Source: Caenorhabditis elegans (Eukaryota; Nematoda; Chromadorea; Rhabditida; Rhabditidae). Taken from it: a DNA stretch of 64,000 nt. Positions 1 to 64,000 of this stretch are shown here, in pieces (the stretch's first letter is position 1; every line of letters starts with the position of its first letter). The position numbers were made by a program, and so were the translations under genes. The notes under the pieces are model-generated. The model saw nothing but the letters and a program-made list of their open reading frames with translations, was not told where the DNA came from and ran no database searches. Location: contig NC_003279.8 of assembly GCF_000002985.6 (NCBI RefSeq), forward strand, positions 11,284,001 to 11,348,000, written 5' to 3'.

Positions 1-2495
1 ACGAGCCTAGAATCGTTAAAATTATAAAATGAAACGTGGCACCCATTGTCGTGGTGAAAACTGACATGGTGCATGCGAACATGTTTTGGGAGAAGAAGAT
101 CAAGCCGAAGATCCAATAACGGCTCTCTTTTTCGTAGTCTCTGGAAAACATTTTTTATCCTGGCCGTTTCAAATTGATGGTCTAGAAATCCAAAACTAGG
201 CCACAATATTAATTTTTTTGATTTTCCCACAATGTTAACTCCGCTGAGCTAGAGCCGTTTAAAGTTGGTGGCCTAGAAATCCAAAACTCGGCCACCAATT
301 TTTTAAAACTGAGCTTAACTTAACTGATGTTTTTGGGTCAAGTAATCTGAAATAAAACTATAAAAAAGCCCAACCTTTTTCTATTCTTTGAAAAAAATTT
401 AAAAATTGGTGGCCTAACTTTTCGGAAATTTGGGTTTCTAGGCCATCAACTTTATAAAGTTAGGCCACTATTTAAAATTTTTTGCTTAGAATTTTTTCTA
501 CTCTTTCAAACGGCTTTCATAACAAATGAATATGTCCTTCCAAGCCTTCCAACAAGCTACAAAACTTGGTGGCCGAGATTTGGATTTCTAGGCCACCATT
601 TTTTGAAAGTTAGGCCACTTCAAAAATTTATGTAAGAGTATTTTCTTGTTCTTCCAAATAAATTTTCAACAATTTGAAAATATCAATTTTTAGCAAAGTT
701 TGAAGTTGATGGCCGAGTTTTAGATTTCTAGACCACCAACTTCAAATGCTCATAACTCGGTTTAAAATCAATATTTTTTAAATTTGAAAAATGTGTCTAA
801 AAGAGAATTTTTAGGCTTTCAACTCTGAATTCCTTACTTCACAAAAACGGTCGCAAAAATCCGCTCAACAAGTATCCCAACCGGAGTCGCGAGCACAAAA
901 AACATGTAGTGATATCTCATAATTGCAGAAATGAAAATTGGGTCAAATTTATTTTTCTCAAAGCTACACCGTCCCAAATGATGGCACTCGTCGTCACAAT
1001 CGATAGCTGGAAGAGAAATGTCTGCCTGCCTGCCTGCCTATGGGTGCCTACCTTTACTTATTTCAATAGCCAGACTGTATTTAAATGCCCACAAAAGAAT
1101 TCGGCAGATAAGGAGCTCAAACCAGAGAAGCAGTAGGGCAATAAAGATGTTTCGCTGGTTTTTGTGGAAAATTCTGAAAATGAACTTTTTTGGTTTGTTT
1201 TGATGGCCTAGAAAAAGCTAGGCCACTGTATTTTTTCAAAAGTTTTGTTGAAAACTGTTCAAGATCGCAAATCATCATTCCTAGATTTTTACAGAACTCA
1301 GAAATATAGATTTTCCGTCGAGTTATAGAAATTTGAAATTGGTGGCCTAGAATTCCTAAACTAGGCCACCAACTTTCAAAAGCTCCACGATTTAAAATTT
1401 ATCCACAAAATAGTATGTTTTTGTATTTTGTAATTTAGTTTGAACTATTCAGAAATATCGATTTTCCGCTGAGCTAGAGCCGTTTAAAGTTGGTGGCCTA
1501 AAAATCCAAAACTCGGCCACCAACTTTTTTTTTGCTCCGACTTGCTTTTAAATTCAAAATTTTAATTAACTAAAAACAACTTGATACGTTTAACTTTTTT
1601 GTAGAATTAGAAATGAATGTGGTGGCCTAACTTTTGAGTTTTCTAAGCCGGCTTGAACTGTGGAATTTAAATTGGTGGCCTAGAAAATTGGTAAATTAGG
1701 CCACTAGTAATTTTTTTCATTAACTGTTCATTTCAATAGTCAAAAATCGAGCTTCCGATGAAATACAAATATTCAAAGTTGATGGCCTAGTTTTGGATTT
1801 CTAAGCCACGACCTAAGAAATTTACATTTGTCATGATGGCCTAGAAAAATTGAAAAGTTAGGCCGTGAAAAAACATTCCCCAGCATTTGTTTCATATTCT
1901 TTCTGTTGCGTTAAAAATATTGATTTTAAGCCAAGTTACAGTAATTTAAAGCTGGTGGCCTAGTTTTGGATTTCTAGGCCACCAACTTAAATTGCCTATT
2001 ATTCGACGGTAAATTAAGATTTTTGAATATTAAAAAACGGATTAAATTCAAGTTTTTTTTCTTTTTTTTCAAAATTAAAAAAATTAAAAATTTCCCCCCG
2101 GCTAAAACTTTTGGTGGCCTAGAATTCCAAAACTAGGCCACAATCTCCCTAAAATGATAACCTACGTAAATTTTAACGCAATCTTAACACCGACAACAGT
2201 ACACACAAAACTGAGCAAAAAGAGCACGGCCTGCACAAAAACTCCAGCATTGCTCGGCATTTGATGAGAGTTTCGGATGAAAATTGCCATAATTGTTGGA
2301 TCGTCTGTAACTTGGAACTAAGAAGAGATATCGGAGTTTTGTTAATTGCCAAAATGTAGAAAATTTTCAGGGCTACAATTTGTTAGTTGACTACTTTTTT
2401 GTATCTCAAGTAGTTTCAGAGATATAGAGCTTTTTCGGTGGGGGGGACTTACCAACTTGTAGGTTGTGGTGGTGGTGAGTGTGTATAAGATGCAT
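1..2495 (-). CDS. Serpentine chemoreceptor, class e-like (5' portion; gene runs off the left edge)
   Basis: Exons read on the minus strand: 2453-2495 (ATG at 2495), 2166-2304, 1052-1173, 838-1006 and 140 to the window edge. All have CAG acceptors and GT donors and the phases close. The predicted protein has hydrophobic helices at FVQAVLFLLSFVCTVVGV, IALLLLWFELLICRILLW and HYMFFVLATPVGILV. The last is followed by VERIFATVFVKDYEKESR, the 'ER-A-(x)5-DYE' signature after TM3 of the Sra-superfamily (Sre/Sra/Srab/Srb) nematode receptors. I lean to Sre because of the DYEK motif; class is inference. Such receptors are 7-TM proteins of sensory neurons, mostly orphan. The first exon is short and His-rich (HTHHHH), so an in-frame ATG at 2290 is an alternative start. 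C-terminal exons lie outside the window. Introns are filled with GGCCTAG repeats. Confidence 0.72.
150..2130. repeat. GTGGCCTAG / CTAGGCCAC dispersed hairpin repeats in the receptor introns
   Basis: At least a dozen units of the form TTGGTGGCCTAGAAATCC...CTAGGCCACCAAC occur in the two large introns, for example near 1345, 1495, 1670, 1955 and 2115. Each unit is an imperfect palindrome with a 10-13 bp stem and a loop of about 10-20 bases. Units occur in both orientations. Exons between them carry none. Confidence 0.9.
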
Positions 2496-5043
2496 TTTCT
2501 TCATTTTTTTGGAATTACTTATTAGAAAAAATTTCTGCAAAAGGCTTAAGGTTATAGAATTTAGAATGGTGCTTTGAACTTAGGTAATCCAACCGAACTA
2601 CTGAAGCTTTAGGCTCCGCCCTTTTGTTTGCTTGCACTTTATTCCGGAATTTCATTAGGGAAAAATTTAATTAAGATTTTGATTTTCTCGCATAAAAACT
2701 AAAAGATTAAATTGTTCGTCATCTTGTGAAAACTACTGGAATCATCTTACGAAATAATAAAAGATATCTAGGTCTGAGATTCAAAGGGATCCAAAAAACC
2801 GTGTCACGTAGTGCTAGGCAATCCCATTACGGTTTGACCTACAAAAAATGCGGGAATTTTTGCCCAGGAAAATGTGACGTCAGCACGTTCTTAACCATGC
2901 AAAATCAGTCTCTTCTCCCGCATTTTTTGTAGATCTACGGAGATCAAGCCAAAATGAGACACTCTATATATATATAATTTTTATCATTTCATTAGAAGTC
3001 GTTAAAAATCCCACAAAATTCAAATTTATTCCAATTCAGGGAAATTCAAGGAATCTTTTTTTTGCAACACCTAAAAAGCGAAAAATTGAAACCCGGAGAT
3101 TTAATAATTATATCAATCTAAAATTTCAAATAAAAATCCCAAAAAACTATGTAGCATCTCATTAAAAATTTATTCGAAAAAGCACAAAAGGACGTCACCG
3201 GAAAAAGAAAAAAAGGAAAAAAGAGAGCAATAATTAAAATATGATTAAGTTATGCTTCACGCCAATGCTCTTTATTTTCAGGAATTTTTAATTTGGTATC
3301 ACAATATTTCCCTGTCGGGAAAAAATTTTACGGATTTTTTTTAAATATTGGAAAGCCGAATAGGTGTATTTTCTGCCTACATTACACATTTTTCAATTTT
3401 TGAAAATATTGATTTTTCGCCGAGTTATTGCGGCTTGATGTTGGTGGCCTAGAAATCCAAAACTAGGCCATCAACTGCAAACTGCTGTAACTTGGCGGAA
3501 AATTGATATTTGATATATTTTGAGTGAATTTAAAACCCGTATACTAGTTTTTTATTACAGTAAATAATTACTATGTAGGTGGCCTAACTTTTCGATTTTT
3601 TTTTTGTTTTTCTAGGCCACTGGCTATTCTGACCTATTAACAGATTCTACGTACAAAATTTATGTACAAACGGAAAACTATTAATGTTTTGAAGCCAAAA
3701 AGTTTTTGAAATATTCTAAAATATCATGTTTGAGCCAATTTATAAGAATTTGAAGTTGGTGGCCTAGAAATCCAAAACTAGGCCATCAACTTCAAATAAC
3801 TGTAACTTGGCGGAAAATTAATATTTTTAGGTCAAACAAAATCAGATATTCATTAAAACTTTTTAGCATATTTTTTAAATGGTATTGATGGCCTAACTTG
3901 AATTTTCCTAGGCCACCAATCCTCAAACCTCCAGAAGTGCAAAAATTCCGTGTTATTTGTCACGTAACACATTCTATCCATTGAAGAATACGTCTCCCAC
4001 GCTTCCTCTCTAATTATTGTCTTCCGTTTTTTTTTTTCAGCAAAAGCCCCCCGCGCCTCATGAATACTCCCGAGAAAATTTCTATTTTGTAATTTGCCCA
4101 GAAAGCTTTCATTTTTTCAGAAAAAAATATAAGGAAGTCATGAAGGAACGACCGATGTATGGGTGAGCTATTAATTTTTGTGAAATATTTTTCGAAAAAT
4201 CAGTTTTTAGTACGCTCAATAATATTGCTTTTCCGCCAAGTTACAACAGGTTTAAGTTGGTGGCCGAGTTTTTGTTCATTTCTAGGCTATCAACTATATT
4301 TTTTCTTTTTGTACATTTACACGCATTTTCGAATAGTTTAGGACTTCCCCAGTACATCAGTTATATCAGAAACTCGAAAATATCAATTTAGGGTCGCTAG
4401 AAATTGGTGGCCGAAGTCGAGTTTTCTAGGCCATCACTTCAAAACTGGGTTTAGCCTTCTTTAAAATATATGTTGTCCTATTTTGAAGGACAGAAATTAG
4501 TATAAAAAAATGAAAAATTACAACTAATTTTGAATTCTTGAGCAGTGGCCTAGAAATTATTACAATGGGGAAAACTCGGCCACCAATTATTTTAGGACAG
4601 TTTTTGTGGTTATAAAGTGTATTACCAGTTTAATTATCTTGTTCTGACGTTTAGAAAATTTTTTTCCAGTTCGTGGCCTAGGTTTTGTGTTTCTAGGCCA
4701 CCAACTTCAAGTGCTCATAACTCGCCAGAAAATTGTGTTTTCAAGCTAAACTTTGTAGCCTACGAAAAAATGTGCGTGAAATTTGAAATTTCGTCTTAAA
4801 ATTCAGTGAAGCATGGTGAGATATCGTGGCGTTCCGGTCTAATTAAAAGTGTATAAAATAGTCAGGTGTAGTGAGTTTAGACTGAAAATAAATTCCGCTT
4901 TCAAAACTTCCTTAAAATAAAAAATTTTGGAAAAAAAATTTTTGAAAAATTTTGGATTTTTTTTTGAAAATTCGGAAAAAAATTTTTATTAAAATTTTTC
5001 AAATTATACCCAAACTTCCTCTAAAACTCTAAAAAATTCCAGA
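2496..5043. other. Intergenic spacer, repeat-rich
   Basis: No convincing gene. It lies between divergent receptor genes, so it should hold both promoters. It contains one GGTTTGACCTACAAAAAATG hairpin element (separate entry) and further GGCCTAG units around 3435, 3580, 3760, 3890, 4260, 4410, 4680. A short exon-like stretch near 4110-4163 has TTTTTTCAG before it and GTGAGC after it. It has no partner exons, so I do not call it. Confidence 0.6.
2815..2965. repeat. Hairpin MITE-like element (GGTTTGACCTAC family), copy 1
   Basis: Begins CCCATTACGGTTTGACCTAC, continues AAAAAATGCGGG, has a core with TGACGTCAGCACGTTCTTAA, and returns CCCGCATTTTTTGTAGATCT. The two ends are inverted repeats. Four related copies or fragments lie at about 49901-50010, 60796-60966, 61220-61386 and 62097-62290. 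Confidence 0.85.
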
Positions 5044-7868
5044 ATGGACATCTACAACAAATCCGACTACATTTCCTACAATTTCCAATGGAATTCTTTG
5101 GATTTCCCTAAAATAACAGTACTCCTCGGCCCTTTCTACCTATTTCCCACTTTTTATATAGTAGGAAAAATGGCAAAGTTATTTTTTGACGCAAATCAGA
5201 CAACTATGGCGTCATCAATACAAAAACACCTTTTTATGGCATTTTTATTCATGCAAATTGCGGTGAGTTGGGTCTCGACGCGAAAAGTGCAGTAACCCAG
5301 GATAAATAACCATGTTTTGAAAATGTTAACAAATAGAGCTTAAAATTTTAAATATAGCACTCTTTTCAAAAATAATGATTTTCAGCCGAGTTATGATCAT
5401 TTGAAGTTGGTGGCCTAGAAATCCAAAACTAGGCCACCAACTTCAAACAGCTGTAACTCGGCGGAAAATTGATATCTTTGAGTAAAAAAAAATAAGATAA
5501 TGATAACATTTTTTCTTTTATTTTTTATGAATATTTTTGGTGGCCTAGTTTTTGGATTTCTAGGCCACCAAACATAAAATTCAAAAAAATCAAAGGTATT
5601 TCGGTCGAGAATTCAAATTTGGACACAAAAAAATTTGATACTTTCGCTAACTTTCCCGAAAATTCATTCAAAATCTGTCTAAAATATTTTTTTTCAGAAT
5701 TTCTTCTACATAATCACGGATTTCATTGTAGTGCGAATTCCAGCAACAGGGATTTTGACCTCAATTTGTGCTCAAATTGCTCCAAACCAAGTCCTGAAGC
5801 TTCCCTACCTGATCGCATTCATTTCAAGTTATGTCTCTATGCTTTTCCCTGTAATTTTTTGTGCAAATCGGGCGATTATAGTGTTTTACCCGAAAAATCA
5901 TAATGAGGTAAGTCGAAATTCGGATTCTACGTAAGATTTCTGAAATTTTAAGCCCCATATTGACTATGTTCTGACTTTTTTGAAATTTGTTGGTCTGGAC
6001 CGCGACGCGACCGCAACGCGGCTCAAAAAATTATTTGTCTTTAGAGGAAGTTTTGTGTATATTTCAATAACTTGACATATGAAAGTCTATGAAAAACCGG
6101 GAAAAATAAAGAAAACCCTGGAAAAAATATTTGGAAAGAGACGCGCGGCGCGGTCGCGTCGCGGTTTCCCTCTAAAATCAAATTTATCAGAACCTAGCCA
6201 ATATGGGTGTCAAAACTTTGCAATTTTTACGTAGAATTCAGATTTTTAAAGTAAAACTTTTGAATTTTCAGATTTGCCGACGTTTCATGAAATTCTCACT
6301 GCCAATTACTGTAATTCTTCCGTGCTGCTTCACATTTTTCATGGTCCCCGCAGTGGGACACTGTACCCAGCTTACTGCACCGTACCCAATGGGCGCAGTA
6401 ATGTTTACGTTAGATTTGAAAGTGGTATGTCTAAAAAGCGACCGCGTTGCAGCCAAACGAGTAAAGTTGAAATCTGTCAAATTTGTTTTCAATCGATTTT
6501 CAATGCGAAATTCGAATTCTCCAATAAAAACCCGAAATTTTAAGCCCCATATTACCTATATTCCAAGCCATTTGAAATTTAGCATGTGAACCACGACGCG
6601 ACCGCGTTGCAGCCAAAAGAGTAAAGTTAAAATCTCAAAATTTGTTTTTCATCGATTTTCATTACAAATTTCGAATTCTCCATCAAAAATCCAAAGTTTT
6701 AAGCCCCATATTGTCTATATTCCAAGAATTTTGAAATTTAGCTTGTGAACCGCGACGCGACCGCGTTGAAGCTTGACGAAAAACCAAAATCACTTAAAAT
6801 TGATTTCCATGGAATTTCATTGCAAAATTCGAATTCTCCATTAAAAACCCGAAATTTTAAGCCCCATATTGCCTATATTCCAAGCCATTTGAAATTTAGC
6901 ATGTGAACCGCGACGCGACCGCGACGCAGCAGAACCAATTATGACAGAATTCACGATTCCTTGCGAATTTAGGAATTTTCATCAACAATTCAAAATTTTG
7001 TGTTCCATATTGCCAAAGCCCTGTTTAAATGATAAATTTTCACTCGCGTCGCGGCTGCGTCGCGGTCAAACCCCAAAAACCAACTTCATCGTAACCTAGC
7101 CGATATGGGGTTCAAAAATCCGCAAATTTTACGCAGATTCCAAATTTTCTATTGAAAATTTATAATTTTCAGCGTATCAACGAGTACACCCACCTCCTCA
7201 CCTCATTTTTCTGCACCCTATTCACATTCTCCATAAATATCACAATGATGGTTAAAGTTAGACATATTTTGTTTCAAAAAAAGTAAGTTTTCAGGCTTTA
7301 TAATTGAAATTTATAAGGAACTTTTAGATTTTTCAACAGAAATATCAATAAAAACTACAAAGCGGAAATGTCATTGACTATTACTATGGTGTTGGTTTTT
7401 ATACCATTTTTGGTGAATGGTATAGTTGTGGTAAGGTTTTTTTATTGATTTTTTGAGAATTGAATAGTTAATGGAACATTTTTTGGTCTTTATTTTTTTT
7501 TTTAATTTAAAAAAAAAAATTTTTTTGATCAATTTTGTGTCATGAAGCATTGAGCTGGAAAATTTCCCCTTTAAAACCAAAAACCAAAAAAAAAAAATTT
7601 TAATGATTCATTCCTAAACTCATCAATCCGCTCGAATACTTTCAAAAAAAATTTCCCAAAATTTTTTTTTCAGGTACTTTCCCTTCGAGACCCATCTCTA
7701 ATTGGGTACATTCTATCCATAAGACCTATTGCAATAGACACAGCAACAGTATTCGAGCCATGGGCTTTTTATCTTACTCATCCATTTTTCGGGCGGTACA
7801 AACGGAAGACTACTGTTTCAAGTTTTCCGAGAAATGCCACGTCATCTGTTTCGACGCAACCGATTTGA
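5044..7868 (+). CDS. Serpentine chemoreceptor, class u-like, complete (325 aa)
   Basis: Six exons: 5044-5262, 5698-5907, 6272-6424, 7173-7282, 7340-7430, 7674-7868 (TGA). The sum is 978 nt, in frame throughout. Seven hydrophobic segments are visible. The second exon holds RIPATGILTSICA and MLFPVIFCANRAIIVFYPKNH. Later come HCTQLTAPYPMGA and, at the C-terminus, PWAFYLTHPFFGRYKR. This order (RIPxTG, R-(x)n-P-K-H after TM3, PYPxGA loop, terminal PWxFYLTHP) matches the Srg-superfamily of nematode chemoreceptors, and class u best as I recall it; class is inference. The product would be an orphan 7-TM receptor in ciliated sensory neurons. No disabling mutation is seen. Introns 2-5 carry GCGACGCG repeats. 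Confidence 0.8.
5395..5580. repeat. GGCCTAG hairpin units in intron 1 of the class u-like receptor
   Basis: Two units, TTGGTGGCCTAGAAATCC...CTAGGCCACCAACTTC at about 5405-5445 and GGTGGCCTAGTTTTTGG...CTAGGCCACC at about 5538-5570. They belong to the same family as 150-2130. Confidence 0.9.
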
Positions 7869-8560
7869 TGAATTTATTGATTTTTTTTATTGAAAAACTG
7901 TTTTTTTTTTCAAATATTTATGTATCACTTATGTGGAATTCGAATTCGCCGCAAATTTTCCGATTATTTGGCACCCATATTGGTCTATTTCTGATAACTC
8001 TGAAATTTTAATGGAAACCGCGACACGACCGCAACGCAGCATAACAAGAAGATAATCAAAACTCAATATCCGTTGAAAACTATTGTCGAATTCAAATTCT
8101 CCTTAAAATTTCCGTTTTTTAGCACCCACTTTGGCTGGATTCCGATAACTTTGAAATTTCAGTGAAAACCGCGACGCGACCGCAACGCATCATAACAAGA
8201 AGGTAATTAAAACTCAATATCCGTTGAAATCTATTGTAAAATTTGAATTCTTCGTGAAATTTCCGTTTTTTTAACTCCCATATCGGTTGGAATCCGATAA
8301 CTTTGAAATTTTAGCAAAAACCGCGACGCGACCGCAACGCAGACTGAAAAAGACGGAGTCTAAAAGTAATATTCATGGAAAACTAATTTTGAATTTGAAT
8401 TCTCCGTAAAGTTTCCGGCCGCGACTATATATATTTTATTTCTTATTCCCAATAGTTGACACCTTGTTACTGTTGTTCAATCTTTAAAAAATGTAATTCC
8501 ACCCAAAATAAGGTTTTACAGTTGGCGCGCGTTGCGGCTGCGTCGCGGTCGGCAGGTGAA
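5990..8560. repeat. CCGCGACGCGACCGC repeat family (introns and 3' flank)
   Basis: About ten copies of a GC-rich core, CGCGACGCGACCGCAACGC, in both orientations near 6000, 6145, 6590, 6750, 6905, 7045, 8010, 8165, 8320 and 8530. Each is embedded in a longer diverged unit with a conserved 'AAGCCCCATATTG / GAATTCTCC' surround. Copies occupy introns 2 and 3 of the receptor gene and about 700 bp of its 3' flank. A related copy lies at 51605-51650. Confidence 0.88.
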
Positions 8561-8710
8561 AAACCAAAATAGTCGGATCCTAGTCAATATGGGGGTCAAA
8601 ATTTGCGATTTTTCACGCTGAATCCTATTTTTGCAGTGAAAACTATCAATTTTCAGCGGATAATATCTAGTCTTTATTGGTCATACCACATTAATTTACA
8701 AAAAAAAAGG
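7869..8710. other. Convergent intergenic spacer
   Basis: Separates the 3' ends of the class u-like receptor (+) and the secreted LRR-like gene (-). It holds four GCGACGCG units and no recognisable gene. I did not pick a specific poly(A) site. Confidence 0.6.
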
Positions 8711-10152
8711 TTAAACATCAGTCTCCTCTCCCTGAATCTGAACCTCGGTAAGATCTGGCATTGGGGTGACCTGTTTCGGGTGGTTTCTAGCAGTCTTTGC
8801 GGATTCCAGACGGTTATTGATATCCTGTCCGACGTTGTTGATCTTTTTCACGACCAATGTGAAAAAGTCCTGGATGTCTCGGAGGGTGGTCTGAAGCACA
8901 AAAAAAATATTTTTTTTCCAAAATTTCAGCCTTTTAATTGTCGGCTGCTTTCTGAAAACTCACATCAAGATCAAAGTTCTCGTACTTGTCCTTGAGGATC
9001 TCCCAAAGTGAGAGCACGTATTCGTGGAGCTTGGCGTAATGTTTTGAGGCCTGGCAAGCCACATCACATTCTCTCGTCGGGCGGAACAATTTTGGTACTT
9101 TGCTGATTTCGGTGATGTTCTTGAAGCAGTCGGACACGATTTTGATGTGCTCGTAGTCATTGACAGTGGTGCAATCGAAATCCGGGTTGCGCTCGACGTC
9201 AATGATCTGGAATTGGTTTCCTATAGACAGTGTTGGGGTACTGTACTGGTACGGTAGGAGTACTGTAGAAGTACTGTAGAAGTACTCTAAGTTTTGGGGT
9301 ACTATAGTTGTACTGTGAAAGTACTAGGGGAGTACTGTAGGATTGCCGGGTACTGTAGTGAAGCAGTAGAGGTACTGTGTGAGTACGGAAAGGTTTTGGG
9401 TACTGTAGTATTACTGTAGGAAAATTGTTGGAATTTTACTGTAGTGGTACGGTAGGGGTACTGTAGGGTAATACTTACTGTGGGATGACTGTAGTTTTAG
9501 AAAATACCACGTTTTTTCTATTGCAGGAATAGTGGGGGGAGGGGTCCTATAGGGGTATGAAGTTTTCAAAAAATTGATTATAAATTCAAAATTTCAAAAA
9601 TGTCGGGTTTGTAGTTTGTAGTTTTTAGTTTTTAGTTTTTATTTTGTAGTTTGTAGTTTGTAATTGTAGTTTGTTGGTAGATTTAAGGAAACCAGTGATG
9701 TCGGTTTAATTGCAACCTAACTGGTTTATGGGGTAACTGTGTCAAACTTCGGGTGAAGTTAATTCGACCAATCAGCGATTGTCAGGGGGCGTGGCTAATG
9801 TTTCTAATTGGTGCAAGTTTAAAAATGGTCAAACTGGAAGAAAAAAATCTAAAACAAAACGTACCTTCAAATCCGGGAATTTCGCAAGAAGTGTCTCCTC
9901 ATCGGGAAGTCTCTCGATTTTGTTATAGGTGAGCCCGATGACTGGAAATCCACGGAGTCGAGAGCTGGCCGGTAGCTTAAGTTTTGTACGGTCCCCGTTG
10001 TGACAATGGATCACCTCATCGACAGTATCACATTCACAATCATCAAGACAGTCGAACACGTAGCCTGGAAGTTAATGATGAGCTCGAAAATTCGGAAAAA
10101 GCTTACCTTGAGCCAAATAGAAGACCGGGAACAACCAGAGAGCTGAACGCAT
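8711..10152 (-). CDS. Secreted cysteine/leucine-rich-repeat-like protein, 222 aa
   Basis: Four exons on the minus strand: 10107-10152 (ATG at 10152), 9865-10064, 8964-9206, 8711-8890 (TAA). Total 669 nt with closed phases. The N-terminus is a signal peptide (RSALWLFPVFYLAQG) that ends before the mature start YVFDCLDDCECD. The cysteine cluster FDCLDDCECD...VIHCHNGD resembles an LRR N-terminal cap. It is followed by one or two LRR-like strands (VIGLTYNKIERLP, FPDLKIIDVERNPDFDC). The C-terminal 100 residues are probably helical, with paired cysteines (DCFKN, ECDVACQ) and LRDIQDFFTLVVKKINNVGQDI. I know no named family for the whole chain; it looks nematode-specific and extracellular. It lies head-to-tail upstream of nothing obvious and in the same orientation as the ZP gene. 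Confidence 0.8.
9215..9490. repeat. ACTGTAG/GTACTGTA degenerate tandem repeats
   Basis: Many GTACTGTAGNAGTACTGTAG units in the intron between exons 2 and 3 of the secreted LRR-like gene. The same word recurs at 12560-13080 and 28190-29290. The intron continues with a TTTGTAGTTTTTAGT low-complexity stretch at about 9605-9670. Confidence 0.85.
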
Positions 10153-10189
10153 CGCACTTTGAGCACTCACTGACGCGGCTCCCGCCGGA

Positions 10190-10199
10190 TTTTATATAA
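10190..10199 (-). promoter_or_regulatory. TATA-like element of the secreted LRR-like gene
   Basis: On the minus strand GTTATATAAAATCC lies about 40-45 bp upstream of the ATG at 10152. This is a plausible core promoter distance for a short 5' UTR. Sequence match only. Confidence 0.5.
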
Positions 10200-10638
10200 C
10201 AAAAACATGCTCCCCACAACAGCTGACATGGCATTACACTGATGGGCGGGCGGACGGGACAATGGGGCCCTGGAGAGAGTTCCAGGACAGGTGACTCATG
10301 ATGGGGGAGAAGGATCATTGAAGAAAATGCCTGGTGACTTTGAACTTTTGAAGTGTGTTGAGGGAACCTAGGCTCACGTGAAATAGTAGAGTAATTCAAT
10401 GGGATGATTATGACTCACCCACACTATCAGACCACCTACTGGGTTTTTGGAATTACATTTATGACAGGCCTGGTTGCGAAATAGAAGCGTATCATGGTGC
10501 ATCGATAAAACTGTCATTTCAGATTTTTCTGCAGATTGGTATTGGTTCTATGTATGTTCTATCAAAAACAAACATAAATTTCAACAACTTTCATTGTAAA
10601 AAAAGAAAAAAAAACATAAAAACGTTTCACCTAAAAAG

Positions 10639-13167
10639 TCAGGCGTTTAGCTGGCATTTTGTCGGCGCCGTCATTGACCGTCGTACAGTGAAAATGGTAA
10701 GAACCGTAACCACGGTGAGCATTAAAAATGATAAGACAAAGAATATTTGGATCCTAGATTGGTTGAGACAGACCACTGTGGAGGGATGGGATCCTTGGAG
10801 GATTGCCAGGTGGGAGTGAGCTGGGGGTTCTGGAATTGTTGAAAATTAGCTTTTAGAATTATTTTAAATGTAAATTGTGTGGCCTCACTTTGGGTTTCTA
10901 GGCCACCAATTACAGAATTTTGATTATTCTTACCATCCTTATCCTCACTATTCTGCTTCTCTTCCAGCTCAAATACAGTAATCTTATTTGCGGCCAGATC
11001 CATTGTATCTGCCAAGTGTACCCAGTTGACAGCAGTCCTGTTGGACAAAGTTGCTCGGCGAGAACGTCGGTTGAAGCCATTGTCATTTGAGCTGGATGAA
11101 GAACGGAACGAGCCTGCTGGTCCGCAACGTGGTGGCTGGAGAAAAATCGATGAATTATTGATTTTTTGTAAAATCCCGAAAAATGTCTGCTGCTGGTGTA
11201 TACATATAACAGCCGGCGTTTCACGGGTGATTAGCATTAGGTGTAGAAAACCCATAAAGTGTCCGCTGCCAGGAAACCCGATATTTAACAGGACTCAGAA
11301 CTCGGGGATACTTAAAACCTGGAGTCGGTCGCTGATTTAAAATTTTAAAAAACTGAGTCGCAGCCGACAATTTGCTGGCATAGTCAATTGGTATTCAACC
11401 CGAATTCAGGTAGCAGCCGATGTTTCCCGGGTGGCATTCTTTCTGAAGATTGCTAGCTCACCGTTTTCCCATCGCACATTCCCTCGGTATTCATGCAGGT
11501 GCTCACAGCACACTGGAAGTACGTGGAGACCTTGTCGGCAAACTTGAAGGTGTTCACTTGAGCATACGCCACGTTGTTGTCCTTGTTGTAGGTCAGATCC
11601 GGGAGGATCAGTGGATCAATAGCACAACCGTGCTCGTCGAGCAGCGGCTTACGCTCATCACCATTTCCATCGTCCACGAAGCAAGAATGCACGAGCATAG
11701 AGAACATGTCTGAAATAGTTTAGGCTTAGGCCGGCTTAGGCTTCTTCTATACTTACCACTTTCACAATTCCACACATGGTACACAGTCTCCCCAACCTTG
11801 GCGAACTCTACAATCGGCCCGGTGATCGAGTCGCGGCGCACCGAATACGTGCACAGCGGCATACGGGCGGTGTCAATGAGATCTGTGGTCGGGAGCATGC
11901 TGTAATAGGGTATTGTAATACCTTATGCCTACTGTAGGCCGCCGTACCTGACATCGAATTTGTTCGTCACAACCTTATCGGCCTCCATATAGAAGCACGT
12001 GCATCGGTAGGCTCTGTCGACTTTGGTGATGAAGGTGGAGTGGAAGGAGATGATGACGGTCATTGACATTTCCATTCCGCGCTTTTCGGGTCCTAGCTGG
12101 AAAATAAAAGGTTACGGTAGCGTCTTACGGTAGTTTAGGTGGCTTACCATTCTCTGCCTCCTCATATTACAGGCTCCATTCTCTAGCTCAAAAGTCACAT
12201 CTTTGGCTTGACTAGTGACAAAGTCTCGAACACAAGCTTGCTGGAAAAGTTTAAATTTACAGTAATCTGCTAATTTTAGTGATTTGTATAACCTTATCAA
12301 CCATTCCCTTAACAAATATCCTGCCGTGGAATGGGCGTTGGGTCTTGAAGGAGAGCTTCACACGATCTTCCATACAGTCCACCTCGGGGAGCTCTGGAAT
12401 ATGGGAGTAGGGTAGTGGTAAGTGAAATCGTTGCGAGACCCAATTTTTTCAGATAGTTTTTGTTAGGGTTACTGTATTCATAGTTAGGGTTTTTAGTTGT
12501 TCTTTGAATCATTTTTTTTATTTGATAGCGAGATCAATTTTGACCGATATAAGTACGAGCACCGCCCTTATAATCGTTGGGGTTTCTATGCATACTTTTA
12601 GGGTTACTGTACTTAAGATTACTGTACTAGGGGGTACTGTTATTTCTCTCAGGGTTACTGTACTTATTTGCTGAACTATATTAGGGAATACTGCTCTGAC
12701 ATAGATCATTTTATCAAGGTCTGTGTACTTACATTCTGGTGTATAAGGTTACTGGGAGTACTGTAATTATTTTTTAGGCTACTGTACTGACTCTTATAAT
12801 TACTGTACTTCTTCGCTGAGGTAGTTTACTCATATGTACTAAGGAATACTGCTAGGTCTTTTTACTTGGGGTACTGACTTTCTGGATAACTGTAGTTAGG
12901 GTTACTGTACTGTTATACTCAGGCTCCGAAGTGCCCCGGAAAAGTACAGTAACCCCACTACAGAAGTAGCTACTGGTTACTGTACCAACAGTACAACAGT
13001 GGCGAAATCAAAAACGGTGCTAGGGTTACTGTAGGTGTGAAAAACCGGGATTTACGAATATGGGTACTGTAGAGAGCCTTACCTGAGATTCCATTATCCA
13101 GCGTCGGTGGGTCAGCAGCCCATACTTGAATTATAAGTAATACGAGTAAGTAGCACAATTTTGACAT
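10639..13167 (-). CDS. Zona pellucida-domain (cuticlin-type) transmembrane protein, 403 aa
   Basis: Eight exons: 13083-13167 (ATG), 12293-12393, 12148-12240, 11948-12096, 11757-11899, 11462-11709, 10934-11135, 10639-10829 (TGA). The total of 1212 nt is in frame. Signal peptide: SKLCYLLVLLIIQVWA. The ZP domain runs from about residue 30 to 275: VDCMEDRVKLSF, FHGRIFVKGMVD, AYRCTCFYME, PLCTYSVRRDSI, YHVWNCESDMFSMLVHSCFV, DEHGCAIDP and STYFQCAVSTC, with the expected cysteines. A dibasic RRSRR at about 296-300 fits the furin-type cleavage site of ZP proteins. A TM helix (IQIFFVLSFLMLTVVTVLTIF, about 367-387) is followed by a short basic tail. ZP proteins polymerise in apical matrix and cuticle after this cleavage. 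Member identity within the cut/cutl/other ZP set is not assigned. Confidence 0.88.
12560..13080. repeat. GGGTTACTGTACT repeats in ZP gene intron 1
   Basis: About fifteen degenerate GGGTTACTGTA / GTACAGTAACCC words fill the first intron (12394-13082). They are the same family as at 9215 and 28190. Confidence 0.85.
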
Positions 13168-15280
13168 ATTCTGCTGAGAGAAATGAAGACCCTCCCGAGA
13201 TGGTTCACGCACCCAAATTTATATTCATATTCTCTCCCCTACCCCGGGATCCCGCCCCACCTCTTCACCTTGAGCCCCCCGATACTCTTGTAATCGAGAA
13301 GAAGAAAAAGAAGGAGAAGGTTCTGAAGTTTTGAAGGTTGATTGATGGACAATTGGACAGTTTATTTTATAAAGTTTTGGGGTTTTTTTGAGGTTGTAAT
13401 CGGTTGGCAAAAACGGGGGAAGAAGTGTGTCTAGGCTAATGGGAACAGGTCACATTAGCATATTGCGCATTGGATTATCATCTTTGACTAGGTAAGAGGG
13501 ATTGGCTGGAAATTGGCTTTTGGGATCGGTATATGAATTTTTTTCGAAAAAAAATTCTAATATCTATTGCAAATTTTATATATTTTTTTATAAAAAAATT
13601 AAAGAAAAAATAACAGTTGAGAAGAACGTTTCCCAGAAAATTCCTGATATATATTTTTAAGTTTTAGCATCTTAAACGCAATTTCGAAATTGATTTTAAA
13701 CCAGAATTCTAGAATTTTCTAATTCTAGTAGAATAAAAAACAATTTTCAAAAGTATTGATGATTACAGAAAAACATTTGATTGAAAAATTCCAAAAAACT
13801 ATATTTTCAAAGAATTTTCAAGTTTTTAGATGAACCCTTGAAGAACAATTGCTGGAAAATTGTTTAAGCTATCGGGTTGAAATTCTTTCAAAAATAATTT
13901 TTATCCAGGTTTTCCGCCGATGCACAATTTTTTCGTTTCTGCCAAAATTGCCTTTTCGATGCACACCATGTTCAAAATCTATTCATTTTCTAAAAATTCG
14001 CCTAACTGCAAAATTTCCAGATTCGATGCACCATGTTTCCCAGACTGCCGGCAACTTGACCCAAATTCCCGAGACTTTCCAGAACAAATTGAACTTCCTG
14101 AACCCTAACCTATGTTCCAGTGTGAACCCTGTATCCCCTTCTTAATGTTTCACTACCCCCCATATTTTACAGGACCCCCCCCCCCCCTGGAGACGGTGTC
14201 TCGTACTTATCCTTGAAGTGTGCGGCGTGATGGGTAAAGTAAACATAACATGTGTCCTTCGTGTAAGGAGAGAAGAGACGACTCATAAATATGATGATGA
14301 CACTAATTCTTCAAATTGAGAAGAAACGAGAGTAGGTCAGACCAGGTGTATGAGAAGAAGGAAAAGTTGCAAGATATCCCGGAAGAAAGTGTTTGGACAA
14401 CATACTTTCAATTTTGCATACTTGTTATGAATTACTGGCAAATATGGGTTTTAGGGATCAAAAAATTGAATGGCTGGGTAAAAAATGACCTGGAAATGGG
14501 CTAGATTACTGCTGTGAATACTATTTAAATGGGTACCTCTGACTGTAATCTCAGGAACGAGCACAGTTAGTGTATTTTTTGTTAATTTTCTGAAAGAACA
14601 CAGTTAAAAACCTTGCAATTAATCTAAATAATCTGTGGATGTAGGTTTACTTGGAAATTTTTTCAAATTTTCAAATTTTATCAAGATTTTTTGATTTAGT
14701 ACTAAATTTCATCGATTTCTTTTTGGTTTTTCAAATAATCAAGCATGCTTTAAACACAATTTCAGTGAGTTAATTGTAATTTGTTGCCACTACGTTGAAT
14801 AAATTAATTCGACACATTTGTAAAATGTCGGACGAAAAAAATAATTTTTTGGAAAATTTTCTCAAACAAAAGGGTTTTAAAAACCCCTAAATTTCAATCT
14901 TGATGAAACTATGTGAAATTAGTTAATTGATATGTTTTCCGTATCAGAAACCTATTTAAAATCTATGATTGCTACTGAGAACTTCAAAATATACAAGTAA
15001 ACATAGCGTTTTTTTTAAGTTTACAATAGTTTTACATACGAAAGCTGCTAGAAAAAACAGAACGTTTTATAGGAAAAATTCCAAAAACCTTGCCATAAAT
15101 TTTACTGTCAGCATATATTATACTTTGCAAAACTAATAAGGTTCTGAAGTTACGACAGTTTTGGTCAGAGGTGCGACACAGGGCTTAACATGACAGGTGA
15201 ATTCAAAAATAAGTGCTCTAGTTAGGTTTGAATGCCATGTTGCGGTAGTCGTATTCATCATTCAGATTTCTAAACTGCCA
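13168..15280. other. Intergenic region without a confident gene
   Basis: The left end is the ZP gene promoter; TATATTC-like AT sequence lies about 45-60 bp upstream of its ATG. A run of 14 C occurs near 14173. I see no exon pattern between 13300 and 14550. The right part (14560-15190) is a dispersed repeat listed separately. Confidence 0.5.
14560..15190. repeat. Long dispersed repeat, uninterrupted copy (Rep-X)
   Basis: Contains GTTAATTTTCTGAAAGAACA, AACCTTGCAATTAAT, CTGTGGAT, TTTTCAAATAATCAAGCATG, ATATGTTTTCC(G)TATCAGAAACC and a terminal GGTTCTGAAGTTACGACAG...AGAGGTGCGACA. The same word order flanks the mariner at 53915-54210 / 55454-55745. It also occurs in diverged form in the arms at 15960-16370 and 17665-18075. 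Confidence 0.8.
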
Positions 15281-15538
15281 ATGAACTTCACCGATTTTTT
15301 CGAGGATCCGAACGCACTAAAACAAATTTCTGGGTACGCAAATCGAATTTTATTTTTATTTCTTGGTGTTTTTTGGGGCCTTCATATTTTAATCACTCCG
15401 TTGTATATGTTCGTTCATAAGAAAAATCGCAAGCGCGACCAAAAAGTTGAGCTTCATCGTTCGGTTAATAAAATATGTTTCAATATGCAGCATTGCAGAT
15501 TCCCATATATCCACTTACCAGTCATTTTCACAAAATGA
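15281..15538 (+). CDS. Unclassified small membrane-protein ORF (85 aa)
   Basis: ATG at 15281, ends 15538. The start MNFTDFFEDPNALKQISGY is followed by one strong hydrophobic segment (ILFLFLGVFWGLHILITPLY) and a very basic stretch (HKKNRKRDQK). It could be a first exon or a fragment of a larger membrane protein: a potential donor is hard to place and no partner exon was found. It lies just left of the calpain palindrome. I do not recognise a family. Confidence 0.3.
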   Translation: MNFTDFFEDPNALKQISGYANRILFLFLGVFWGLHILITPLYMFVHKKNRKRDQKVELHRSVNKICFNMQHCRFPYIHLPVIFTK

Positions 15539-15561
15539 CACAGAAAACGTGTCTGGTTGTA

Positions 15562-15750
15562 TTATTCTGTTTTTTTTAGTTTAGGAATCTGGTTTTTTAG
15601 ATTCAAAAAATAAAATAATTTTCCGTCCTTGGAGAGTAATTTGGCATGCTTCTCGCATTCTTTATCACTAATTGCAAAAACGTCATCTTTAGAGGAAAGT
15701 CGAATGAAAGGCATCGAAGAAAAAGAAATGATTTGAAATGCGCTTGTCAT
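15562..15750 (-). pseudogene. Third copy of the calpain-like N-terminal exon
   Basis: From the ATG at 15750 (minus strand) the first 39 codons (TSAFQIISFSSMPFIRLSS...DKECEKHAKLL) match the first exon of the calpain-like copies at 18286 (+) and 27053 (-). The matching sequence ends at about 15637. From there the reading continues into unrelated SKDGKLFYFLNLKN and a stop at 15562, where the other copies have a GTGAGT donor. No further calpain exon follows on this strand. It is therefore a stranded, truncated exon created by the inner palindrome. Confidence 0.7.
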
Positions 15751-18398
15751 GTGGAAATCAAATTCGATAAAATTTCACGGTGACATTTAATATTTTTTTT
15801 TTTTTAATTTTTAACGAATTGAATTATTTTTTAATTTAAAAGCTCACAGTACCCTAGAACGGGGTTCACGAGGCAGTTCTTCCTTCTTTTTATCATTAGA
15901 GCTAAGTTTCATTCGAACTGCAAAGTTCACGGTAGCACAGAAACTAAATGGCCACGTTCATGATACTCCGTCTGAAAACATATATTTAATTTTTTGAAAT
16001 TATCAGTAACAATCATAGATTTTAAATGTGTTTCTGATATGGAAAACATACCAATAACCTAAATTCATAAAGTTTTTATCAAAATTGAAATTTAAATTGT
16101 TTTTTCTTTTTTTTGTTGAGAAAATTGACTTATGTATTTAATTTTTGTCCGAATTTGTTCACATGTGTCAAATTAAATTATTTAACGTTGTGGCAACACA
16201 TTTCTCACAGAAGTTGTGCTTAAAGCATGCTAGATGATTTGAAAAATCAAAAAGAAATCAATGAAATTCAATACATATCAAACTATATTGACAAAATTAA
16301 AAATTTCTAAATAAAACTATATCCACAGATTTGTTAGGTTTCCTACTTCAGAAAATTTACTAACAAAAATAATTAATTGCGCCCGTTTCTGAGATTACGT
16401 CCAGTGCGGCAATCTTGTTGTACTGAAACTCAAATTTTCTCCGATTTTTATTATGAAAAATTTTTTAGAATTCATGAGGAACCCGGTTTATTACATAATT
16501 TTCTTCTTCGTTTCCTCCGCGTCCCAAAACAATGGCAGCGGCAAAAAATAGAAGAGACCAGTTTTGCATTAAGAAAGGTAGTCCAAATAACGGTCAAGCC
16601 AATAAAACGGAGCAAATGCAAAACGGGATACGGTGTACTGAAATGATAAGGACCCAAAATAAACATGAAGTGAATATCTTTTCTCACCTCCAGTTTAACA
16701 TTACATTTCGTCTTCCAATATTCACAATAAAATCCACCCACAATGTGCCGGGACTTTGGAGAGATTGTCTCAAATTGTAAGAAACATTTGCTGATGTAGT
16801 ACCTATTTGGACTACCTTTCCATTTTTTCTGGATCCAGGCGCATACTTTGTTGTATGTGTGTATCTCCGTACCGATCGCAAATTTAGTCTAGACTGTGTA
16901 ATTCGAAGGTATATTAGTATATTATACAAAAGCTTCTACTTCAATAAATAATTCAGCCCTACCAAGATGAACCATATGAAATTTGATTTTGTCCCCAAAC
17001 CAAGAGAGTTCTACACAAATAGTCTACATGAAGCTTTTGTCAAGTATGGAAAAGCCGAGAAGTTTGAAAATGAGCAATTGATATTCTATACTTGGGAATT
17101 TTCGAGTAATCATGGTATCATGTTCATGGTTGAAAATCATATGAATAGGTTTGTCAGTGTCAAGTGAGTTAGAGTTAGTTCATTGCAATTTCCCACTATT
17201 TGAAATTTCAGAGGAAGTCAAGATGAGACCGGGTACGAGATCAGCCAATGTTTCTTACAATTTGAGACAATCTCTCCAAAGTCCCGGCACATTGTGGGTG
17301 GATTTTATTGTGAATATTGGAAGACGAAATGTAATGTTAAACTGGAGGTGAGAAAAGATATTCACTTCATGTTTATTTTGGGTCCTTATCATTTCAGTAC
17401 ACCGTATCCCGTTTTGCATTTGCTCCGTTTTATTGGCTTGACCGTTATTTGGACTACCTTTCTTAATGCAAAACTGGTCTCTTCTATTTTTTGCCGCTGC
17501 CATTGTTTTGGGACGCGGAGGAAACGAAGAAGAAAATTATGTAATAAACCGGGTTCCTCATGAATTCTAAAAAATTTTTCATAATAAAAATCGGAGAAAA
17601 TTTGAGTTTCAGTACAACAAGATTGCCGCACTGGACGTAATCTCAGAAACGGGCGCAATTAATTATTTTTGTTAGTAAATTTTCTGAAGTAGGAAACCTA
17701 ACAAATCTGTGGATATAGTTTTATTTAGAAATTTTTAATTTTGTCAATATAGTTTGATATGTATTGAATTTCATTGATTTCTTTTTGATTTTTCAAATCA
17801 TCTAGCATGCTTTAAGCACAACTTCTGTGAGAAATGTGTTGCCACAACGTTAAATAATTTAATTTGACACATGTGAACAAATTCGGACAAAAATTAAATA
17901 CATAAGTCAATTTTCTCAACAAAAAAAAGAAAAAACAATTTAAATTTCAATTTTGATAAAAACTTTATGAATTTAGGTTATTGGTATGTTTTCCATATCA
18001 GAAACACATTTAAAATCTATGATTGTTACTGATAATTTCAAAAAATTAAATATATGTTTTCAGACGGAGTATCATGAACGTGGCCATTTAGTTTCTGTGC
18101 TACCGTGAACTTTGCAGTTCGAATGAAACTTAGCTCTAATGATAAAAAGAAGGAAGAACTGCCTCGTGAACCCCGTTCTAGGGTACTGTGAGCTTTTAAA
18201 TTAAAAAATAATTCAATTCGTTAAAAATTAAAAAAAAAAAAAATATTAAATGTCACCGTGAAATTTTATCGAATTTGATTTCCACATGACAAGCGCATTT
18301 CAAATCATTTCTTTTTCTTCGATGCCTTTCATTCGACTTTCCTCTAAAGATGACGTTTTTGCAATTAGTGATAAAGAATGCGAGAAGCATGCTAAATT
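15637..18398. repeat. Inner palindrome A/A' (two arms of about 1.16 kb, 442-bp spacer)
   Basis: Bases 15637-16796 are the reverse complement of 17239-18398; paired coordinates sum to about 34035. The spacer is 16797-17238. The arms carry an exon of the calpain C-terminal-like gene, a Rep-X copy and the calpain N-terminal exon. Translations of the paired segments are identical over 89 codons (16377-16646 versus 17389-17658), so the arms are nearly identical. Confidence 0.93.
16967..17466 (+). CDS. Short gene or 3' exons resembling a calpain C-terminal (domain III-like) region
   Basis: Exons 16967-17163, 17212-17347 and 17398-17466 (TAA) give 133 residues with closed phases. TTCAG at 16951-16955 directly upstream could be a cis acceptor of a longer gene or a trans-splice site. 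Key stretch: FMVENHMNRFVSVKGSQDETGY...FETISPKSRHIVGGFYC. The 'VENH...SP-SR-I' order resembles the calpain domain III/C2-like fold ('..PPxSRQvl..'). With calpain N-terminal exons on both sides, I infer it is the 3' end of a calpain-family gene whose 5' part was lost or rearranged. The last two exons are duplicated in inverted orientation in arm A (16377-16796). A standalone nematode-specific protein is possible. Confidence 0.45.
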
Positions 18399-18433
18399 AC
18401 TAAAGTGAGTTTTTGTTGTAACAATTTTTGTAT

Positions 18434-19021
18434 AGGGCTGGAAATCCGCTTGCCATGCTTGACAAAATGGCAATTGCCGAAATTGCCGATTGCCGAAAGC
18501 TCACAAAACCGGCAATTGCCGGAACTAGCGAAATTGCCGGAAATATATATTTGATTTTTTTTGTAGTTTTAGGAGCTCAAACATGCATTTTACTGAACAA
18601 TGTTCTTTTTTTAAACTCAAAATGGTTTAAACCTATAAGGATTGACCGTTTTCTTTTAGAAAATTACTAACCGAAAATTAAAAATCAAGGTGAAATTTTT
18701 TTCAATTTCCGATATATATATACCAGCCGTGGGTATTCCATACAGTATTCCTACCGTAATACTATTGTAAAAACTACAGTACCCCGACTCACTATTCCTC
18801 CAGAAGCCAAAGCTTCACCGACTACAAAAACTACATAGACTATAAACTATGGACACACAGAATAAGCGCTTTATATATAGTAAATGATTTATATATTTAG
18901 GTTTGAAAATTGCCGGAAATGTACGGCGATCGGCAATTCCGGCAATTTCGGCAATTGCCGGAATCGCCGAAATTGCCGAAATTGCCGATTGCCGGAAATT
19001 TCCGATTGCCGCGTACCTCTG
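18434..19021. mobile_element. GGCAATTGCCGG-rich MITE (hAT-like ends) in calpain intron 1, copy 1
   Basis: Starts AGGGCTGGAAATCCGC and ends GATTGCCGCGTACCTCTG. Both ends are clusters of AATTGCCGG/CGGCAATT words forming inverted repeats, with a 350-bp AT-rich middle. The structure resembles other non-autonomous hAT elements with 'GGCAATCGGC' subterminal repeats. Boundaries are approximate. Confidence 0.6.
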
Positions 19022-19081
19022 TTTTGATTTTTTGATGCGCATGCATTTTAAAGGATTAAAGGACGATCCGTTCTTCAAGTG

Positions 19082-19290
19082 CTATGCACTGCGGATCTGG
19101 GATTCAGGTACACTGCCTGGTGGTGATCCCTCTGGGCTGTAATTTAAGCCACGTCCTAGCCGGGGACTGTGGCCGATAATCCAGTCGTGGATTGCTCCAC
19201 TTCCCAATAGAGGCTGGGTGAACCTAGTGGGTGAGGCCGGACTTGAACTCGTGACCTCCAGACTGCTAGCGGCCACCACTACCGACTCAT
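19082..19290 (-). mobile_element. tRNA-derived SINE-like repeat, copy 1
   Basis: On the minus strand GAGTCGGTAGTGGTGGCCGC (box A-like) is followed about 30 bases later by GAGTTCAAGTCCGGCC, a near-consensus RNA polymerase III box B. About 150 bp of GC-rich tail follows. This spacing and orientation suggest a tRNA-derived SINE. The GC content is far above the surrounding intron. An identical inverted copy is at 26049-26257. Confidence 0.5.
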
Positions 19291-20078
19291 GTATACCTTG
19301 ACTAACTCAATTTCTACAGAAAAGACAACAAAGTATTCATCGACCCAACTTTCCCTCTAGACGACACTTCATTAGGATTTGAGCAGCCAGTTCAGAAGAA
19401 CGGAACACCTAAGCTTTCTTGGAAACCACCACAACATTTTGCCAACCACTACAACCGAAGATCTTCTGAAGACACGTGACACATCTGGCGAGATCCACAT
19501 CCATTTCCCGCGTACCAAGGAAATGAAGGAGACTGCTGGCTGTTCAGTTGCCTGGCGACTATTATAAATAGAAAAGAGCTGCTTGAGCAGATAATACCAA
19601 AGAGATGGTATACATTATCTCACGGAATTGTGCAGATTAGGTTTACTTTTTTTTTGGATTTGAAAATGTCATTCAAGTGGTTTCAGATTGTTGGCCGATG
19701 GAGAGTGGAAAATTATTAAAACTGATTTTCATTTGCCAATGAACAAGCAATCAATTGAAGAATACGCGTGGATGATTGGCAAACAGACATGGGCTGCTTT
19801 CATTGAAAAAGGATTTGCTAAACTCTTTGGAAGTTACAAGTCACTTTCTGCTAAACCTATAGACGTCGCGTTTAGAAAACTCACAGGTATGTTACAAAAG
19901 TAAGACTTCTGTTCAGGCCAAGGGTGCGCGACAATCAGCAATTTCCAATCATTGAAAACTTTGGTAGTTTTTTTACTTTCGCTATATTTCGAAATTTTTA
20001 AAGTTCAACCTTGGCATAATTCGTCATTTTAGCATTCTGTAGAACATTTTCTCACAAAAATAACAATTATATCGAAGT

Positions 20079-20292
20079 TTCACGGCCCGGCAAGCCGTAC
20101 TCGTGCACAATTTGTCTACCGTACTCCCGGATGTCTTTATGCGTGTTTCTCAAAAACGGCACCTTCATTTTTTTTTAATTTGAAAAACAAAATGACCAAA
20201 AGAAATCTATAATAACTCGCGTCTCAACCAGGTTATGCTTTGTGGTCGGTAGAGCGCGTTTACACTGGTGTACGCTTTGCCGGGCCGTGGCT
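20079..20292. repeat. CGGCCCGGCAAGCCG palindromic element, copy 1
   Basis: Inverted ends CACGGCCCGGCAAGCCGTAC and GTACGCTTTGCCGGGCCGTG enclose about 170 bp containing GCGTGTTTCTCAAAAACGG. It lies in the intron between the third and fourth calpain exons and looks like a MITE or palindromic repeat. Confidence 0.7.
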
Positions 20293-21358
20293 GCGCAGCT
20301 GTGAAAATTCTCCTAGCGAATTCAAATCTTCTTTCCCGCCTTTTCTAGTGCGATGGAGCGATTGGTCGAGCTGAATACACATGATTATGAGCGTGGCCAT
20401 TTACACAGTTTTGCAGTTATAACAAGTTATGCAGACATAATTCGTGAATTTTTCGTGAATTTTATACAGGAGCCTTTTCAAAAAATTATGAGCTACGAAG
20501 TTTCAAAAATTGTGATGCCGTTTGGGACATGATTGTTGAAGCCCAGTGAGTTTACTAAAATTATTTCGAAGCACAATTCCGAAGGGGTTTTCAGCTTGGC
20601 TGGATTTTTACTGTGTACATCCAAACTATCTCTAGATGAAGAGAGTGCCGAATACATATTTAACTCGACTGGCATAAAGCAAAATCATGCGTACGCGATT
20701 CTAAATTCAGTTGTGTTTGAAAACCACAGACTCGTTCAAATTGGCAACACTCATGCGTGCGACAAATGGAAAGAGTTACATAAGGAATGGAATTCCCTAC
20801 ATTATTTTTATAATAGTAAGTTGAAGTTTGCATTTGAGTTTGTAGAATTTTTATTCAGAATTTTCTTCCAAACTACCGAGACGCCCATATATCAGTCATT
20901 TGGATGATATGAGTTTTTGGATGGATATTGATCAATACTGCGAGCATTTTAGTAGTCTTACTGTATGTGAATATCGGAAGGATTGGAAAGAAATTCGCTT
21001 CAGACAGACTAATGATTTGAAACAAAGTCGAGAAACTGAGTATGCGTGGAGTTTGCACTGAAAACATAATTAATTCGTATTTTTTAAGGGCTTTGCGAAT
21101 GACTGTTGATAGAAGATGTGAGTTAGTCGTTGAGGTGACTGATCGAGTACTTGCAAAGATTTGGGTTACAAGGAACAGAGACACCGAAGTGAGTTTTGTA
21201 AAACAAGACGTGAAATAAGGGGTAGGCAAAATGTTTAATTTCCGAATAAATAAACTCACAAGGCCTTTTAAACTTTTGACTGATTCGGGAACCCGGCAAT
21301 TCACCAAAAATCAAATGCCAAACGACGAATTGCGCCCACATCTAATGGTAATGTGCAC

Positions 21359-21412
21359 CAGGGCTGAGCAGTCGCCCAAAAAAATCGATTGCCGATCGCC
21401 GATCGGCGATCG
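21359..21412 (+). mobile_element. Extra copy of the hAT 5' end
   Basis: CAGGGCTGAGCAGTCGCCC followed by GATCGCCGATCGGCGATCGG. It sits immediately after ATGTGCAC (21351-21358), the target duplication of the hAT element. The same end, lacking its first four bases, recurs at 21759, and an inverted copy ends at 23980. Confidence 0.85.
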
Positions 21413-21499
21413 GCGTTCGTCTATATTTTTATATTGAAAAAAAAAACCAATTTTAAGAGCTATTTTAACGTGTTATTTATAAAAACAATAACCGATCTA

Positions 21500-21758
21500 T
21501 GATGGCCACTGGTCCCGTTGGAGGACTCTACGAGGAGGAGTGCCACAAGGTGCAGTATCCAGCCCATCCTTGTTTTCATTCTACACGCGGAACACCCCCA
21601 CGGGAAACGATGTTGAGATCATCCAGTATGCTGACGACACGTCGATGATTGTACATGACAAGTCTCTGCACAATGCCGCAACAACAGCCCAAGCTCATCT
21701 GGAAATCTTAAAGGACTACTACGAGGAGCGCAAGCTGACGATCTCTGCAACCAAATCC
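21500..21758 (+). pseudogene. LINE reverse transcriptase fragment (inverted-duplicate copy)
   Basis: Encodes PQGAVSSPSLFSFYT and IQYADDTSMIV, the (V)PQG and YADD motifs of a non-LTR retrotransposon reverse transcriptase (palm). The reading stops at 21758, where arm B ends and the hAT sequence begins. It is the mirror of 23581-23839 and has no endonuclease or upstream RT blocks. Confidence 0.85.
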
Positions 21759-23043
21759 GCTGAGCAGTCGCCCAAAAAAATCGATTGCCGATCGCCGATC
21801 GGCGATCGGCGATCCAATATTAGCCGAATAGAAAATCATCATCTGAGTCACTGTTTCCTTCAGCATCTTCGTATCCATCCTCTCCTTTCTTTTTTGCATC
21901 ATGTTCTTTCTTTTCCGTATTCACTCGTTTTCTATATCTTTTGTTCATCAGAGGAATGTTTTTACTCAAAAAACAGAGCATATTGAATCTCTCAGGGCTC
22001 AACGACTTCCTATATTTTGACAGAATTTGCCCAGCTCCGGAGAAAAACCGCTCAACTTCAGCACTTCCTGGTGGGCAAATGAAGAATTGGGCAGCGAATT
22101 TTGCCAAACGTGGACAAGCTGATTTATTCAACGGATCTGTCCAAAACTCATAGGGAGGCGTGACTTCATCGTCGCACGCGAGATAGCGTTCCAATTCCTT
22201 AAAAAAAACTATTTAATAGAATTCCACAATTTTCACTCACGATTTGAACTGTTCAAGCGTCTTCTGAAACCGATATACTTTTCTTAGCTTCTTCCAGCTT
22301 TTCCTGAAAATAATTCTAAAAATCTATTCAATTGGATACCAAGTACCTGCATAAATGTTTTGAAATCAAATTCCGGTTTTTTTGCGACCGGCTCGCACGA
22401 ATTGTCGCTTATAGTGGATCTTTTAAGAGTTTTTTGATTCGGTTTATCCGGATTCGAGCCCCAATTCTTTTCAACAGCACTGATTAAACCAATTTTGTCT
22501 TGATTCGTAGAGCAGGTAGTCTGAAAATTGTAAATTTGAATGAAATATTAAAATCGCAGTTTATTGAAGAATTCCCAAACGATTGAGCAACTCATCTGAA
22601 TATTATGTAATTAAAAATTAAACTCTTCTGAAAATTAAAAAAAAACGAGACGAAACGCCAGAAAATTGCGCAGAAATATGCACAGAAATCTGATGGGTGT
22701 CAACGAGCGATGGGGCGCACTGGCATCATCTCAGATTTTTTTTCGGTCAAAACACCTTTCCGTTTTTTTGTTTGGTAAGGAACGAAAAAATTAACATTTA
22801 CTCAAAAAAAAAATTAAAAACAACAAAACAATCGTTAAAAAAAACATGAGATTTTAAAAATCGAGATGAATTTATTGAAAAATTCCATCGGCGATCGGCG
22901 ATCGCCGATGAATTTTTTTTCTTCGGCGATCGCCGATCGCCGAGTTCTCTTTTTCCCATCGGCGATCGGAGATCGCCGATCGCCGAAAATTCACTAAAAT
23001 TGCCGATCGCCGATCGCCGATCGCCGATTGCCGCTCACCCCTG
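21759..23043 (-). mobile_element. hAT-family DNA transposon, partial
   Basis: Subterminal repeats of GATCGCCGATCGGCG are present at both ends (21780-21812 and 22888-23035). The right terminus is GCTCACCCCTG at 23033-23043. This matches the left terminus CAGGGCTGAGC (complete at 21359). ATGTGCAC follows at 23044-23051 and precedes 21359, giving the 8-bp duplication expected for hAT. At 21759 the element restarts without its first four bases. It encodes a C-terminal transposase segment (next entry). Confidence 0.88.
21820..22530 (-). pseudogene. hAT transposase, C-terminal dimerisation domain
   Basis: The clear reading frame is 22194 down to 21820: ERYLACDDEVTPPYEFW, ACPRLAKFAAQFFICPPGSA, EVERFFSGAGQIL, RFNMLCFLSKNIPL. 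This is the hATC dimerisation domain: FW, LA-A-F-CPP-SA, ER-FS-AG, L-L--N. It is followed by a basic/acidic tail to the stop. Probable upstream exons continue on the minus strand to about 22530 (SISDNSCEPVAKKPEFDFKTF region) with acceptor-like TTTTCAG. The DDE catalytic region and zinc finger are absent from the 1.3-kb element, so it cannot be autonomous. Confidence 0.8.
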
Positions 23044-23130
23044 ATGTGCACCAGGGATGGTTTCACCCGTGGCCCGCTCGCCCGTTTTTTTTTTTGGATT
23101 TTACGGGTGAAAAACATCCTTGATGTGCAC
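23044..23130. mobile_element. 71-bp hAT-like MITE flanked by the same 8-bp duplication
   Basis: ATGTGCAC (23044-23051), then CAGGGATGGTTTCACCC at 23052, a short pyrimidine-rich middle, GGGTGAAAAACATCCTTG ending at 23122, and ATGTGCAC again (23123-23130). The termini are 17-18 bp inverted repeats. Confidence 0.85.
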
Positions 23131-23200
23131 ACATGCTGTCAAACTGAATATTGGAGAAAAAAGTACGACTATTTTGTTCCCCATGAAATAAATTTCAGAT
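23131..23200 (+). pseudogene. Probable 3' end of the disrupted calpain exon
   Basis: If the two transposons and their duplications are mentally removed, the frame reaching ATGGTAATGTGCAC at 21358 continues here as HAVKLNIGEKSTTILFPMK and then a stop at about 23189. TTTCAG follows at 23193-23198. This continuity supports these bases being the original continuation of copy 1, separated by the insertions. A LINE in the opposite orientation starts right after. Confidence 0.5.
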
Positions 23201-23842
23201 TGACATGTTCATTAATGTTCATCGTGGTGCGGAGGATGGCTCGATAAGGTACCTCGATTTTGTTCCAGCTGCTGTCACTAACGAGTTGGGCCCAGGCGGG
23301 GGAAGCATACGTGGCGACGGGTTTGACGATGGCATTGAAGGTTTTCAATAGGAGCTCCTTTGAGCATCCCCAGTCGGTTCCTGAGAGCGCTTTCATCAAG
23401 TTGTTGAGTTTGGACAGCTTCTTCCTAAGTGCATCTCTGTGAGCACGCATGCAGAGCATGGTGTCAAGGTGGACTCCTAGTAGTTTGGTCTCATTCGTTG
23501 TCGGGGATGCTGACTTGTCCCCAGTGTAGATCCGGGTTAACTTTGAATTCTTTCGTGTCGGCCGTGAAAACAGTGCACGTGGATTTGGTTGCAGAGATCG
23601 TCAGCTTGCGCTCCTCGTAGTAGTCCTTTAAGATTTCCAGATGAGCTTGGGCTGTTGTTGCGGCATTGTGCAGAGACTTGTCATGTACAATCATCGACGT
23701 GTCGTCAGCATACTGGATGATCTCAACATCGTTTCCCGTGGGGGTGTTCCGCGTGTAGAATGAAAACAAGGATGGGCTGGATACTGCACCTTGTGGCACT
23801 CCTCCTCGTAGAGTCCTCCAACGGGACCAGTGGCCATCATAG
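23200..23842 (-). pseudogene. LINE reverse transcriptase 3' fragment
   Basis: On the minus strand from about 23842: PQGAVSSPSLFSFYT, IQYADDTSMIV, LEILKDYYEERKLTISATKS, and after the arm boundary TCTVFTADTKEF, LLGVHLDTMLCMRAH, YASPAWAQLV. This is the RT palm, the thumb and the connected C-terminal region of a non-LTR element. It shows one frame change near 23490. No endonuclease or tail is visible. The clade is not assigned. Confidence 0.85.
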
Positions 23843-23925
23843 ATCGGTTATTGTTTTTATAAATAACACGTTAAAATAGCTCTTAAAATTGGTTTTTTTT
23901 TTCAATATAAAAATATAGACGAACG

Positions 23926-23980
23926 CCGATCGCCGATCGGCGATCGGCAATCGATTTTTTTGGGCGACTGCTCAGCCCTG
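23926..23980 (-). mobile_element. Inverted copy of the hAT 5' end
   Basis: Mirror of 21359-21412. It ends CTGCTCAGCCCTG at 23980, followed by GTGCACAT, the reverse of the target duplication. Confidence 0.85.
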
Positions 23981-25046
23981 GTGCACATTACCATTAGATG
24001 TGGGCGCAATTCGTCGTTTGGCATTTGATTTTTGGTGAATTGCCGGGTTCCCGAATCAGTCAAAAGTTTAAAAGGCCTTGTGAGTTTATTTATTCGGAAA
24101 TTAAACATTTTGCCTACCCCTTATTTCACGTCTTGTTTTACAAAACTCACTTCGGTGTCTCTGTTCCTTGTAACCCAAATCTTTGCAAGTACTCGATCAG
24201 TCACCTCAACGACTAACTCACATCTTCTATCAACAGTCATTCGCAAAGCCCTTAAAAAATACGAATTAATTATGTTTTCAGTGCAAACTCCACGCATACT
24301 CAGTTTCTCGACTTTGTTTCAAATCATTAGTCTGTCTGAAGCGAATTTCTTTCCAATCCTTCCGATATTCACATACAGTAAGACTACTAAAATGCTCGCA
24401 GTATTGATCAATATCCATCCAAAAACTCATATCATCCAAATGACTGATATATGGGCGTCTCGGTAGTTTGGAAGAAAATTCTGAATAAAAATTCTACAAA
24501 CTCAAATGCAAACTTCAACTTACTATTATAAAAATAATGTAGGGAATTCCATTCCTTATGTAACTCTTTCCATTTGTCGCACGCATGAGTGTTGCCAATT
24601 TGAACGAGTCTGTGGTTTTCAAACACAACTGAATTTAGAATCGCGTACGCATGATTTTGCTTTATGCCAGTCGAGTTAAATATGTATTCGGCACTCTCTT
24701 CATCTAGAGATAGTTTGGATGTACACAGTAAAAATCCAGCCAAGCTGAAAACCCCTTCGGAATTGTGCTTCGAAATAATTTTAGTAAACTCACTGGGCTT
24801 CAACAATCATGTCCCAAACGGCATCACAATTTTTGAAACTTCGTAGCTCATAATTTTTTGAAAAGGCTCCTGTATAAAATTCACGAAAAATTCACGAATT
24901 ATGTCTGCATAACTTGTTATAACTGCAAAACTGTGTAAATGGCCACGCTCATAATCATGTGTATTCAGCTCGACCAATCGCTCCATCGCACTAGAAAAGG
25001 CGGGAAAGAAGATTTGAATTCGCTAGGAGAATTTTCACAGCTGCGC

Positions 25047-25260
25047 AGCCACGGCCCGGCAAAGCGTACACCAGTGTAAACGCGCTCTACCGACCACAAA
25101 GCATAACCTGGTTGAGACGCGAGTTATTATAGATTTCTTTTGGTCATTTTGTTTTTCAAATTAAAAAAAAATGAAGGTGCCGTTTTTGAGAAACACGCAT
25201 AAAGACATCCGGGAGTACGGTAGACAAATTGTGCACGAGTACGGCTTGCCGGGCCGTGAA
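25047..25260. repeat. CGGCCCGGCAAGCCG palindromic element, copy 2
   Basis: Mirror of 20079-20292 within arm B'. Confidence 0.7.
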
Positions 25261-26048
25261 ACTTCGATATAATTGTTATTTTTGTGAGAAAATGTTCTAC
25301 AGAATGCTAAAATGACGAATTATGCCAAGGTTGAACTTTAAAAATTTCGAAATATAGCGAAAGTAAAAAAACTACCAAAGTTTTCAATGATTGGAAATTG
25401 CTGATTGTCGCGCACCCTTGGCCTGAACAGAAGTCTTACTTTTGTAACATACCTGTGAGTTTTCTAAACGCGACGTCTATAGGTTTAGCAGAAAGTGACT
25501 TGTAACTTCCAAAGAGTTTAGCAAATCCTTTTTCAATGAAAGCAGCCCATGTCTGTTTGCCAATCATCCACGCGTATTCTTCAATTGATTGCTTGTTCAT
25601 TGGCAAATGAAAATCAGTTTTAATAATTTTCCACTCTCCATCGGCCAACAATCTGAAACCACTTGAATGACATTTTCAAATCCAAAAAAAAAGTAAACCT
25701 AATCTGCACAATTCCGTGAGATAATGTATACCATCTCTTTGGTATTATCTGCTCAAGCAGCTCTTTTCTATTTATAATAGTCGCCAGGCAACTGAACAGC
25801 CAGCAGTCTCCTTCATTTCCTTGGTACGCGGGAAATGGATGTGGATCTCGCCAGATGTGTCACGTGTCTTCAGAAGATCTTCGGTTGTAGTGGTTGGCAA
25901 AATGTTGTGGTGGTTTCCAAGAAAGCTTAGGTGTTCCGTTCTTCTGAACTGGCTGCTCAAATCCTAATGAAGTGTCGTCTAGAGGGAAAGTTGGGTCGAT
26001 GAATACTTTGTTGTCTTTTCTGTAGAAATTGAGTTAGTCAAGGTATAC

Positions 26049-26257
26049 ATGAGTCGGTAGTGGTGGCCGCTAGCAGTCTGGAGGTCACGAGTTCAAGTCC
26101 GGCCTCACCCACTAGGTTCACCCAGCCTCTATTGGGAAGTGGAGCAATCCACGACTGGATTATCGGCCACAGTCCCCGGCTAGGACGTGGCTTAAATTAC
26201 AGCCCAGAGGGATCACCACCAGGCAGTGTACCTGAATCCCAGATCCGCAGTGCATAG
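26049..26257 (+). mobile_element. tRNA-derived SINE-like repeat, copy 2
   Basis: Mirror of 19082-19290. Here the box A-like and box B-like sequences (GAGTTCAAGTCCGGCC at about 26090) read on the plus strand. Confidence 0.5.
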
Positions 26258-26317
26258 CACTTGAAGAACGGATCGTCCTTTAATCCTTTAAAATGCATGC
26301 GCATCAAAAAATCAAAA

Positions 26318-26905
26318 CAGAGGTACGCGGCAATCGGAAATTTCCGGCAATCGGCAATTTCGGCAATTTCGGCGATTCCGGCAATTGCCGAAATTGCCGG
26401 AATTGCCGATCGCCGTACATTTCCGGCAATTTTCAAACCTAAATATATAAATCATTTACTATATATAAAGCGCTTATTCTGTGTGTCCATAGTTTATAGT
26501 CTATGTAGTTTTTGTAGTCGGTGAAGCTTTGGCTTCTGGAGGAATAGTGAGTCGGGGTACTGTAGTTTTTACAATAGTATTACGGTAGGAATACTGTATG
26601 GAATACCCACGGCTGGTATATATATATCGGAAATTGAAAAAAATTTCACCTTGATTTTTAATTTTCGGTTAGTAATTTTCTAAAAGAAAACGGTCAATCC
26701 TTATAGGTTTAAACCATTTTGAGTTTAAAAAAAGAACATTGTTCAGTAAAATGCATGTTTGAGCTCCTAAAACTACAAAAAAAATCAAATATATATTTCC
26801 GGCAATTTCGCTAGTTCCGGCAATTGCCGGTTTTGTGAGCTTTCGGCAATCGGCAATTTCGGCAATTGCCATTTTGTCAAGCATGGCAAGCGGATTTCCA
26901 GCCCT
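26318..26905. mobile_element. GGCAATTGCCGG-rich MITE, copy 2
   Basis: Mirror of 18434-19021 within arm B'. Confidence 0.6.
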
Positions 26906-27204
26906 ATACAAAAATTGTTACAACAAAAACTCACTTTAGTAATTTAGCATGCTTCTCGCATTCTTTATCACTAATTGCAAAAACGTCATCTTTAGAGGAA
27001 AGTCGAATGAAAGGCATCGAAGAAAAAGAAATGATTTGAAATGCGCTTGTCATGTGGAAATCAAATTCGATAAAATTTCACGGTGACATTTAATATTTTT
27101 TTTTTTTAATTTTTAACGAATTGAATGATTTTTTAATTCAATAGCTCATCTTGCCCTAGAACGGGGTTTACGTGGCAATTCTTCCATCTTTATCGTAAAA
27201 ATTT

Positions 27205-27395
27205 GCCGCTGTGCGGCTAGCAGGTTTCAGGCAGGCATGATTTTTTTGCAGGCAGGCAACTGAAGTTTCAGGCAGGCATTTCAGGCAGGAAGCTGATTTT
27301 TCAGGCAGGCATTTTCAGGCAGGAATAAGGCATGCTTCTGATGTTTCAGGTAGGCAACTGAATTTTTAGGCAGGCATCAGGCAGGCACATTTTTT
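27205..27395. repeat. TTTCAGGCAGGC tandem repeat
   Basis: About ten TTTCAGGCAGGCA units with variable spacing lie downstream of the hexokinase stop. 27400-27820 holds only low-complexity AT sequence and the probable hexokinase 3' UTR. Confidence 0.88.
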
Positions 27396-27820
27396 TAATT
27401 CAGAAGATTTAATTTTTTTTTCTCCTCAAATTTTCTCACTTTTCGGGTGAGGCTGTCAGGCTACAATCTACAGCCTTTTTCCTAGCCTCAACCAAAAGTC
27501 TCCACTGAACGCAATTTTCTTGAGAAATTAAAATATTTTATCTGTAATAAAAATGCAGATTTCAGGCATAAATACTGTGGACTAGTGTGTGTGTGGGTGG
27601 GAACGACATTTGACAAGAAAATCTCAACGTATATGGCAATTTGTGGGGGCGTAATTGGGCTTACAAAGTGGGAGGGTTAGTAATAGTCTTTCAGGCTTTC
27701 AGGCTAATAACAAAAAAATTCTTAAAACATAAAAATAAAAAAAAACTCTGTGGGGAAAAGTGAATCGAGTGGGCACGGGAAGGCTACAAACTACAAAACT
27801 ACAGTAATCCTACGGGGGGC

Positions 27821-30800
27821 TTAATCATGACGTTGGAATGACTCTTCGGCGCCTCGCTCGATCTGATATCTCATCATTTCCGAGATCTTTTGTGCTCGCT
27901 CTTCGGCTTCTTCCTTCTCTTTCTCAATTTCCAGCAGGCGCCGCTCCTCGGCTTCTGCGTCGCGGAGCCGTTGGGCTTCTGGAAAAAGCGGGAAATTTCA
28001 GATTCTGAAAGCTTTCAAGAGCATATATGCTTACCCAGATCCTTCAGCCGCTTCTCCTCTTCTCGCTTGACTCTCGAAACGATTGCGGCGATGAGTGCGG
28101 CTCCACGGCCTGAGCCATCACCGGTTTGGACGATTTTGAACTGCAAAAAAAAAAGATTGGTTACTGTATATACCGTTAGTTAGAACTAGCTGAAAACTCT
28201 GCAGGGTTACTGTAGCTACAGTAATCTATGCCACATTTGAAGCTCCTCGGTCAATATACAGTAACCCACACCTATAGCAGGTTATAGCTCCTAAAAGCTA
28301 CAATAACGTACAGTAATCTTCGGGGTATCCGGAGCTTTGTCAATCTACAGTAACCAATGTTAGACTACAGTATCCCCGCTGTTGCCCAATTTTGGCGGGA
28401 ATTTAAATTTTCTGATACCAAAGTTTTTGGAGGAAGTTCAAATTTTTTGAGAAAATATTTTTTGACAGGAAATTTTAATTTTCTGAACTTTCAACCCAAC
28501 TACAGTAATCTACAGTATCAACAAGTTCACTTCGGCTGCATCATTTTATAGTTACAGTAACCTGGCCTATACTGGCCTACAGTACTCCTGCCCTACAGTA
28601 ACCTACAGTAACCCAGGCATATAGTAGGATAAAGTACTTATAAGCTATAGTAATCTACAGTACCCCTATTCTAGAGTGACCTACAGTAACCTACAGAGAA
28701 TCGAAGGATTCCAATCGAGCTATAGTAACCCACCGTAACCCGTAGCCGCTAGCTACAGAACCCATATGCTACAGTAACCTACAGTATCCTCGACATTCCG
28801 CTAAAGCTACAGTACCCCTGCTCTAGAATGACCTACAGTACCCTTGTCCTAGAGTGACCTACAGTACCCCTGTCCTAGAATGACCTACAGTATGCCTGTG
28901 ACCTACAGTACCCCTGCCCTAGAATGACCTACAGTACCCTTGTCCTAGAGTGACCTACAGTACCCCTGTCCTAGAATGACCTACAGTATGCCTGTGACCT
29001 ACAGTACCCCTGCCCTAGAATGACCTACAGTACCCTTGTCCTAGAGTGACCTACAGTACCCCTGTCCTAGAATGACCTACAGTATGCCTGTGACCTACAG
29101 TACCCCTGCCCTAGAGTGACCTACAGTACCCTTGTCCTAGAGTGACCTACAGTATTCCTGCCCTACACTGCCTGCCCTAGTAGCCAGAGGATCGAAGCTT
29201 TTCAGTCTAGCTACAGTAACCAACCGTAACCCGTGGTTTGCCGCTAGCTACAGTACCCATATACTACAGTAACCCCACCTTTTTCAATCTAACTAGAGTA
29301 AAGTTTGGCGGGAAAATCAAATTTTCGGAAACTTCCATCTCAACTACAGTAACCCTATAGAAACCCCACATCAAGCCCAGGATCCAGAAGTTCTCGAATC
29401 TTCTCGCACACCCAATGATTGAAGAATGGATGGTATTTATACGTGGATCCATCGATTGCAACGAGCATATTCGGCCGGCGGACACGATTCAGGACACACG
29501 CGATTGCTGGAAAAAAAATTGGGGGCTTAAAATCTGGAATTTTAGCTGAAAAATGCAATTTTCAAGCTAAAAATCCCTTAAAAAACCGAAAATCTCAAAA
29601 TTTTTTCAGCGGAAAAATGCAATTTTTAAGCTAAAAATCACGAAAAAAACCGCAATTTTTAGGCTAAAAATCACTAAAAAACTGCAATTTTTAGGATAAA
29701 AATCACTAAAAAACTGCAATTTTTAGGCTAAAAATCACTTAAAAAACTGCAATTTTTAGTCTAAAAATCACTAAACAACTGCAATTTTTAGGCTAAAAAT
29801 CACTAAACAACTGCAATTTTTAGGCTAAAAATCACTAAAAAACTGCAATTTTTAGGATAAAAATCACTAAAAAACTGCAATCTTTAGGCTAAAAATCACT
29901 AAAAAACTGCAATTTTTAGGATAAAAATCACTAAACAACCGCAATTTTTAGGATAAAAATCACTAAACAACCGCAATTTTTAGGATAAAAATCACTAAAC
30001 AACCGCAATTTTTAGGCTAAAAATCACTAAAAAACTGCAATTTTTAGGCTAAAAATCACTTAAAAAACTGCAATTTTTAGTCTAAAAATCACTAAACAAC
30101 TGCAATTTTTAGGCTAAAAATCACTAAACAACTGCAATTTTTAGGCTAAAAATCACTAAAAAACTGCAATTTTTAGGATAAAAATCACTAAAAAACTGCA
30201 ATTTTTAGGATAAAAATCACTAAACAACCGCAATTTTTAGGATAAAAATCACTAAAAAACTGCAATTTTTAGGATAAAAATCACTAAAAAACTGCAATTT
30301 TTAGTCTAAAAATCACTAAAAAACTGCAATTTTTAGTCTAAAAATCACTAAACAACTGCAATTTTTAGGCTAAAAATCACTAAAAAACTGCAATTTTTAG
30401 GATAAAAATCACTAAAAAACTGCAATTTTTAGGCTAAAAATCACTTAAAAAACTGCAATTTTTAGGCTAAAAATCACGAAAAAATTGTAATTTTTAAGCA
30501 AAAAATCACAAAAAAACCGCAATTTTTAAGCTAAAAATCACGAAAAAACTGCAATTTTTAGGCTAAAAATCACTTAAAAAACCGCAATTTTTAAGCTGAA
30601 AATCACAAAAAAAACTGCAATTTTTAGGATAAAAATCAGTAAAAAACTGCAATTTTTAGGCTAAAAATCACTTAAAAAACTGCAATTTTTAGGCTAAAAA
30701 TCACGAAAAAATTGTAATTTTTAAGCAAAAAATCACGAAAAAACTGCAATTTTTAGGATAAAAATCACTAAACAACCGCAATTTTTAGGCTAAAAATCAC

Positions 30801-33533
30801 TAAAAAACTGCAATTTTTAGGATAAAAATCACTAAAAAACTGCAATTTTTAGGCTAAAAATCACTTAAAAAACTGCAATTTTTAGTCTAAAAATCACGAA
30901 AAAACCGCAATTTTTAAGCTAAAAATCACGAAAAAACAGCAATTTTTAAGCTGAAAATCACAAAAAAAAACTGCAATTTTTAAGCTAAAAATCACTAAAA
31001 AACTGCATTTTTTAAGCTAAAATCACTAAAAAACTGCAATTTTTAGGATAAAAATCACTAAAAAACCGCAATTTTTAAGCTGAAAATCACAAAAAAAAAC
31101 TGCAATTTTTAAGCTAAAAATCACTAAAAAACTGCATTTTTTAAGCTAAAAATCACTAAAAAACTGCAATTTTTAGGATAAAAATCACTAAAAATCGCCA
31201 ATTCCAGTACCTGCAGCCGCCAAATTCGCACTCCGCCTCGACACAACGACACAAACTTCACGGAGCAGAAGCATATCGCTAAAAGTGGCTCCTTCGATGC
31301 CGAGCTCGTCCATGATCTGTCGGGTATTACTGTAGACACCGCAATCGTCGCTGAAAATGCAAAAAAAAGTAGTTTTTATCGATTTTTTCCACAAAATTTG
31401 ACCATTTTATTACATTTTAGACGTATTTTTTCAAGGGAAAAGCTCTGAAAAAAATGTGTTAAAATTTCGATTTTTTGGCCATTTTTGACTGAAAAAAAAA
31501 CCCCAAATTTTTACAAATTTTTAAGTCGGAAAAAGTCGTAAAAAATGATTTTTCCGGGGGTAAAACGCTGAAAATTAAAGTTTTTCCGTAAAAAACACGA
31601 TTTTTTACCAAGAATTCATCAAAAAAATCGGAAAAACCCCCATTTTTACCCTAAAATTATCGATTTTTTTCAGCAAAAACCGCCTGAAACTCACTGCAAA
31701 ATTTCGGAAATATATTTCGTCGGAAACGTATTTCGAGTACGGAGCATTTTCGAGCCAATTCCATTAAAGAGCACTTTATTCTCACAGAGTCGCTCCAAAA
31801 CCAGACGGACGAGCTCTCCCATGCACATTCCGGCGATTAGCTTGTCGAGACTGAAAATTTTGGGTTTTATGAGGGTTTTTGGGCTGAAAATCGGGCTTTT
31901 TTCGCTTAAATACTGAAAATTTTATTTAAAAACTGCAAAAACCGCCATTTTTTGTTAAGAATGCAAATATTCCCCAAATTTTTTTTCGGTGGCCGAGTTT
32001 CATCTTTCACGGCCACGATTGTTGGAAATTAATCGATTTTTATTGATTTTTTGCCTGATTATAGGTGAAAATTCCATTTAAAATGTGCAAAAAATCAGAA
32101 ATTTTCCAGATTTTTTCGGTGGCCGAGTTTTCTCTTTCTCGGCCATCAACGAAAATTTGTGGAAAAAAGATTTTTATTGATTTTTTGGCTGAAAATCAGG
32201 AATTTATGCTTAAAATACTGAAAATTCCATTTAAAATGTGCAAAAAATCAGAAATTTTCCAGATTTTTTCGGTGGCCGAGTTTTCTCTTTCTCGGCCATC
32301 AACGAAAATTTGTGGAAAAAAGATTTTTATTGATTTTTTGGCTGAAAATCAGGAATTTATGCTTAAAATACTGAAAATTCCATTAAAAAACTGCAAAAAA
32401 TCAGAAATTTTCCAATTTTTTTCGGTGGCCGAGTTTTATCTTTCTCGGCCATCAATGAAAATTTATGAAAAATCAATCAATTTTTATTGATTTTATCAAA
32501 TAAAAAATACGAAATTTCACCCTACAAACTCGAAAGAAACCTATTTTTGTTAGAAATTCAAATTTTTTCCAAATTTTTTCGGTGGCCGAGTTTTCTCTTT
32601 CTCGGCCATCAATGAAAATTGATAAAAATCGATCAATTTTCGCTGTTTTTATCGATTTTTCCATTGAAAATATTGAAAATTCCATTGAAGATCTGCAAAA
32701 ATTCAGAAATTTTCCAGATTTTTTCGCTGGCCGAGTTTTTTTCTTTCGCGGCCATCAACGAAAATTGAAATTTTACAGATTTTTATCAATTTTTCGAATA
32801 AAAAAACTGAAATGTCCTTTTAAAACCTGCAAACCCTCAATGTTTTCTTAAAAATTCAAATATTGTCCACATTTTTTCGGTGGCCGAGTTTTCTCTTTCG
32901 CGGCCATCAATGAAAATTGGTGGAAATAAATCAATTTTTATCGATTTTTCACTAAAAGTAGTGCAAATTGCATAAAAAACTGCAAAAAATTTGATTTTCA
33001 AAGATTTTTTACGCCGAAAAAACCAAAAAACCTACGAATTAACGCCAGGATGATCGGATTTTGAGTCAACAATTTTATCATATCTTGTGAAAATATAATC
33101 AGCTTCTCCATTATCACCAAATCCTCCCCATTCCGTATCGATTATCATCTGAAAACATAAAAAATTGCACTTTTTTCCGGAAAAATTAGAGAAAAATCGA
33201 AAATTTTTGACTGAAAAGTTGATTTTTTTCGAAAAATTGCAATATTTTAGTGATTTTTTATCTGAAAATTGTCGAAAAAAAATCGATTTTTTCTCAAATT
33301 TTCGCCAAAAATGTCGATTTTTTGTACCGATTTATGATTATAATCCTCCGTAGCGTTGGCCAATCCGTGCACAATCTTCCTGGAATCTTCCATATATGAA
33401 GCATTTGTTCCGGTTCCAATAATTACGCCAATATCACAGTGACCGCCTGCAAAAAACGGCGTGTTTTCAGAGGTTTGTAGAGGAAAAATCTTGATTTTTG
33501 GGCTATTTTTACTAGGTAAACTGTATACATAAA

Positions 33534-33585
<52 letters not shown>

Positions 33586-36500
33586 TATATGTATACTATA
33601 AATATATTGTATAGTATGTAGTATGTATACAGTGCGTCCAACTTCTATAGCACCCATCTCTAATTTGGCGGTTTGGAGCTTTTCAAAATATTTTCAGGAA
33701 AAGTGTTAGTGCAGTTCGATAGCAAATGTTGAAAAACCTATGCTCCCCAATTATTATTATGATATCTTAAAAATCACGGAAATTAGGTCAAAATATCGGA
33801 AAAATGGCCGTCCAACTTCTATAGCAACTTTCTATCCCCCTCTGATTTTTGACAATTTCCGGTAAAATCGGGGGTTTCTTTGTTATTCATGAATTTATTT
33901 TGTGAATAACTTCACACCAAAATGATCAGACGGTTTCACTTTTACATTTAAAAAATAAATATACCACTTGAAAACACGTGGAATGCCTGTGATTGTCCTG
34001 GAACGTTCTTATTTGCTTCAGAGGCCATATCTCGGCTCCCAATCGGTTTCGCAACACCAAACTTTATCAAAATGTTCTTCTCCGTCTAGTTATTACTATG
34101 TAATTAGTTGTAGAGAACATTCATTCATATTAACCAAATGGAAAAGGGAGTAACTGCAGTGATTTTTAGAAGGCTTGATTTAACTCTGGAAACGAGCGTT
34201 TGGAGGCGCAGAGATAATGATTGAGAATACATTTTCGACAAAAAATTACTAAATTATAACAAAAATTGAAAATTATATTATATGAACATCAAATCCGTGG
34301 AAATCCATGGATAAATCAAATGCCAGACTAATTGTCGCATGTTAGCTTGAGAAAACTACTTGCGGCCTCGCTTTGCCTTTGTCCTCTTTTTTGAGCGGTC
34401 TCGTGAACTCGTCTAAATAAAATTTCAAAGACTTCTAATCAAAATCGAAGCTTCAAAGATATTTAAATCATATGAGCTGAAATTCTATACCATACAAAGT
34501 CAAAACCTTCAGCTCTGCGCCTTCAAACGCTCGTTTCCAGAGTTAAATCAAGCCTTCTAAAAATCACTGCAGTTACTCCCTTTTCCATTTGGTTAATATG
34601 AATGAATGTTCTCTACAACTAATTACATAGTAATAACTAGACGGAGAAGAACATTTTGATAAAGTTTGGTGTTGCGAAACCGATTGGGAGCCGAGATATG
34701 GCCTCTGAAGCAAATAAGAACGTTCCAGGACAATCACAGGCATTCCACGTGTTTTCAAGTGGTATATTTATTTTTTAAATGTAAAAGTGAAACCGTCTGA
34801 TCATTTTGGTGTGAAGTTATTCACAAAATAAATTCATGAATAACAAAGAAACCCCCGATTTTACCGGAAATTGTCAAAAATCAGAGGGGGATAGAAAGTT
34901 GCTATAGAAGTTGGACGGCCATTTTTCCGATATTTTGACCTAATTTCCGTGATTTTTAAGATATCATAATAATAATTGGGGAGCATAGGTTTTTCAACAT
35001 TTGCTATCGAACTGCACTAACACTTTTCCTGAAAATATTTTGAAAAGCTCCAAACCGCCAAATTAGAGATGGGTGCTATAGAAGTTGGACGCACTGTATA
35101 TATATATATAGTATATAAATATGTATATACTATAGAAATTATATATGTATATATACTATATAAACTATATATAGTATATATACATATATAATTTCTATAG
35201 TATATACAAATTTAAATACTATAAATATACTATATATAAAAAACTCGGCCAGCGAAAAAATCTGAAAATTTCTGATTTTTTGCAGATTTTAAATGAAATT
35301 TTTACTTTTTTCAGCGGAAAAATCGATAAAAACAGCGAAAATTGATCGATTTTTATCAATTTTCATTGATGGCCGAGAAAGAGAAAACTCGGCCACCAAA
35401 AAAATTTGGAAATTCCCATTTTTGCAAATTTTTTAAAATATACATACTACATACTATACAATTTATTAATAGTATACATATATATATACTAAATAAACTA
35501 TATACATGCATACTACATACTGTATAATATATATATATATATGAAAATTCGATGATTTTTGGCCTAAAACTGAGAAATTCTGGTATATATATATATACAT
35601 TAGAAAAACGTTTTCAGAGATTTTTTGGCTTTTTAAGTAGATTTTTGCACACAAAACATTACAATTTCTCAGTTTTAGGCCAAAAATCATTGAATTTTCC
35701 TAATTTTCAGCTCATTTTCAACCGGAAAAAAGGTTACAAACCAGCTTCATATGCAGCTGCAACCATTGTACCAACTGTATCATTAATCAATGCAACTATA
35801 TTCACTTTAACACGTCCATCACGTGCAATCGCATCTTCTAACAGTTGTACGACGTCTTCGCCCACGCATCCTGTCGCTGTTACTCCTTTTGTCCATCTGT
35901 GAAAATGCCCTCTTTTTTTTTGTTGAATTTTTGGGTCCCACCACGCGATTTGTGGGTTACTGTACCTGAGCAGCGTGGCCGATCGGAGCCCGGTTTGATC
36001 GCAGGGATACGAGAAAGTGAATCCAACAGGCAAATGCTCATCGGCGAGCTCACGTTCGACAAGAAAATCGCACAGAGCTTTGGCAATGTAGTCGAAAAGC
36101 TGAAAACATTTTTTTGGAATTTTCTGGAAAATCAGGAAATTTAGGCTAATTTTAGCGATTTTTTTAAAATTTTTAGGTGAAAATTCAGTGAAAAGCGGGA
36201 AAAAATTAGTTTTTCATGCGAAAAATTAAAAAATTAAAAGGTTTTCCGGCTTAAAATGCAAACTTTTCCCCAGTTTTCAGGCTGAAAATCTCGAATTTTT
36301 AGATTTTTGAGGTCGAAAACAAGACATTTTCAGGTTTTTCTGTATGAAAACCACCAAATTTTCCGGGTTTTCCGGCTGAAATTTATGAAATTTCAGGGTT
36401 TTCTTATTGAAAATCGCGAAATTTTCAGCTTTTTACGCGTAAAAAGTCCAATTTCTCAGACTTTTTAGGCTAAAAAACTAAAATTTTCCGGTGGGGGGCT

Positions 36501-39092
36501 TCAGGCTGAAAATTAGGAAATTTCCAGGTTTTCCGGCTAAAACTTATAAAATCTCAGGGTTTTAGGCTGAAAATCACCATATTTTAAGGTTTTCAGGCTG
36601 AAAATTACGGAATTTTCAGGTTTTTACGCTTAAAAAGTCCAATTTCTCGGACTTTTCAGGCTGGAAAACATGAAATTTCTCAGATTTTTTAGGTTAAAAA
36701 ACTAGAATTTTCCGGTTTTTAGACTGAAAATCACGAAATTTTGAGATTTTTTAAGTTAAAAAACCAAAAATTTCCAGTTTTTTTGGCTGAAAACTTCGAA
36801 TTTTTAGATTTTTGAGGTCGAAAACAAGGAATTTTCAGGTTTTCAGGCTGAAAATCACGAAATTTTCCAATTTTCAAGCTAAAACACGCAATTTTTCCGG
36901 TTTTTCCGGCTGAAAATCGCGGAATTTTCAGGTTTTTTTATGAGAAAAAACCAAAATTTCTCAGATTTTGAGGCTGAAAATCACAATTTCTCAGTTTTTT
37001 GGGTTTGAAAACCGGAATTTTTCGGTTTTTTCAAGCTAAAATACGCAATTTTTCAGTTTTATCCCTCTGAAATTTATGAAATTTCAGGGGTTTCAGGCTG
37101 AAAATGTCAATTTCTCGGATTTTTTAGGGTAAAAAACCAAAATTTTCCAGGTTTTCATGCTGAAAATCCCCAATTTTCAAGTTTTTCATAGCTTTTTTTC
37201 TGCTTTTTTCACGAAAATTCCCAATTTTCATGGTTTTCTTCAAATTTCAGTGGCAATTTCTTCAACTTTTATCGCTTTTTTTCCAGTTTTTCAGCGCGTT
37301 TTCAGGCTAAAAATCCCGATTTCCTCGTACTTTTTGTCCGGTTCCATGCATTGCGGCATTTGGCATTCTTGTATTAAATTGTTTAGTTCTCATCGGCTCA
37401 CCGGGCTCCAGTTCCATCAACATTACACGTAGATTTGTGCCTCCGAGGTCCATTGCAACGAATTTTCCACGTTCTGCAAAAGAAAATCATTGATTTTTAC
37501 TGAAAATTCGGCGGAAAGTGGCTGATTTTGGTGTAGGTGGCTTAGAAAATGGTGAACTGGGATTTCTAGGCCACCTAAAGTTAGGCCATAGTATGACAGT
37601 TGTTGTTTTGCCGCAAGAATGGAGTTCTTGGTAAAAATCTGGTGGAAAATGAGTAGGTGGCCTAGAAAAAGCTAGTTTTGGATTTCTAGGCTACCTAAAG
37701 TTAGGCCATGGTGTGAATTCATTGAAATTTACGATTTTTTCAGTAGAACATGAAATTTTCGTGAAAATTTGGCGCAAAATTGCTGCTTTTGGTGATGGTG
37801 GCCTAGAAAATGGAGGCCTGGGATTTCTAGGCCACCAAAAATTAGGCCATAGGCTGAAAATATGAAAATCAACGTTTTTTCAGCAGAACATGGAATTTTC
37901 TTGAAAATTCGGGGGAAATGAATGAGTTTTGTGTAGGTGGCCTAGAAAATGATGGGTTTGGATTTCTAGGCCACCAAAAGCTAGGCCATGGATTGAAAAA
38001 TCGAATTTTTAGCCAATTTTTCGGATTTTTTGAATTTTCAGTCAAATTTTCTACGTTTTCAAGAGAAAAATCAGTGATTTTTATGAAAATTCTTGCTTTG
38101 GTGGCCTAGAAAATGGTATATTTGGATTTCTAGGCCACCAACTGGAAAGTTAGGCCACGACCGTAAAAACCCATTCTTAGGCCATTTTTTCTCGATTTTT
38201 CGATTAAAAACCTTTTCCATTCGGCAATTCTGGCACAAAAGATGGTAACATTGCAATTGTGGACCGTTCCAAGCCGGATTCCAGTCCTCGATCCATATTA
38301 TCTGATAAATGGGACATCATTCGTCGGAGAGTCGTATTTGACAGCTTAAACTCGGCCATCACGGATTCCAGCTGCAAAAATATCGATTTTTAGGTGGTAA
38401 ATTGGTTGGTGGCCGTGAAATTTGGGTTTCTAGGCCACCGAATGGAAAAGTTAGGCCACGGACTGATTTTTGATCAAATTTTGATATTTTTAACGGGTTT
38501 TAGAGTTAAAAAGCAGCAAATACTCAAATTGTATTTTACGGTGGCCTAGAAAACCCAAAACCGGATTTCTAGGCCACCAATTCGGAAAGTTAGGCCATCG
38601 ATTCGAATTTCGGTGATTTTCGAAGATTTTCACTTTTTTGGACATTGAAAATGAAGTTAATATCAGATTTTTCTGAAAAGGTGGCCTAGCCGGATTTCGA
38701 GACCACCAATTCGAAAAGTTAGGCCATGGACTGATTTTTAGTGAAATTTTGCATTTTTCGACTATTTTTTACGACAATTTCAGCGAAATATGCCAATTTA
38801 TTGTGTATTATAAGGATTTTCATGCTTAAAAAGCCATTTTCAACAGTTTTTCTCCCGAAATTTTCCGCCAAATCTCCCACCGAAATCGATTCTTCATTCA
38901 GTTTCGACGCCATTTTTGCCAGCGGAGTCGTCGGCGTCCGCGGGCTCTTTTTTCCCTTTCCATGGGCTTGTGAACGCCATATCCTGAAGAAAAATGCGGT
39001 TTTATCGATTTTATCGATTTTTCCCGGGCGGAAAAAATTGAAAAATGTGAAAAATACCGATATTGAATGCCGAGCTCGATGATACCCAGCAT
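27821..39092 (-). CDS. hxk-2: Hexokinase (564 aa, 13 exons)
   Basis: Phosphorylates glucose at C6 using ATP, the first step of glycolysis. Exons: 39058-39092 (ATG), 38845-38983, 38212-38371, 37331-37473, 35966-36099, 35742-35896, 33328-33446, 33036-33148, 31695-31850, 31211-31350, 29370-29506, 28035-28140, 27821-27978 (TAA); 1695 nt, all phases close. Motifs in order: LPSFVPELPNG, FVAMDLGGTNLRV (phosphate 1), LPVGFTFSYPCDQ (about 182-194, glucose site), WTKG, ALINDTVGTM (catalytic Asp about 243), IIGTGTNASYM, DTEWGGFG, LVAIDGSTYKYHP and TGDGSGRGAALIAA. This is a single 50-kDa-type catalytic unit with about 60 extra N-terminal residues. It also has an unusual Glu/Arg/Lys-rich C-terminal coiled-coil tail of about 60 residues. 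The symbol rests on memory that C. elegans hxk-2 neighbours cdk-9. Confidence 0.9.
28190..29290. repeat. CTACAGTAACC repeats with a ~97-bp higher-order array
   Basis: Within hexokinase intron 11 (28141-29369). From 28800 to 29165, a 26-bp unit (GACCTACAGTACCCCTGTCC + TAGAAT) is arranged in blocks that restart with TATGCCTGTG at about 28890, 28987 and 29083, a period of about 97 bp. Outside that core the words are degenerate. Confidence 0.9.
29550..31195. repeat. ~32-bp tandem array in hexokinase intron 10
   Basis: About 50 copies of TAAAAATCACTAAAAAACTG + CAATTTTTAGG(C/A). Variants (GGCT, GGAT, GTCT; ACTAAAC versus ACTAAAA) are themselves organised in larger repeated blocks. In the gene's sense direction each unit contains TTGCAG and TTTTTTAG, both resembling 3' splice sites. 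The array fills almost the whole intron (29507-31210). Confidence 0.95.
31970..32960. repeat. GGTGGCCGAG...CTCGGCCATCAA tandem units in hexokinase intron 8
   Basis: Seven or so units of 130-175 bp, each with TTTTTTCGGTGGCCGAGTTT...CTTTCTCGGCCATCAA. Units at about 32090-32260 and 32260-32430 are almost identical 173-bp neighbours. This is a local variant of the GGCCTAG family. One such unit also occurs at about 35365-35400. Confidence 0.92.
33535..33620. repeat. (TA)n microsatellite
   Basis: About 22 TA dinucleotides, then imperfect TATAC/TATGTATAC, directly left of the foldback element. Confidence 0.95.
33631..35096. mobile_element. 1.47-kb foldback transposon (about 590-bp inverted arms)
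   Basis: Termini CAGTGCGTCCAACTTCTATA and the reverse complement, each next to TA. Arms 33631 to about 34220 and about 34507 to 35096 (coordinate sum 68726-68727); loop of about 285 bp. Both arms contain an identical 61-codon spurious ORF. The TA target and CAGTG ends suggest a Tc1/mariner-type non-autonomous foldback. It is inserted in hexokinase intron 6. Confidence 0.92.
35097..35620. repeat. TA/ATATAC-rich tract with imperfect palindromes
   Basis: Includes a palindrome around 35125-35205 (AATTATATATGTATATATAC mirrored by GTATATATACATATATAATT) and further ATATAT runs at 35470-35600. Confidence 0.85.
36110..37325. repeat. Low-complexity TTTTCAGGCTGAAAATC repeats (hexokinase intron 4)
   Basis: About 30 degenerate units of AAATTTTCAGG(T/C)TTT...GGCTGAAAATC. 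No exon is missed: the frame joins directly from 37331 to 36099. Confidence 0.8.
37520..38725. repeat. GGCCTAG hairpin repeats in hexokinase introns 2 and 3
   Basis: Nine or so units, GGTGGCCTAGAAAATGG...TTTCTAGGCCACC...AAGTTAGGCCA, spaced about 130 bp apart. They are absent from the exon at 38212-38371, which lies inside the field. Confidence 0.92.
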
Positions 39093-39531
39093 TTTGTGTA
39101 GATTTTTGGGCTGAAAATGTTAATTTTGACATTAAAAAATAGTGGGAAAACAGATTTTTTATTTGTTTTTAAGAAAAATAAAATAATAAAAACCACGGGT
39201 TTCAGGGGCACACACAAATTGTCAATATTTTTGAGTGAAGATTTGACGAGAAGACGAGGAAAAACATGACGAAGAGACGCAGGCGAAACCCTTCGAAATT
39301 GATGATAGAAATGCTTTTTTTTTTGCAAAATAAAATAAAATACGGAAAATGTCAAGTGTGTGCGGCGGTTTGCAAATATCGCGCGCCCGCATTGCAATTG
39401 AGCCACTCCGCCCCTTTTCTCTATTTCTCAATGTTTTTTTTTGCAATTTTCCTCTATTTTTTCGGTTTTTTCGCAATTTTTTCGCAATTTTTAATGTTTT
39501 TTTCCACAAAAATTAACAATTTTCAGAGCAA
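39093..39531. promoter_or_regulatory. Shared divergent 5' region of hexokinase and cdk-9
   Basis: Only 439 bp separate the two ATGs. A GC-rich island at about 39378-39413 (TCGCGCGCCCGCATTGCAAT then GAGCCACTCCGCCCC) stands out in otherwise AT-rich sequence. It is a candidate bidirectional core promoter with a GC-box-like CTCCGCCCC. No TATA is evident. Inference from position and composition. Confidence 0.6.
39519..39526 (+). promoter_or_regulatory. Probable trans-splice acceptor before cdk-9
   Basis: ATTTTCAG ends 5 bases before the ATG at 39532. No upstream exon is needed and the distance to the start is typical of SL1 trans-splicing in nematodes. Confidence 0.55.
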
Positions 39532-42500
39532 ATGAGTGCTCAAAACTATCACGCCGGCCTCCACCAGTCGAGTACACAGAGGTTCGTTGGATTTTAAGCG
39601 AGAAAACCCCCGGTTTTTCGTTGATTTTCACTAGAAATTCGTGATTTTAACGTGAAAAACACCCCAGATAACTAAAAAATCCACGATTTTGATTTGCAAA
39701 ACAAAAAAATCAAAAAAAAATTCGCAGAAAATTGATTTTTCGGCAGTTTTTGAGTGAATTTTCACACCGAAATTTATTAAATTAGCGATTTTAACAGCAT
39801 TTTCCACTGAAATATCACCAAAAATCCAAATTTAAACCTAAATTTTCACTAAAAACCGAGTTTTCCACCTTTCTGAGCAGATATTTATCGATTTTAAGCA
39901 ATTTTAGAGAGTTTTCCGCTGAAATTTTCGAAATTTTCCCCGAAAAATCGATATTTTCATATGAAAAACTATTAAAAAACTATAGTGAAAATCGCTGTTT
40001 TTTCCAACTTTCAGTTTTTTAGGCTGTTTTTTTCACTAAAAAGTCGATTTTCACCCGAAAAAACCGGGGTTTTCAACTATTTTTACTCATTTTAAAGCAA
40101 TTTTAGGGTGATTTTCACTGAAATTTCTCATTTTTCCCAATAAAAATCGATATTCTCGTTGAAAAACTACGGAAAATCCCTGTTTTTCCAACTTTTTCAG
40201 TAGGTTTAGGGTGTTTTTTCACTAAAAAATCCAAATTTTTTCGATTTTCCCCTAAGAAACCCGGTTTTTCACCTATTTTTGGGTAATTTTCACTGAAATT
40301 TCCAATTTTTCCCCTCGAAAAATCGATATTTTTACGTAAAAGACACCTTTTGAACACTAATTTCCACTGGAAATCCCTGTTTTTTTCACCAAAAACCCAA
40401 ATTTAAACCTAAATTTTCACTAAAAACCGGGTTTTCCATCTTTCTGAGCAGATATTTATCGATTTTAAGCAATTTTAGAGGGTTTTTCGCTGAAAATTAC
40501 CTCAAAATCACTCCGAAAAATCGATATTTTCATGTGAAAACTACTGAAAATCGCTGTTTTTTCCAACATGTTCATTTTTTTGTACTAAAAAGTTTTCGTC
40601 CGAAAAAAACCGATTTTTCACCTATTTTTACTCATTTTAAAGCAATTTTAGAGTGATTTTTCCCCGAAAAATCAATATTTTTACGTAAAAAACACCTTTT
40701 TAACACTAATTTCCACTGGATTTTTTTCGGCAAAAATAATGAAAATTCACTCAAAATTCGTGATTTTAACGTGAAAAACACCCCAAAAAACCGAAAAATC
40801 CACGATTTTGATGACAAATCCCCTAAAAAGTACTCATTTCCACCCAAAAAACCGCATTTTTTCATGTCCAGACCTCCGAAGCGGCCGAACACCGAGCATG
40901 CTCAGGAGCCGCCGAAAAGGTACGGAATTTAGGATGGAAAGTCGATATTTTCCACTGCAACTTTTTCCTCACGAGGGACGAGGAAAAGTGGTTTCTAGGC
41001 CATGGCCGAGGAGCCGACAAGTTTCAGCGGCCATTTATCTTGCTTTGTTTTCCGCCTGTTTTCTTTTGTTTTTCACAGCTTTTTCCCGTTTTTTCTTAAT
41101 AAAACTGATAAATAAATATTTTTTGCAGATGCTAAAACAATTTCCAAGTGAAAAAATTATGCATTCAGTGGGCAAGCAGCGGTGAAAATGGTCAATGCAA
41201 TATGATGGATTACGGGAATACAAAACCCAAACTTTTCCCCAAAAATGATACATATGATGTTTAGATGGTAAAAGTACCTGATTTTCATAACGAGACCGCT
41301 GAAAAAGTTTTGAGGTTTCCAAAATTCAACTTTTTTGGTGAAAAAGTCGAGATTTTCACCAAAAAAGTCAAAACTTTTTCAGCGGTCTCGTTATGAAAAT
41401 CAGGTACTTTTACCATCTAAACATCATATGTATCATTTTTGGGGAAAAGTTTGGGTTTTGTATTCCCGTAATCCATCATATTGCATTGACCACTTTCACC
41501 GCTGCTTGCCCACTGAATACATAATTTTTTTAATTGGAAATTGTTTTAGCATCTGCAAAAAGTATTTATTTATCAGTTTTATTAAGAAAAAACGGGAAAA
41601 ATCGATGAAAAACGAAAGAAAACAGGCGGAAAACAAAGCAAGATAAATGGCCGCTGAAACTTGTCGGCTCCTCGGCCATGGCCTAGAAACCACTTTTCCT
41701 CGTCCCTCGTGAGGAAAAAGTTGCAGTGTAATTTCCCATTTTTCAGAGCTCTAATCGGCGGTCAAACGACTCCATCATCATCCGGCGGTGGACAAACACC
41801 AAATGGAACAAATTATGAGCTTGAAGTGAAGCAGCAACTATCGAATTATCAGAAGCTCTTCGATCAGGCAACGTATCCGTTTATTCGAGATGTTTCCACG
41901 TATGAGAAGCTGAATAAGATTGGACAGGGCACTTTTGGGCAAGTTTTGCAGGGCCGAAAATCGAGGAATTCGTGTGAAAAAATTGCTGAAAAACCGGAAA
42001 AATTCGGCGGAAAATCGGCAAAAAAACACATTTTTTAAATGGATTTTAACCGAAATTTTACTCCAAAAAACCTAAAATTCCGCGGAAAATGAAGACGTGG
42101 CCTAGAAAAATCATTTGAAAAGCTCGGTCATCATTTCTCAAGCGATGCCCTAGAAAACTCCGCTGGGAAAAACTCGGCCACTGCAAAAAACCTGTTTTTT
42201 TCCATTAAAAAACCACTCAAAAACAGCGTTTTCCATGTGGTGGCCTAGAAAAATCCTCTAAAAAAACTTCGGCCACCTCGAAAAAACCTGATTTTTTTCT
42301 GTAAAAACCGCTCAAAAACAGCGATTTTTATGTGGTGGCCTAGAAAAATCCACTAGGTATACCTCGGCCACCGCAAAAAACCTGTTTTTCAGTGAAAAAC
42401 GCTCAAAAACTGCATTTTTCATGAAATGGTCTAGAAAACTCCACTAGAAAAACTCGGCCACCAGTGAAAAAACTTCGGCCACCGCAAAAAAACTTCGGCC

Positions 42501-45500
42501 ACCGCAAAAAACCTGATTTTTTTTTCAGTAAAAACCACTCAAAAACGACGATTTTGAAGCCTAGTGGCCTTGAAAACTCTACTAGAAAAACTCGGCCACC
42601 AGTGAAAAATTTCGATTTTTGTCCATTTTCATCGGTTTTTTCTCATTTTTTAAACGTTTTTCTTGTAAATTTTTAATTTTCCCAATTTTCAGAGAAGTAT
42701 TCAAAGCCCGATGCAAGAATACAGGCCGAATGGTTGCTCTAAAGAAGATTTTAATGGAAAATGAGAAGGAAGGATTCCCAATTACAGCACTACGTGAAGT
42801 TAAAATGCTCGAACAGCTTAAACATCCAAATATCACTGATCTTATCGAAGTTTGCAGTGCGAAAAGTGCGTTTTTCGCACGAAAAACGGCAGAAAACCGA
42901 CCCAAAAATGTGAAAAATCAAAAAATTCACGAAATCTCACGATTTTGGCCGGAAAAAACGCCCAAAAAACTGGAATTTCATGGATTTTTGCCTGAAAAAT
43001 GCAAATTTTTAGCCCCAAAAAATGGGCTGAAAATCGATTTTTCGGCAGTTTTCCGACGGAAAAATGCTCATTTTGAGTGATTTTTCATTGAAATTCACTG
43101 AATTTCTCCTGAAAATCCGGTTTTTCAAGCGATTTTAAGGCATTTTCCACTGAAATTTCATTAAAAACCAGGGGTTTCCACCTATTTTTACTCATTTTAG
43201 ACCAATTTTAGGGTAATTTTCACTACAATTTCCGAAATTTTCACCGAAAAATCGATATTTTCAGGTGAAAACCACCTTTTTGAACACTATTTTCTACTGA
43301 AAATCTCTGTTTTTTCACTAAAAAATCCATATTTTCTCGATTTTCGCCCGAAAAAACTGATTTTTCACCCAATTTTACTCATTTTAGACTTATTTTAGGG
43401 TGATTTTCACTGAAATTTCCCAATTTTTCCCCAAAAATCCAAAAAATTCAGGTACTGGAACGACGGGATCCAAGGATCGTGCAACTTTCTACTTGGTAAT
43501 GGCTCTTTGTGCACACGATTTGGCTGGTCTCTTATCAAATCCGAAAATTCGAATGTCTCTTGTTCATATTAAAACAATGATGAAACATTTGATGTCTGGA
43601 TTGAATAAGCTTCATCGTAGTAAAATTCTTCATCGTGATATGAAAGCTGCAAATGTTCTCATTTCGAAGGATGGAATACTCAAACTTGCCGATTTTGGAC
43701 TAGCTCGGCCTTTTGTGCAGAGAGAAAGTGTGTGGTTTTCGGCGAAAAATTGAAAAAATCGACCTGAAAATCGTGAAAAAATTGAATATTTTTACCTAAA
43801 AACCATGAAAAATTCCATTTTTTCAACTAAAATTCTTTAAATTATAGCTCAAGCTGACTTTTCCTCGTCGGAAAATTGTGCGAAAAATGGTTTTCCTAGC
43901 GTTTTCGGCACAATTTTCAAATAAAAACGGCTCCTAGAACACGGAAATTTCGTGGTTTTAGAGAGAAAATCGGCGGCAAATTTGTACCGAAAATTGATGA
44001 ATTTTCGTGAAAAGTCAAATTTTGACGTAAAAAAAACGACATTTTTTCCCGATTCAAACCCAGATTTCCGCCCGAAATTTTTTGAAACTTGCAGAAAAAT
44101 TGTGAAAAATCATGAATTTCGCCGCTTTTTTTCGTTAAAAATGCAGAAAATGGCAAATTTTGGTGGCCAAAGTTCATGAAAAATGACATTTTTCCACTCG
44201 AAAACCGTGGAAAAATCGCCGAAAATCGGAAAATTATTGATTTTTTTTAATCGAAAGTTATGCAATTTTGGTCAAAAAACGCTCAAATTTGTGGAATTTG
44301 TGCAACCAAAAAATTGCGTTTTTTGAATTAAAAATTGAGAATTTTCCCCAAAAATCACGAAAAAATCAAATTTGCGAAAAATTGAGACCCTTTTTAACCG
44401 CAAAAAAAATCCAAAAGTTGATAAAAATGTGAAAATTTCAATTTTCTAGCAAAAATTAGCCCATTTTTGCCCAAAAAAGAATTTTTTTTTTCGCGGAAAA
44501 ATACTCAAAAGTGCCAAAAAATGAAATTTCTGTTGAAACCCAAAAAAATGGCTCAAAAATGCTCAAAAACCTCGGATTTCAGTCGAAAAATTACGTTTTT
44601 AGATGAAAAATTGACCAATTTTGAGCCCCAAAAACTCAACAATTTTCAGACGGTGCAGGCCCCCGTCCACTGTACACAAACCGTGTCGTCACTCTATGGT
44701 ATCGTCCACCGGAGCTTCTGCTCGGTGATCGTCAATATGGCACAAAAATCGATGTATGGGGTGCTGGATGTATTATGGCTGAAATGTGGACTCGCCAACC
44801 GATTATGCAAGGAGATACGGAACAAAAACAGTTACAGCTCATTTCTGGACTCTGTGGATCGATTAATAAAGATGTTAGTCGTGGAAAATGACACAAAAAA
44901 CGAGAAAATTGAAGAAAAATGGCTCAAAATTTGAGAAAAATGGCCAAAAATTGACCCGGAAACCATGATTTTTCGATCCATGGCCTAGAAACCCCCCCCC
45001 CCCCCTCCTCAGTTAGGCCACCAAATCCATTTTGGTGAAAAACGAGAAAAAATAAGCTAAAACTCAGACAGAAACATCGATTTTCAAAGCGTGGCCTAGG
45101 AAACCCCCTGTGGAAAAGTTAGGCCACCCACCGCCAAAATTTTGATTTTTTGGTGAAAATGTAGGCTACGAGTCAATTCTTGTAGCTTAGAGTAATAACT
45201 CTCGATATTAAAAGTTGATGGCCTAGAAATCCCGTACACGGGAAAGTTAGGCCATTAATAAGAATGTTAGTAGTGGAAAATGGCTCAAAATTTGAAGAAA
45301 AATGGCTCAAAAAAACGAGAAAAATGAGCTAAAATTGACCCAGAAACGTTGATTTTTCGATTCCTGGCCTAGAAAACCCCCAGTTGGGCCACGCTCACAC
45401 CGTGGCCTAGAATTTTTCCCAGTGAAAAAGTTAGACCCCCCCCTGAAATTTCAACTTTTCGTACTTCCTGAAAAAATGCATATTCCGTTTTGGTGGCCTA

Positions 45501-48500
45501 GAAAAATCATGTATAGAAAAGTTCGCGGCCACGCAATTAGTTTGTGGTGGCCTAGAATTGAATTTTCGAAGCGTGGCCTAGAAAAACCCCAGTGGAAAAG
45601 TTAGGCCACCGCCAAAATTTCGATTTTTGTTAGAGGCAGAAAAGTTGGTGGCCTAGAAATTCCTACATGAAAAGTTAGGCCACCGGATTTTAGCAAAAAG
45701 TACACGATATTGAGCTCAAAATGTAGTGGCCTAGAAAACATGCTCATGAAAAACTAGTCCCCGAGAGTTCTTCTTCCAAAACTCGTGGCCGAGCTTTAGA
45801 GGTTTCTAGGCCACCAATTGAAATTGTAGTTGGTGGCCTAAAAAAATTCACATGGGAAACTAGTCCCCGCCTAGAAAAGTTAGGCCACCGGATAAAAATT
45901 TGAAATTGCACAATTTTTTGCTAAACGCTGATAATGGGATGGCCTAGAAAAGCGCCCCGAGAAGTTAGGCCATCAATTAGGTGGCCGAACTTTTCCGTTT
46001 GGGGTTTTCTAAGCCACGAGTTGAAATTTATATTTTTGATCATTCTAAAAAATGCGTTGGCCTAGAAAAATCCCTTTGGAAACTAGTCCTCCTAAAGTTA
46101 GGTCATTATTTTTTGGTGGCCGATTTTTCCTCTGAAGTTTTCTAGGCCATGAAAGCAAAAACAAATTTTCGAGTGATTTTCGGCCTGAAAATGCGGTGGC
46201 CTAGAAACAGCTCGTTAAAAAAACTAGTCCCCCAAGAATTTAGGCCATCACTTCGGTGGCCGAACTTTTCCATTGAGGTTTTCTAGGCCACGAGTGGAAA
46301 ATGGAATTTTTCGACAGATTTTCGAGTAATTTTCGGCCTAAAAATGCGGTGGCCTAGAAAAATCCCGTCGGAAAACTAATCACCCGGATAATTAGGCCAT
46401 GATTTCGGTGACCGAACTTTTCCTCTGGGGTTTTCTAGGCCACGAGAGGAAAAGGCAATTTTTCGACAGATTTTCGCAGCATTTGAGTAGTTTCAGCTTT
46501 GAAACATTTTTAAATGCGATGGCCTAGAAAACTCCCGTTGGAAAATTAGTCCCCCGTGGCCGAACTTTTCCACTGGGGGTTTTCTAGGCCACGAGTGTAA
46601 AAGTACAGTTTTGATGTGTTTTTCCCTCAATTTTCCCAAATTTGAAGCCATTTTTAATAAAAAATTCGAAAAAAAAAGTATTTCCAGGTATGGCCGAACT
46701 GTGTAAATATGCCATTATGGTCGGCAATGTCTTCTGAACCGAATTCTGCACTTCCACAAGGAAAATATCGAATTTTGCCGAATAAAATGAAGAATTTGAT
46801 GAAATTTGATGCGCCCGACTCGAAAACGGTAGGTATTTTGGATGCCTACGTGCCTACGAGGCTGCCTACGCCTTGAAAATTGGGTTTTTTGGACAAAAAT
46901 CAATATTTTCAGGATCCATTCGGAAAGAACGTCAAGCAGCACGACTCGGCGACGGTATGGATTGGAAATTTTGAAAAAATCTGAAAAATTGGGCTTAGAT
47001 AGGCCTATTTAGGACTATTTAAGCCTATTTTGGGCCATTTTCGGCCTATTTAAGCCTGTTTTGGTCTATTTTCGGCCCGATTGTTAGCCTATTTTCAGCG
47101 ATTTTAAGCCTATTTTTGGCCCGATTTTAGTCTCTTTTTAGTCCATTTTAAGCTGAGTTCAAGCCTATTTTAGTCTAATTTAGACAAATTAAGTTAATTT
47201 TAAGCCAATTTAGGTTCTATTTCAGGCCAATTTCAGGATTATTGTAAGCCTTTTTCAGACTAATTTAGGCCTATTTTTGGTTAATGTTGAGAAAGAAACA
47301 ACCAAGAATGGCCTACATTTGTGTGAAAATAGCCTAAAATTAGCTCGAAAATTGGCTTATTTTCGATGAAAGCAGGCCGGAAATTGGACTAAAATTGGCC
47401 TGAAATTACCCAAAATTAAAAAAAAAAGTTTTCCTAAAATCGGCCTAAATTTGGCCTTTTTAAGACCAAATTTTCTACAAAAAAAACCTCAACTTTTTTC
47501 AGGACGACGATGCTCTGCATTTGCTCGAAATTCTACTCGCAATTGATCCAGACAAGCGGCCGACATCTGACGAGGCGGAAGATGATATATGGTTTTTTAA
47601 GGATCCTGTTCCAATGGCAAATGTTCAAGATTTAATGGATACTATTCCCGTACGCAAATTTGAAGCTAAATGGCTCAAAAAACGAGAAAAATGAGCGAAA
47701 ATTGACACAGAAACACCGATTTTTGAAATCGTGGCCTAGAAAACTTCCCAGTTAGGCCACGAAATCCATTTTGGTAGAAAAAAACGAGAAAAATGAGAGA
47801 AAACTGCCCCGGAAACTTTAATTTGTGGTCTAGAAAATTCGAGTTAGGCCACGCATCCACTATGACCTAGAAAAATCTTGTGGAAAAGTTAGGCCACCGG
47901 TGAAAAATTTGAATTTTAGACCAATTTTCGCACACAATTAGTAATTTAGAGTTGTTATATCATCTCAAAATGTGGTGGCCTAGAAAAATCGCTTTGGAAA
48001 GCTAGTCCCCCGAAAAGTTAGGCCATATAGTTTAGGTGGCCGAACTTTTTCTGTGTAGATATTCTAGGCCATGGCTCCAAATTGAAGAGTTTTGATAGAT
48101 GTTAAGTGATTTTTAGCGGTGGCCTAGAAAAATCGGTATGAGAAGCTAGTCCCTCGAAAAGTTAGGCCACACAATTTAGGTGGCCTAACTTTCGGATTTT
48201 CTAGGCCACGAGTGTAAATTTGCCAGTTTTTAATGATTTTAAGCGATTTTTCATTGGTGGCCTAGAAAAATTGCTATTGAAAGCTATTCCCCGCCATAAA
48301 GGTTAGGCCACATATCTTTGGGTGGCCGAACTTGGGGATTTTCTAGGCCACGAGTTGAAATTCGGCAGGTTTTAATGATTATTCAACGATTTTTTAGAAC
48401 CGGAGTCTAGAAATTACCAAGAAAAGCTAGTCCCCGCCATAAAAGTTAGGCCACATAATTCGGGTGGCCTAACTTTTTCCATTGGGTGCTTTCTAGGCCA

Positions 48501-48992
48501 TGGCTCAAAATTTGCCGATTTTGACAATTTTTCAGAAATTTCATAATATGCTAATCCCTCGAAAAGTTAGGCCACATAATTGGGCTGGCCGAATTTTATC
48601 CATTGCGGGGTTTTCTAGGCCATGGGTCCAAAATTGGAGTTTTCATAAATTTTCGGCAGTTTTTTACCGGTGGCCTAGAAAAATCGATAAGGAAAGCTAG
48701 TCCCTCGAAAAGTTCGGCCATTGTATAGGTGGCCGAACTTTTTCAGTACATTTTTCTAGGCCACGAGTTGAATTTTCGGCAATTTTGATGGATTTTTAGC
48801 GATTTTTTTTGTATTTTTCAAATTTAAATTGCAAATTTTTATTTTCAGAACTCTCAATTCGAGTACACCGTCGGAAAGGGCGCCCACGCGAATCGCGGCC
48901 GTCACCAAAACGCCCAACAACGTCCAAATCAACAGCAGGCACGTCCGTCGAACGCGATTCCAGCCGGACAATATCGCGATACTATTTTTTAA
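39532..48992 (+). CDS. cdk-9: Cyclin-dependent kinase 9 (P-TEFb kinase), 478 aa
   Basis: Nuclear Ser/Thr kinase that, with cyclin T, phosphorylates the RNA polymerase II CTD to release elongation. Ten exons: 39532-39581, 40872-40919, 41747-41938, 42693-42865, 43452-43727, 44650-44873, 46688-46828, 46913-46954, 47503-47649, 48849-48992 (TAA); 1437 nt in frame. Visible: glycine loop IGQGTFGEVF (about 91-100), ALKK lysine (about 114), [12 protein letters not shown] with the eponymous PITALRE helix, [10 protein letters not shown] (Asp about 217), [23 protein letters not shown] and [13 protein letters not shown]. The C-terminal 50 residues are Gln/Asn-rich ([10 protein letters not shown]). The N-terminal 85 residues precede the kinase and include basic PPKRPN and PPKR. 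Intron 3 is GC-AG. Introns are long and repeat-filled. Confidence 0.96.
40954..41727. mobile_element. Palindromic element in cdk-9 intron 2 (about 385-bp arms)
   Basis: CACTGCAACTTTTTCCTCAC at the left end and its reverse complement at the right (coordinate sum 82681). The arms meet around 41340 with almost no loop. Each arm contains GAGGAAAAGTGG...GGCCATGGCC...AAGTTTCAGCGGCC. Several single-base differences between arms (for example near 41150 versus 41520) show some age. Confidence 0.9.
41939..41944 (+). promoter_or_regulatory. Non-canonical GC 5' splice site of cdk-9 intron 3
   Basis: The exon ends ACTTTTGG and the intron starts GCAAGT. Only this junction joins GTFG to EVFKAR in frame (acceptor TTTTCAG ending 42692), as the kinase family requires. 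The remaining donor bases match the strong GC-AG consensus. Confidence 0.88.
42085..42605. repeat. GGCCTAG/CTCGGCCACC repeats, cdk-9 intron 3
   Basis: Six units of GTGGCCTAGAAAAATCC...AAACTCGGCCACC spaced 80-110 bp. The flavour (CTCGGCCAC with CACTAGAAAAA) differs from units elsewhere. Confidence 0.92.
42866..44649. other. cdk-9 introns 4 and 5: low-complexity AAAATCG/TTTTCACTGAAA sequence
   Basis: Flanks the exon at 43452-43727. Simple AT-rich degenerate units such as GATTTTCACTGAAATTTC, as also in intron 1 (39582-40871). I see no further exon or element. Confidence 0.6.
44940..46620. repeat. GGCCTAG repeats, cdk-9 intron 6 (dense array)
   Basis: More than 20 units of GTGGCCTAGAAAA...AAGTTAGGCCACC. 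From about 45740 they acquire the extra word AACTAGTCCCC between the half-repeats. A C13 run lies at about 44992. Confidence 0.93.
46955..47502. repeat. TTTAGGCCTATTT low-complexity repeat, cdk-9 intron 8
   Basis: Degenerate 'GGCCTATTTTAAGCC' units, possibly an eroded relative of the GGCCTAG family. Confidence 0.7.
47720..48775. repeat. GGCCTAG repeats, cdk-9 intron 9
   Basis: About 18 units; most have the sequence GTGGCCTAGAAAAATCG...AAGCTAGTCCC(T/C)CGAAAAGTTAGGCCA. This repeats the AACTAGTCCCC signature of intron 6 of the same gene. Confidence 0.93.
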
Positions 48993-49134
48993 GCTCTTTT
49001 CCCTATTTTTTTCCTTTTTTTCACCGCATTTTTCTGTACAATATTTTTTTCTTTTCCCCCCGCAATTTTTGGCGGATTTTCAGCATTCCCCCCGTTCCTT
49101 CTCGTAGATCATACGTGTTCAGTTCCGTCGATAC

Positions 49135-49140
49135 AATAAA
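49135..49140 (+). terminator. Poly(A) signal of cdk-9
   Basis: AATAAA 143 bases after the stop codon, the canonical nematode cleavage signal. A short pyrimidine-rich 3' UTR precedes it. Confidence 0.7.
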
Positions 49141-50160
49141 TTTTCTATTTGGGATCTGAATTTCAGCTTTACAGAGAAATTTGAAAAAAATCGCGATTTT
49201 CTTGCCAAAAATTCGAAAATTTTGGAATTTCCGCTTGTCCGAGAGGAGTACACAACTCGATTTTTGGGGAACGTGTAATAATTTTTCATCGGATCGTGGA
49301 ACAGAGAAAAAAAATACATCAAATCATGTTTAATTTGCTCACAAATATCGGTTTTCTGCCGGTTCGGTGGCCGAACCATTCACCAGGTGGCCTAGAAGTC
49401 GAAGTTAGACCACGTTTTGGCGAATTTTCAGTTACGGTTTGGTGGCCTAGAAATCTGATTTTTTTTTGTTTGGAATTTTAAAAATTTCAGAAAAGTAAAC
49501 AAAAATTCGTATTGATTGGTTTTTGCTTGAAGCCGAAATATGGATTTCCCACCGAGTTATGGTTTGGTGGCCGAACTTTTTCGCCGGGTGGCGTAGAAAT
49601 TTAAAAGTTAGGCCATCTATGTACTTCTCGGTAAATCACAAGATTTTCTGTTGGTAGAAAATAAAATAAAATTATTTAAATTCCAATTTAAATGGAATAT
49701 CGCTCATTTTTTAAATCGACAAAAGCACTACAGTAGTCAATTTATTACAATTACTGTAGTTTTCGCTACGAGATATTTTTTTTTTAATCTGTTGTGCAAT
49801 ACGCATTTTCAGAACTTTTAGTTCGGGTAAAAGAGGCTCTGTCTTAAAATTCTCTTGATTTAACAACAACAAAAAAACAATAGCCACACGTGGTGACAGG
49901 CTGTCTCATTGCGGTTTGATCTACGAAAAATGCGAAAATATCGTTCCAGAAAATTGTGACGTCCGCACGCTCTTAACCATGCGAAATCAGATGAGATGTC
50001 TGCGTTTCTCCAATATCCAATACAATATCCAATATGGATCGATAACATTTTTTTCTCGCGTCGAGCAACGTTTCAGTCTGTCAGTCTATTGGAACAGTTT
50101 GCCCCACTGCGCATTTACAAAACTACGACTTCTTTTCGCTCTCTTCTTGTGATTGATGTA
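49141..50160. other. Intergenic spacer
   Basis: Four more GGCCTAG-type units (49365-49610), a pair of TACAGTA words near 49730, and a truncated GGTTTGATCTAC hairpin element (49901-50010). The PDI-like gene promoter should lie here. Confidence 0.55.
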
Positions 50161-50682
50161 ATGCTAGCCTTCCTATTTTGGATCAGTATTTTCACAACAG
50201 CTATCATAGCAACAGATACTCGCAAAATATTGGAACTCACAGAGGTAAGATCTTACACACTCTTGAATAGGTGCACACCGAACTCTAATTCTTATTACAG
50301 AGCAATTTCGATGTGATCATCGAGTCAAATAAGCATGTCCTTGTCGACTTCTACGCTCCATGGAGTATGGACTCGAAATTGTTCTTTCAGCAGTACGAAT
50401 CAATGTCAGACACCTATTATTATTTGTATGATGTTATCTATGCGAAAAACTCGCAACACAACTAGATGTTCGTGAATATCCGACACTTCTTCTTTTCCAA
50501 CACGGAACTCCTCTTGAATATCGTGGAGCACGGTCAGTTAATTCAATTCACTTGTGGATCATGAAAAGTGCATTTTTGAACCGAAAATTGTTAGGACGGT
50601 TCGGAAATTGAATGATATGATCGACAAAAAACGAGTTGTGACGTTGGCTTATTTTGAGGTTAGTCGGTTATCTTGCATTTAA

Positions 50683-51930
50683 AGGTGGAGTACCGAAAAT
50701 CTGGGAAATATTTTCAAATCACTCTAAATTTACCCCTGATTCCTAATATCTACGTGAAAAAATTCAATAAAATTTTTCTGATTTTATATTTGAGCTTGAA
50801 ATCTCGAATATCATTTGCGTCCCGGGACCATGAGATTTTTCAAATGCACCGCGCCCAAATAAACTCTCCTTGGAGCGCGTTTGCCTCATTTAATTTTTTC
50901 CTTATTTTTCACTTCCTACAGTTTTTCAGCTACGAAAAAATATATTTCTCAAAAAAAAAACCGATAAAATACGGCAAAAATGAATGAAAATAGCTGAAAA
51001 CTGCACGGGGTTCTGGCCTTCCTCATTGAATTTTTTTGCGCTTCATTGACAAAAACCCCAGTTTTCAGAATTGGCAGAATATGGGCATGATGTGGGTCAT
51101 TTTAAATCTATGAATGTACGGAATATGCATTTATTAAGAATTTTGTTAAAATAATTTTTTTTATACTAACATTGAAATTATTTGAGAAAAAAATTCAATT
51201 TTATTCAAATTTCAGAAAAATTGGTAACAAATTCATATTCCCTACATTCTCAGCTTTCAAATGAACCCCATTTCGCCTAGGTTCTGCCAATTTTGAAATT
51301 TTTGTGTCTCGCCACGCGGGGTACTGTACCATCAGATTCAGCTGTGTCGAAACTCAAAATCGACGGAACATAAGCTTGATGGGTGTCATTTTAAAGCACT
51401 CAGTGAGCTGAAAACAATGAATTCGGAAAAAAACATCGAAAAATTAGTTTTCAGAAGTTCTTGTTGCAAATTCTGACTTTGGCCAAATTCACGGGGTCCT
51501 GGCCTTTCTCATGGATTTTTTTGCGCTCCATTGACAATTTTTCGTCGGACAACGCGTGGGAAAGTAGTGTACTCCACACGGACAAGTAAATTCAGTTTTA
51601 CAACTAAAATCGAGCCGCGACGCGACACGCAACGCGACACGCAACGCGTCGTAAATTTATCCCACATATGACCGAGCCAAAATGGCCTAGTTCGGCCAGA
51701 ACTTTGTCATTTCAAAATATGAGGGATGCCAGAAATCCGTGAAGCTGAAATGAGGCAAACGCGCTCCAAGGGGAATTTATTTGGGCGCGCATTTGAAAAT
51801 CACGATTTCAAGCTCAAATATAAAATCAGGGCTTTTTTTTGAGTTTTTTTCACATAGATATTCAGAATCAGGCGTAAATTTGAGTATTTTAAAAATATTT
51901 CCCAGATTTCGGTACTGCACCTTTAATGTA
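50683..51930. mobile_element. Inverted-repeat element in PDI-like intron 3 (GGTGGAGTACCGAAA ends)
   Basis: The left end AAAGGTGGAGTACCGAAAATCTG and the right end CAGATTTCGGTACTGCACCTTT form imperfect inverted arms. The arms extend at least 300 bp and include ACTCTCCTTGGAGCGCGTTTGCC versus GGCAAACGCGCTCCAAGGGG. A GCGACGCG patch lies inside (51605-51650). A further end of the same family starts at 63899. Confidence 0.85.
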
Positions 51931-52874
51931 TTTTGAAAGTGGCTAAAATGCTTCAATTCTCCGGTTTTTGCAAGATTCATATTGGAATTTTCAACAATTT
52001 ATAACACATGTTAATGCGTAAAATTTCATTCAGAAAACCGACTTCTATCTTGCTCGAATTTTCGAACTCATGTATGAACGTGATAATGACATCTTCTATG
52101 GCATCACTGATTCATCAGAAGTTGCCGCGTCTGTAAATCTTGATGAGTATGGTTTTGTTATAATCACAAAGAGTAAGGAAGGGAGAGAGATGAGATATTT
52201 CTCTGAACAAGATCTGGCACAGGACTACTCGGCCTTTATAAGATGGTACCACGAATTCAAACTTCCGCTGGTGATAACTTCCAGACAAAATATGAAAGAC
52301 GCAGTTGAAACAAGACAATTTAATATGGTTCATGTGTTGTACATCAAAAAGTCAGATACTGATTACAACTCGACAATTTCCAAGTTTACCGATACAGCAA
52401 GACGATTCCATGGTCGTTTCAAGATTTTATTTTTCATACGTCATTTGGATGAATCAAGGGATAATACATATATTCCCAAACGTATCCGTTTCTTGATCAA
52501 TTATTCACCTACTACTACACCAAGCAGCGTAATTTATAAAGAAAGAAACTCACACTATGTCATGTTCAAACTTATTGGAAATAGTAGCTTTGAGGAGTTC
52601 ACCACTTCTGTATTACGAGGAAATGTGCCTAGATATTACCAATCTCAGGATCTTCCGAAGGATTGGGATGCGAAGCCAGTGAAGGTTTTAGTACAGTCAA
52701 ACTTCCATGAAGTGGTATTCAACAAAACTAATAATGTACTTGTTTTCTTTATTGAAACCTATTATTTTGATGAGCCAGCTCTGGACGAGCTCGCAGAACA
52801 ATTTAAATCTACGGTTGTAATCGCTAGAATGGATACTGACAAAAATGAGGTGAGTTATTTTTTGGCTGGTAAAG

Positions 52875-53280
52875 TCCAAGAACACGTAGAGTGCATTTTT
52901 TTTCCAATTCTCGACTTGCGCATTTACGCTTGCGCACACACTAAAAACCATTGGATGGCGCGTGTCGAGACCATCGCGCGTAAATTCGCACCGCTTTAAA
53001 GGCGAGAATTGGAAAAAACACTGAAGTAAAGCATTACGCACATTGCTTTTTTCCCACTTCTACGACTTTAAAGAGGGCCATTTTCGCGCTCTACGCGCAA
53101 AGCCCATTGGTCTCACCACGCGCCTAAAAAATTAATGGGTGGAGCGTGTCGAGTCCATTCAATGTGCCCACCCCTTTAAACTCGTAGAAGAAGAAAAAAC
53201 AATTTGCCGATTTGCCGAAAATTCTTAATTCCGGCACTTTGCCGATTTGCCGTTTCCTTCCCACTCCTGATAAAAAAACA
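52875..53280. repeat. Hairpin repeat in the last PDI-like intron
   Basis: TTTTTTTTCCAATTCTCGAC...GCGCATTTACGC is followed by GCGCGTAAATTCGCACCGC...GAGAATTGGAAAAAAC, an inverted repeat of about 140 bp. Next is a related CTTTAAAGAGG...CCCTTTAAACTCGTAGAAG pair. Confidence 0.75.
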
Positions 53281-53673
53281 ATTTTTCCAGATCCCCGGCA
53301 TGGAAATCAAAGAAAATCCAACCTGGAGGTTGTGGCCTGCAGTAACCAAAATTCCTGTTGATTTCAAGGACGCGTATGGATGGAATGATGAAAAACTGAG
53401 AGATTTTCTTAATAAGCATATCACACATTGAACTTTTTAAAAAGTTTTTTGTTTCTTTTGGAATAATGATTTTTGTGAAATCCTTCTAACTTTTCTCGAA
53501 TCACCAGAATTATCAAGTTGTTTTTTGAACTTTACGAAAAAAAAAGTTGGTTTAATTTTTAGAATATTCGAAGAAAAATAACTAATCGTTGCTCAAAATG
53601 TGTGCTTACATTTTCCCTTTTGTGTTATGATAATCTTTCATATTTCTCGTTTTTTTTTCGGTATTTATGGAAT

Positions 53674-53912
53674 ACGGGCTGTAAAAAGGTACCTCTGGTC
53701 AAAACTGACGTAACTTTAGAACCTGATTAGATTACATACACAAACTATTATATCTCAAAAAAAAATCATATGATTTTGTTGAAAAAATACCAAAAACTTT
53801 TACATAAATTTTACTTTCAGAAAATATGTTTAAAATTCTTGTAGCTAATCAGGTTCTAAAGTTACGTCAGTTTTAACCAGAGGTACCTTTTTACAGCCCG
53901 TATTCCATAATC
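53674..53912. mobile_element. 240-bp MITE with ~75-bp inverted ends
   Basis: GGAATACGGGCTGTAAAAAGG...ACGTAACTTTAGAACCTGATTAG is mirrored by CTAATCAGGTTCTAAAGTTACGTCAG...CCTTTTTACAGCCCGTATTCC. The arms are nearly perfect. Its terminal word is shared with the Rep-X end at 55690-55740. Confidence 0.9.
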
Positions 53913-54212
53913 TCAAAAACCATCACAGTTAAGTATACTTGTTAGTTAATTTTCCGAAAGAACATAGTAGAAAACCTTGCAATTAATAAAACCTGTGGAT
54001 ATAGTTTTTCTTTAGAAGTATTAAATTTTGCCAAGATTTTTTGATTTAATACTAAATTTCATTGATTTTTCTTTGATTTTTCGAGTTATCCAGCATGATT
54101 TAAGTACAATTTTTGTGAGAAACATGTTGTCACTACGTTTTATAAATAAATTCGTTCAATTGTAACAATTTCGAACGAAAAACATTTTTTGGTCAACTTT
54201 CTCAAAAAACTA

Positions 54213-55451
54213 TTAGGTTGAACCGGAAGTCTTTGTGACTTTTTCAATCGTTTATTTCTCGGAGCAAGAGAAACGACAGAATAATATTTATTTGCTATTA
54301 TTATCAGCAATGTACTGCCAACGTGTGGGCAACTTATGAATGCCCTGCTCACAGAACCCTTCCAGGCGCGAGTCGAAATAATGCTTGAGTGCCAATTCGA
54401 CACTTCCATGGGTATTAAAGGTTCTTTCCCAGAGATCACGAGTCATATCTGAAAACTGCCAGTATGCAGATGGGGCATGGTCTGAAGAATACGGTGGGTG
54501 AAGGAAAATCATCCATTCATACCTGACCAGTTCCTGCAATACTTGTTTCGTGACGTAGGGATAAGCGTTGTTTTGTTGACAGTAGAGTTGCTCGTCCTTC
54601 AGGGGTGAACGATTGAATATGTTCTTTAGGTTTTGTGGTTAGATAACTTAAAGGTTCCCATTAACTGTTTTGCCCCCAGGAAGCAGTTCCCAGTTGATGG
54701 GGCCGTACACTCCCCACCACACTGAGAGCATGACTTTTTTGGGGTGAAGGTCGGGTTTGGCGGCACCCTGTGGGGTTTCTCCTTCTACATACCACTGGGC
54801 AAGCGTGTGGTTCTTATCATGGAGGGCCCACTTCTCGGTTCCAGTGATGAGTCGGCCCAAACATCGATCGGCCCCATGGAGAGTGAGGGGTGAAATGGAA
54901 TCATCCACTCAAAAATCATGGTTGGCTTGTGTCGAAGAGTGAGGTATGAATCGACCCATAATTTTCTTCATTCCAAGAGCTTCCCAGCCCCGTACGAGGA
55001 TGGTTTGATAGGATTGAAGTGCGGTTGACAGCTCACGGGAGGTTTGGAAAGGATTCGTTGCCACGGCTTTCTTCAACTCATCCAAATCCAATTCATGGGG
55101 TCTCTTGGTCATCGAGAGAAAAGTCGTCCTTTTCGAAGTGATGGAACCAAATGTGTATAGTATTATAGTGGCGGACATGTCGATGATAAACATCCTTCAG
55201 GAGACTTTCCGAATCCTTCATCGTGGTATGAGAGAGAAAAAGGTGCATCGAACCATGTCGGATGTGGATGGCACTAGATAAATACATTGTCGGCTAACTG
55301 AACTCAGACCAGAGGGGAGGGAGTGGGGCGATTTTCAAAATGAAGTTCCTTTACTCGTTGTTATACCCTAGCAACGAGGGAACACCAAAGTGCAACTGCG
55401 GCGAGCGGTGGAAAAGCAAACCCAGTCACAAAGACTTCCGGTTCAACCTAA
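54213..55451 (-). mobile_element. mariner-family transposon, inactive
   Basis: 1239 bp, flanked by TA (54211-54212, 55452-55453), with inverted ends TTAGGTTGAACCGGAAGTCT / AGACTTCCGGTTCAACCTAA. This length and TIR are typical of mariner elements of the SETMAR type. Confidence 0.93.
54240..55290 (-). pseudogene. mariner transposase remnant
   Basis: On the minus strand, in shifting frames, one finds the N-terminal HTH (HIRHGSMHLFLSH...FSLDDQETP), the second HTH (RPHELDLDELKKAVATNPFQ, GMKKIMGRFIPH) and catalytic-core blocks (WALHDKNHTLAQWYVEGETP, DLHPKKVMLSVWWGVYGPINW). HPPYSSDHAPSAYWQF and GIHKLPTRWQYIA follow. The expected HDNARPH block is replaced by NNAYPYV. The last catalytic Asp of the DD34D triad (LAPSDY) is Ala here (HAPSAY). 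With several frame changes and stops it cannot encode transposase. Confidence 0.88.
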
Positions 55452-55840
55452 TACAATTTCACTTTTGATGAAACTTTGGGAAATCAGTATGTTTTCCATA
55501 TCAGAAACCTGTTCAAAATCTGTGATTGTTACTTTAAAAGATTGAAGTAAACTTCAGTTGAAAACAGCAATTTTATAGATACAATCTGTTATAACTCAAA
55601 GAAAAAACATATAATTTTGTTAAAAACTTACCAAAAACCTTTCCACAAATTTTACTTTCAGAAAATATGTTTAAAATGTTTGTAGGTAATCAGGCTCTAA
55701 AGTTACGCCAGTTTTGGCGAGAGGTACCCTTGTACAGCCCATGCATTTGCATTTAACATCATAGAATAACAAGAAAATCTCTAAATAAATACATTATAAT
55801 GTTCATATTTTACAGAAGATTCCAAAACCAAAAAAAAAAA

Positions 55841-57517
55841 TCAAAATTTAGTGTAGTAAATGTCTCCCTGATCACAATTTCCTTGTTTTGAAACGTAGTA
55901 CATGTAGGAAACTCTCAAAACCAATGCTAACACCATCAATGTGAAGAATGTAATAAGAAACGCGAAGAATTTGTTCTGGCACAAAAAAGTATCCTCTTCC
56001 ATCATCTGACTGGCTAGAATAACCAGTGTCCAAATCAAGCTGGAAATTCAGGAATTAAGAAATTAATACACACACACACACACACATATGCACATACATG
56101 CACAATTGGATACATGCACAGTTATATACATGCACATAATTTTTGTCTAAAATTATCATTTAGTGATTTTCGCTACTGTGTTAATTCAAACTCACCAAAT
56201 AATTAGAAGACTGCATTCGAACCACTTTTTCAGAAACACGCGTGTTGATTTTGAAGTCAAAATGCTTGTTGTCCCATCAACTGAGATCTTGTAGAAATAT
56301 GAAAATCGCACTTGGAGAGTGGTGTATAGAAATAGGAAACAACCGACTAGGACCATCATTTCCCTTCCGAAACACCCGGAAATTATGAAAATTACTCCAG
56401 ATATTTGGCAAATTAACGAGACTTGGATTAATGATGAATCTGAAATTGTAATATTTTTATAGATATTTTATTTCTCCGATGACGTTCGAATTTTTAAAAA
56501 TTCGAGGCTTCCATCGGAGGCAGGCGCGGTTTCAGGGTCTCATGCCTGCCTCCAACCTGCCGGCCTCTCGCCTTATTTCTACACGATGACTTACCATATC
56601 CATACATCCACGTTTCCTTCTTGTATTCTCGAATACTTGCGCAAAGAGTTAGCATAGCAATTGCAAAAGTAAAGATTGCAATCGCAATTACCTGATAGTC
56701 TATTTTATCCAAAATAATAACCAAAAGGATTAATAAAGAGCCCAATGTAATTCTGAAACTCGAACCGTGAAAACAGAGACTACATAAATGTGCTCACCCG
56801 ACAAATGTGAAGAAGTGAGCTCTTTGTAACATGCTCATTATGGGTTGAACTTGTTCAGAGATATTTTGCTTCCGAGGATAAGCAATCAATAATTGGAAAC
56901 CCTCGAAAGTCATGAAAATACAAAGAGCCATTATAAAATCCATTCCGTTATTCACATTGCATCTCGTAACTTGTATAAATGAAAATATCATTCCGTAAAC
57001 AGGCCACGTGGCAAGGGAAATCAGTGTCTTGTTGAGTTCTGAAAATACACTATGAAAATGTTAGGATATATTGATTTTTGCTGAAAAATCTTGCTCAGGC
57101 TTAGACTTAGGCTTAGGCTTAGGCATAGACTCAGGCTTAGGCTCGGACTCAGTCTTTGGCTCAGGCCTTGGCTCAGGCTCAGACTTATGCTTAGGCCTAG
57201 GCTTAGCTTTAGGCTTAGGCTTAGTAAGGCTTAACCTTAGTAAGACTTAGGCTTAGGCTTAGGCTCAGGCTTAGGCTTAGGCCTAGGTGTAGGCTTAGGC
57301 TTAGTCTTAGACTCAGGCTTTGGCTAAGACTTAAGCAGAATCCCAAAAAAAACAGTTACTCACTAGCCAATATACATCTTTTTTTGCTGTGACTCGTCTG
57401 ATCCCGTGGTTCAACGCTATCAATGGGTTTTTTCTTTTCAAACTCTGTCCAAATGACTGCATTATCCCTGCTTAGAGAAATATTTGCAGCCAATTGGCTT
57501 TGGCACGTTTCATTCAT
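55841..57517 (-). CDS. Nematode-type polytopic membrane protein, 331 aa
   Basis: Exons 57364-57517 (ATG at 57517), 56798-57038, 56595-56752, 56196-56439, 55841-56039 (TGA). 996 nt, phases close. After a polar, N-glycosylatable N-terminus (NETCQSQLAANIS) there are about eight hydrophobic helices: LISLATWPVYGMIFSF, FIMALCIFMTF, ITLGSLLILLVIIL, VIAIAIFTFAIAMLTLCA, LICQISGVIFIISGCF, MMVLVGCFLFLYTTL, CSLLIICLIWTLVILA, FFAFLITFFTLMVLALVLRV. I do not recognise a family; no chemoreceptor signature is present. An upstream ATG at 57580 would skip the CTTTCAG acceptor and seems less likely. Probably a divergent nematode-specific membrane protein. Confidence 0.75.
57090..57335. repeat. Interstitial telomere-like TTAGGC tract
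   Basis: About 35 degenerate hexamers of GGCTTA / TTAGGC on the plus strand with variants TCAGGC, TTAGAC, CTAGGC. It occupies most of intron 1 (57039-57363) of the 331-aa membrane protein gene. TTAGGC is the C. elegans telomere unit. Confidence 0.9.
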
Positions 57518-58195
57518 TGATCTGAAAGTTTTTTTGGTCAAATTTTGATTCAAAATGTCATACATGTTCGAAGAAAACATTAAAAACCTGTAAAATTTCG
57601 AAATAATTATTAAAAATCAAAAAAAAAAAGATGTGTGGAGAAACCGTGTTGATTATCAATAAGCAAATAAAATAACTGATAAGCAAGATGTAGTGTTGTT
57701 TAACCCACGACGAACAGATTATTTTGACAAAAATGATTCATGTTCATAACGAGGCGCAAAAATGTGCTAAAATGGTCAAATTTCATAGTGAAACTTTTTT
57801 TTCTGCAAACAAAATTGGGTTTTATTTGAAATTCTAGTGATTTTCAAAGATTTTTCTAGTTGAAAATGCCAAAAACGATCAAAAATGCGGATTTTGAAGA
57901 TTTTCGCATTGGAGCGCGTTTACAGCATGCGGTCGGTGGGAGTTCAGAATGTCTTGTAGCAAATTTGTTATCCTTTTCTTTTCTTAAAAAGTATTTTGTC
58001 CTACAATTAGAATTTAACGAAAACCTCAACGCCGGCTACAATAGCGCTTTTGCAACATGCGGTCGGTGGGAATTCAAATTTTCAAATTTAAAATGTAATT
58101 GTTTATGTTGATTTTTCAGTATTTTCAGTTATATAAATTTTAAATCCTGATGTACATACATACATAACAAATAAATTATTTAGTCTACATAATAA
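57518..58195. other. Intergenic spacer (head-to-tail genes)
   Basis: Contains two direct copies of GCATGCGGTCGGTGGGA (about 57927 and 58058) about 130 bp apart, each preceded by a GCG(C)-(N)-TTTACA/TTTTGC word. It holds the promoter of the membrane-protein gene and the 3' end of the OAC gene. No gene called. Confidence 0.5.
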
Positions 58196-58612
58196 TTAAG
58201 TAGATCCCATAACTTCGTCAGCAATCTTCTTAAACACATGATCACACTTTGCAACTGCAGGGCCGGTTAAATGGATTTGATTGTCAACATATGACAATTT
58301 GGTTTTCCTGTCGAAAGTCAGATACCTATCACCGTCCAAGAACTCCTGACCGAGATCGAATACCTGGAAGTAGTTACTGTAAGTTTTCTATATTGTAACA
58401 GTAAAATAAAACAATTATTGATGATTTTCCAATGGTAAATTTGGTCGATGCACTATAAGCAAGGCTTTCATGTAACAGCTCATAACGTTTTACGCTTTAG
58501 TTTTGCATTGTTAACTGATAAAATATTAATTTCTGGTATTTCAATAGTTTTGTAATAAAACGTTTTCAATATCCTAAAAACTATTATACCATTATTATAT
58601 ACAAACAGTATT

Positions 58613-58665
<53 letters not shown>

Positions 58666-58673
58666 TATATATA

Positions 58674-58761
<88 letters not shown>

Positions 58762-61700
58762 CATATACAAATACATTTTATTAAACCAAAAGGTAAATAC
58801 CAACCTGACACTTGTCACACTTAAGCGATTGGAACCGTTCCCTAGCATACATCCATTCTTCATCAACATCCACCTTATTCAGGTGCAAAGTCTCGAGCTC
58901 ATTTGGCTTGCGAGTCACGTGATCTAGGAATGAGTTCATAAAGTTTAGCGGGTACTGAGGGTGAGGCGCCAGAATGTAGATCTTTTTCACGAATCTGGAA
59001 CATTAATATAAGCACGACGAGTAACACGATAAAACCTTACCTCTCATAAAACGCTAGATTCTCGTTCATCCTTCTTAATAATTCGTCAGTTTCCCCGCTC
59101 CAAATGGGTTCCTTCACTGTATCCGAGTACCTGGAAGGGACTCATTTTTGGTTCCGGCTAGGCTAAAATTATCACACCCACCTAGCAATGATAAAAAGCA
59201 CATCTGGCTTGTGCAGTTCTACTTGCTGCTTTGCGACGAGTAGAGATTTTTGTTCATACCGTCCAATTTCAGTTGAAGGATCTCCGTGGAAGAATCCACC
59301 GCAACCTGGAATTGTAGGCGGTATAGGGTATATCTAGGACAAAACTTGAACCAAAGGTTGGTGCTGATCCAGGAAAAGAAAGCGCAGGACTACGAGCCTA
59401 GGACCGGGCCCATAGAAGGGACGTTGGCCACTTCCATTGGCCAAGCCAGTACTTTGGCCAAATTTTATTCAGCAGGACAGCGCAAGGAAACTTGAATCAA
59501 GATGGGTAAGACTGGGATGGCTTAGGATCGCGGGCCTGGCCGAAGTGACCACGACCCTGGCTTTGGACCAAAATCCTAAGTCAGACCGAAGTCTAGATGC
59601 CTTACAATCCCAGATCGGACTTAAGCGGCCTACTGGGCCCAGATCAGGACACCTCACGACCAAAGGTACGACTGAAGTCTAGATGCCTTAGAATCCCAGA
59701 TCAGACCAGTGACCAACTGGGCCCAGGAAAAACTGGAAGACTACCTAACGATCAAAAGTCTTGCCGAAGTCTGTCCAAAGTCTGGGAGTGGGACGAGAAG
59801 ATCGCAATCACTTTTAGGCCACTACAAATCTTTTAGACCCATCACTGGCCATTAATTACATTTCCCTAACAGCCTTCTTACCTATGATAAACAGTGACCT
59901 CCAATCCGAGTAGTTATAGTTAAACTGAGCCCGAACGTGCTCATTCAAGTTCAACACATAACTATTCCCGATCACCATCACTGAGAGATTTCCTCTACCT
60001 TTCTGAATATAAACTTTTTAAAAATATTTTTAAAAGTACATAAAACCCCCTACTGGAAATCTGCAATAGTCGTAGCCTGAGAAACCTCCGTTGCTGAGCC
60101 CGGGGAAGTCCCACTCTACACAGTTATCCTTTCTCGGCTCATAGGCTGTGATGAATGGAAGCATTGCGAGGTTCTGATTGACGATCTTCTCAAGCCTTGG
60201 AAGATACTTTTGCTTCCAGAAGTTTTCGTATCTTATGGTGTATTGTATAGAAGCATTTAAAGCAATGAGGACTAGAATTAAGGCAATAACCGATTTAATT
60301 CCTAGTTGGAGATATTGTTTCTCGAAACAGTGATGAACAATGACAGAGATCAGCAGGGTGAGAGCTGGAATTATTTTACTTTAAATTTTTCGGAAGTTAA
60401 GAAGAAATGGGCTTACCAACACAATAAACTTGGCTCTGTATTGTGGAGCCTTTGAGGAGAGAGATGACTGGCCAGTGAACTAGGTATACAACATATGAGA
60501 TGTCTCCGAGATAGGTGAGAGTGGGGGATTGGAGGATCTGAAAGAAAATTTGAATTTCCCGCCAAAACGTTGTTTTCAGAAAATTTGAATTTCCCGCCAA
60601 AACGTTGTTTTCAGAAAATTTGAATTTCCCGCCAAAACGTTTTCTAAGATAATTCTCTTTTATCGCCTAATTTTTTTACAGAAAATTTGAATTTCCTGCC
60701 AAAAGTTTTTTGTTTTCAAAAGTTTAATATTTCCCGCCAAACATTTTTTAAAAGAAAATTTGAATCTCTTGCCAAAACATTTTTCTCAGAAAACACTTGG
60801 TGTCAGGTTGTCCCATCTAGGTTTGATCTACAAAAAAATGCGGGAATTCAGACGCAGACTTCTCAACTGATTTCGCATGGTTAAGAACGTCGTGACGTCA
60901 CATTTTTTGAGGAAACAATTCCCGCATTTTTTGTAGATCAAACCTTTATGGGACAACCTGACACCACGTGAGAAAATTTGAATTTCCCGCCAAAATGGTT
61001 GTTTCAAAAAATTTGAACTTCCCACCAATTTTTTTCGCAGAAAATTTGAATTTCCCGCCAAAACGTTTTCTAAGATAATTTTTTTTATCGCCTAATTTTT
61101 TTACAGAAAATTTGAATTTCCTGCCAAAAGTTTTTTTTCAAAAATTTAATATTTCCCGCCAAACATTTTTTTTTAGAAAATTTGAATTTCTTGCCAAAAC
61201 ATTTTTCTCAGAAAACACTTGGTGTCAGGTTGTCCCATCTAGGTTTGATCTACAAAAAAATGCGGGAATTCAGACGCAGACTTCTCAACTGATTTCGCAT
61301 GGTTAAGAACATGACGTCACATTTTTTGAGGAAACAATTCCCGCATTGTTTGTAGATCAAACCTTTATGGGACAACCTGACACCATGTGAGAAAATTTGA
61401 ATTTCCCGCCAAAACGTTGTTCTCAAAAAATTTGAACTTCCCGCCGAATGTTTTCTTTTTTAAAAATTCGAATTTCCCGCCAATATATTTTCTCAGAAAA
61501 TATGAATTTCCCGCACAATTTTTTCCAAGACAATTTGAATTTTTCACGTCGACCAAAAAATGACGGAGCCTAGTACCTACCTGACAACTCTTATTCTCCA
61601 TAAAAATGAGCCCGGCTGCCGTGAGTGTAACCAGAGGACGAAGCCACATGGACCCCAGATGTGTTGGCAGAAGACACAGGAATAGCACAGCTACCGAGCA

Positions 61701-63336
61701 ATTTGCCACGTCATTAGATTCAAAAACCCGTTGAGTTTCTCTTGGCTCTTTTGGCTCCTTCGACTTGCTGCTCAAATTCTGAAAATCCCGCCAAAACAGA
61801 GCAGTAAATCCTGCAGCAAATTGCCAGAGCCTCAGAAACATGAAGTTGAATGCAAATTGAGCATTGATGGAAAGATAAGCTATCATTCCGATTGATGTAA
61901 TCAAAAGTGCAGTGATAAGTTTTAGAGTTGTGTTTGGTAGAAATTGAATTGCAAAAAATATGAATGGGGCGAGCAGGTAGAATTGCATCTCGACACCCAG
62001 AGACCAGGTATGTATGAACAAGTTGATGGAGGTACTGTCGGCGAGGTACTGGAACAAAGTAGGTATGTGGGTAATGCCAACTAGGCATTTAGCCTGCCTA
62101 GGTGTCCCATTTCGGTTTGATCTACCTATCTAGATCTACAAAAAATGCGGGAGAAGAGACGCCGTGTTTTCAACTGATTTCGCATGGTTAAGATGTTCTT
62201 AATAAGAACGCGCCGACGTCACATTTTTAGGGCAAAAAATCAAAAATTCCCGCATTTTTTGTAGGTCAAACCGTGATGGGACAGCTTGACCAACCTGCTG
62301 GAAATAGTTCAGCGAATCATGAATAACTACTTGATTAGTCACCAAGAACAAGGATCCCAACGAATATTTCCTATTAACATCCCACCAGAACTCTCGTAGG
62401 CAGACGTGAACTGCAATGGTGATTGCAGCAACTGAAAGGTAGTATAAAGGAAGGATCCTGCGGAATCGGCGGTAGTAGAAACGGAATATGTCACTGATTT
62501 TGGAGATTTTCATGTGTGTCAGGTTACGGGCCATCAGGTAACCGGAGATCACAAAGAAGCTGGAATTTTTAAATTATTTTAAAAGTTATGTGATCATGGT
62601 GCATCGATAAACCCGACAAAGCGGCAAACCGGCCAATCGGCAAACCGGCAAATTGCCGGAATTGACAACTTCCGGCAAATCGCAAAATTGTCAGATTTTA
62701 TATTTCCGCAAATCGGCAAACTGCCGGGATTGAAATTTTCCGGCAAATCGGCCATTTGCGAAATTGAAAATGCCCAGCAAATCGGCAAATTGCTGGAATT
62801 TGAAATTTCCGCCAACACAGCACACCGGCAATTTTCCGGAAATAAGAATTTCCGGCAAATCGGCAAAATGTTGAAATTGAAAATTTCCGGCAAATCGGCA
62901 AATTGCCGGAACTGAAAATTTTCGGCAAATCGACAAACTGCCGGAATTAAAATTTCCGGCAAATCGGGAAATTGCCGGAATTAAAAATTTCCGACAAATT
63001 GGCAAACTTGCCAATTTGCCGAACGGCAATTTCCGCCGACCCCAATACAAGATACCTGCAACTTCCACACTAACCAAATATCAAATTATAGTTTTCAACA
63101 CTAATTTGGTTTTTTTTTCAAGTCCTGTAGGCAGGTAGGTAGGTAGGTACAGGCAGGTATTTTCTTTTCCCTTCAAAAACTTACATATCAACTCCAAGAT
63201 ACCCATTTCCAAATGTCAATGGGAATAAATGGTACAGAAACACAAAAAGTATCGCCAATCCACGTAGACATTGAATATCAACACGCATTTCTGATTTGGT
63301 CAGAAGATTCAAAAGACCCGTCTTTTCTTTTAGCAT
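58196..63336 (-). CDS. OAC-type membrane O-acyltransferase with SGNH domain, 669 aa
   Basis: Exons: 63185-63336 (ATG), 62295-62559, 61581-62048, 60417-60537, 60054-60364, 59882-60002, 59182-59305, 59041-59130, 58805-58994, 58196-58363 (TAA). 2010 nt, phases close. N-terminal acyltransferase-3 domain: [22 protein letters not shown] (catalytic His), [52 protein letters not shown], then further TM helices and [14 protein letters not shown]. The C-terminal half is an SGNH-like domain: [12 protein letters not shown] at about 447-457 (usually GDS) and [12 protein letters not shown] near 640-648 (usual D-x-x-H stretched by one). It belongs to the large C. elegans oac family. It presumably transfers acyl groups to a small molecule or glycan across a membrane. 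The altered SGNH residues leave esterase-half activity doubtful. Confidence 0.92.
58613..58770. repeat. Perfect-looking (ATACAT)n / (GTATAT)n microsatellite hairpin
   Basis: About eight TATACA units, then ATATATATATAT, then about fourteen TGTATA units. The left arm is the reverse complement of the right. It lies in intron 9 of the OAC gene. Confidence 0.95.
59309..59881. repeat. Locally duplicated GC-richer sequence in OAC intron 6
   Basis: Two copies of TGAAGTCTAGATGCCTTA(C/G)AATCCCAGATC about 70-100 bp apart, plus GGCCAAGCCAGTACTTTGGCCA and related GACCNNNGACC words. Base composition is clearly higher in GC than the neighbouring introns. No coding pattern. Confidence 0.6.
60540..61560. repeat. 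GAAAATTTGAATTTCCCGCC repeats with a duplicated ~425-bp block (OAC intron 3)
   Basis: Around twenty AAATTTGAATTTCCCGCCAAA units. A block of about 425 bp starting near 60635 (AACGTTTTCTAAGATAATT) is repeated from about 61064. Each block contains one GGTTTGATCTAC hairpin element (60796-60966 and 61220-61386). The two differ by a small deletion (AACGTCGTGACG versus AACATGACG). Confidence 0.9.
62097..62290. repeat. Hairpin MITE-like element (GGTTTGATCTAC family), copy in OAC intron 2
   Basis: Runs from GTCCCATTTCGGTTTGATCT to AGGTCAAACCGTGATGGGAC with inner AAAAAATGCGGG / CCCGCATTTTTT arms and a CGACGTCACA core. Confidence 0.88.
62615..63040. repeat. TTTCCGGCAAATCGGCAAATTGCCGG tandem repeat (OAC intron 1)
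   Basis: About twelve units of 35-36 bp, each with a CCGGCAAATCGGCAAATTGCCGGAATTG-type internal palindrome. The same repeat recurs at 63435-63575 upstream of the gene. It is related to GGCAATTGCCGG words at 18434 and 26318. Confidence 0.92.
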
Positions 63337-64000
63337 GAAGCTTCACCGATTTGCCACCAAACTACGGAACCGCCCATTTTTCGTCAAGAATCAGACAATA
63401 GGTATCTGATTCTAATCTGGAATAGGATCTTCAGTTTGTTGAGGGGGCAATTTGCCGAAAATGAAAATTTCCGGCAAATCGGCAAACCGGCACATTGCCG
63501 GAATTGAAATATTTTGCCAAACCGGCAACTGGTCGATATGCCAAATTTCTCGATAAAAAGTTTGCCGAACGGCATCTTTACCATATTTTTTTGAATGATT
63601 TGCAGTTACCTGTCGCCAAAAGGTTTTTGGTATTTTTTTACAAAAATATATGCATTTTTCTTTGAGATGTAACAGTTTGAATTTGTAAAACTATGGTTTT
63701 CAACTGAAAAACCCATACTTTACATCAAATTTCTGAAAATTTCAGTGAAAATCCGGGATTTTAATGTTATTTTTAATATGGAAAACATAATAAATAACTT
63801 ATTTTACAGACTTCCATTAAAATTGGAATTTTTTTTTTTTGAAAAATTGAACGAAAATTTTTTGGTCAGAATTACAATTAGTTTGCGCTTGTTCAATCAA
63901 AGGTGGAGTACCGAAATTTGAGACTTACTTTTTATCAGACCCAAAATGGGCCTCAAAGTTTTGGAAAAAAAGTGTCAATTTTTAGCTAAAATCTCAAATT
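63337..64000. other. OAC upstream region with repeats
   Basis: Promoter region of the OAC gene, then the CCGGCAAATCGGC repeat (63435-63575), a Rep-X-like tract (63605-63790, TTTGAGATGTAACAGTTTG...TTTTCAACTGAAAA) and the start of a GGTGGAGTACCGAAATTTG element at 63899 running off the edge. No gene seen. Confidence 0.55.

Follow-up and report, generated by a model that had tools for sequence, protein, structure and literature searches.

Introduction

Near-perfect inverted repeats that carry genes have already been published for Caenorhabditis elegans (PMC1803023). Specifically, the F44E5.4/F44E5.5 pair and the hsp-16 locus consist of adjacent inverted genes with a short spacer, their identity reaches up to 100% including non-coding DNA, and conversion was proposed for both (PMC1803023). 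Primate sex-chromosome palindromes also have near-identical arms held by conversion (cited in PMC1803023; PMC8981503, PMC3723533), and the targets of ERI-6/7 and ERGO-1 in C. elegans are young duplicated or pseudogene-like loci (PMC3213143).

Here we describe a palindrome of two calpain-like genes in C. elegans, an added case of these published repeats. The window analyzed is a 64,000-nt stretch (NC_003279.8, positions 11,284,001 to 11,348,000, forward strand), and all coordinates below are those of the window. The locus resembles F44E5.4/F44E5.5 and hsp-16 in gene arrangement, spacer and non-coding identity, but its genes share a premature stop, its spacer is made of transposon pieces, and its sequence suggests a direction of copying; furthermore, the arrangement of the former two is found in other Caenorhabditis species, whereas the calpain palindrome was read in one genome. 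It differs from the primate palindromes in its autosomal position, its much smaller size and the lack of an evident intact gene. The ERI-6/7-ERGO-1 targets are siRNA loci, whereas the calpain palindrome is known here from sequence alone.

Perfect Arms and Their Calpain-like Genes

The main palindrome and its genes comprise the following features.

18232..21758, + strand: left arm of the main palindrome, 0/3527 mismatches against the mirror arm
21759..23580: spacer of the main palindrome, 1822 nt
23581..27107, - strand: right arm of the main palindrome, 0/3527 mismatches against the mirror arm
18322..21218, + strand: calpain-like gene, left copy, 7 exons in a manual splice model
18322-18404, 19320-19640, 19687-19886, 20470-20545, 20595-20815, 20859-21039, 21089-21218, + strand: exons of the left copy
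24121..27017, - strand: calpain-like gene, right mirror copy, same splice model and same stop

The initial annotation had placed a palindrome at 18241..27098, with paired coordinates summing to 45339 without indel and a spacer of 1.8 kb. The palindrome is real, and its perfect arms are slightly longer (18232-27107 overall). Self-alignment, which had been proposed as a check of arm identity, gave arms of 3527 nt each that matched base by base, ungapped and without a single mismatch, and the spacer agreed with the earlier estimate. The identity of the adjacent inverted copies includes introns and flanks, and chance is ruled out as the origin of a perfect inverted match of 3.5 kb.

The mirror genes had been called calpain-like with identical translations, and both descriptions hold. 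Each main arm contains a complete gene of seven exons. Its spliced model, in which six of six introns are GT-AG and the frame is maintained, aligned with the full Peptidase_C2 profile (PF00648, positions 1-297 of 297; E = 1.6e-43) when the stop was entered as X. The two translations share an in-frame TGA (19477-19479 in the left copy, codon 81), which precedes the GDCW stretch in both arms, so that neither arm has an active-protease reading frame under the manual splice model, other splicing being possible. Judging from the sequence, the two arm genes are probably a pseudogene pair. For comparison, GDCW is in frame in the paralogue at II:1.259.

Calpain places in this genome were grouped into 15. 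We assume that one of them may be the pseudogene F44F1.1, and the arm genes are presumably two of clpr-2 to clpr-4, as may be deduced by elimination from counts and positions; this fit is loose. Fourteen calpain genes of C. elegans were counted in PMC3315469, whose strain list has clp-9 on chromosome I, a gene not clearly seen in the present grouping. Like the arm genes, the clpr genes are calpain-like genes outside the main clp set, but they lack the catalytic cysteine (PMC3315469), whereas the arms keep the GDCW stretch after the stop. Note that neither "duplicat" nor "identical" occurs in the main text of PMC3315469. Gene positions were absent from the available passages of PMC3257289.

Diverged Edges and a Second Palindrome

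Homology does not stop at the outer ends of the perfect arms but continues outward in a diverged form, and at its left end the main palindrome is joined to a second one, which the initial annotation had missed.

18146..18227, unstranded: diverged outer edge of the left arm, 11/82 mismatches against the outer edge of the right arm
27108..27191, unstranded: diverged outer edge of the right arm, 87% identical to the left outer edge
15635..16803, - strand: left arm of the second palindrome, carrying exon 1 of the calpain gene for the third time, upstream sequence, and Y1, a truncated version of ORF Y
16804..17231, unstranded: spacer of the second palindrome; the ORF Y2 5' exon lies within it (about 16967-17164, + strand)
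17232..18401, + strand: right arm of the second palindrome, sharing 18146-18401 with the main palindrome's left end

In the diverged shoulder, 18146-18227 aligns with the sequence that ends at 27191, and over these ~82 nt there are 11 mismatches (87% identity). Its anchored alignment score was 58, whereas the maximum among shuffles was 13 and 0/500 shuffles reached 58. Mismatches in arm versus shoulder were 0/3527 versus 11/84 (Fisher p = 5.5e-19; a recount gives 11/82 for the shoulder), so that the outer edge of the tract is an abrupt step from identity to older divergence. The outer 46 nt of the left shoulder overlap a dispersed repeat of ~90 nt and hold 8 of the mismatches. The 36 nt adjoining the arm lie outside this repeat and hold the other 3, and this part still differs from the arm (p = 9.5e-7). 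We rejected the reading of the shoulder as a mere dispersed repeat, given this inner part and given that the right-hand version (96 nt) matched the three copies at this locus plus two 39-nt pieces elsewhere and nothing more.

Perfect arms lying between 13%-diverged shoulders of the same DNA favor conversion over a fresh duplication. On this basis, and on that of a junction described below, we consider it likely that the locus is an old inverted duplication of a calpain-like gene whose arms have recently regained identity through gene conversion between them. On the other side, the diverged shoulder is just ~82 nt long, with 3 of its 11 mismatches outside the dispersed repeat, and conversion in C. 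elegans has been suggested to be likelier between paralogs of the same orientation (PMC3966223).

Alternatively, the whole palindrome could be a fresh inverted duplication less than ~150,000 generations old, with the exit junction falling at the shoulder by chance or through short homology. Zero differences in the arms give a 95% upper bound of 8.5e-4 per site, or ~157,000 generations at a rate of 2.7e-9. Gene duplication is frequent in C. elegans (PMC3213143), and the partial overlap of the shoulder with the dispersed repeat offers a potential pre-existing short homology. We nevertheless consider this origin doubtful, though with an appreciable chance of being right, since the part of the shoulder outside the repeat differs as well and each of the two neighboring palindromes would need a recent origin. 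The inner edge of the tract bears on both readings: no homology was detected there (198/500 shuffles reached the observed score), which would be expected of an end-joined end and also of the end of a plain duplication.

The second palindrome (15635-16803 / 17232-18401) has a perfect core of 996 nt (15793-16788 / 17247-18242). Its outer part, 15635-15792, shows 1 substitution and a poly-A run of different length, and in its inner part 3 mismatches fall within the final 15 nt. Similarity beyond the tract is weak, with 1/500 shuffles reaching the observed score at each edge, a point against the conversion reading. Because of this second palindrome, calpain exon 1 is present three times, and the smaller palindrome probably underwent a similar homogenization, which would make exon 1 nearly identical in three places. 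ORF Y matched at this locus only (E <= 0.1), and neither of its two exon pieces hit a Pfam family at E <= 1. We rejected the idea that ORF Y encodes the C-terminal domain of a calpain, the best match across six calpain loci being E = 1.7 or worse.

The poly-A run after the shoulder is 14, 12 and 13 A long in the three exon-1 copies, and this bears on whether the identity of the arms arose in assembly, by mirroring of a single real copy or by averaging out of small differences between arms. Reads shorter than an arm are not assignable to either arm, and E. coli does not stably maintain long inverted repeats (PMC1803023). However, the arms adjoin different outer flanks and differ at their inner ends as well, and the differing poly-A runs and the diverged shoulder also speak for separate copies, so that an artefact seems scarcely credible.

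Elsewhere in the window, a third inverted repeat (33524-35204) was rejected as a further gene palindrome, being a dispersed foldback element. Searches gave 0 Rfam matches at the gathering threshold and 0 tRNAs with ARAGORN.

Transposon Pieces and a Probable Direction of Copying

The spacer and the inner ends of the arms contain pieces of transposons, as follows.

21759..23580, unstranded: the greater part of a hAT DNA transposon together with a small, nested hAT-like element, ~95 nt of flanking sequence and a portion of a LINE reverse-transcriptase fragment
21351..21358 and 23044..23051, + strand: 8-nt hAT target duplication ATGTGCAC, left and right of the hAT element
21359..21492, + strand: hAT left end inside the arm, matching the hAT relatives L051 and L052 and ending at junction J (21492/21493)
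21493..21758, + strand: LINE reverse-transcriptase (RT) piece of 266 nt, the match to a LINE relative starting at 21493
21759..21814, + strand: second copy of the hAT tip, with the first 4 nt missing, at the junction where a copied tract would end

The spacer elements have relatives in the genome. The hAT element has an 8-nt target duplication, ends CAGGG / CCCTG, and a hAT dimerization domain (Dimer_Tnp_hAT, PF05699; ORF 21823-22212, - strand, E = 1.5e-11). ATGTGCAC also occurs at 23123-23130, with no further plus-strand copy in the window. A duplication of the same kind is present at L051, and a clear 8-nt duplication was not found by eye at L052. RVT_1 matched an ORF that spans from spacer into arm (23494-23847, - strand, E = 1.5e-11). 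A LINE relative, L060, matched 21493-21758 and 23846-23226 at 92%; on the right side the LINE sequence is unbroken to 23226, the relative being aligned over 621 columns, versus 266 nt on the left. No long microhomology was found by eye at junction J; like the lack of a clear duplication at L052, this counts against the copying proposed below.

Junction J lies in both arms and the RT is unbroken on the right only, so that the left arm most simply received J from the right. The hAT tips at 21359 and 21759 share a variant absent from L051 and L052, and hence look like one element split in two. The matching duplications that bracket the element (21351 and 23044) point to the left-hand arrangement, gene-hAT-flank, as the original. 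On the simplest account of these features, the palindrome was already in place when the left arm was overwritten from the right; they also suggest that the copied stretch ends 4 nt inside the hAT tip. Note that arms so alike can flip the spacer, so the sides called left and right here may have been exchanged with respect to the outer flanks.

We propose the following course of events. In the first step, a hAT element would have landed on the downstream side of the calpain gene and duplicated ATGTGCAC at its two ends. Next, the gene together with the initial portion of the element would have been copied in reverse, by fold-back or template switching, and joined via a LINE fragment. Much later, a break near the left hAT tip of the left copy would have been repaired from the right arm. 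This repair would have copied ~3.5 kb, taking in junction J as well as 266 nt of LINE that lay outside the former arm end, and the tract would have been closed by end joining at a point 4 nt into the hAT tip. This last step as one tract is our reading of the pattern, and several conversions would give the same one. A single-step fold-back origin was rejected, as it leaves two things unaccounted for, the doubled hAT tip and the order in which the target duplications lie. The doubled tip also counts against the fresh duplication, as does junction J, since both most simply need a second, later copy from arm to arm.

Prospects of a Hairpin siRNA Locus

A perfect 3.5-kb inverted repeat could also be a hairpin siRNA locus, in which read-through RNA would form a 3.5-kb duplex cut by Dicer, silencing its own gene and possibly relatives. 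The perfect arms and convergent orientation are consistent with this, and recent duplicates are silenced in C. elegans via ERI-6/7 and ERGO-1 siRNAs (PMC3213143). However, we consider such a locus very unlikely. AATAAA signals lie 27 and 31 nt past the stop, before the spacer (21245/21249 in the left copy, mirrored in the right), and a hairpin would require read-through past them and through the 1.8-kb spacer. Moreover, the two sense mRNAs have no complementarity to each other; being identical in sense, they cannot pair.

The initial annotation had further suggested trans-acting siRNAs against other calpain genes, and this found little support. We compared the arm with 12 other calpain locus groups, in which loci are not always whole genes, and the longest exact match was <=17 nt in 11 of the 12, with a single 24-nt match at I:13.677. 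Thus, exact matches of at least 21 nt, expected in several targets, occurred at I:13.677 alone, and we dropped trans-acting siRNA as the main reading on these lengths. The word "calpain" occurs 0 times in the available part of a TDP-1/dsRNA paper (PMC4282642).

Discussion

The initial annotation had left two options for the palindrome, a very recent origin or arms held identical by conversion. This was the correct pair, and the sequence favors conversion of an older palindrome, with 87% identity beside 100% and a junction most simply read as copied between the arms. This argument rests on one C. elegans genome sequence. Perfect palindromes are usually taken as brand-new or selected; the calpain palindrome could be explained without any function, and arm-to-arm copying would account for the same premature stop in both copies.

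An extension of the conversion reading is that the hAT tip is a repeated break site, where repair from the mirror arm drives homogenization, dead allele included. We regard this as unlikely, and the 4-nt offset from the hAT tip is a single observation and no proof of transposase cutting. If true, a transposon scar, not selection on the gene, would keep the palindrome perfect.

At this locus, sequence alone argues for the age of a palindrome, the direction of copying and the end point of the tract. The locus offers a compact setting in which to study conversion between arms, in an animal of which many wild strains have been sequenced. It also cautions against equating a perfect hairpin with an siRNA gene.

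Structure of the palindromes

The two arms of the main palindrome (18232-21758 and 23581-27107, separated by a spacer of 1822 nt) were compared base by base and were complementary at 3527 of 3527 positions; the palindrome reported in the initial annotation is therefore perfect and not near-perfect, as it had been described there. Misassembly appears unlikely, since the sequences that the arms adjoin differ at both ends; the spacer may be flipped relative to the outer flanks. Two further features lie at the left end:

15635-16803 versus 17232-18401, second palindrome, fused to the left end of the main palindrome
16952-17346, plus strand, ORF Y, an open reading frame upstream of the calpain gene, two exons with a plausible splice

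Identity in the second palindrome is perfect over a core of 996 nt (15793-16788 and 17247-18242); its outer part differs by one substitution and in the length of a poly-A run, and three mismatches fall within the last 15 nt of its inner part. Beyond this tract the similarity is weak: the observed score was reached by 1 of 500 shuffles at each edge, and at the outer edge it rests on 8 exact letters. Calpain exon 1 is present in three nearly identical copies across both palindromes. The third copy has no intron past exon 1 and shows slight likeness to the spliced exon 1-exon 2 junction (scores of 6, 7, 8, 9, 10, 11 and 9 at splice offsets -3 to +3, reached by 3, 2, 1, 0, 0, 1 and 0 of 200 shuffles, respectively); the sequence hints that this copy could be a trace of an older paralogue. 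All four genome matches of ORF Y at E <= 0.1 fall at this locus, and its pieces gave no Pfam match and nothing elsewhere in the genome at that threshold; ORF Y is an orphan gene or a fragment.

Several other repeats were observed in the window. The arms of the second palindrome contain a dispersed repeat (~15986-16399, mirrored at 17636-18051) with ~70-80% identical copies on several chromosomes, including one in the window at ~14621-14992. A third inverted repeat (33524-35204, arms of ~690 nt, 96.6% identity, 299-nt spacer) is a dispersed foldback-type DNA element, whose long matches elsewhere were mostly 85-97% identical among 40 scored of 176 candidate places. The tandem repeats comprise a rather homogeneous 96-nt unit (28807-29165, 3.7 copies, 98% matches), a minisatellite with a 32-nt unit (29613-31194, ~49 copies, 91% matches) and ~40 imperfect copies (70% matches) of the 6-nt GCTTAG (57093-57333). 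The last is an interstitial telomere-like tract, GCTTAG being the C. elegans telomere repeat TTAGGC in rotated form.

Calpain-like genes in the arms

Each main arm carries a gene of 7 exons in our splice model, with six introns that are all GT...AG and a single frame of 404 codons, counting the final stop. The sole defect in the model is a TGA at 19477-19479 (codon 81), ahead of the GDCW stretch and mirrored in the other arm; the calpain paralogue at II:1.259 has no stop at this place. With X at the stop, the spliced protein matched Peptidase_C2 over 1-297 of 297 (E = 1.6e-43), confirming the two mirror calpain-like genes proposed initially. The two genes converge, with AATAAA located 27 and 31 nt past the stop of each. 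Our grouping of 43 calpain matches in the genome gave 15 places, two of which are the main arms. PMC3315469 counts 14 calpain genes and gives F44F1.1 as a pseudogene. By elimination, and with a loose fit, the genes of the arms may be a pair among clpr-2, clpr-3 and clpr-4.

Age of the palindrome and of arm identity

The same upstream DNA continues beyond the perfect arms as a diverged shoulder (left 18146-18227, right 27108-27191) of ~82 nt, which is 87% identical and holds 11 mismatches. Its anchored outward alignment scored 58, against a maximum of 13 in 500 shuffles, and its mismatches differ sharply from those of the arms (11/84 versus 0/3527, Fisher p = 5.5e-19). At a mutation rate of 2.7e-9 per site and generation, the outer edge would be ~27 million generations old and the arms at most ~157,000 generations (95%); the short shoulder makes these ages rough estimates. 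One weakness of this evidence is that a dispersed repeat of ~90 nt on the left side (18101-18191) overlaps the shoulder in its outer 46 nt, which hold 8 mismatches; the inner 36 nt, adjoining the arm, are outside the repeat and hold 3 (p = 9.5e-7 versus the arms). When the right-hand version was searched against the genome, it matched the other two copies at this locus across 96 nt and, elsewhere, two pieces of 39 nt. Such a shoulder should not be expected of a palindrome from a single recent event, and the comparison suggests that the palindrome is old and the identity of its arms recent. The alternatives offered initially were a very recent origin or conversion between the arms; the shoulder speaks against a recent one-event origin, and conversion of an old palindrome is favoured by its 87% identity and by the transfer of a junction, described below.

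Transposons in the spacer and direction of copying

The spacer of the main palindrome is transposon DNA, with these elements in and beside it:

21359-23043, hAT element, with an 8-nt duplication ATGTGCAC at 21351 and 23044
21493-21758, LINE reverse-transcriptase piece
21759-21814, second copy of the hAT tip
23052-23122, nested small hAT-like element adjoining the larger hAT, with the same 8-nt target repeated at 23123

The three copies of the target (21351, 23044 and 23123) are the only ones on the plus strand of the window. Of two hAT relatives elsewhere in the genome, L051 has the same kind of ends and its own 8-nt duplication, and L052 showed no clear 8-nt duplication by eye. In both, 41 nt separate the counterpart of the stretch that ends at 21492 from the counterpart of the sequence starting at 21813; at this locus the LINE piece and the second hAT tip stand between the two. 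On the right side, this LINE sequence is continuous from 23846 to 23226 (621 columns, 92%, matched to the LINE relative L060). The two hAT tips share a variant that is absent from L051 and L052, and accordingly appear to belong to a single element that is now in two pieces.

The simplest order of events, as read from these arrangements, would be that the left side keeps the arrangement of gene, hAT and flank as first inserted, that the gene and the first part of the hAT were then copied inverted on the right, joined via a LINE fragment, and that a later right-to-left transfer carried the hAT/LINE junction (21492/21493, present in both arms) with 266 nt of LINE and was joined at a point 4 nt inside the hAT tip. 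This last step would be arm-to-arm copying once the palindrome already existed. Such copying could naturally begin at a broken transposon end, and we infer that hAT activity may have caused the break here; repair of the double-strand breaks left by Tc1 excision in C. elegans is the subject of work cited in the reference list of PMC3966223.

Small RNAs and relation to known inverted repeats

The two mirror mRNAs, identical sense sequences, do not pair with each other, and a hairpin RNA would require transcription beyond the poly(A) signals and across the spacer. For exact matches to the arm, 12 groups of other calpain loci were compared, each taken as the match with ~1.5 kb on either side, which is not always the whole gene. 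The longest was 17 nt or less in 11 of the 12 groups, and only the locus at I:13.677 had a 24-nt match (19799-19822, exon 3), which argues against the earlier proposal of siRNAs directed at other calpains. The arms also carry, inside calpain intron 1, a dispersed repeat of ~240 nt (~19048-19287 and mirror) with 353 candidate places in the genome; 40 of these were scored, two of which are the arms, and the remaining 38 were 96-100% identical, a very homogeneous family among those scored, and by eye the repeat reads like a tRNA-derived one. Any arm-derived siRNAs would thus have numerous non-calpain targets.

This locus was not found in print in the literature searched, with supplements and most subscription papers outside its scope. 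For C. elegans, PMC1803023 describes long inverted repeats that are near-perfect, in some cases 100% identical, and carry paralogous genes; conversion is one mechanism that it names. Inverted gene repeats as such are thus already known in C. elegans, and this palindrome is a well-marked new case.
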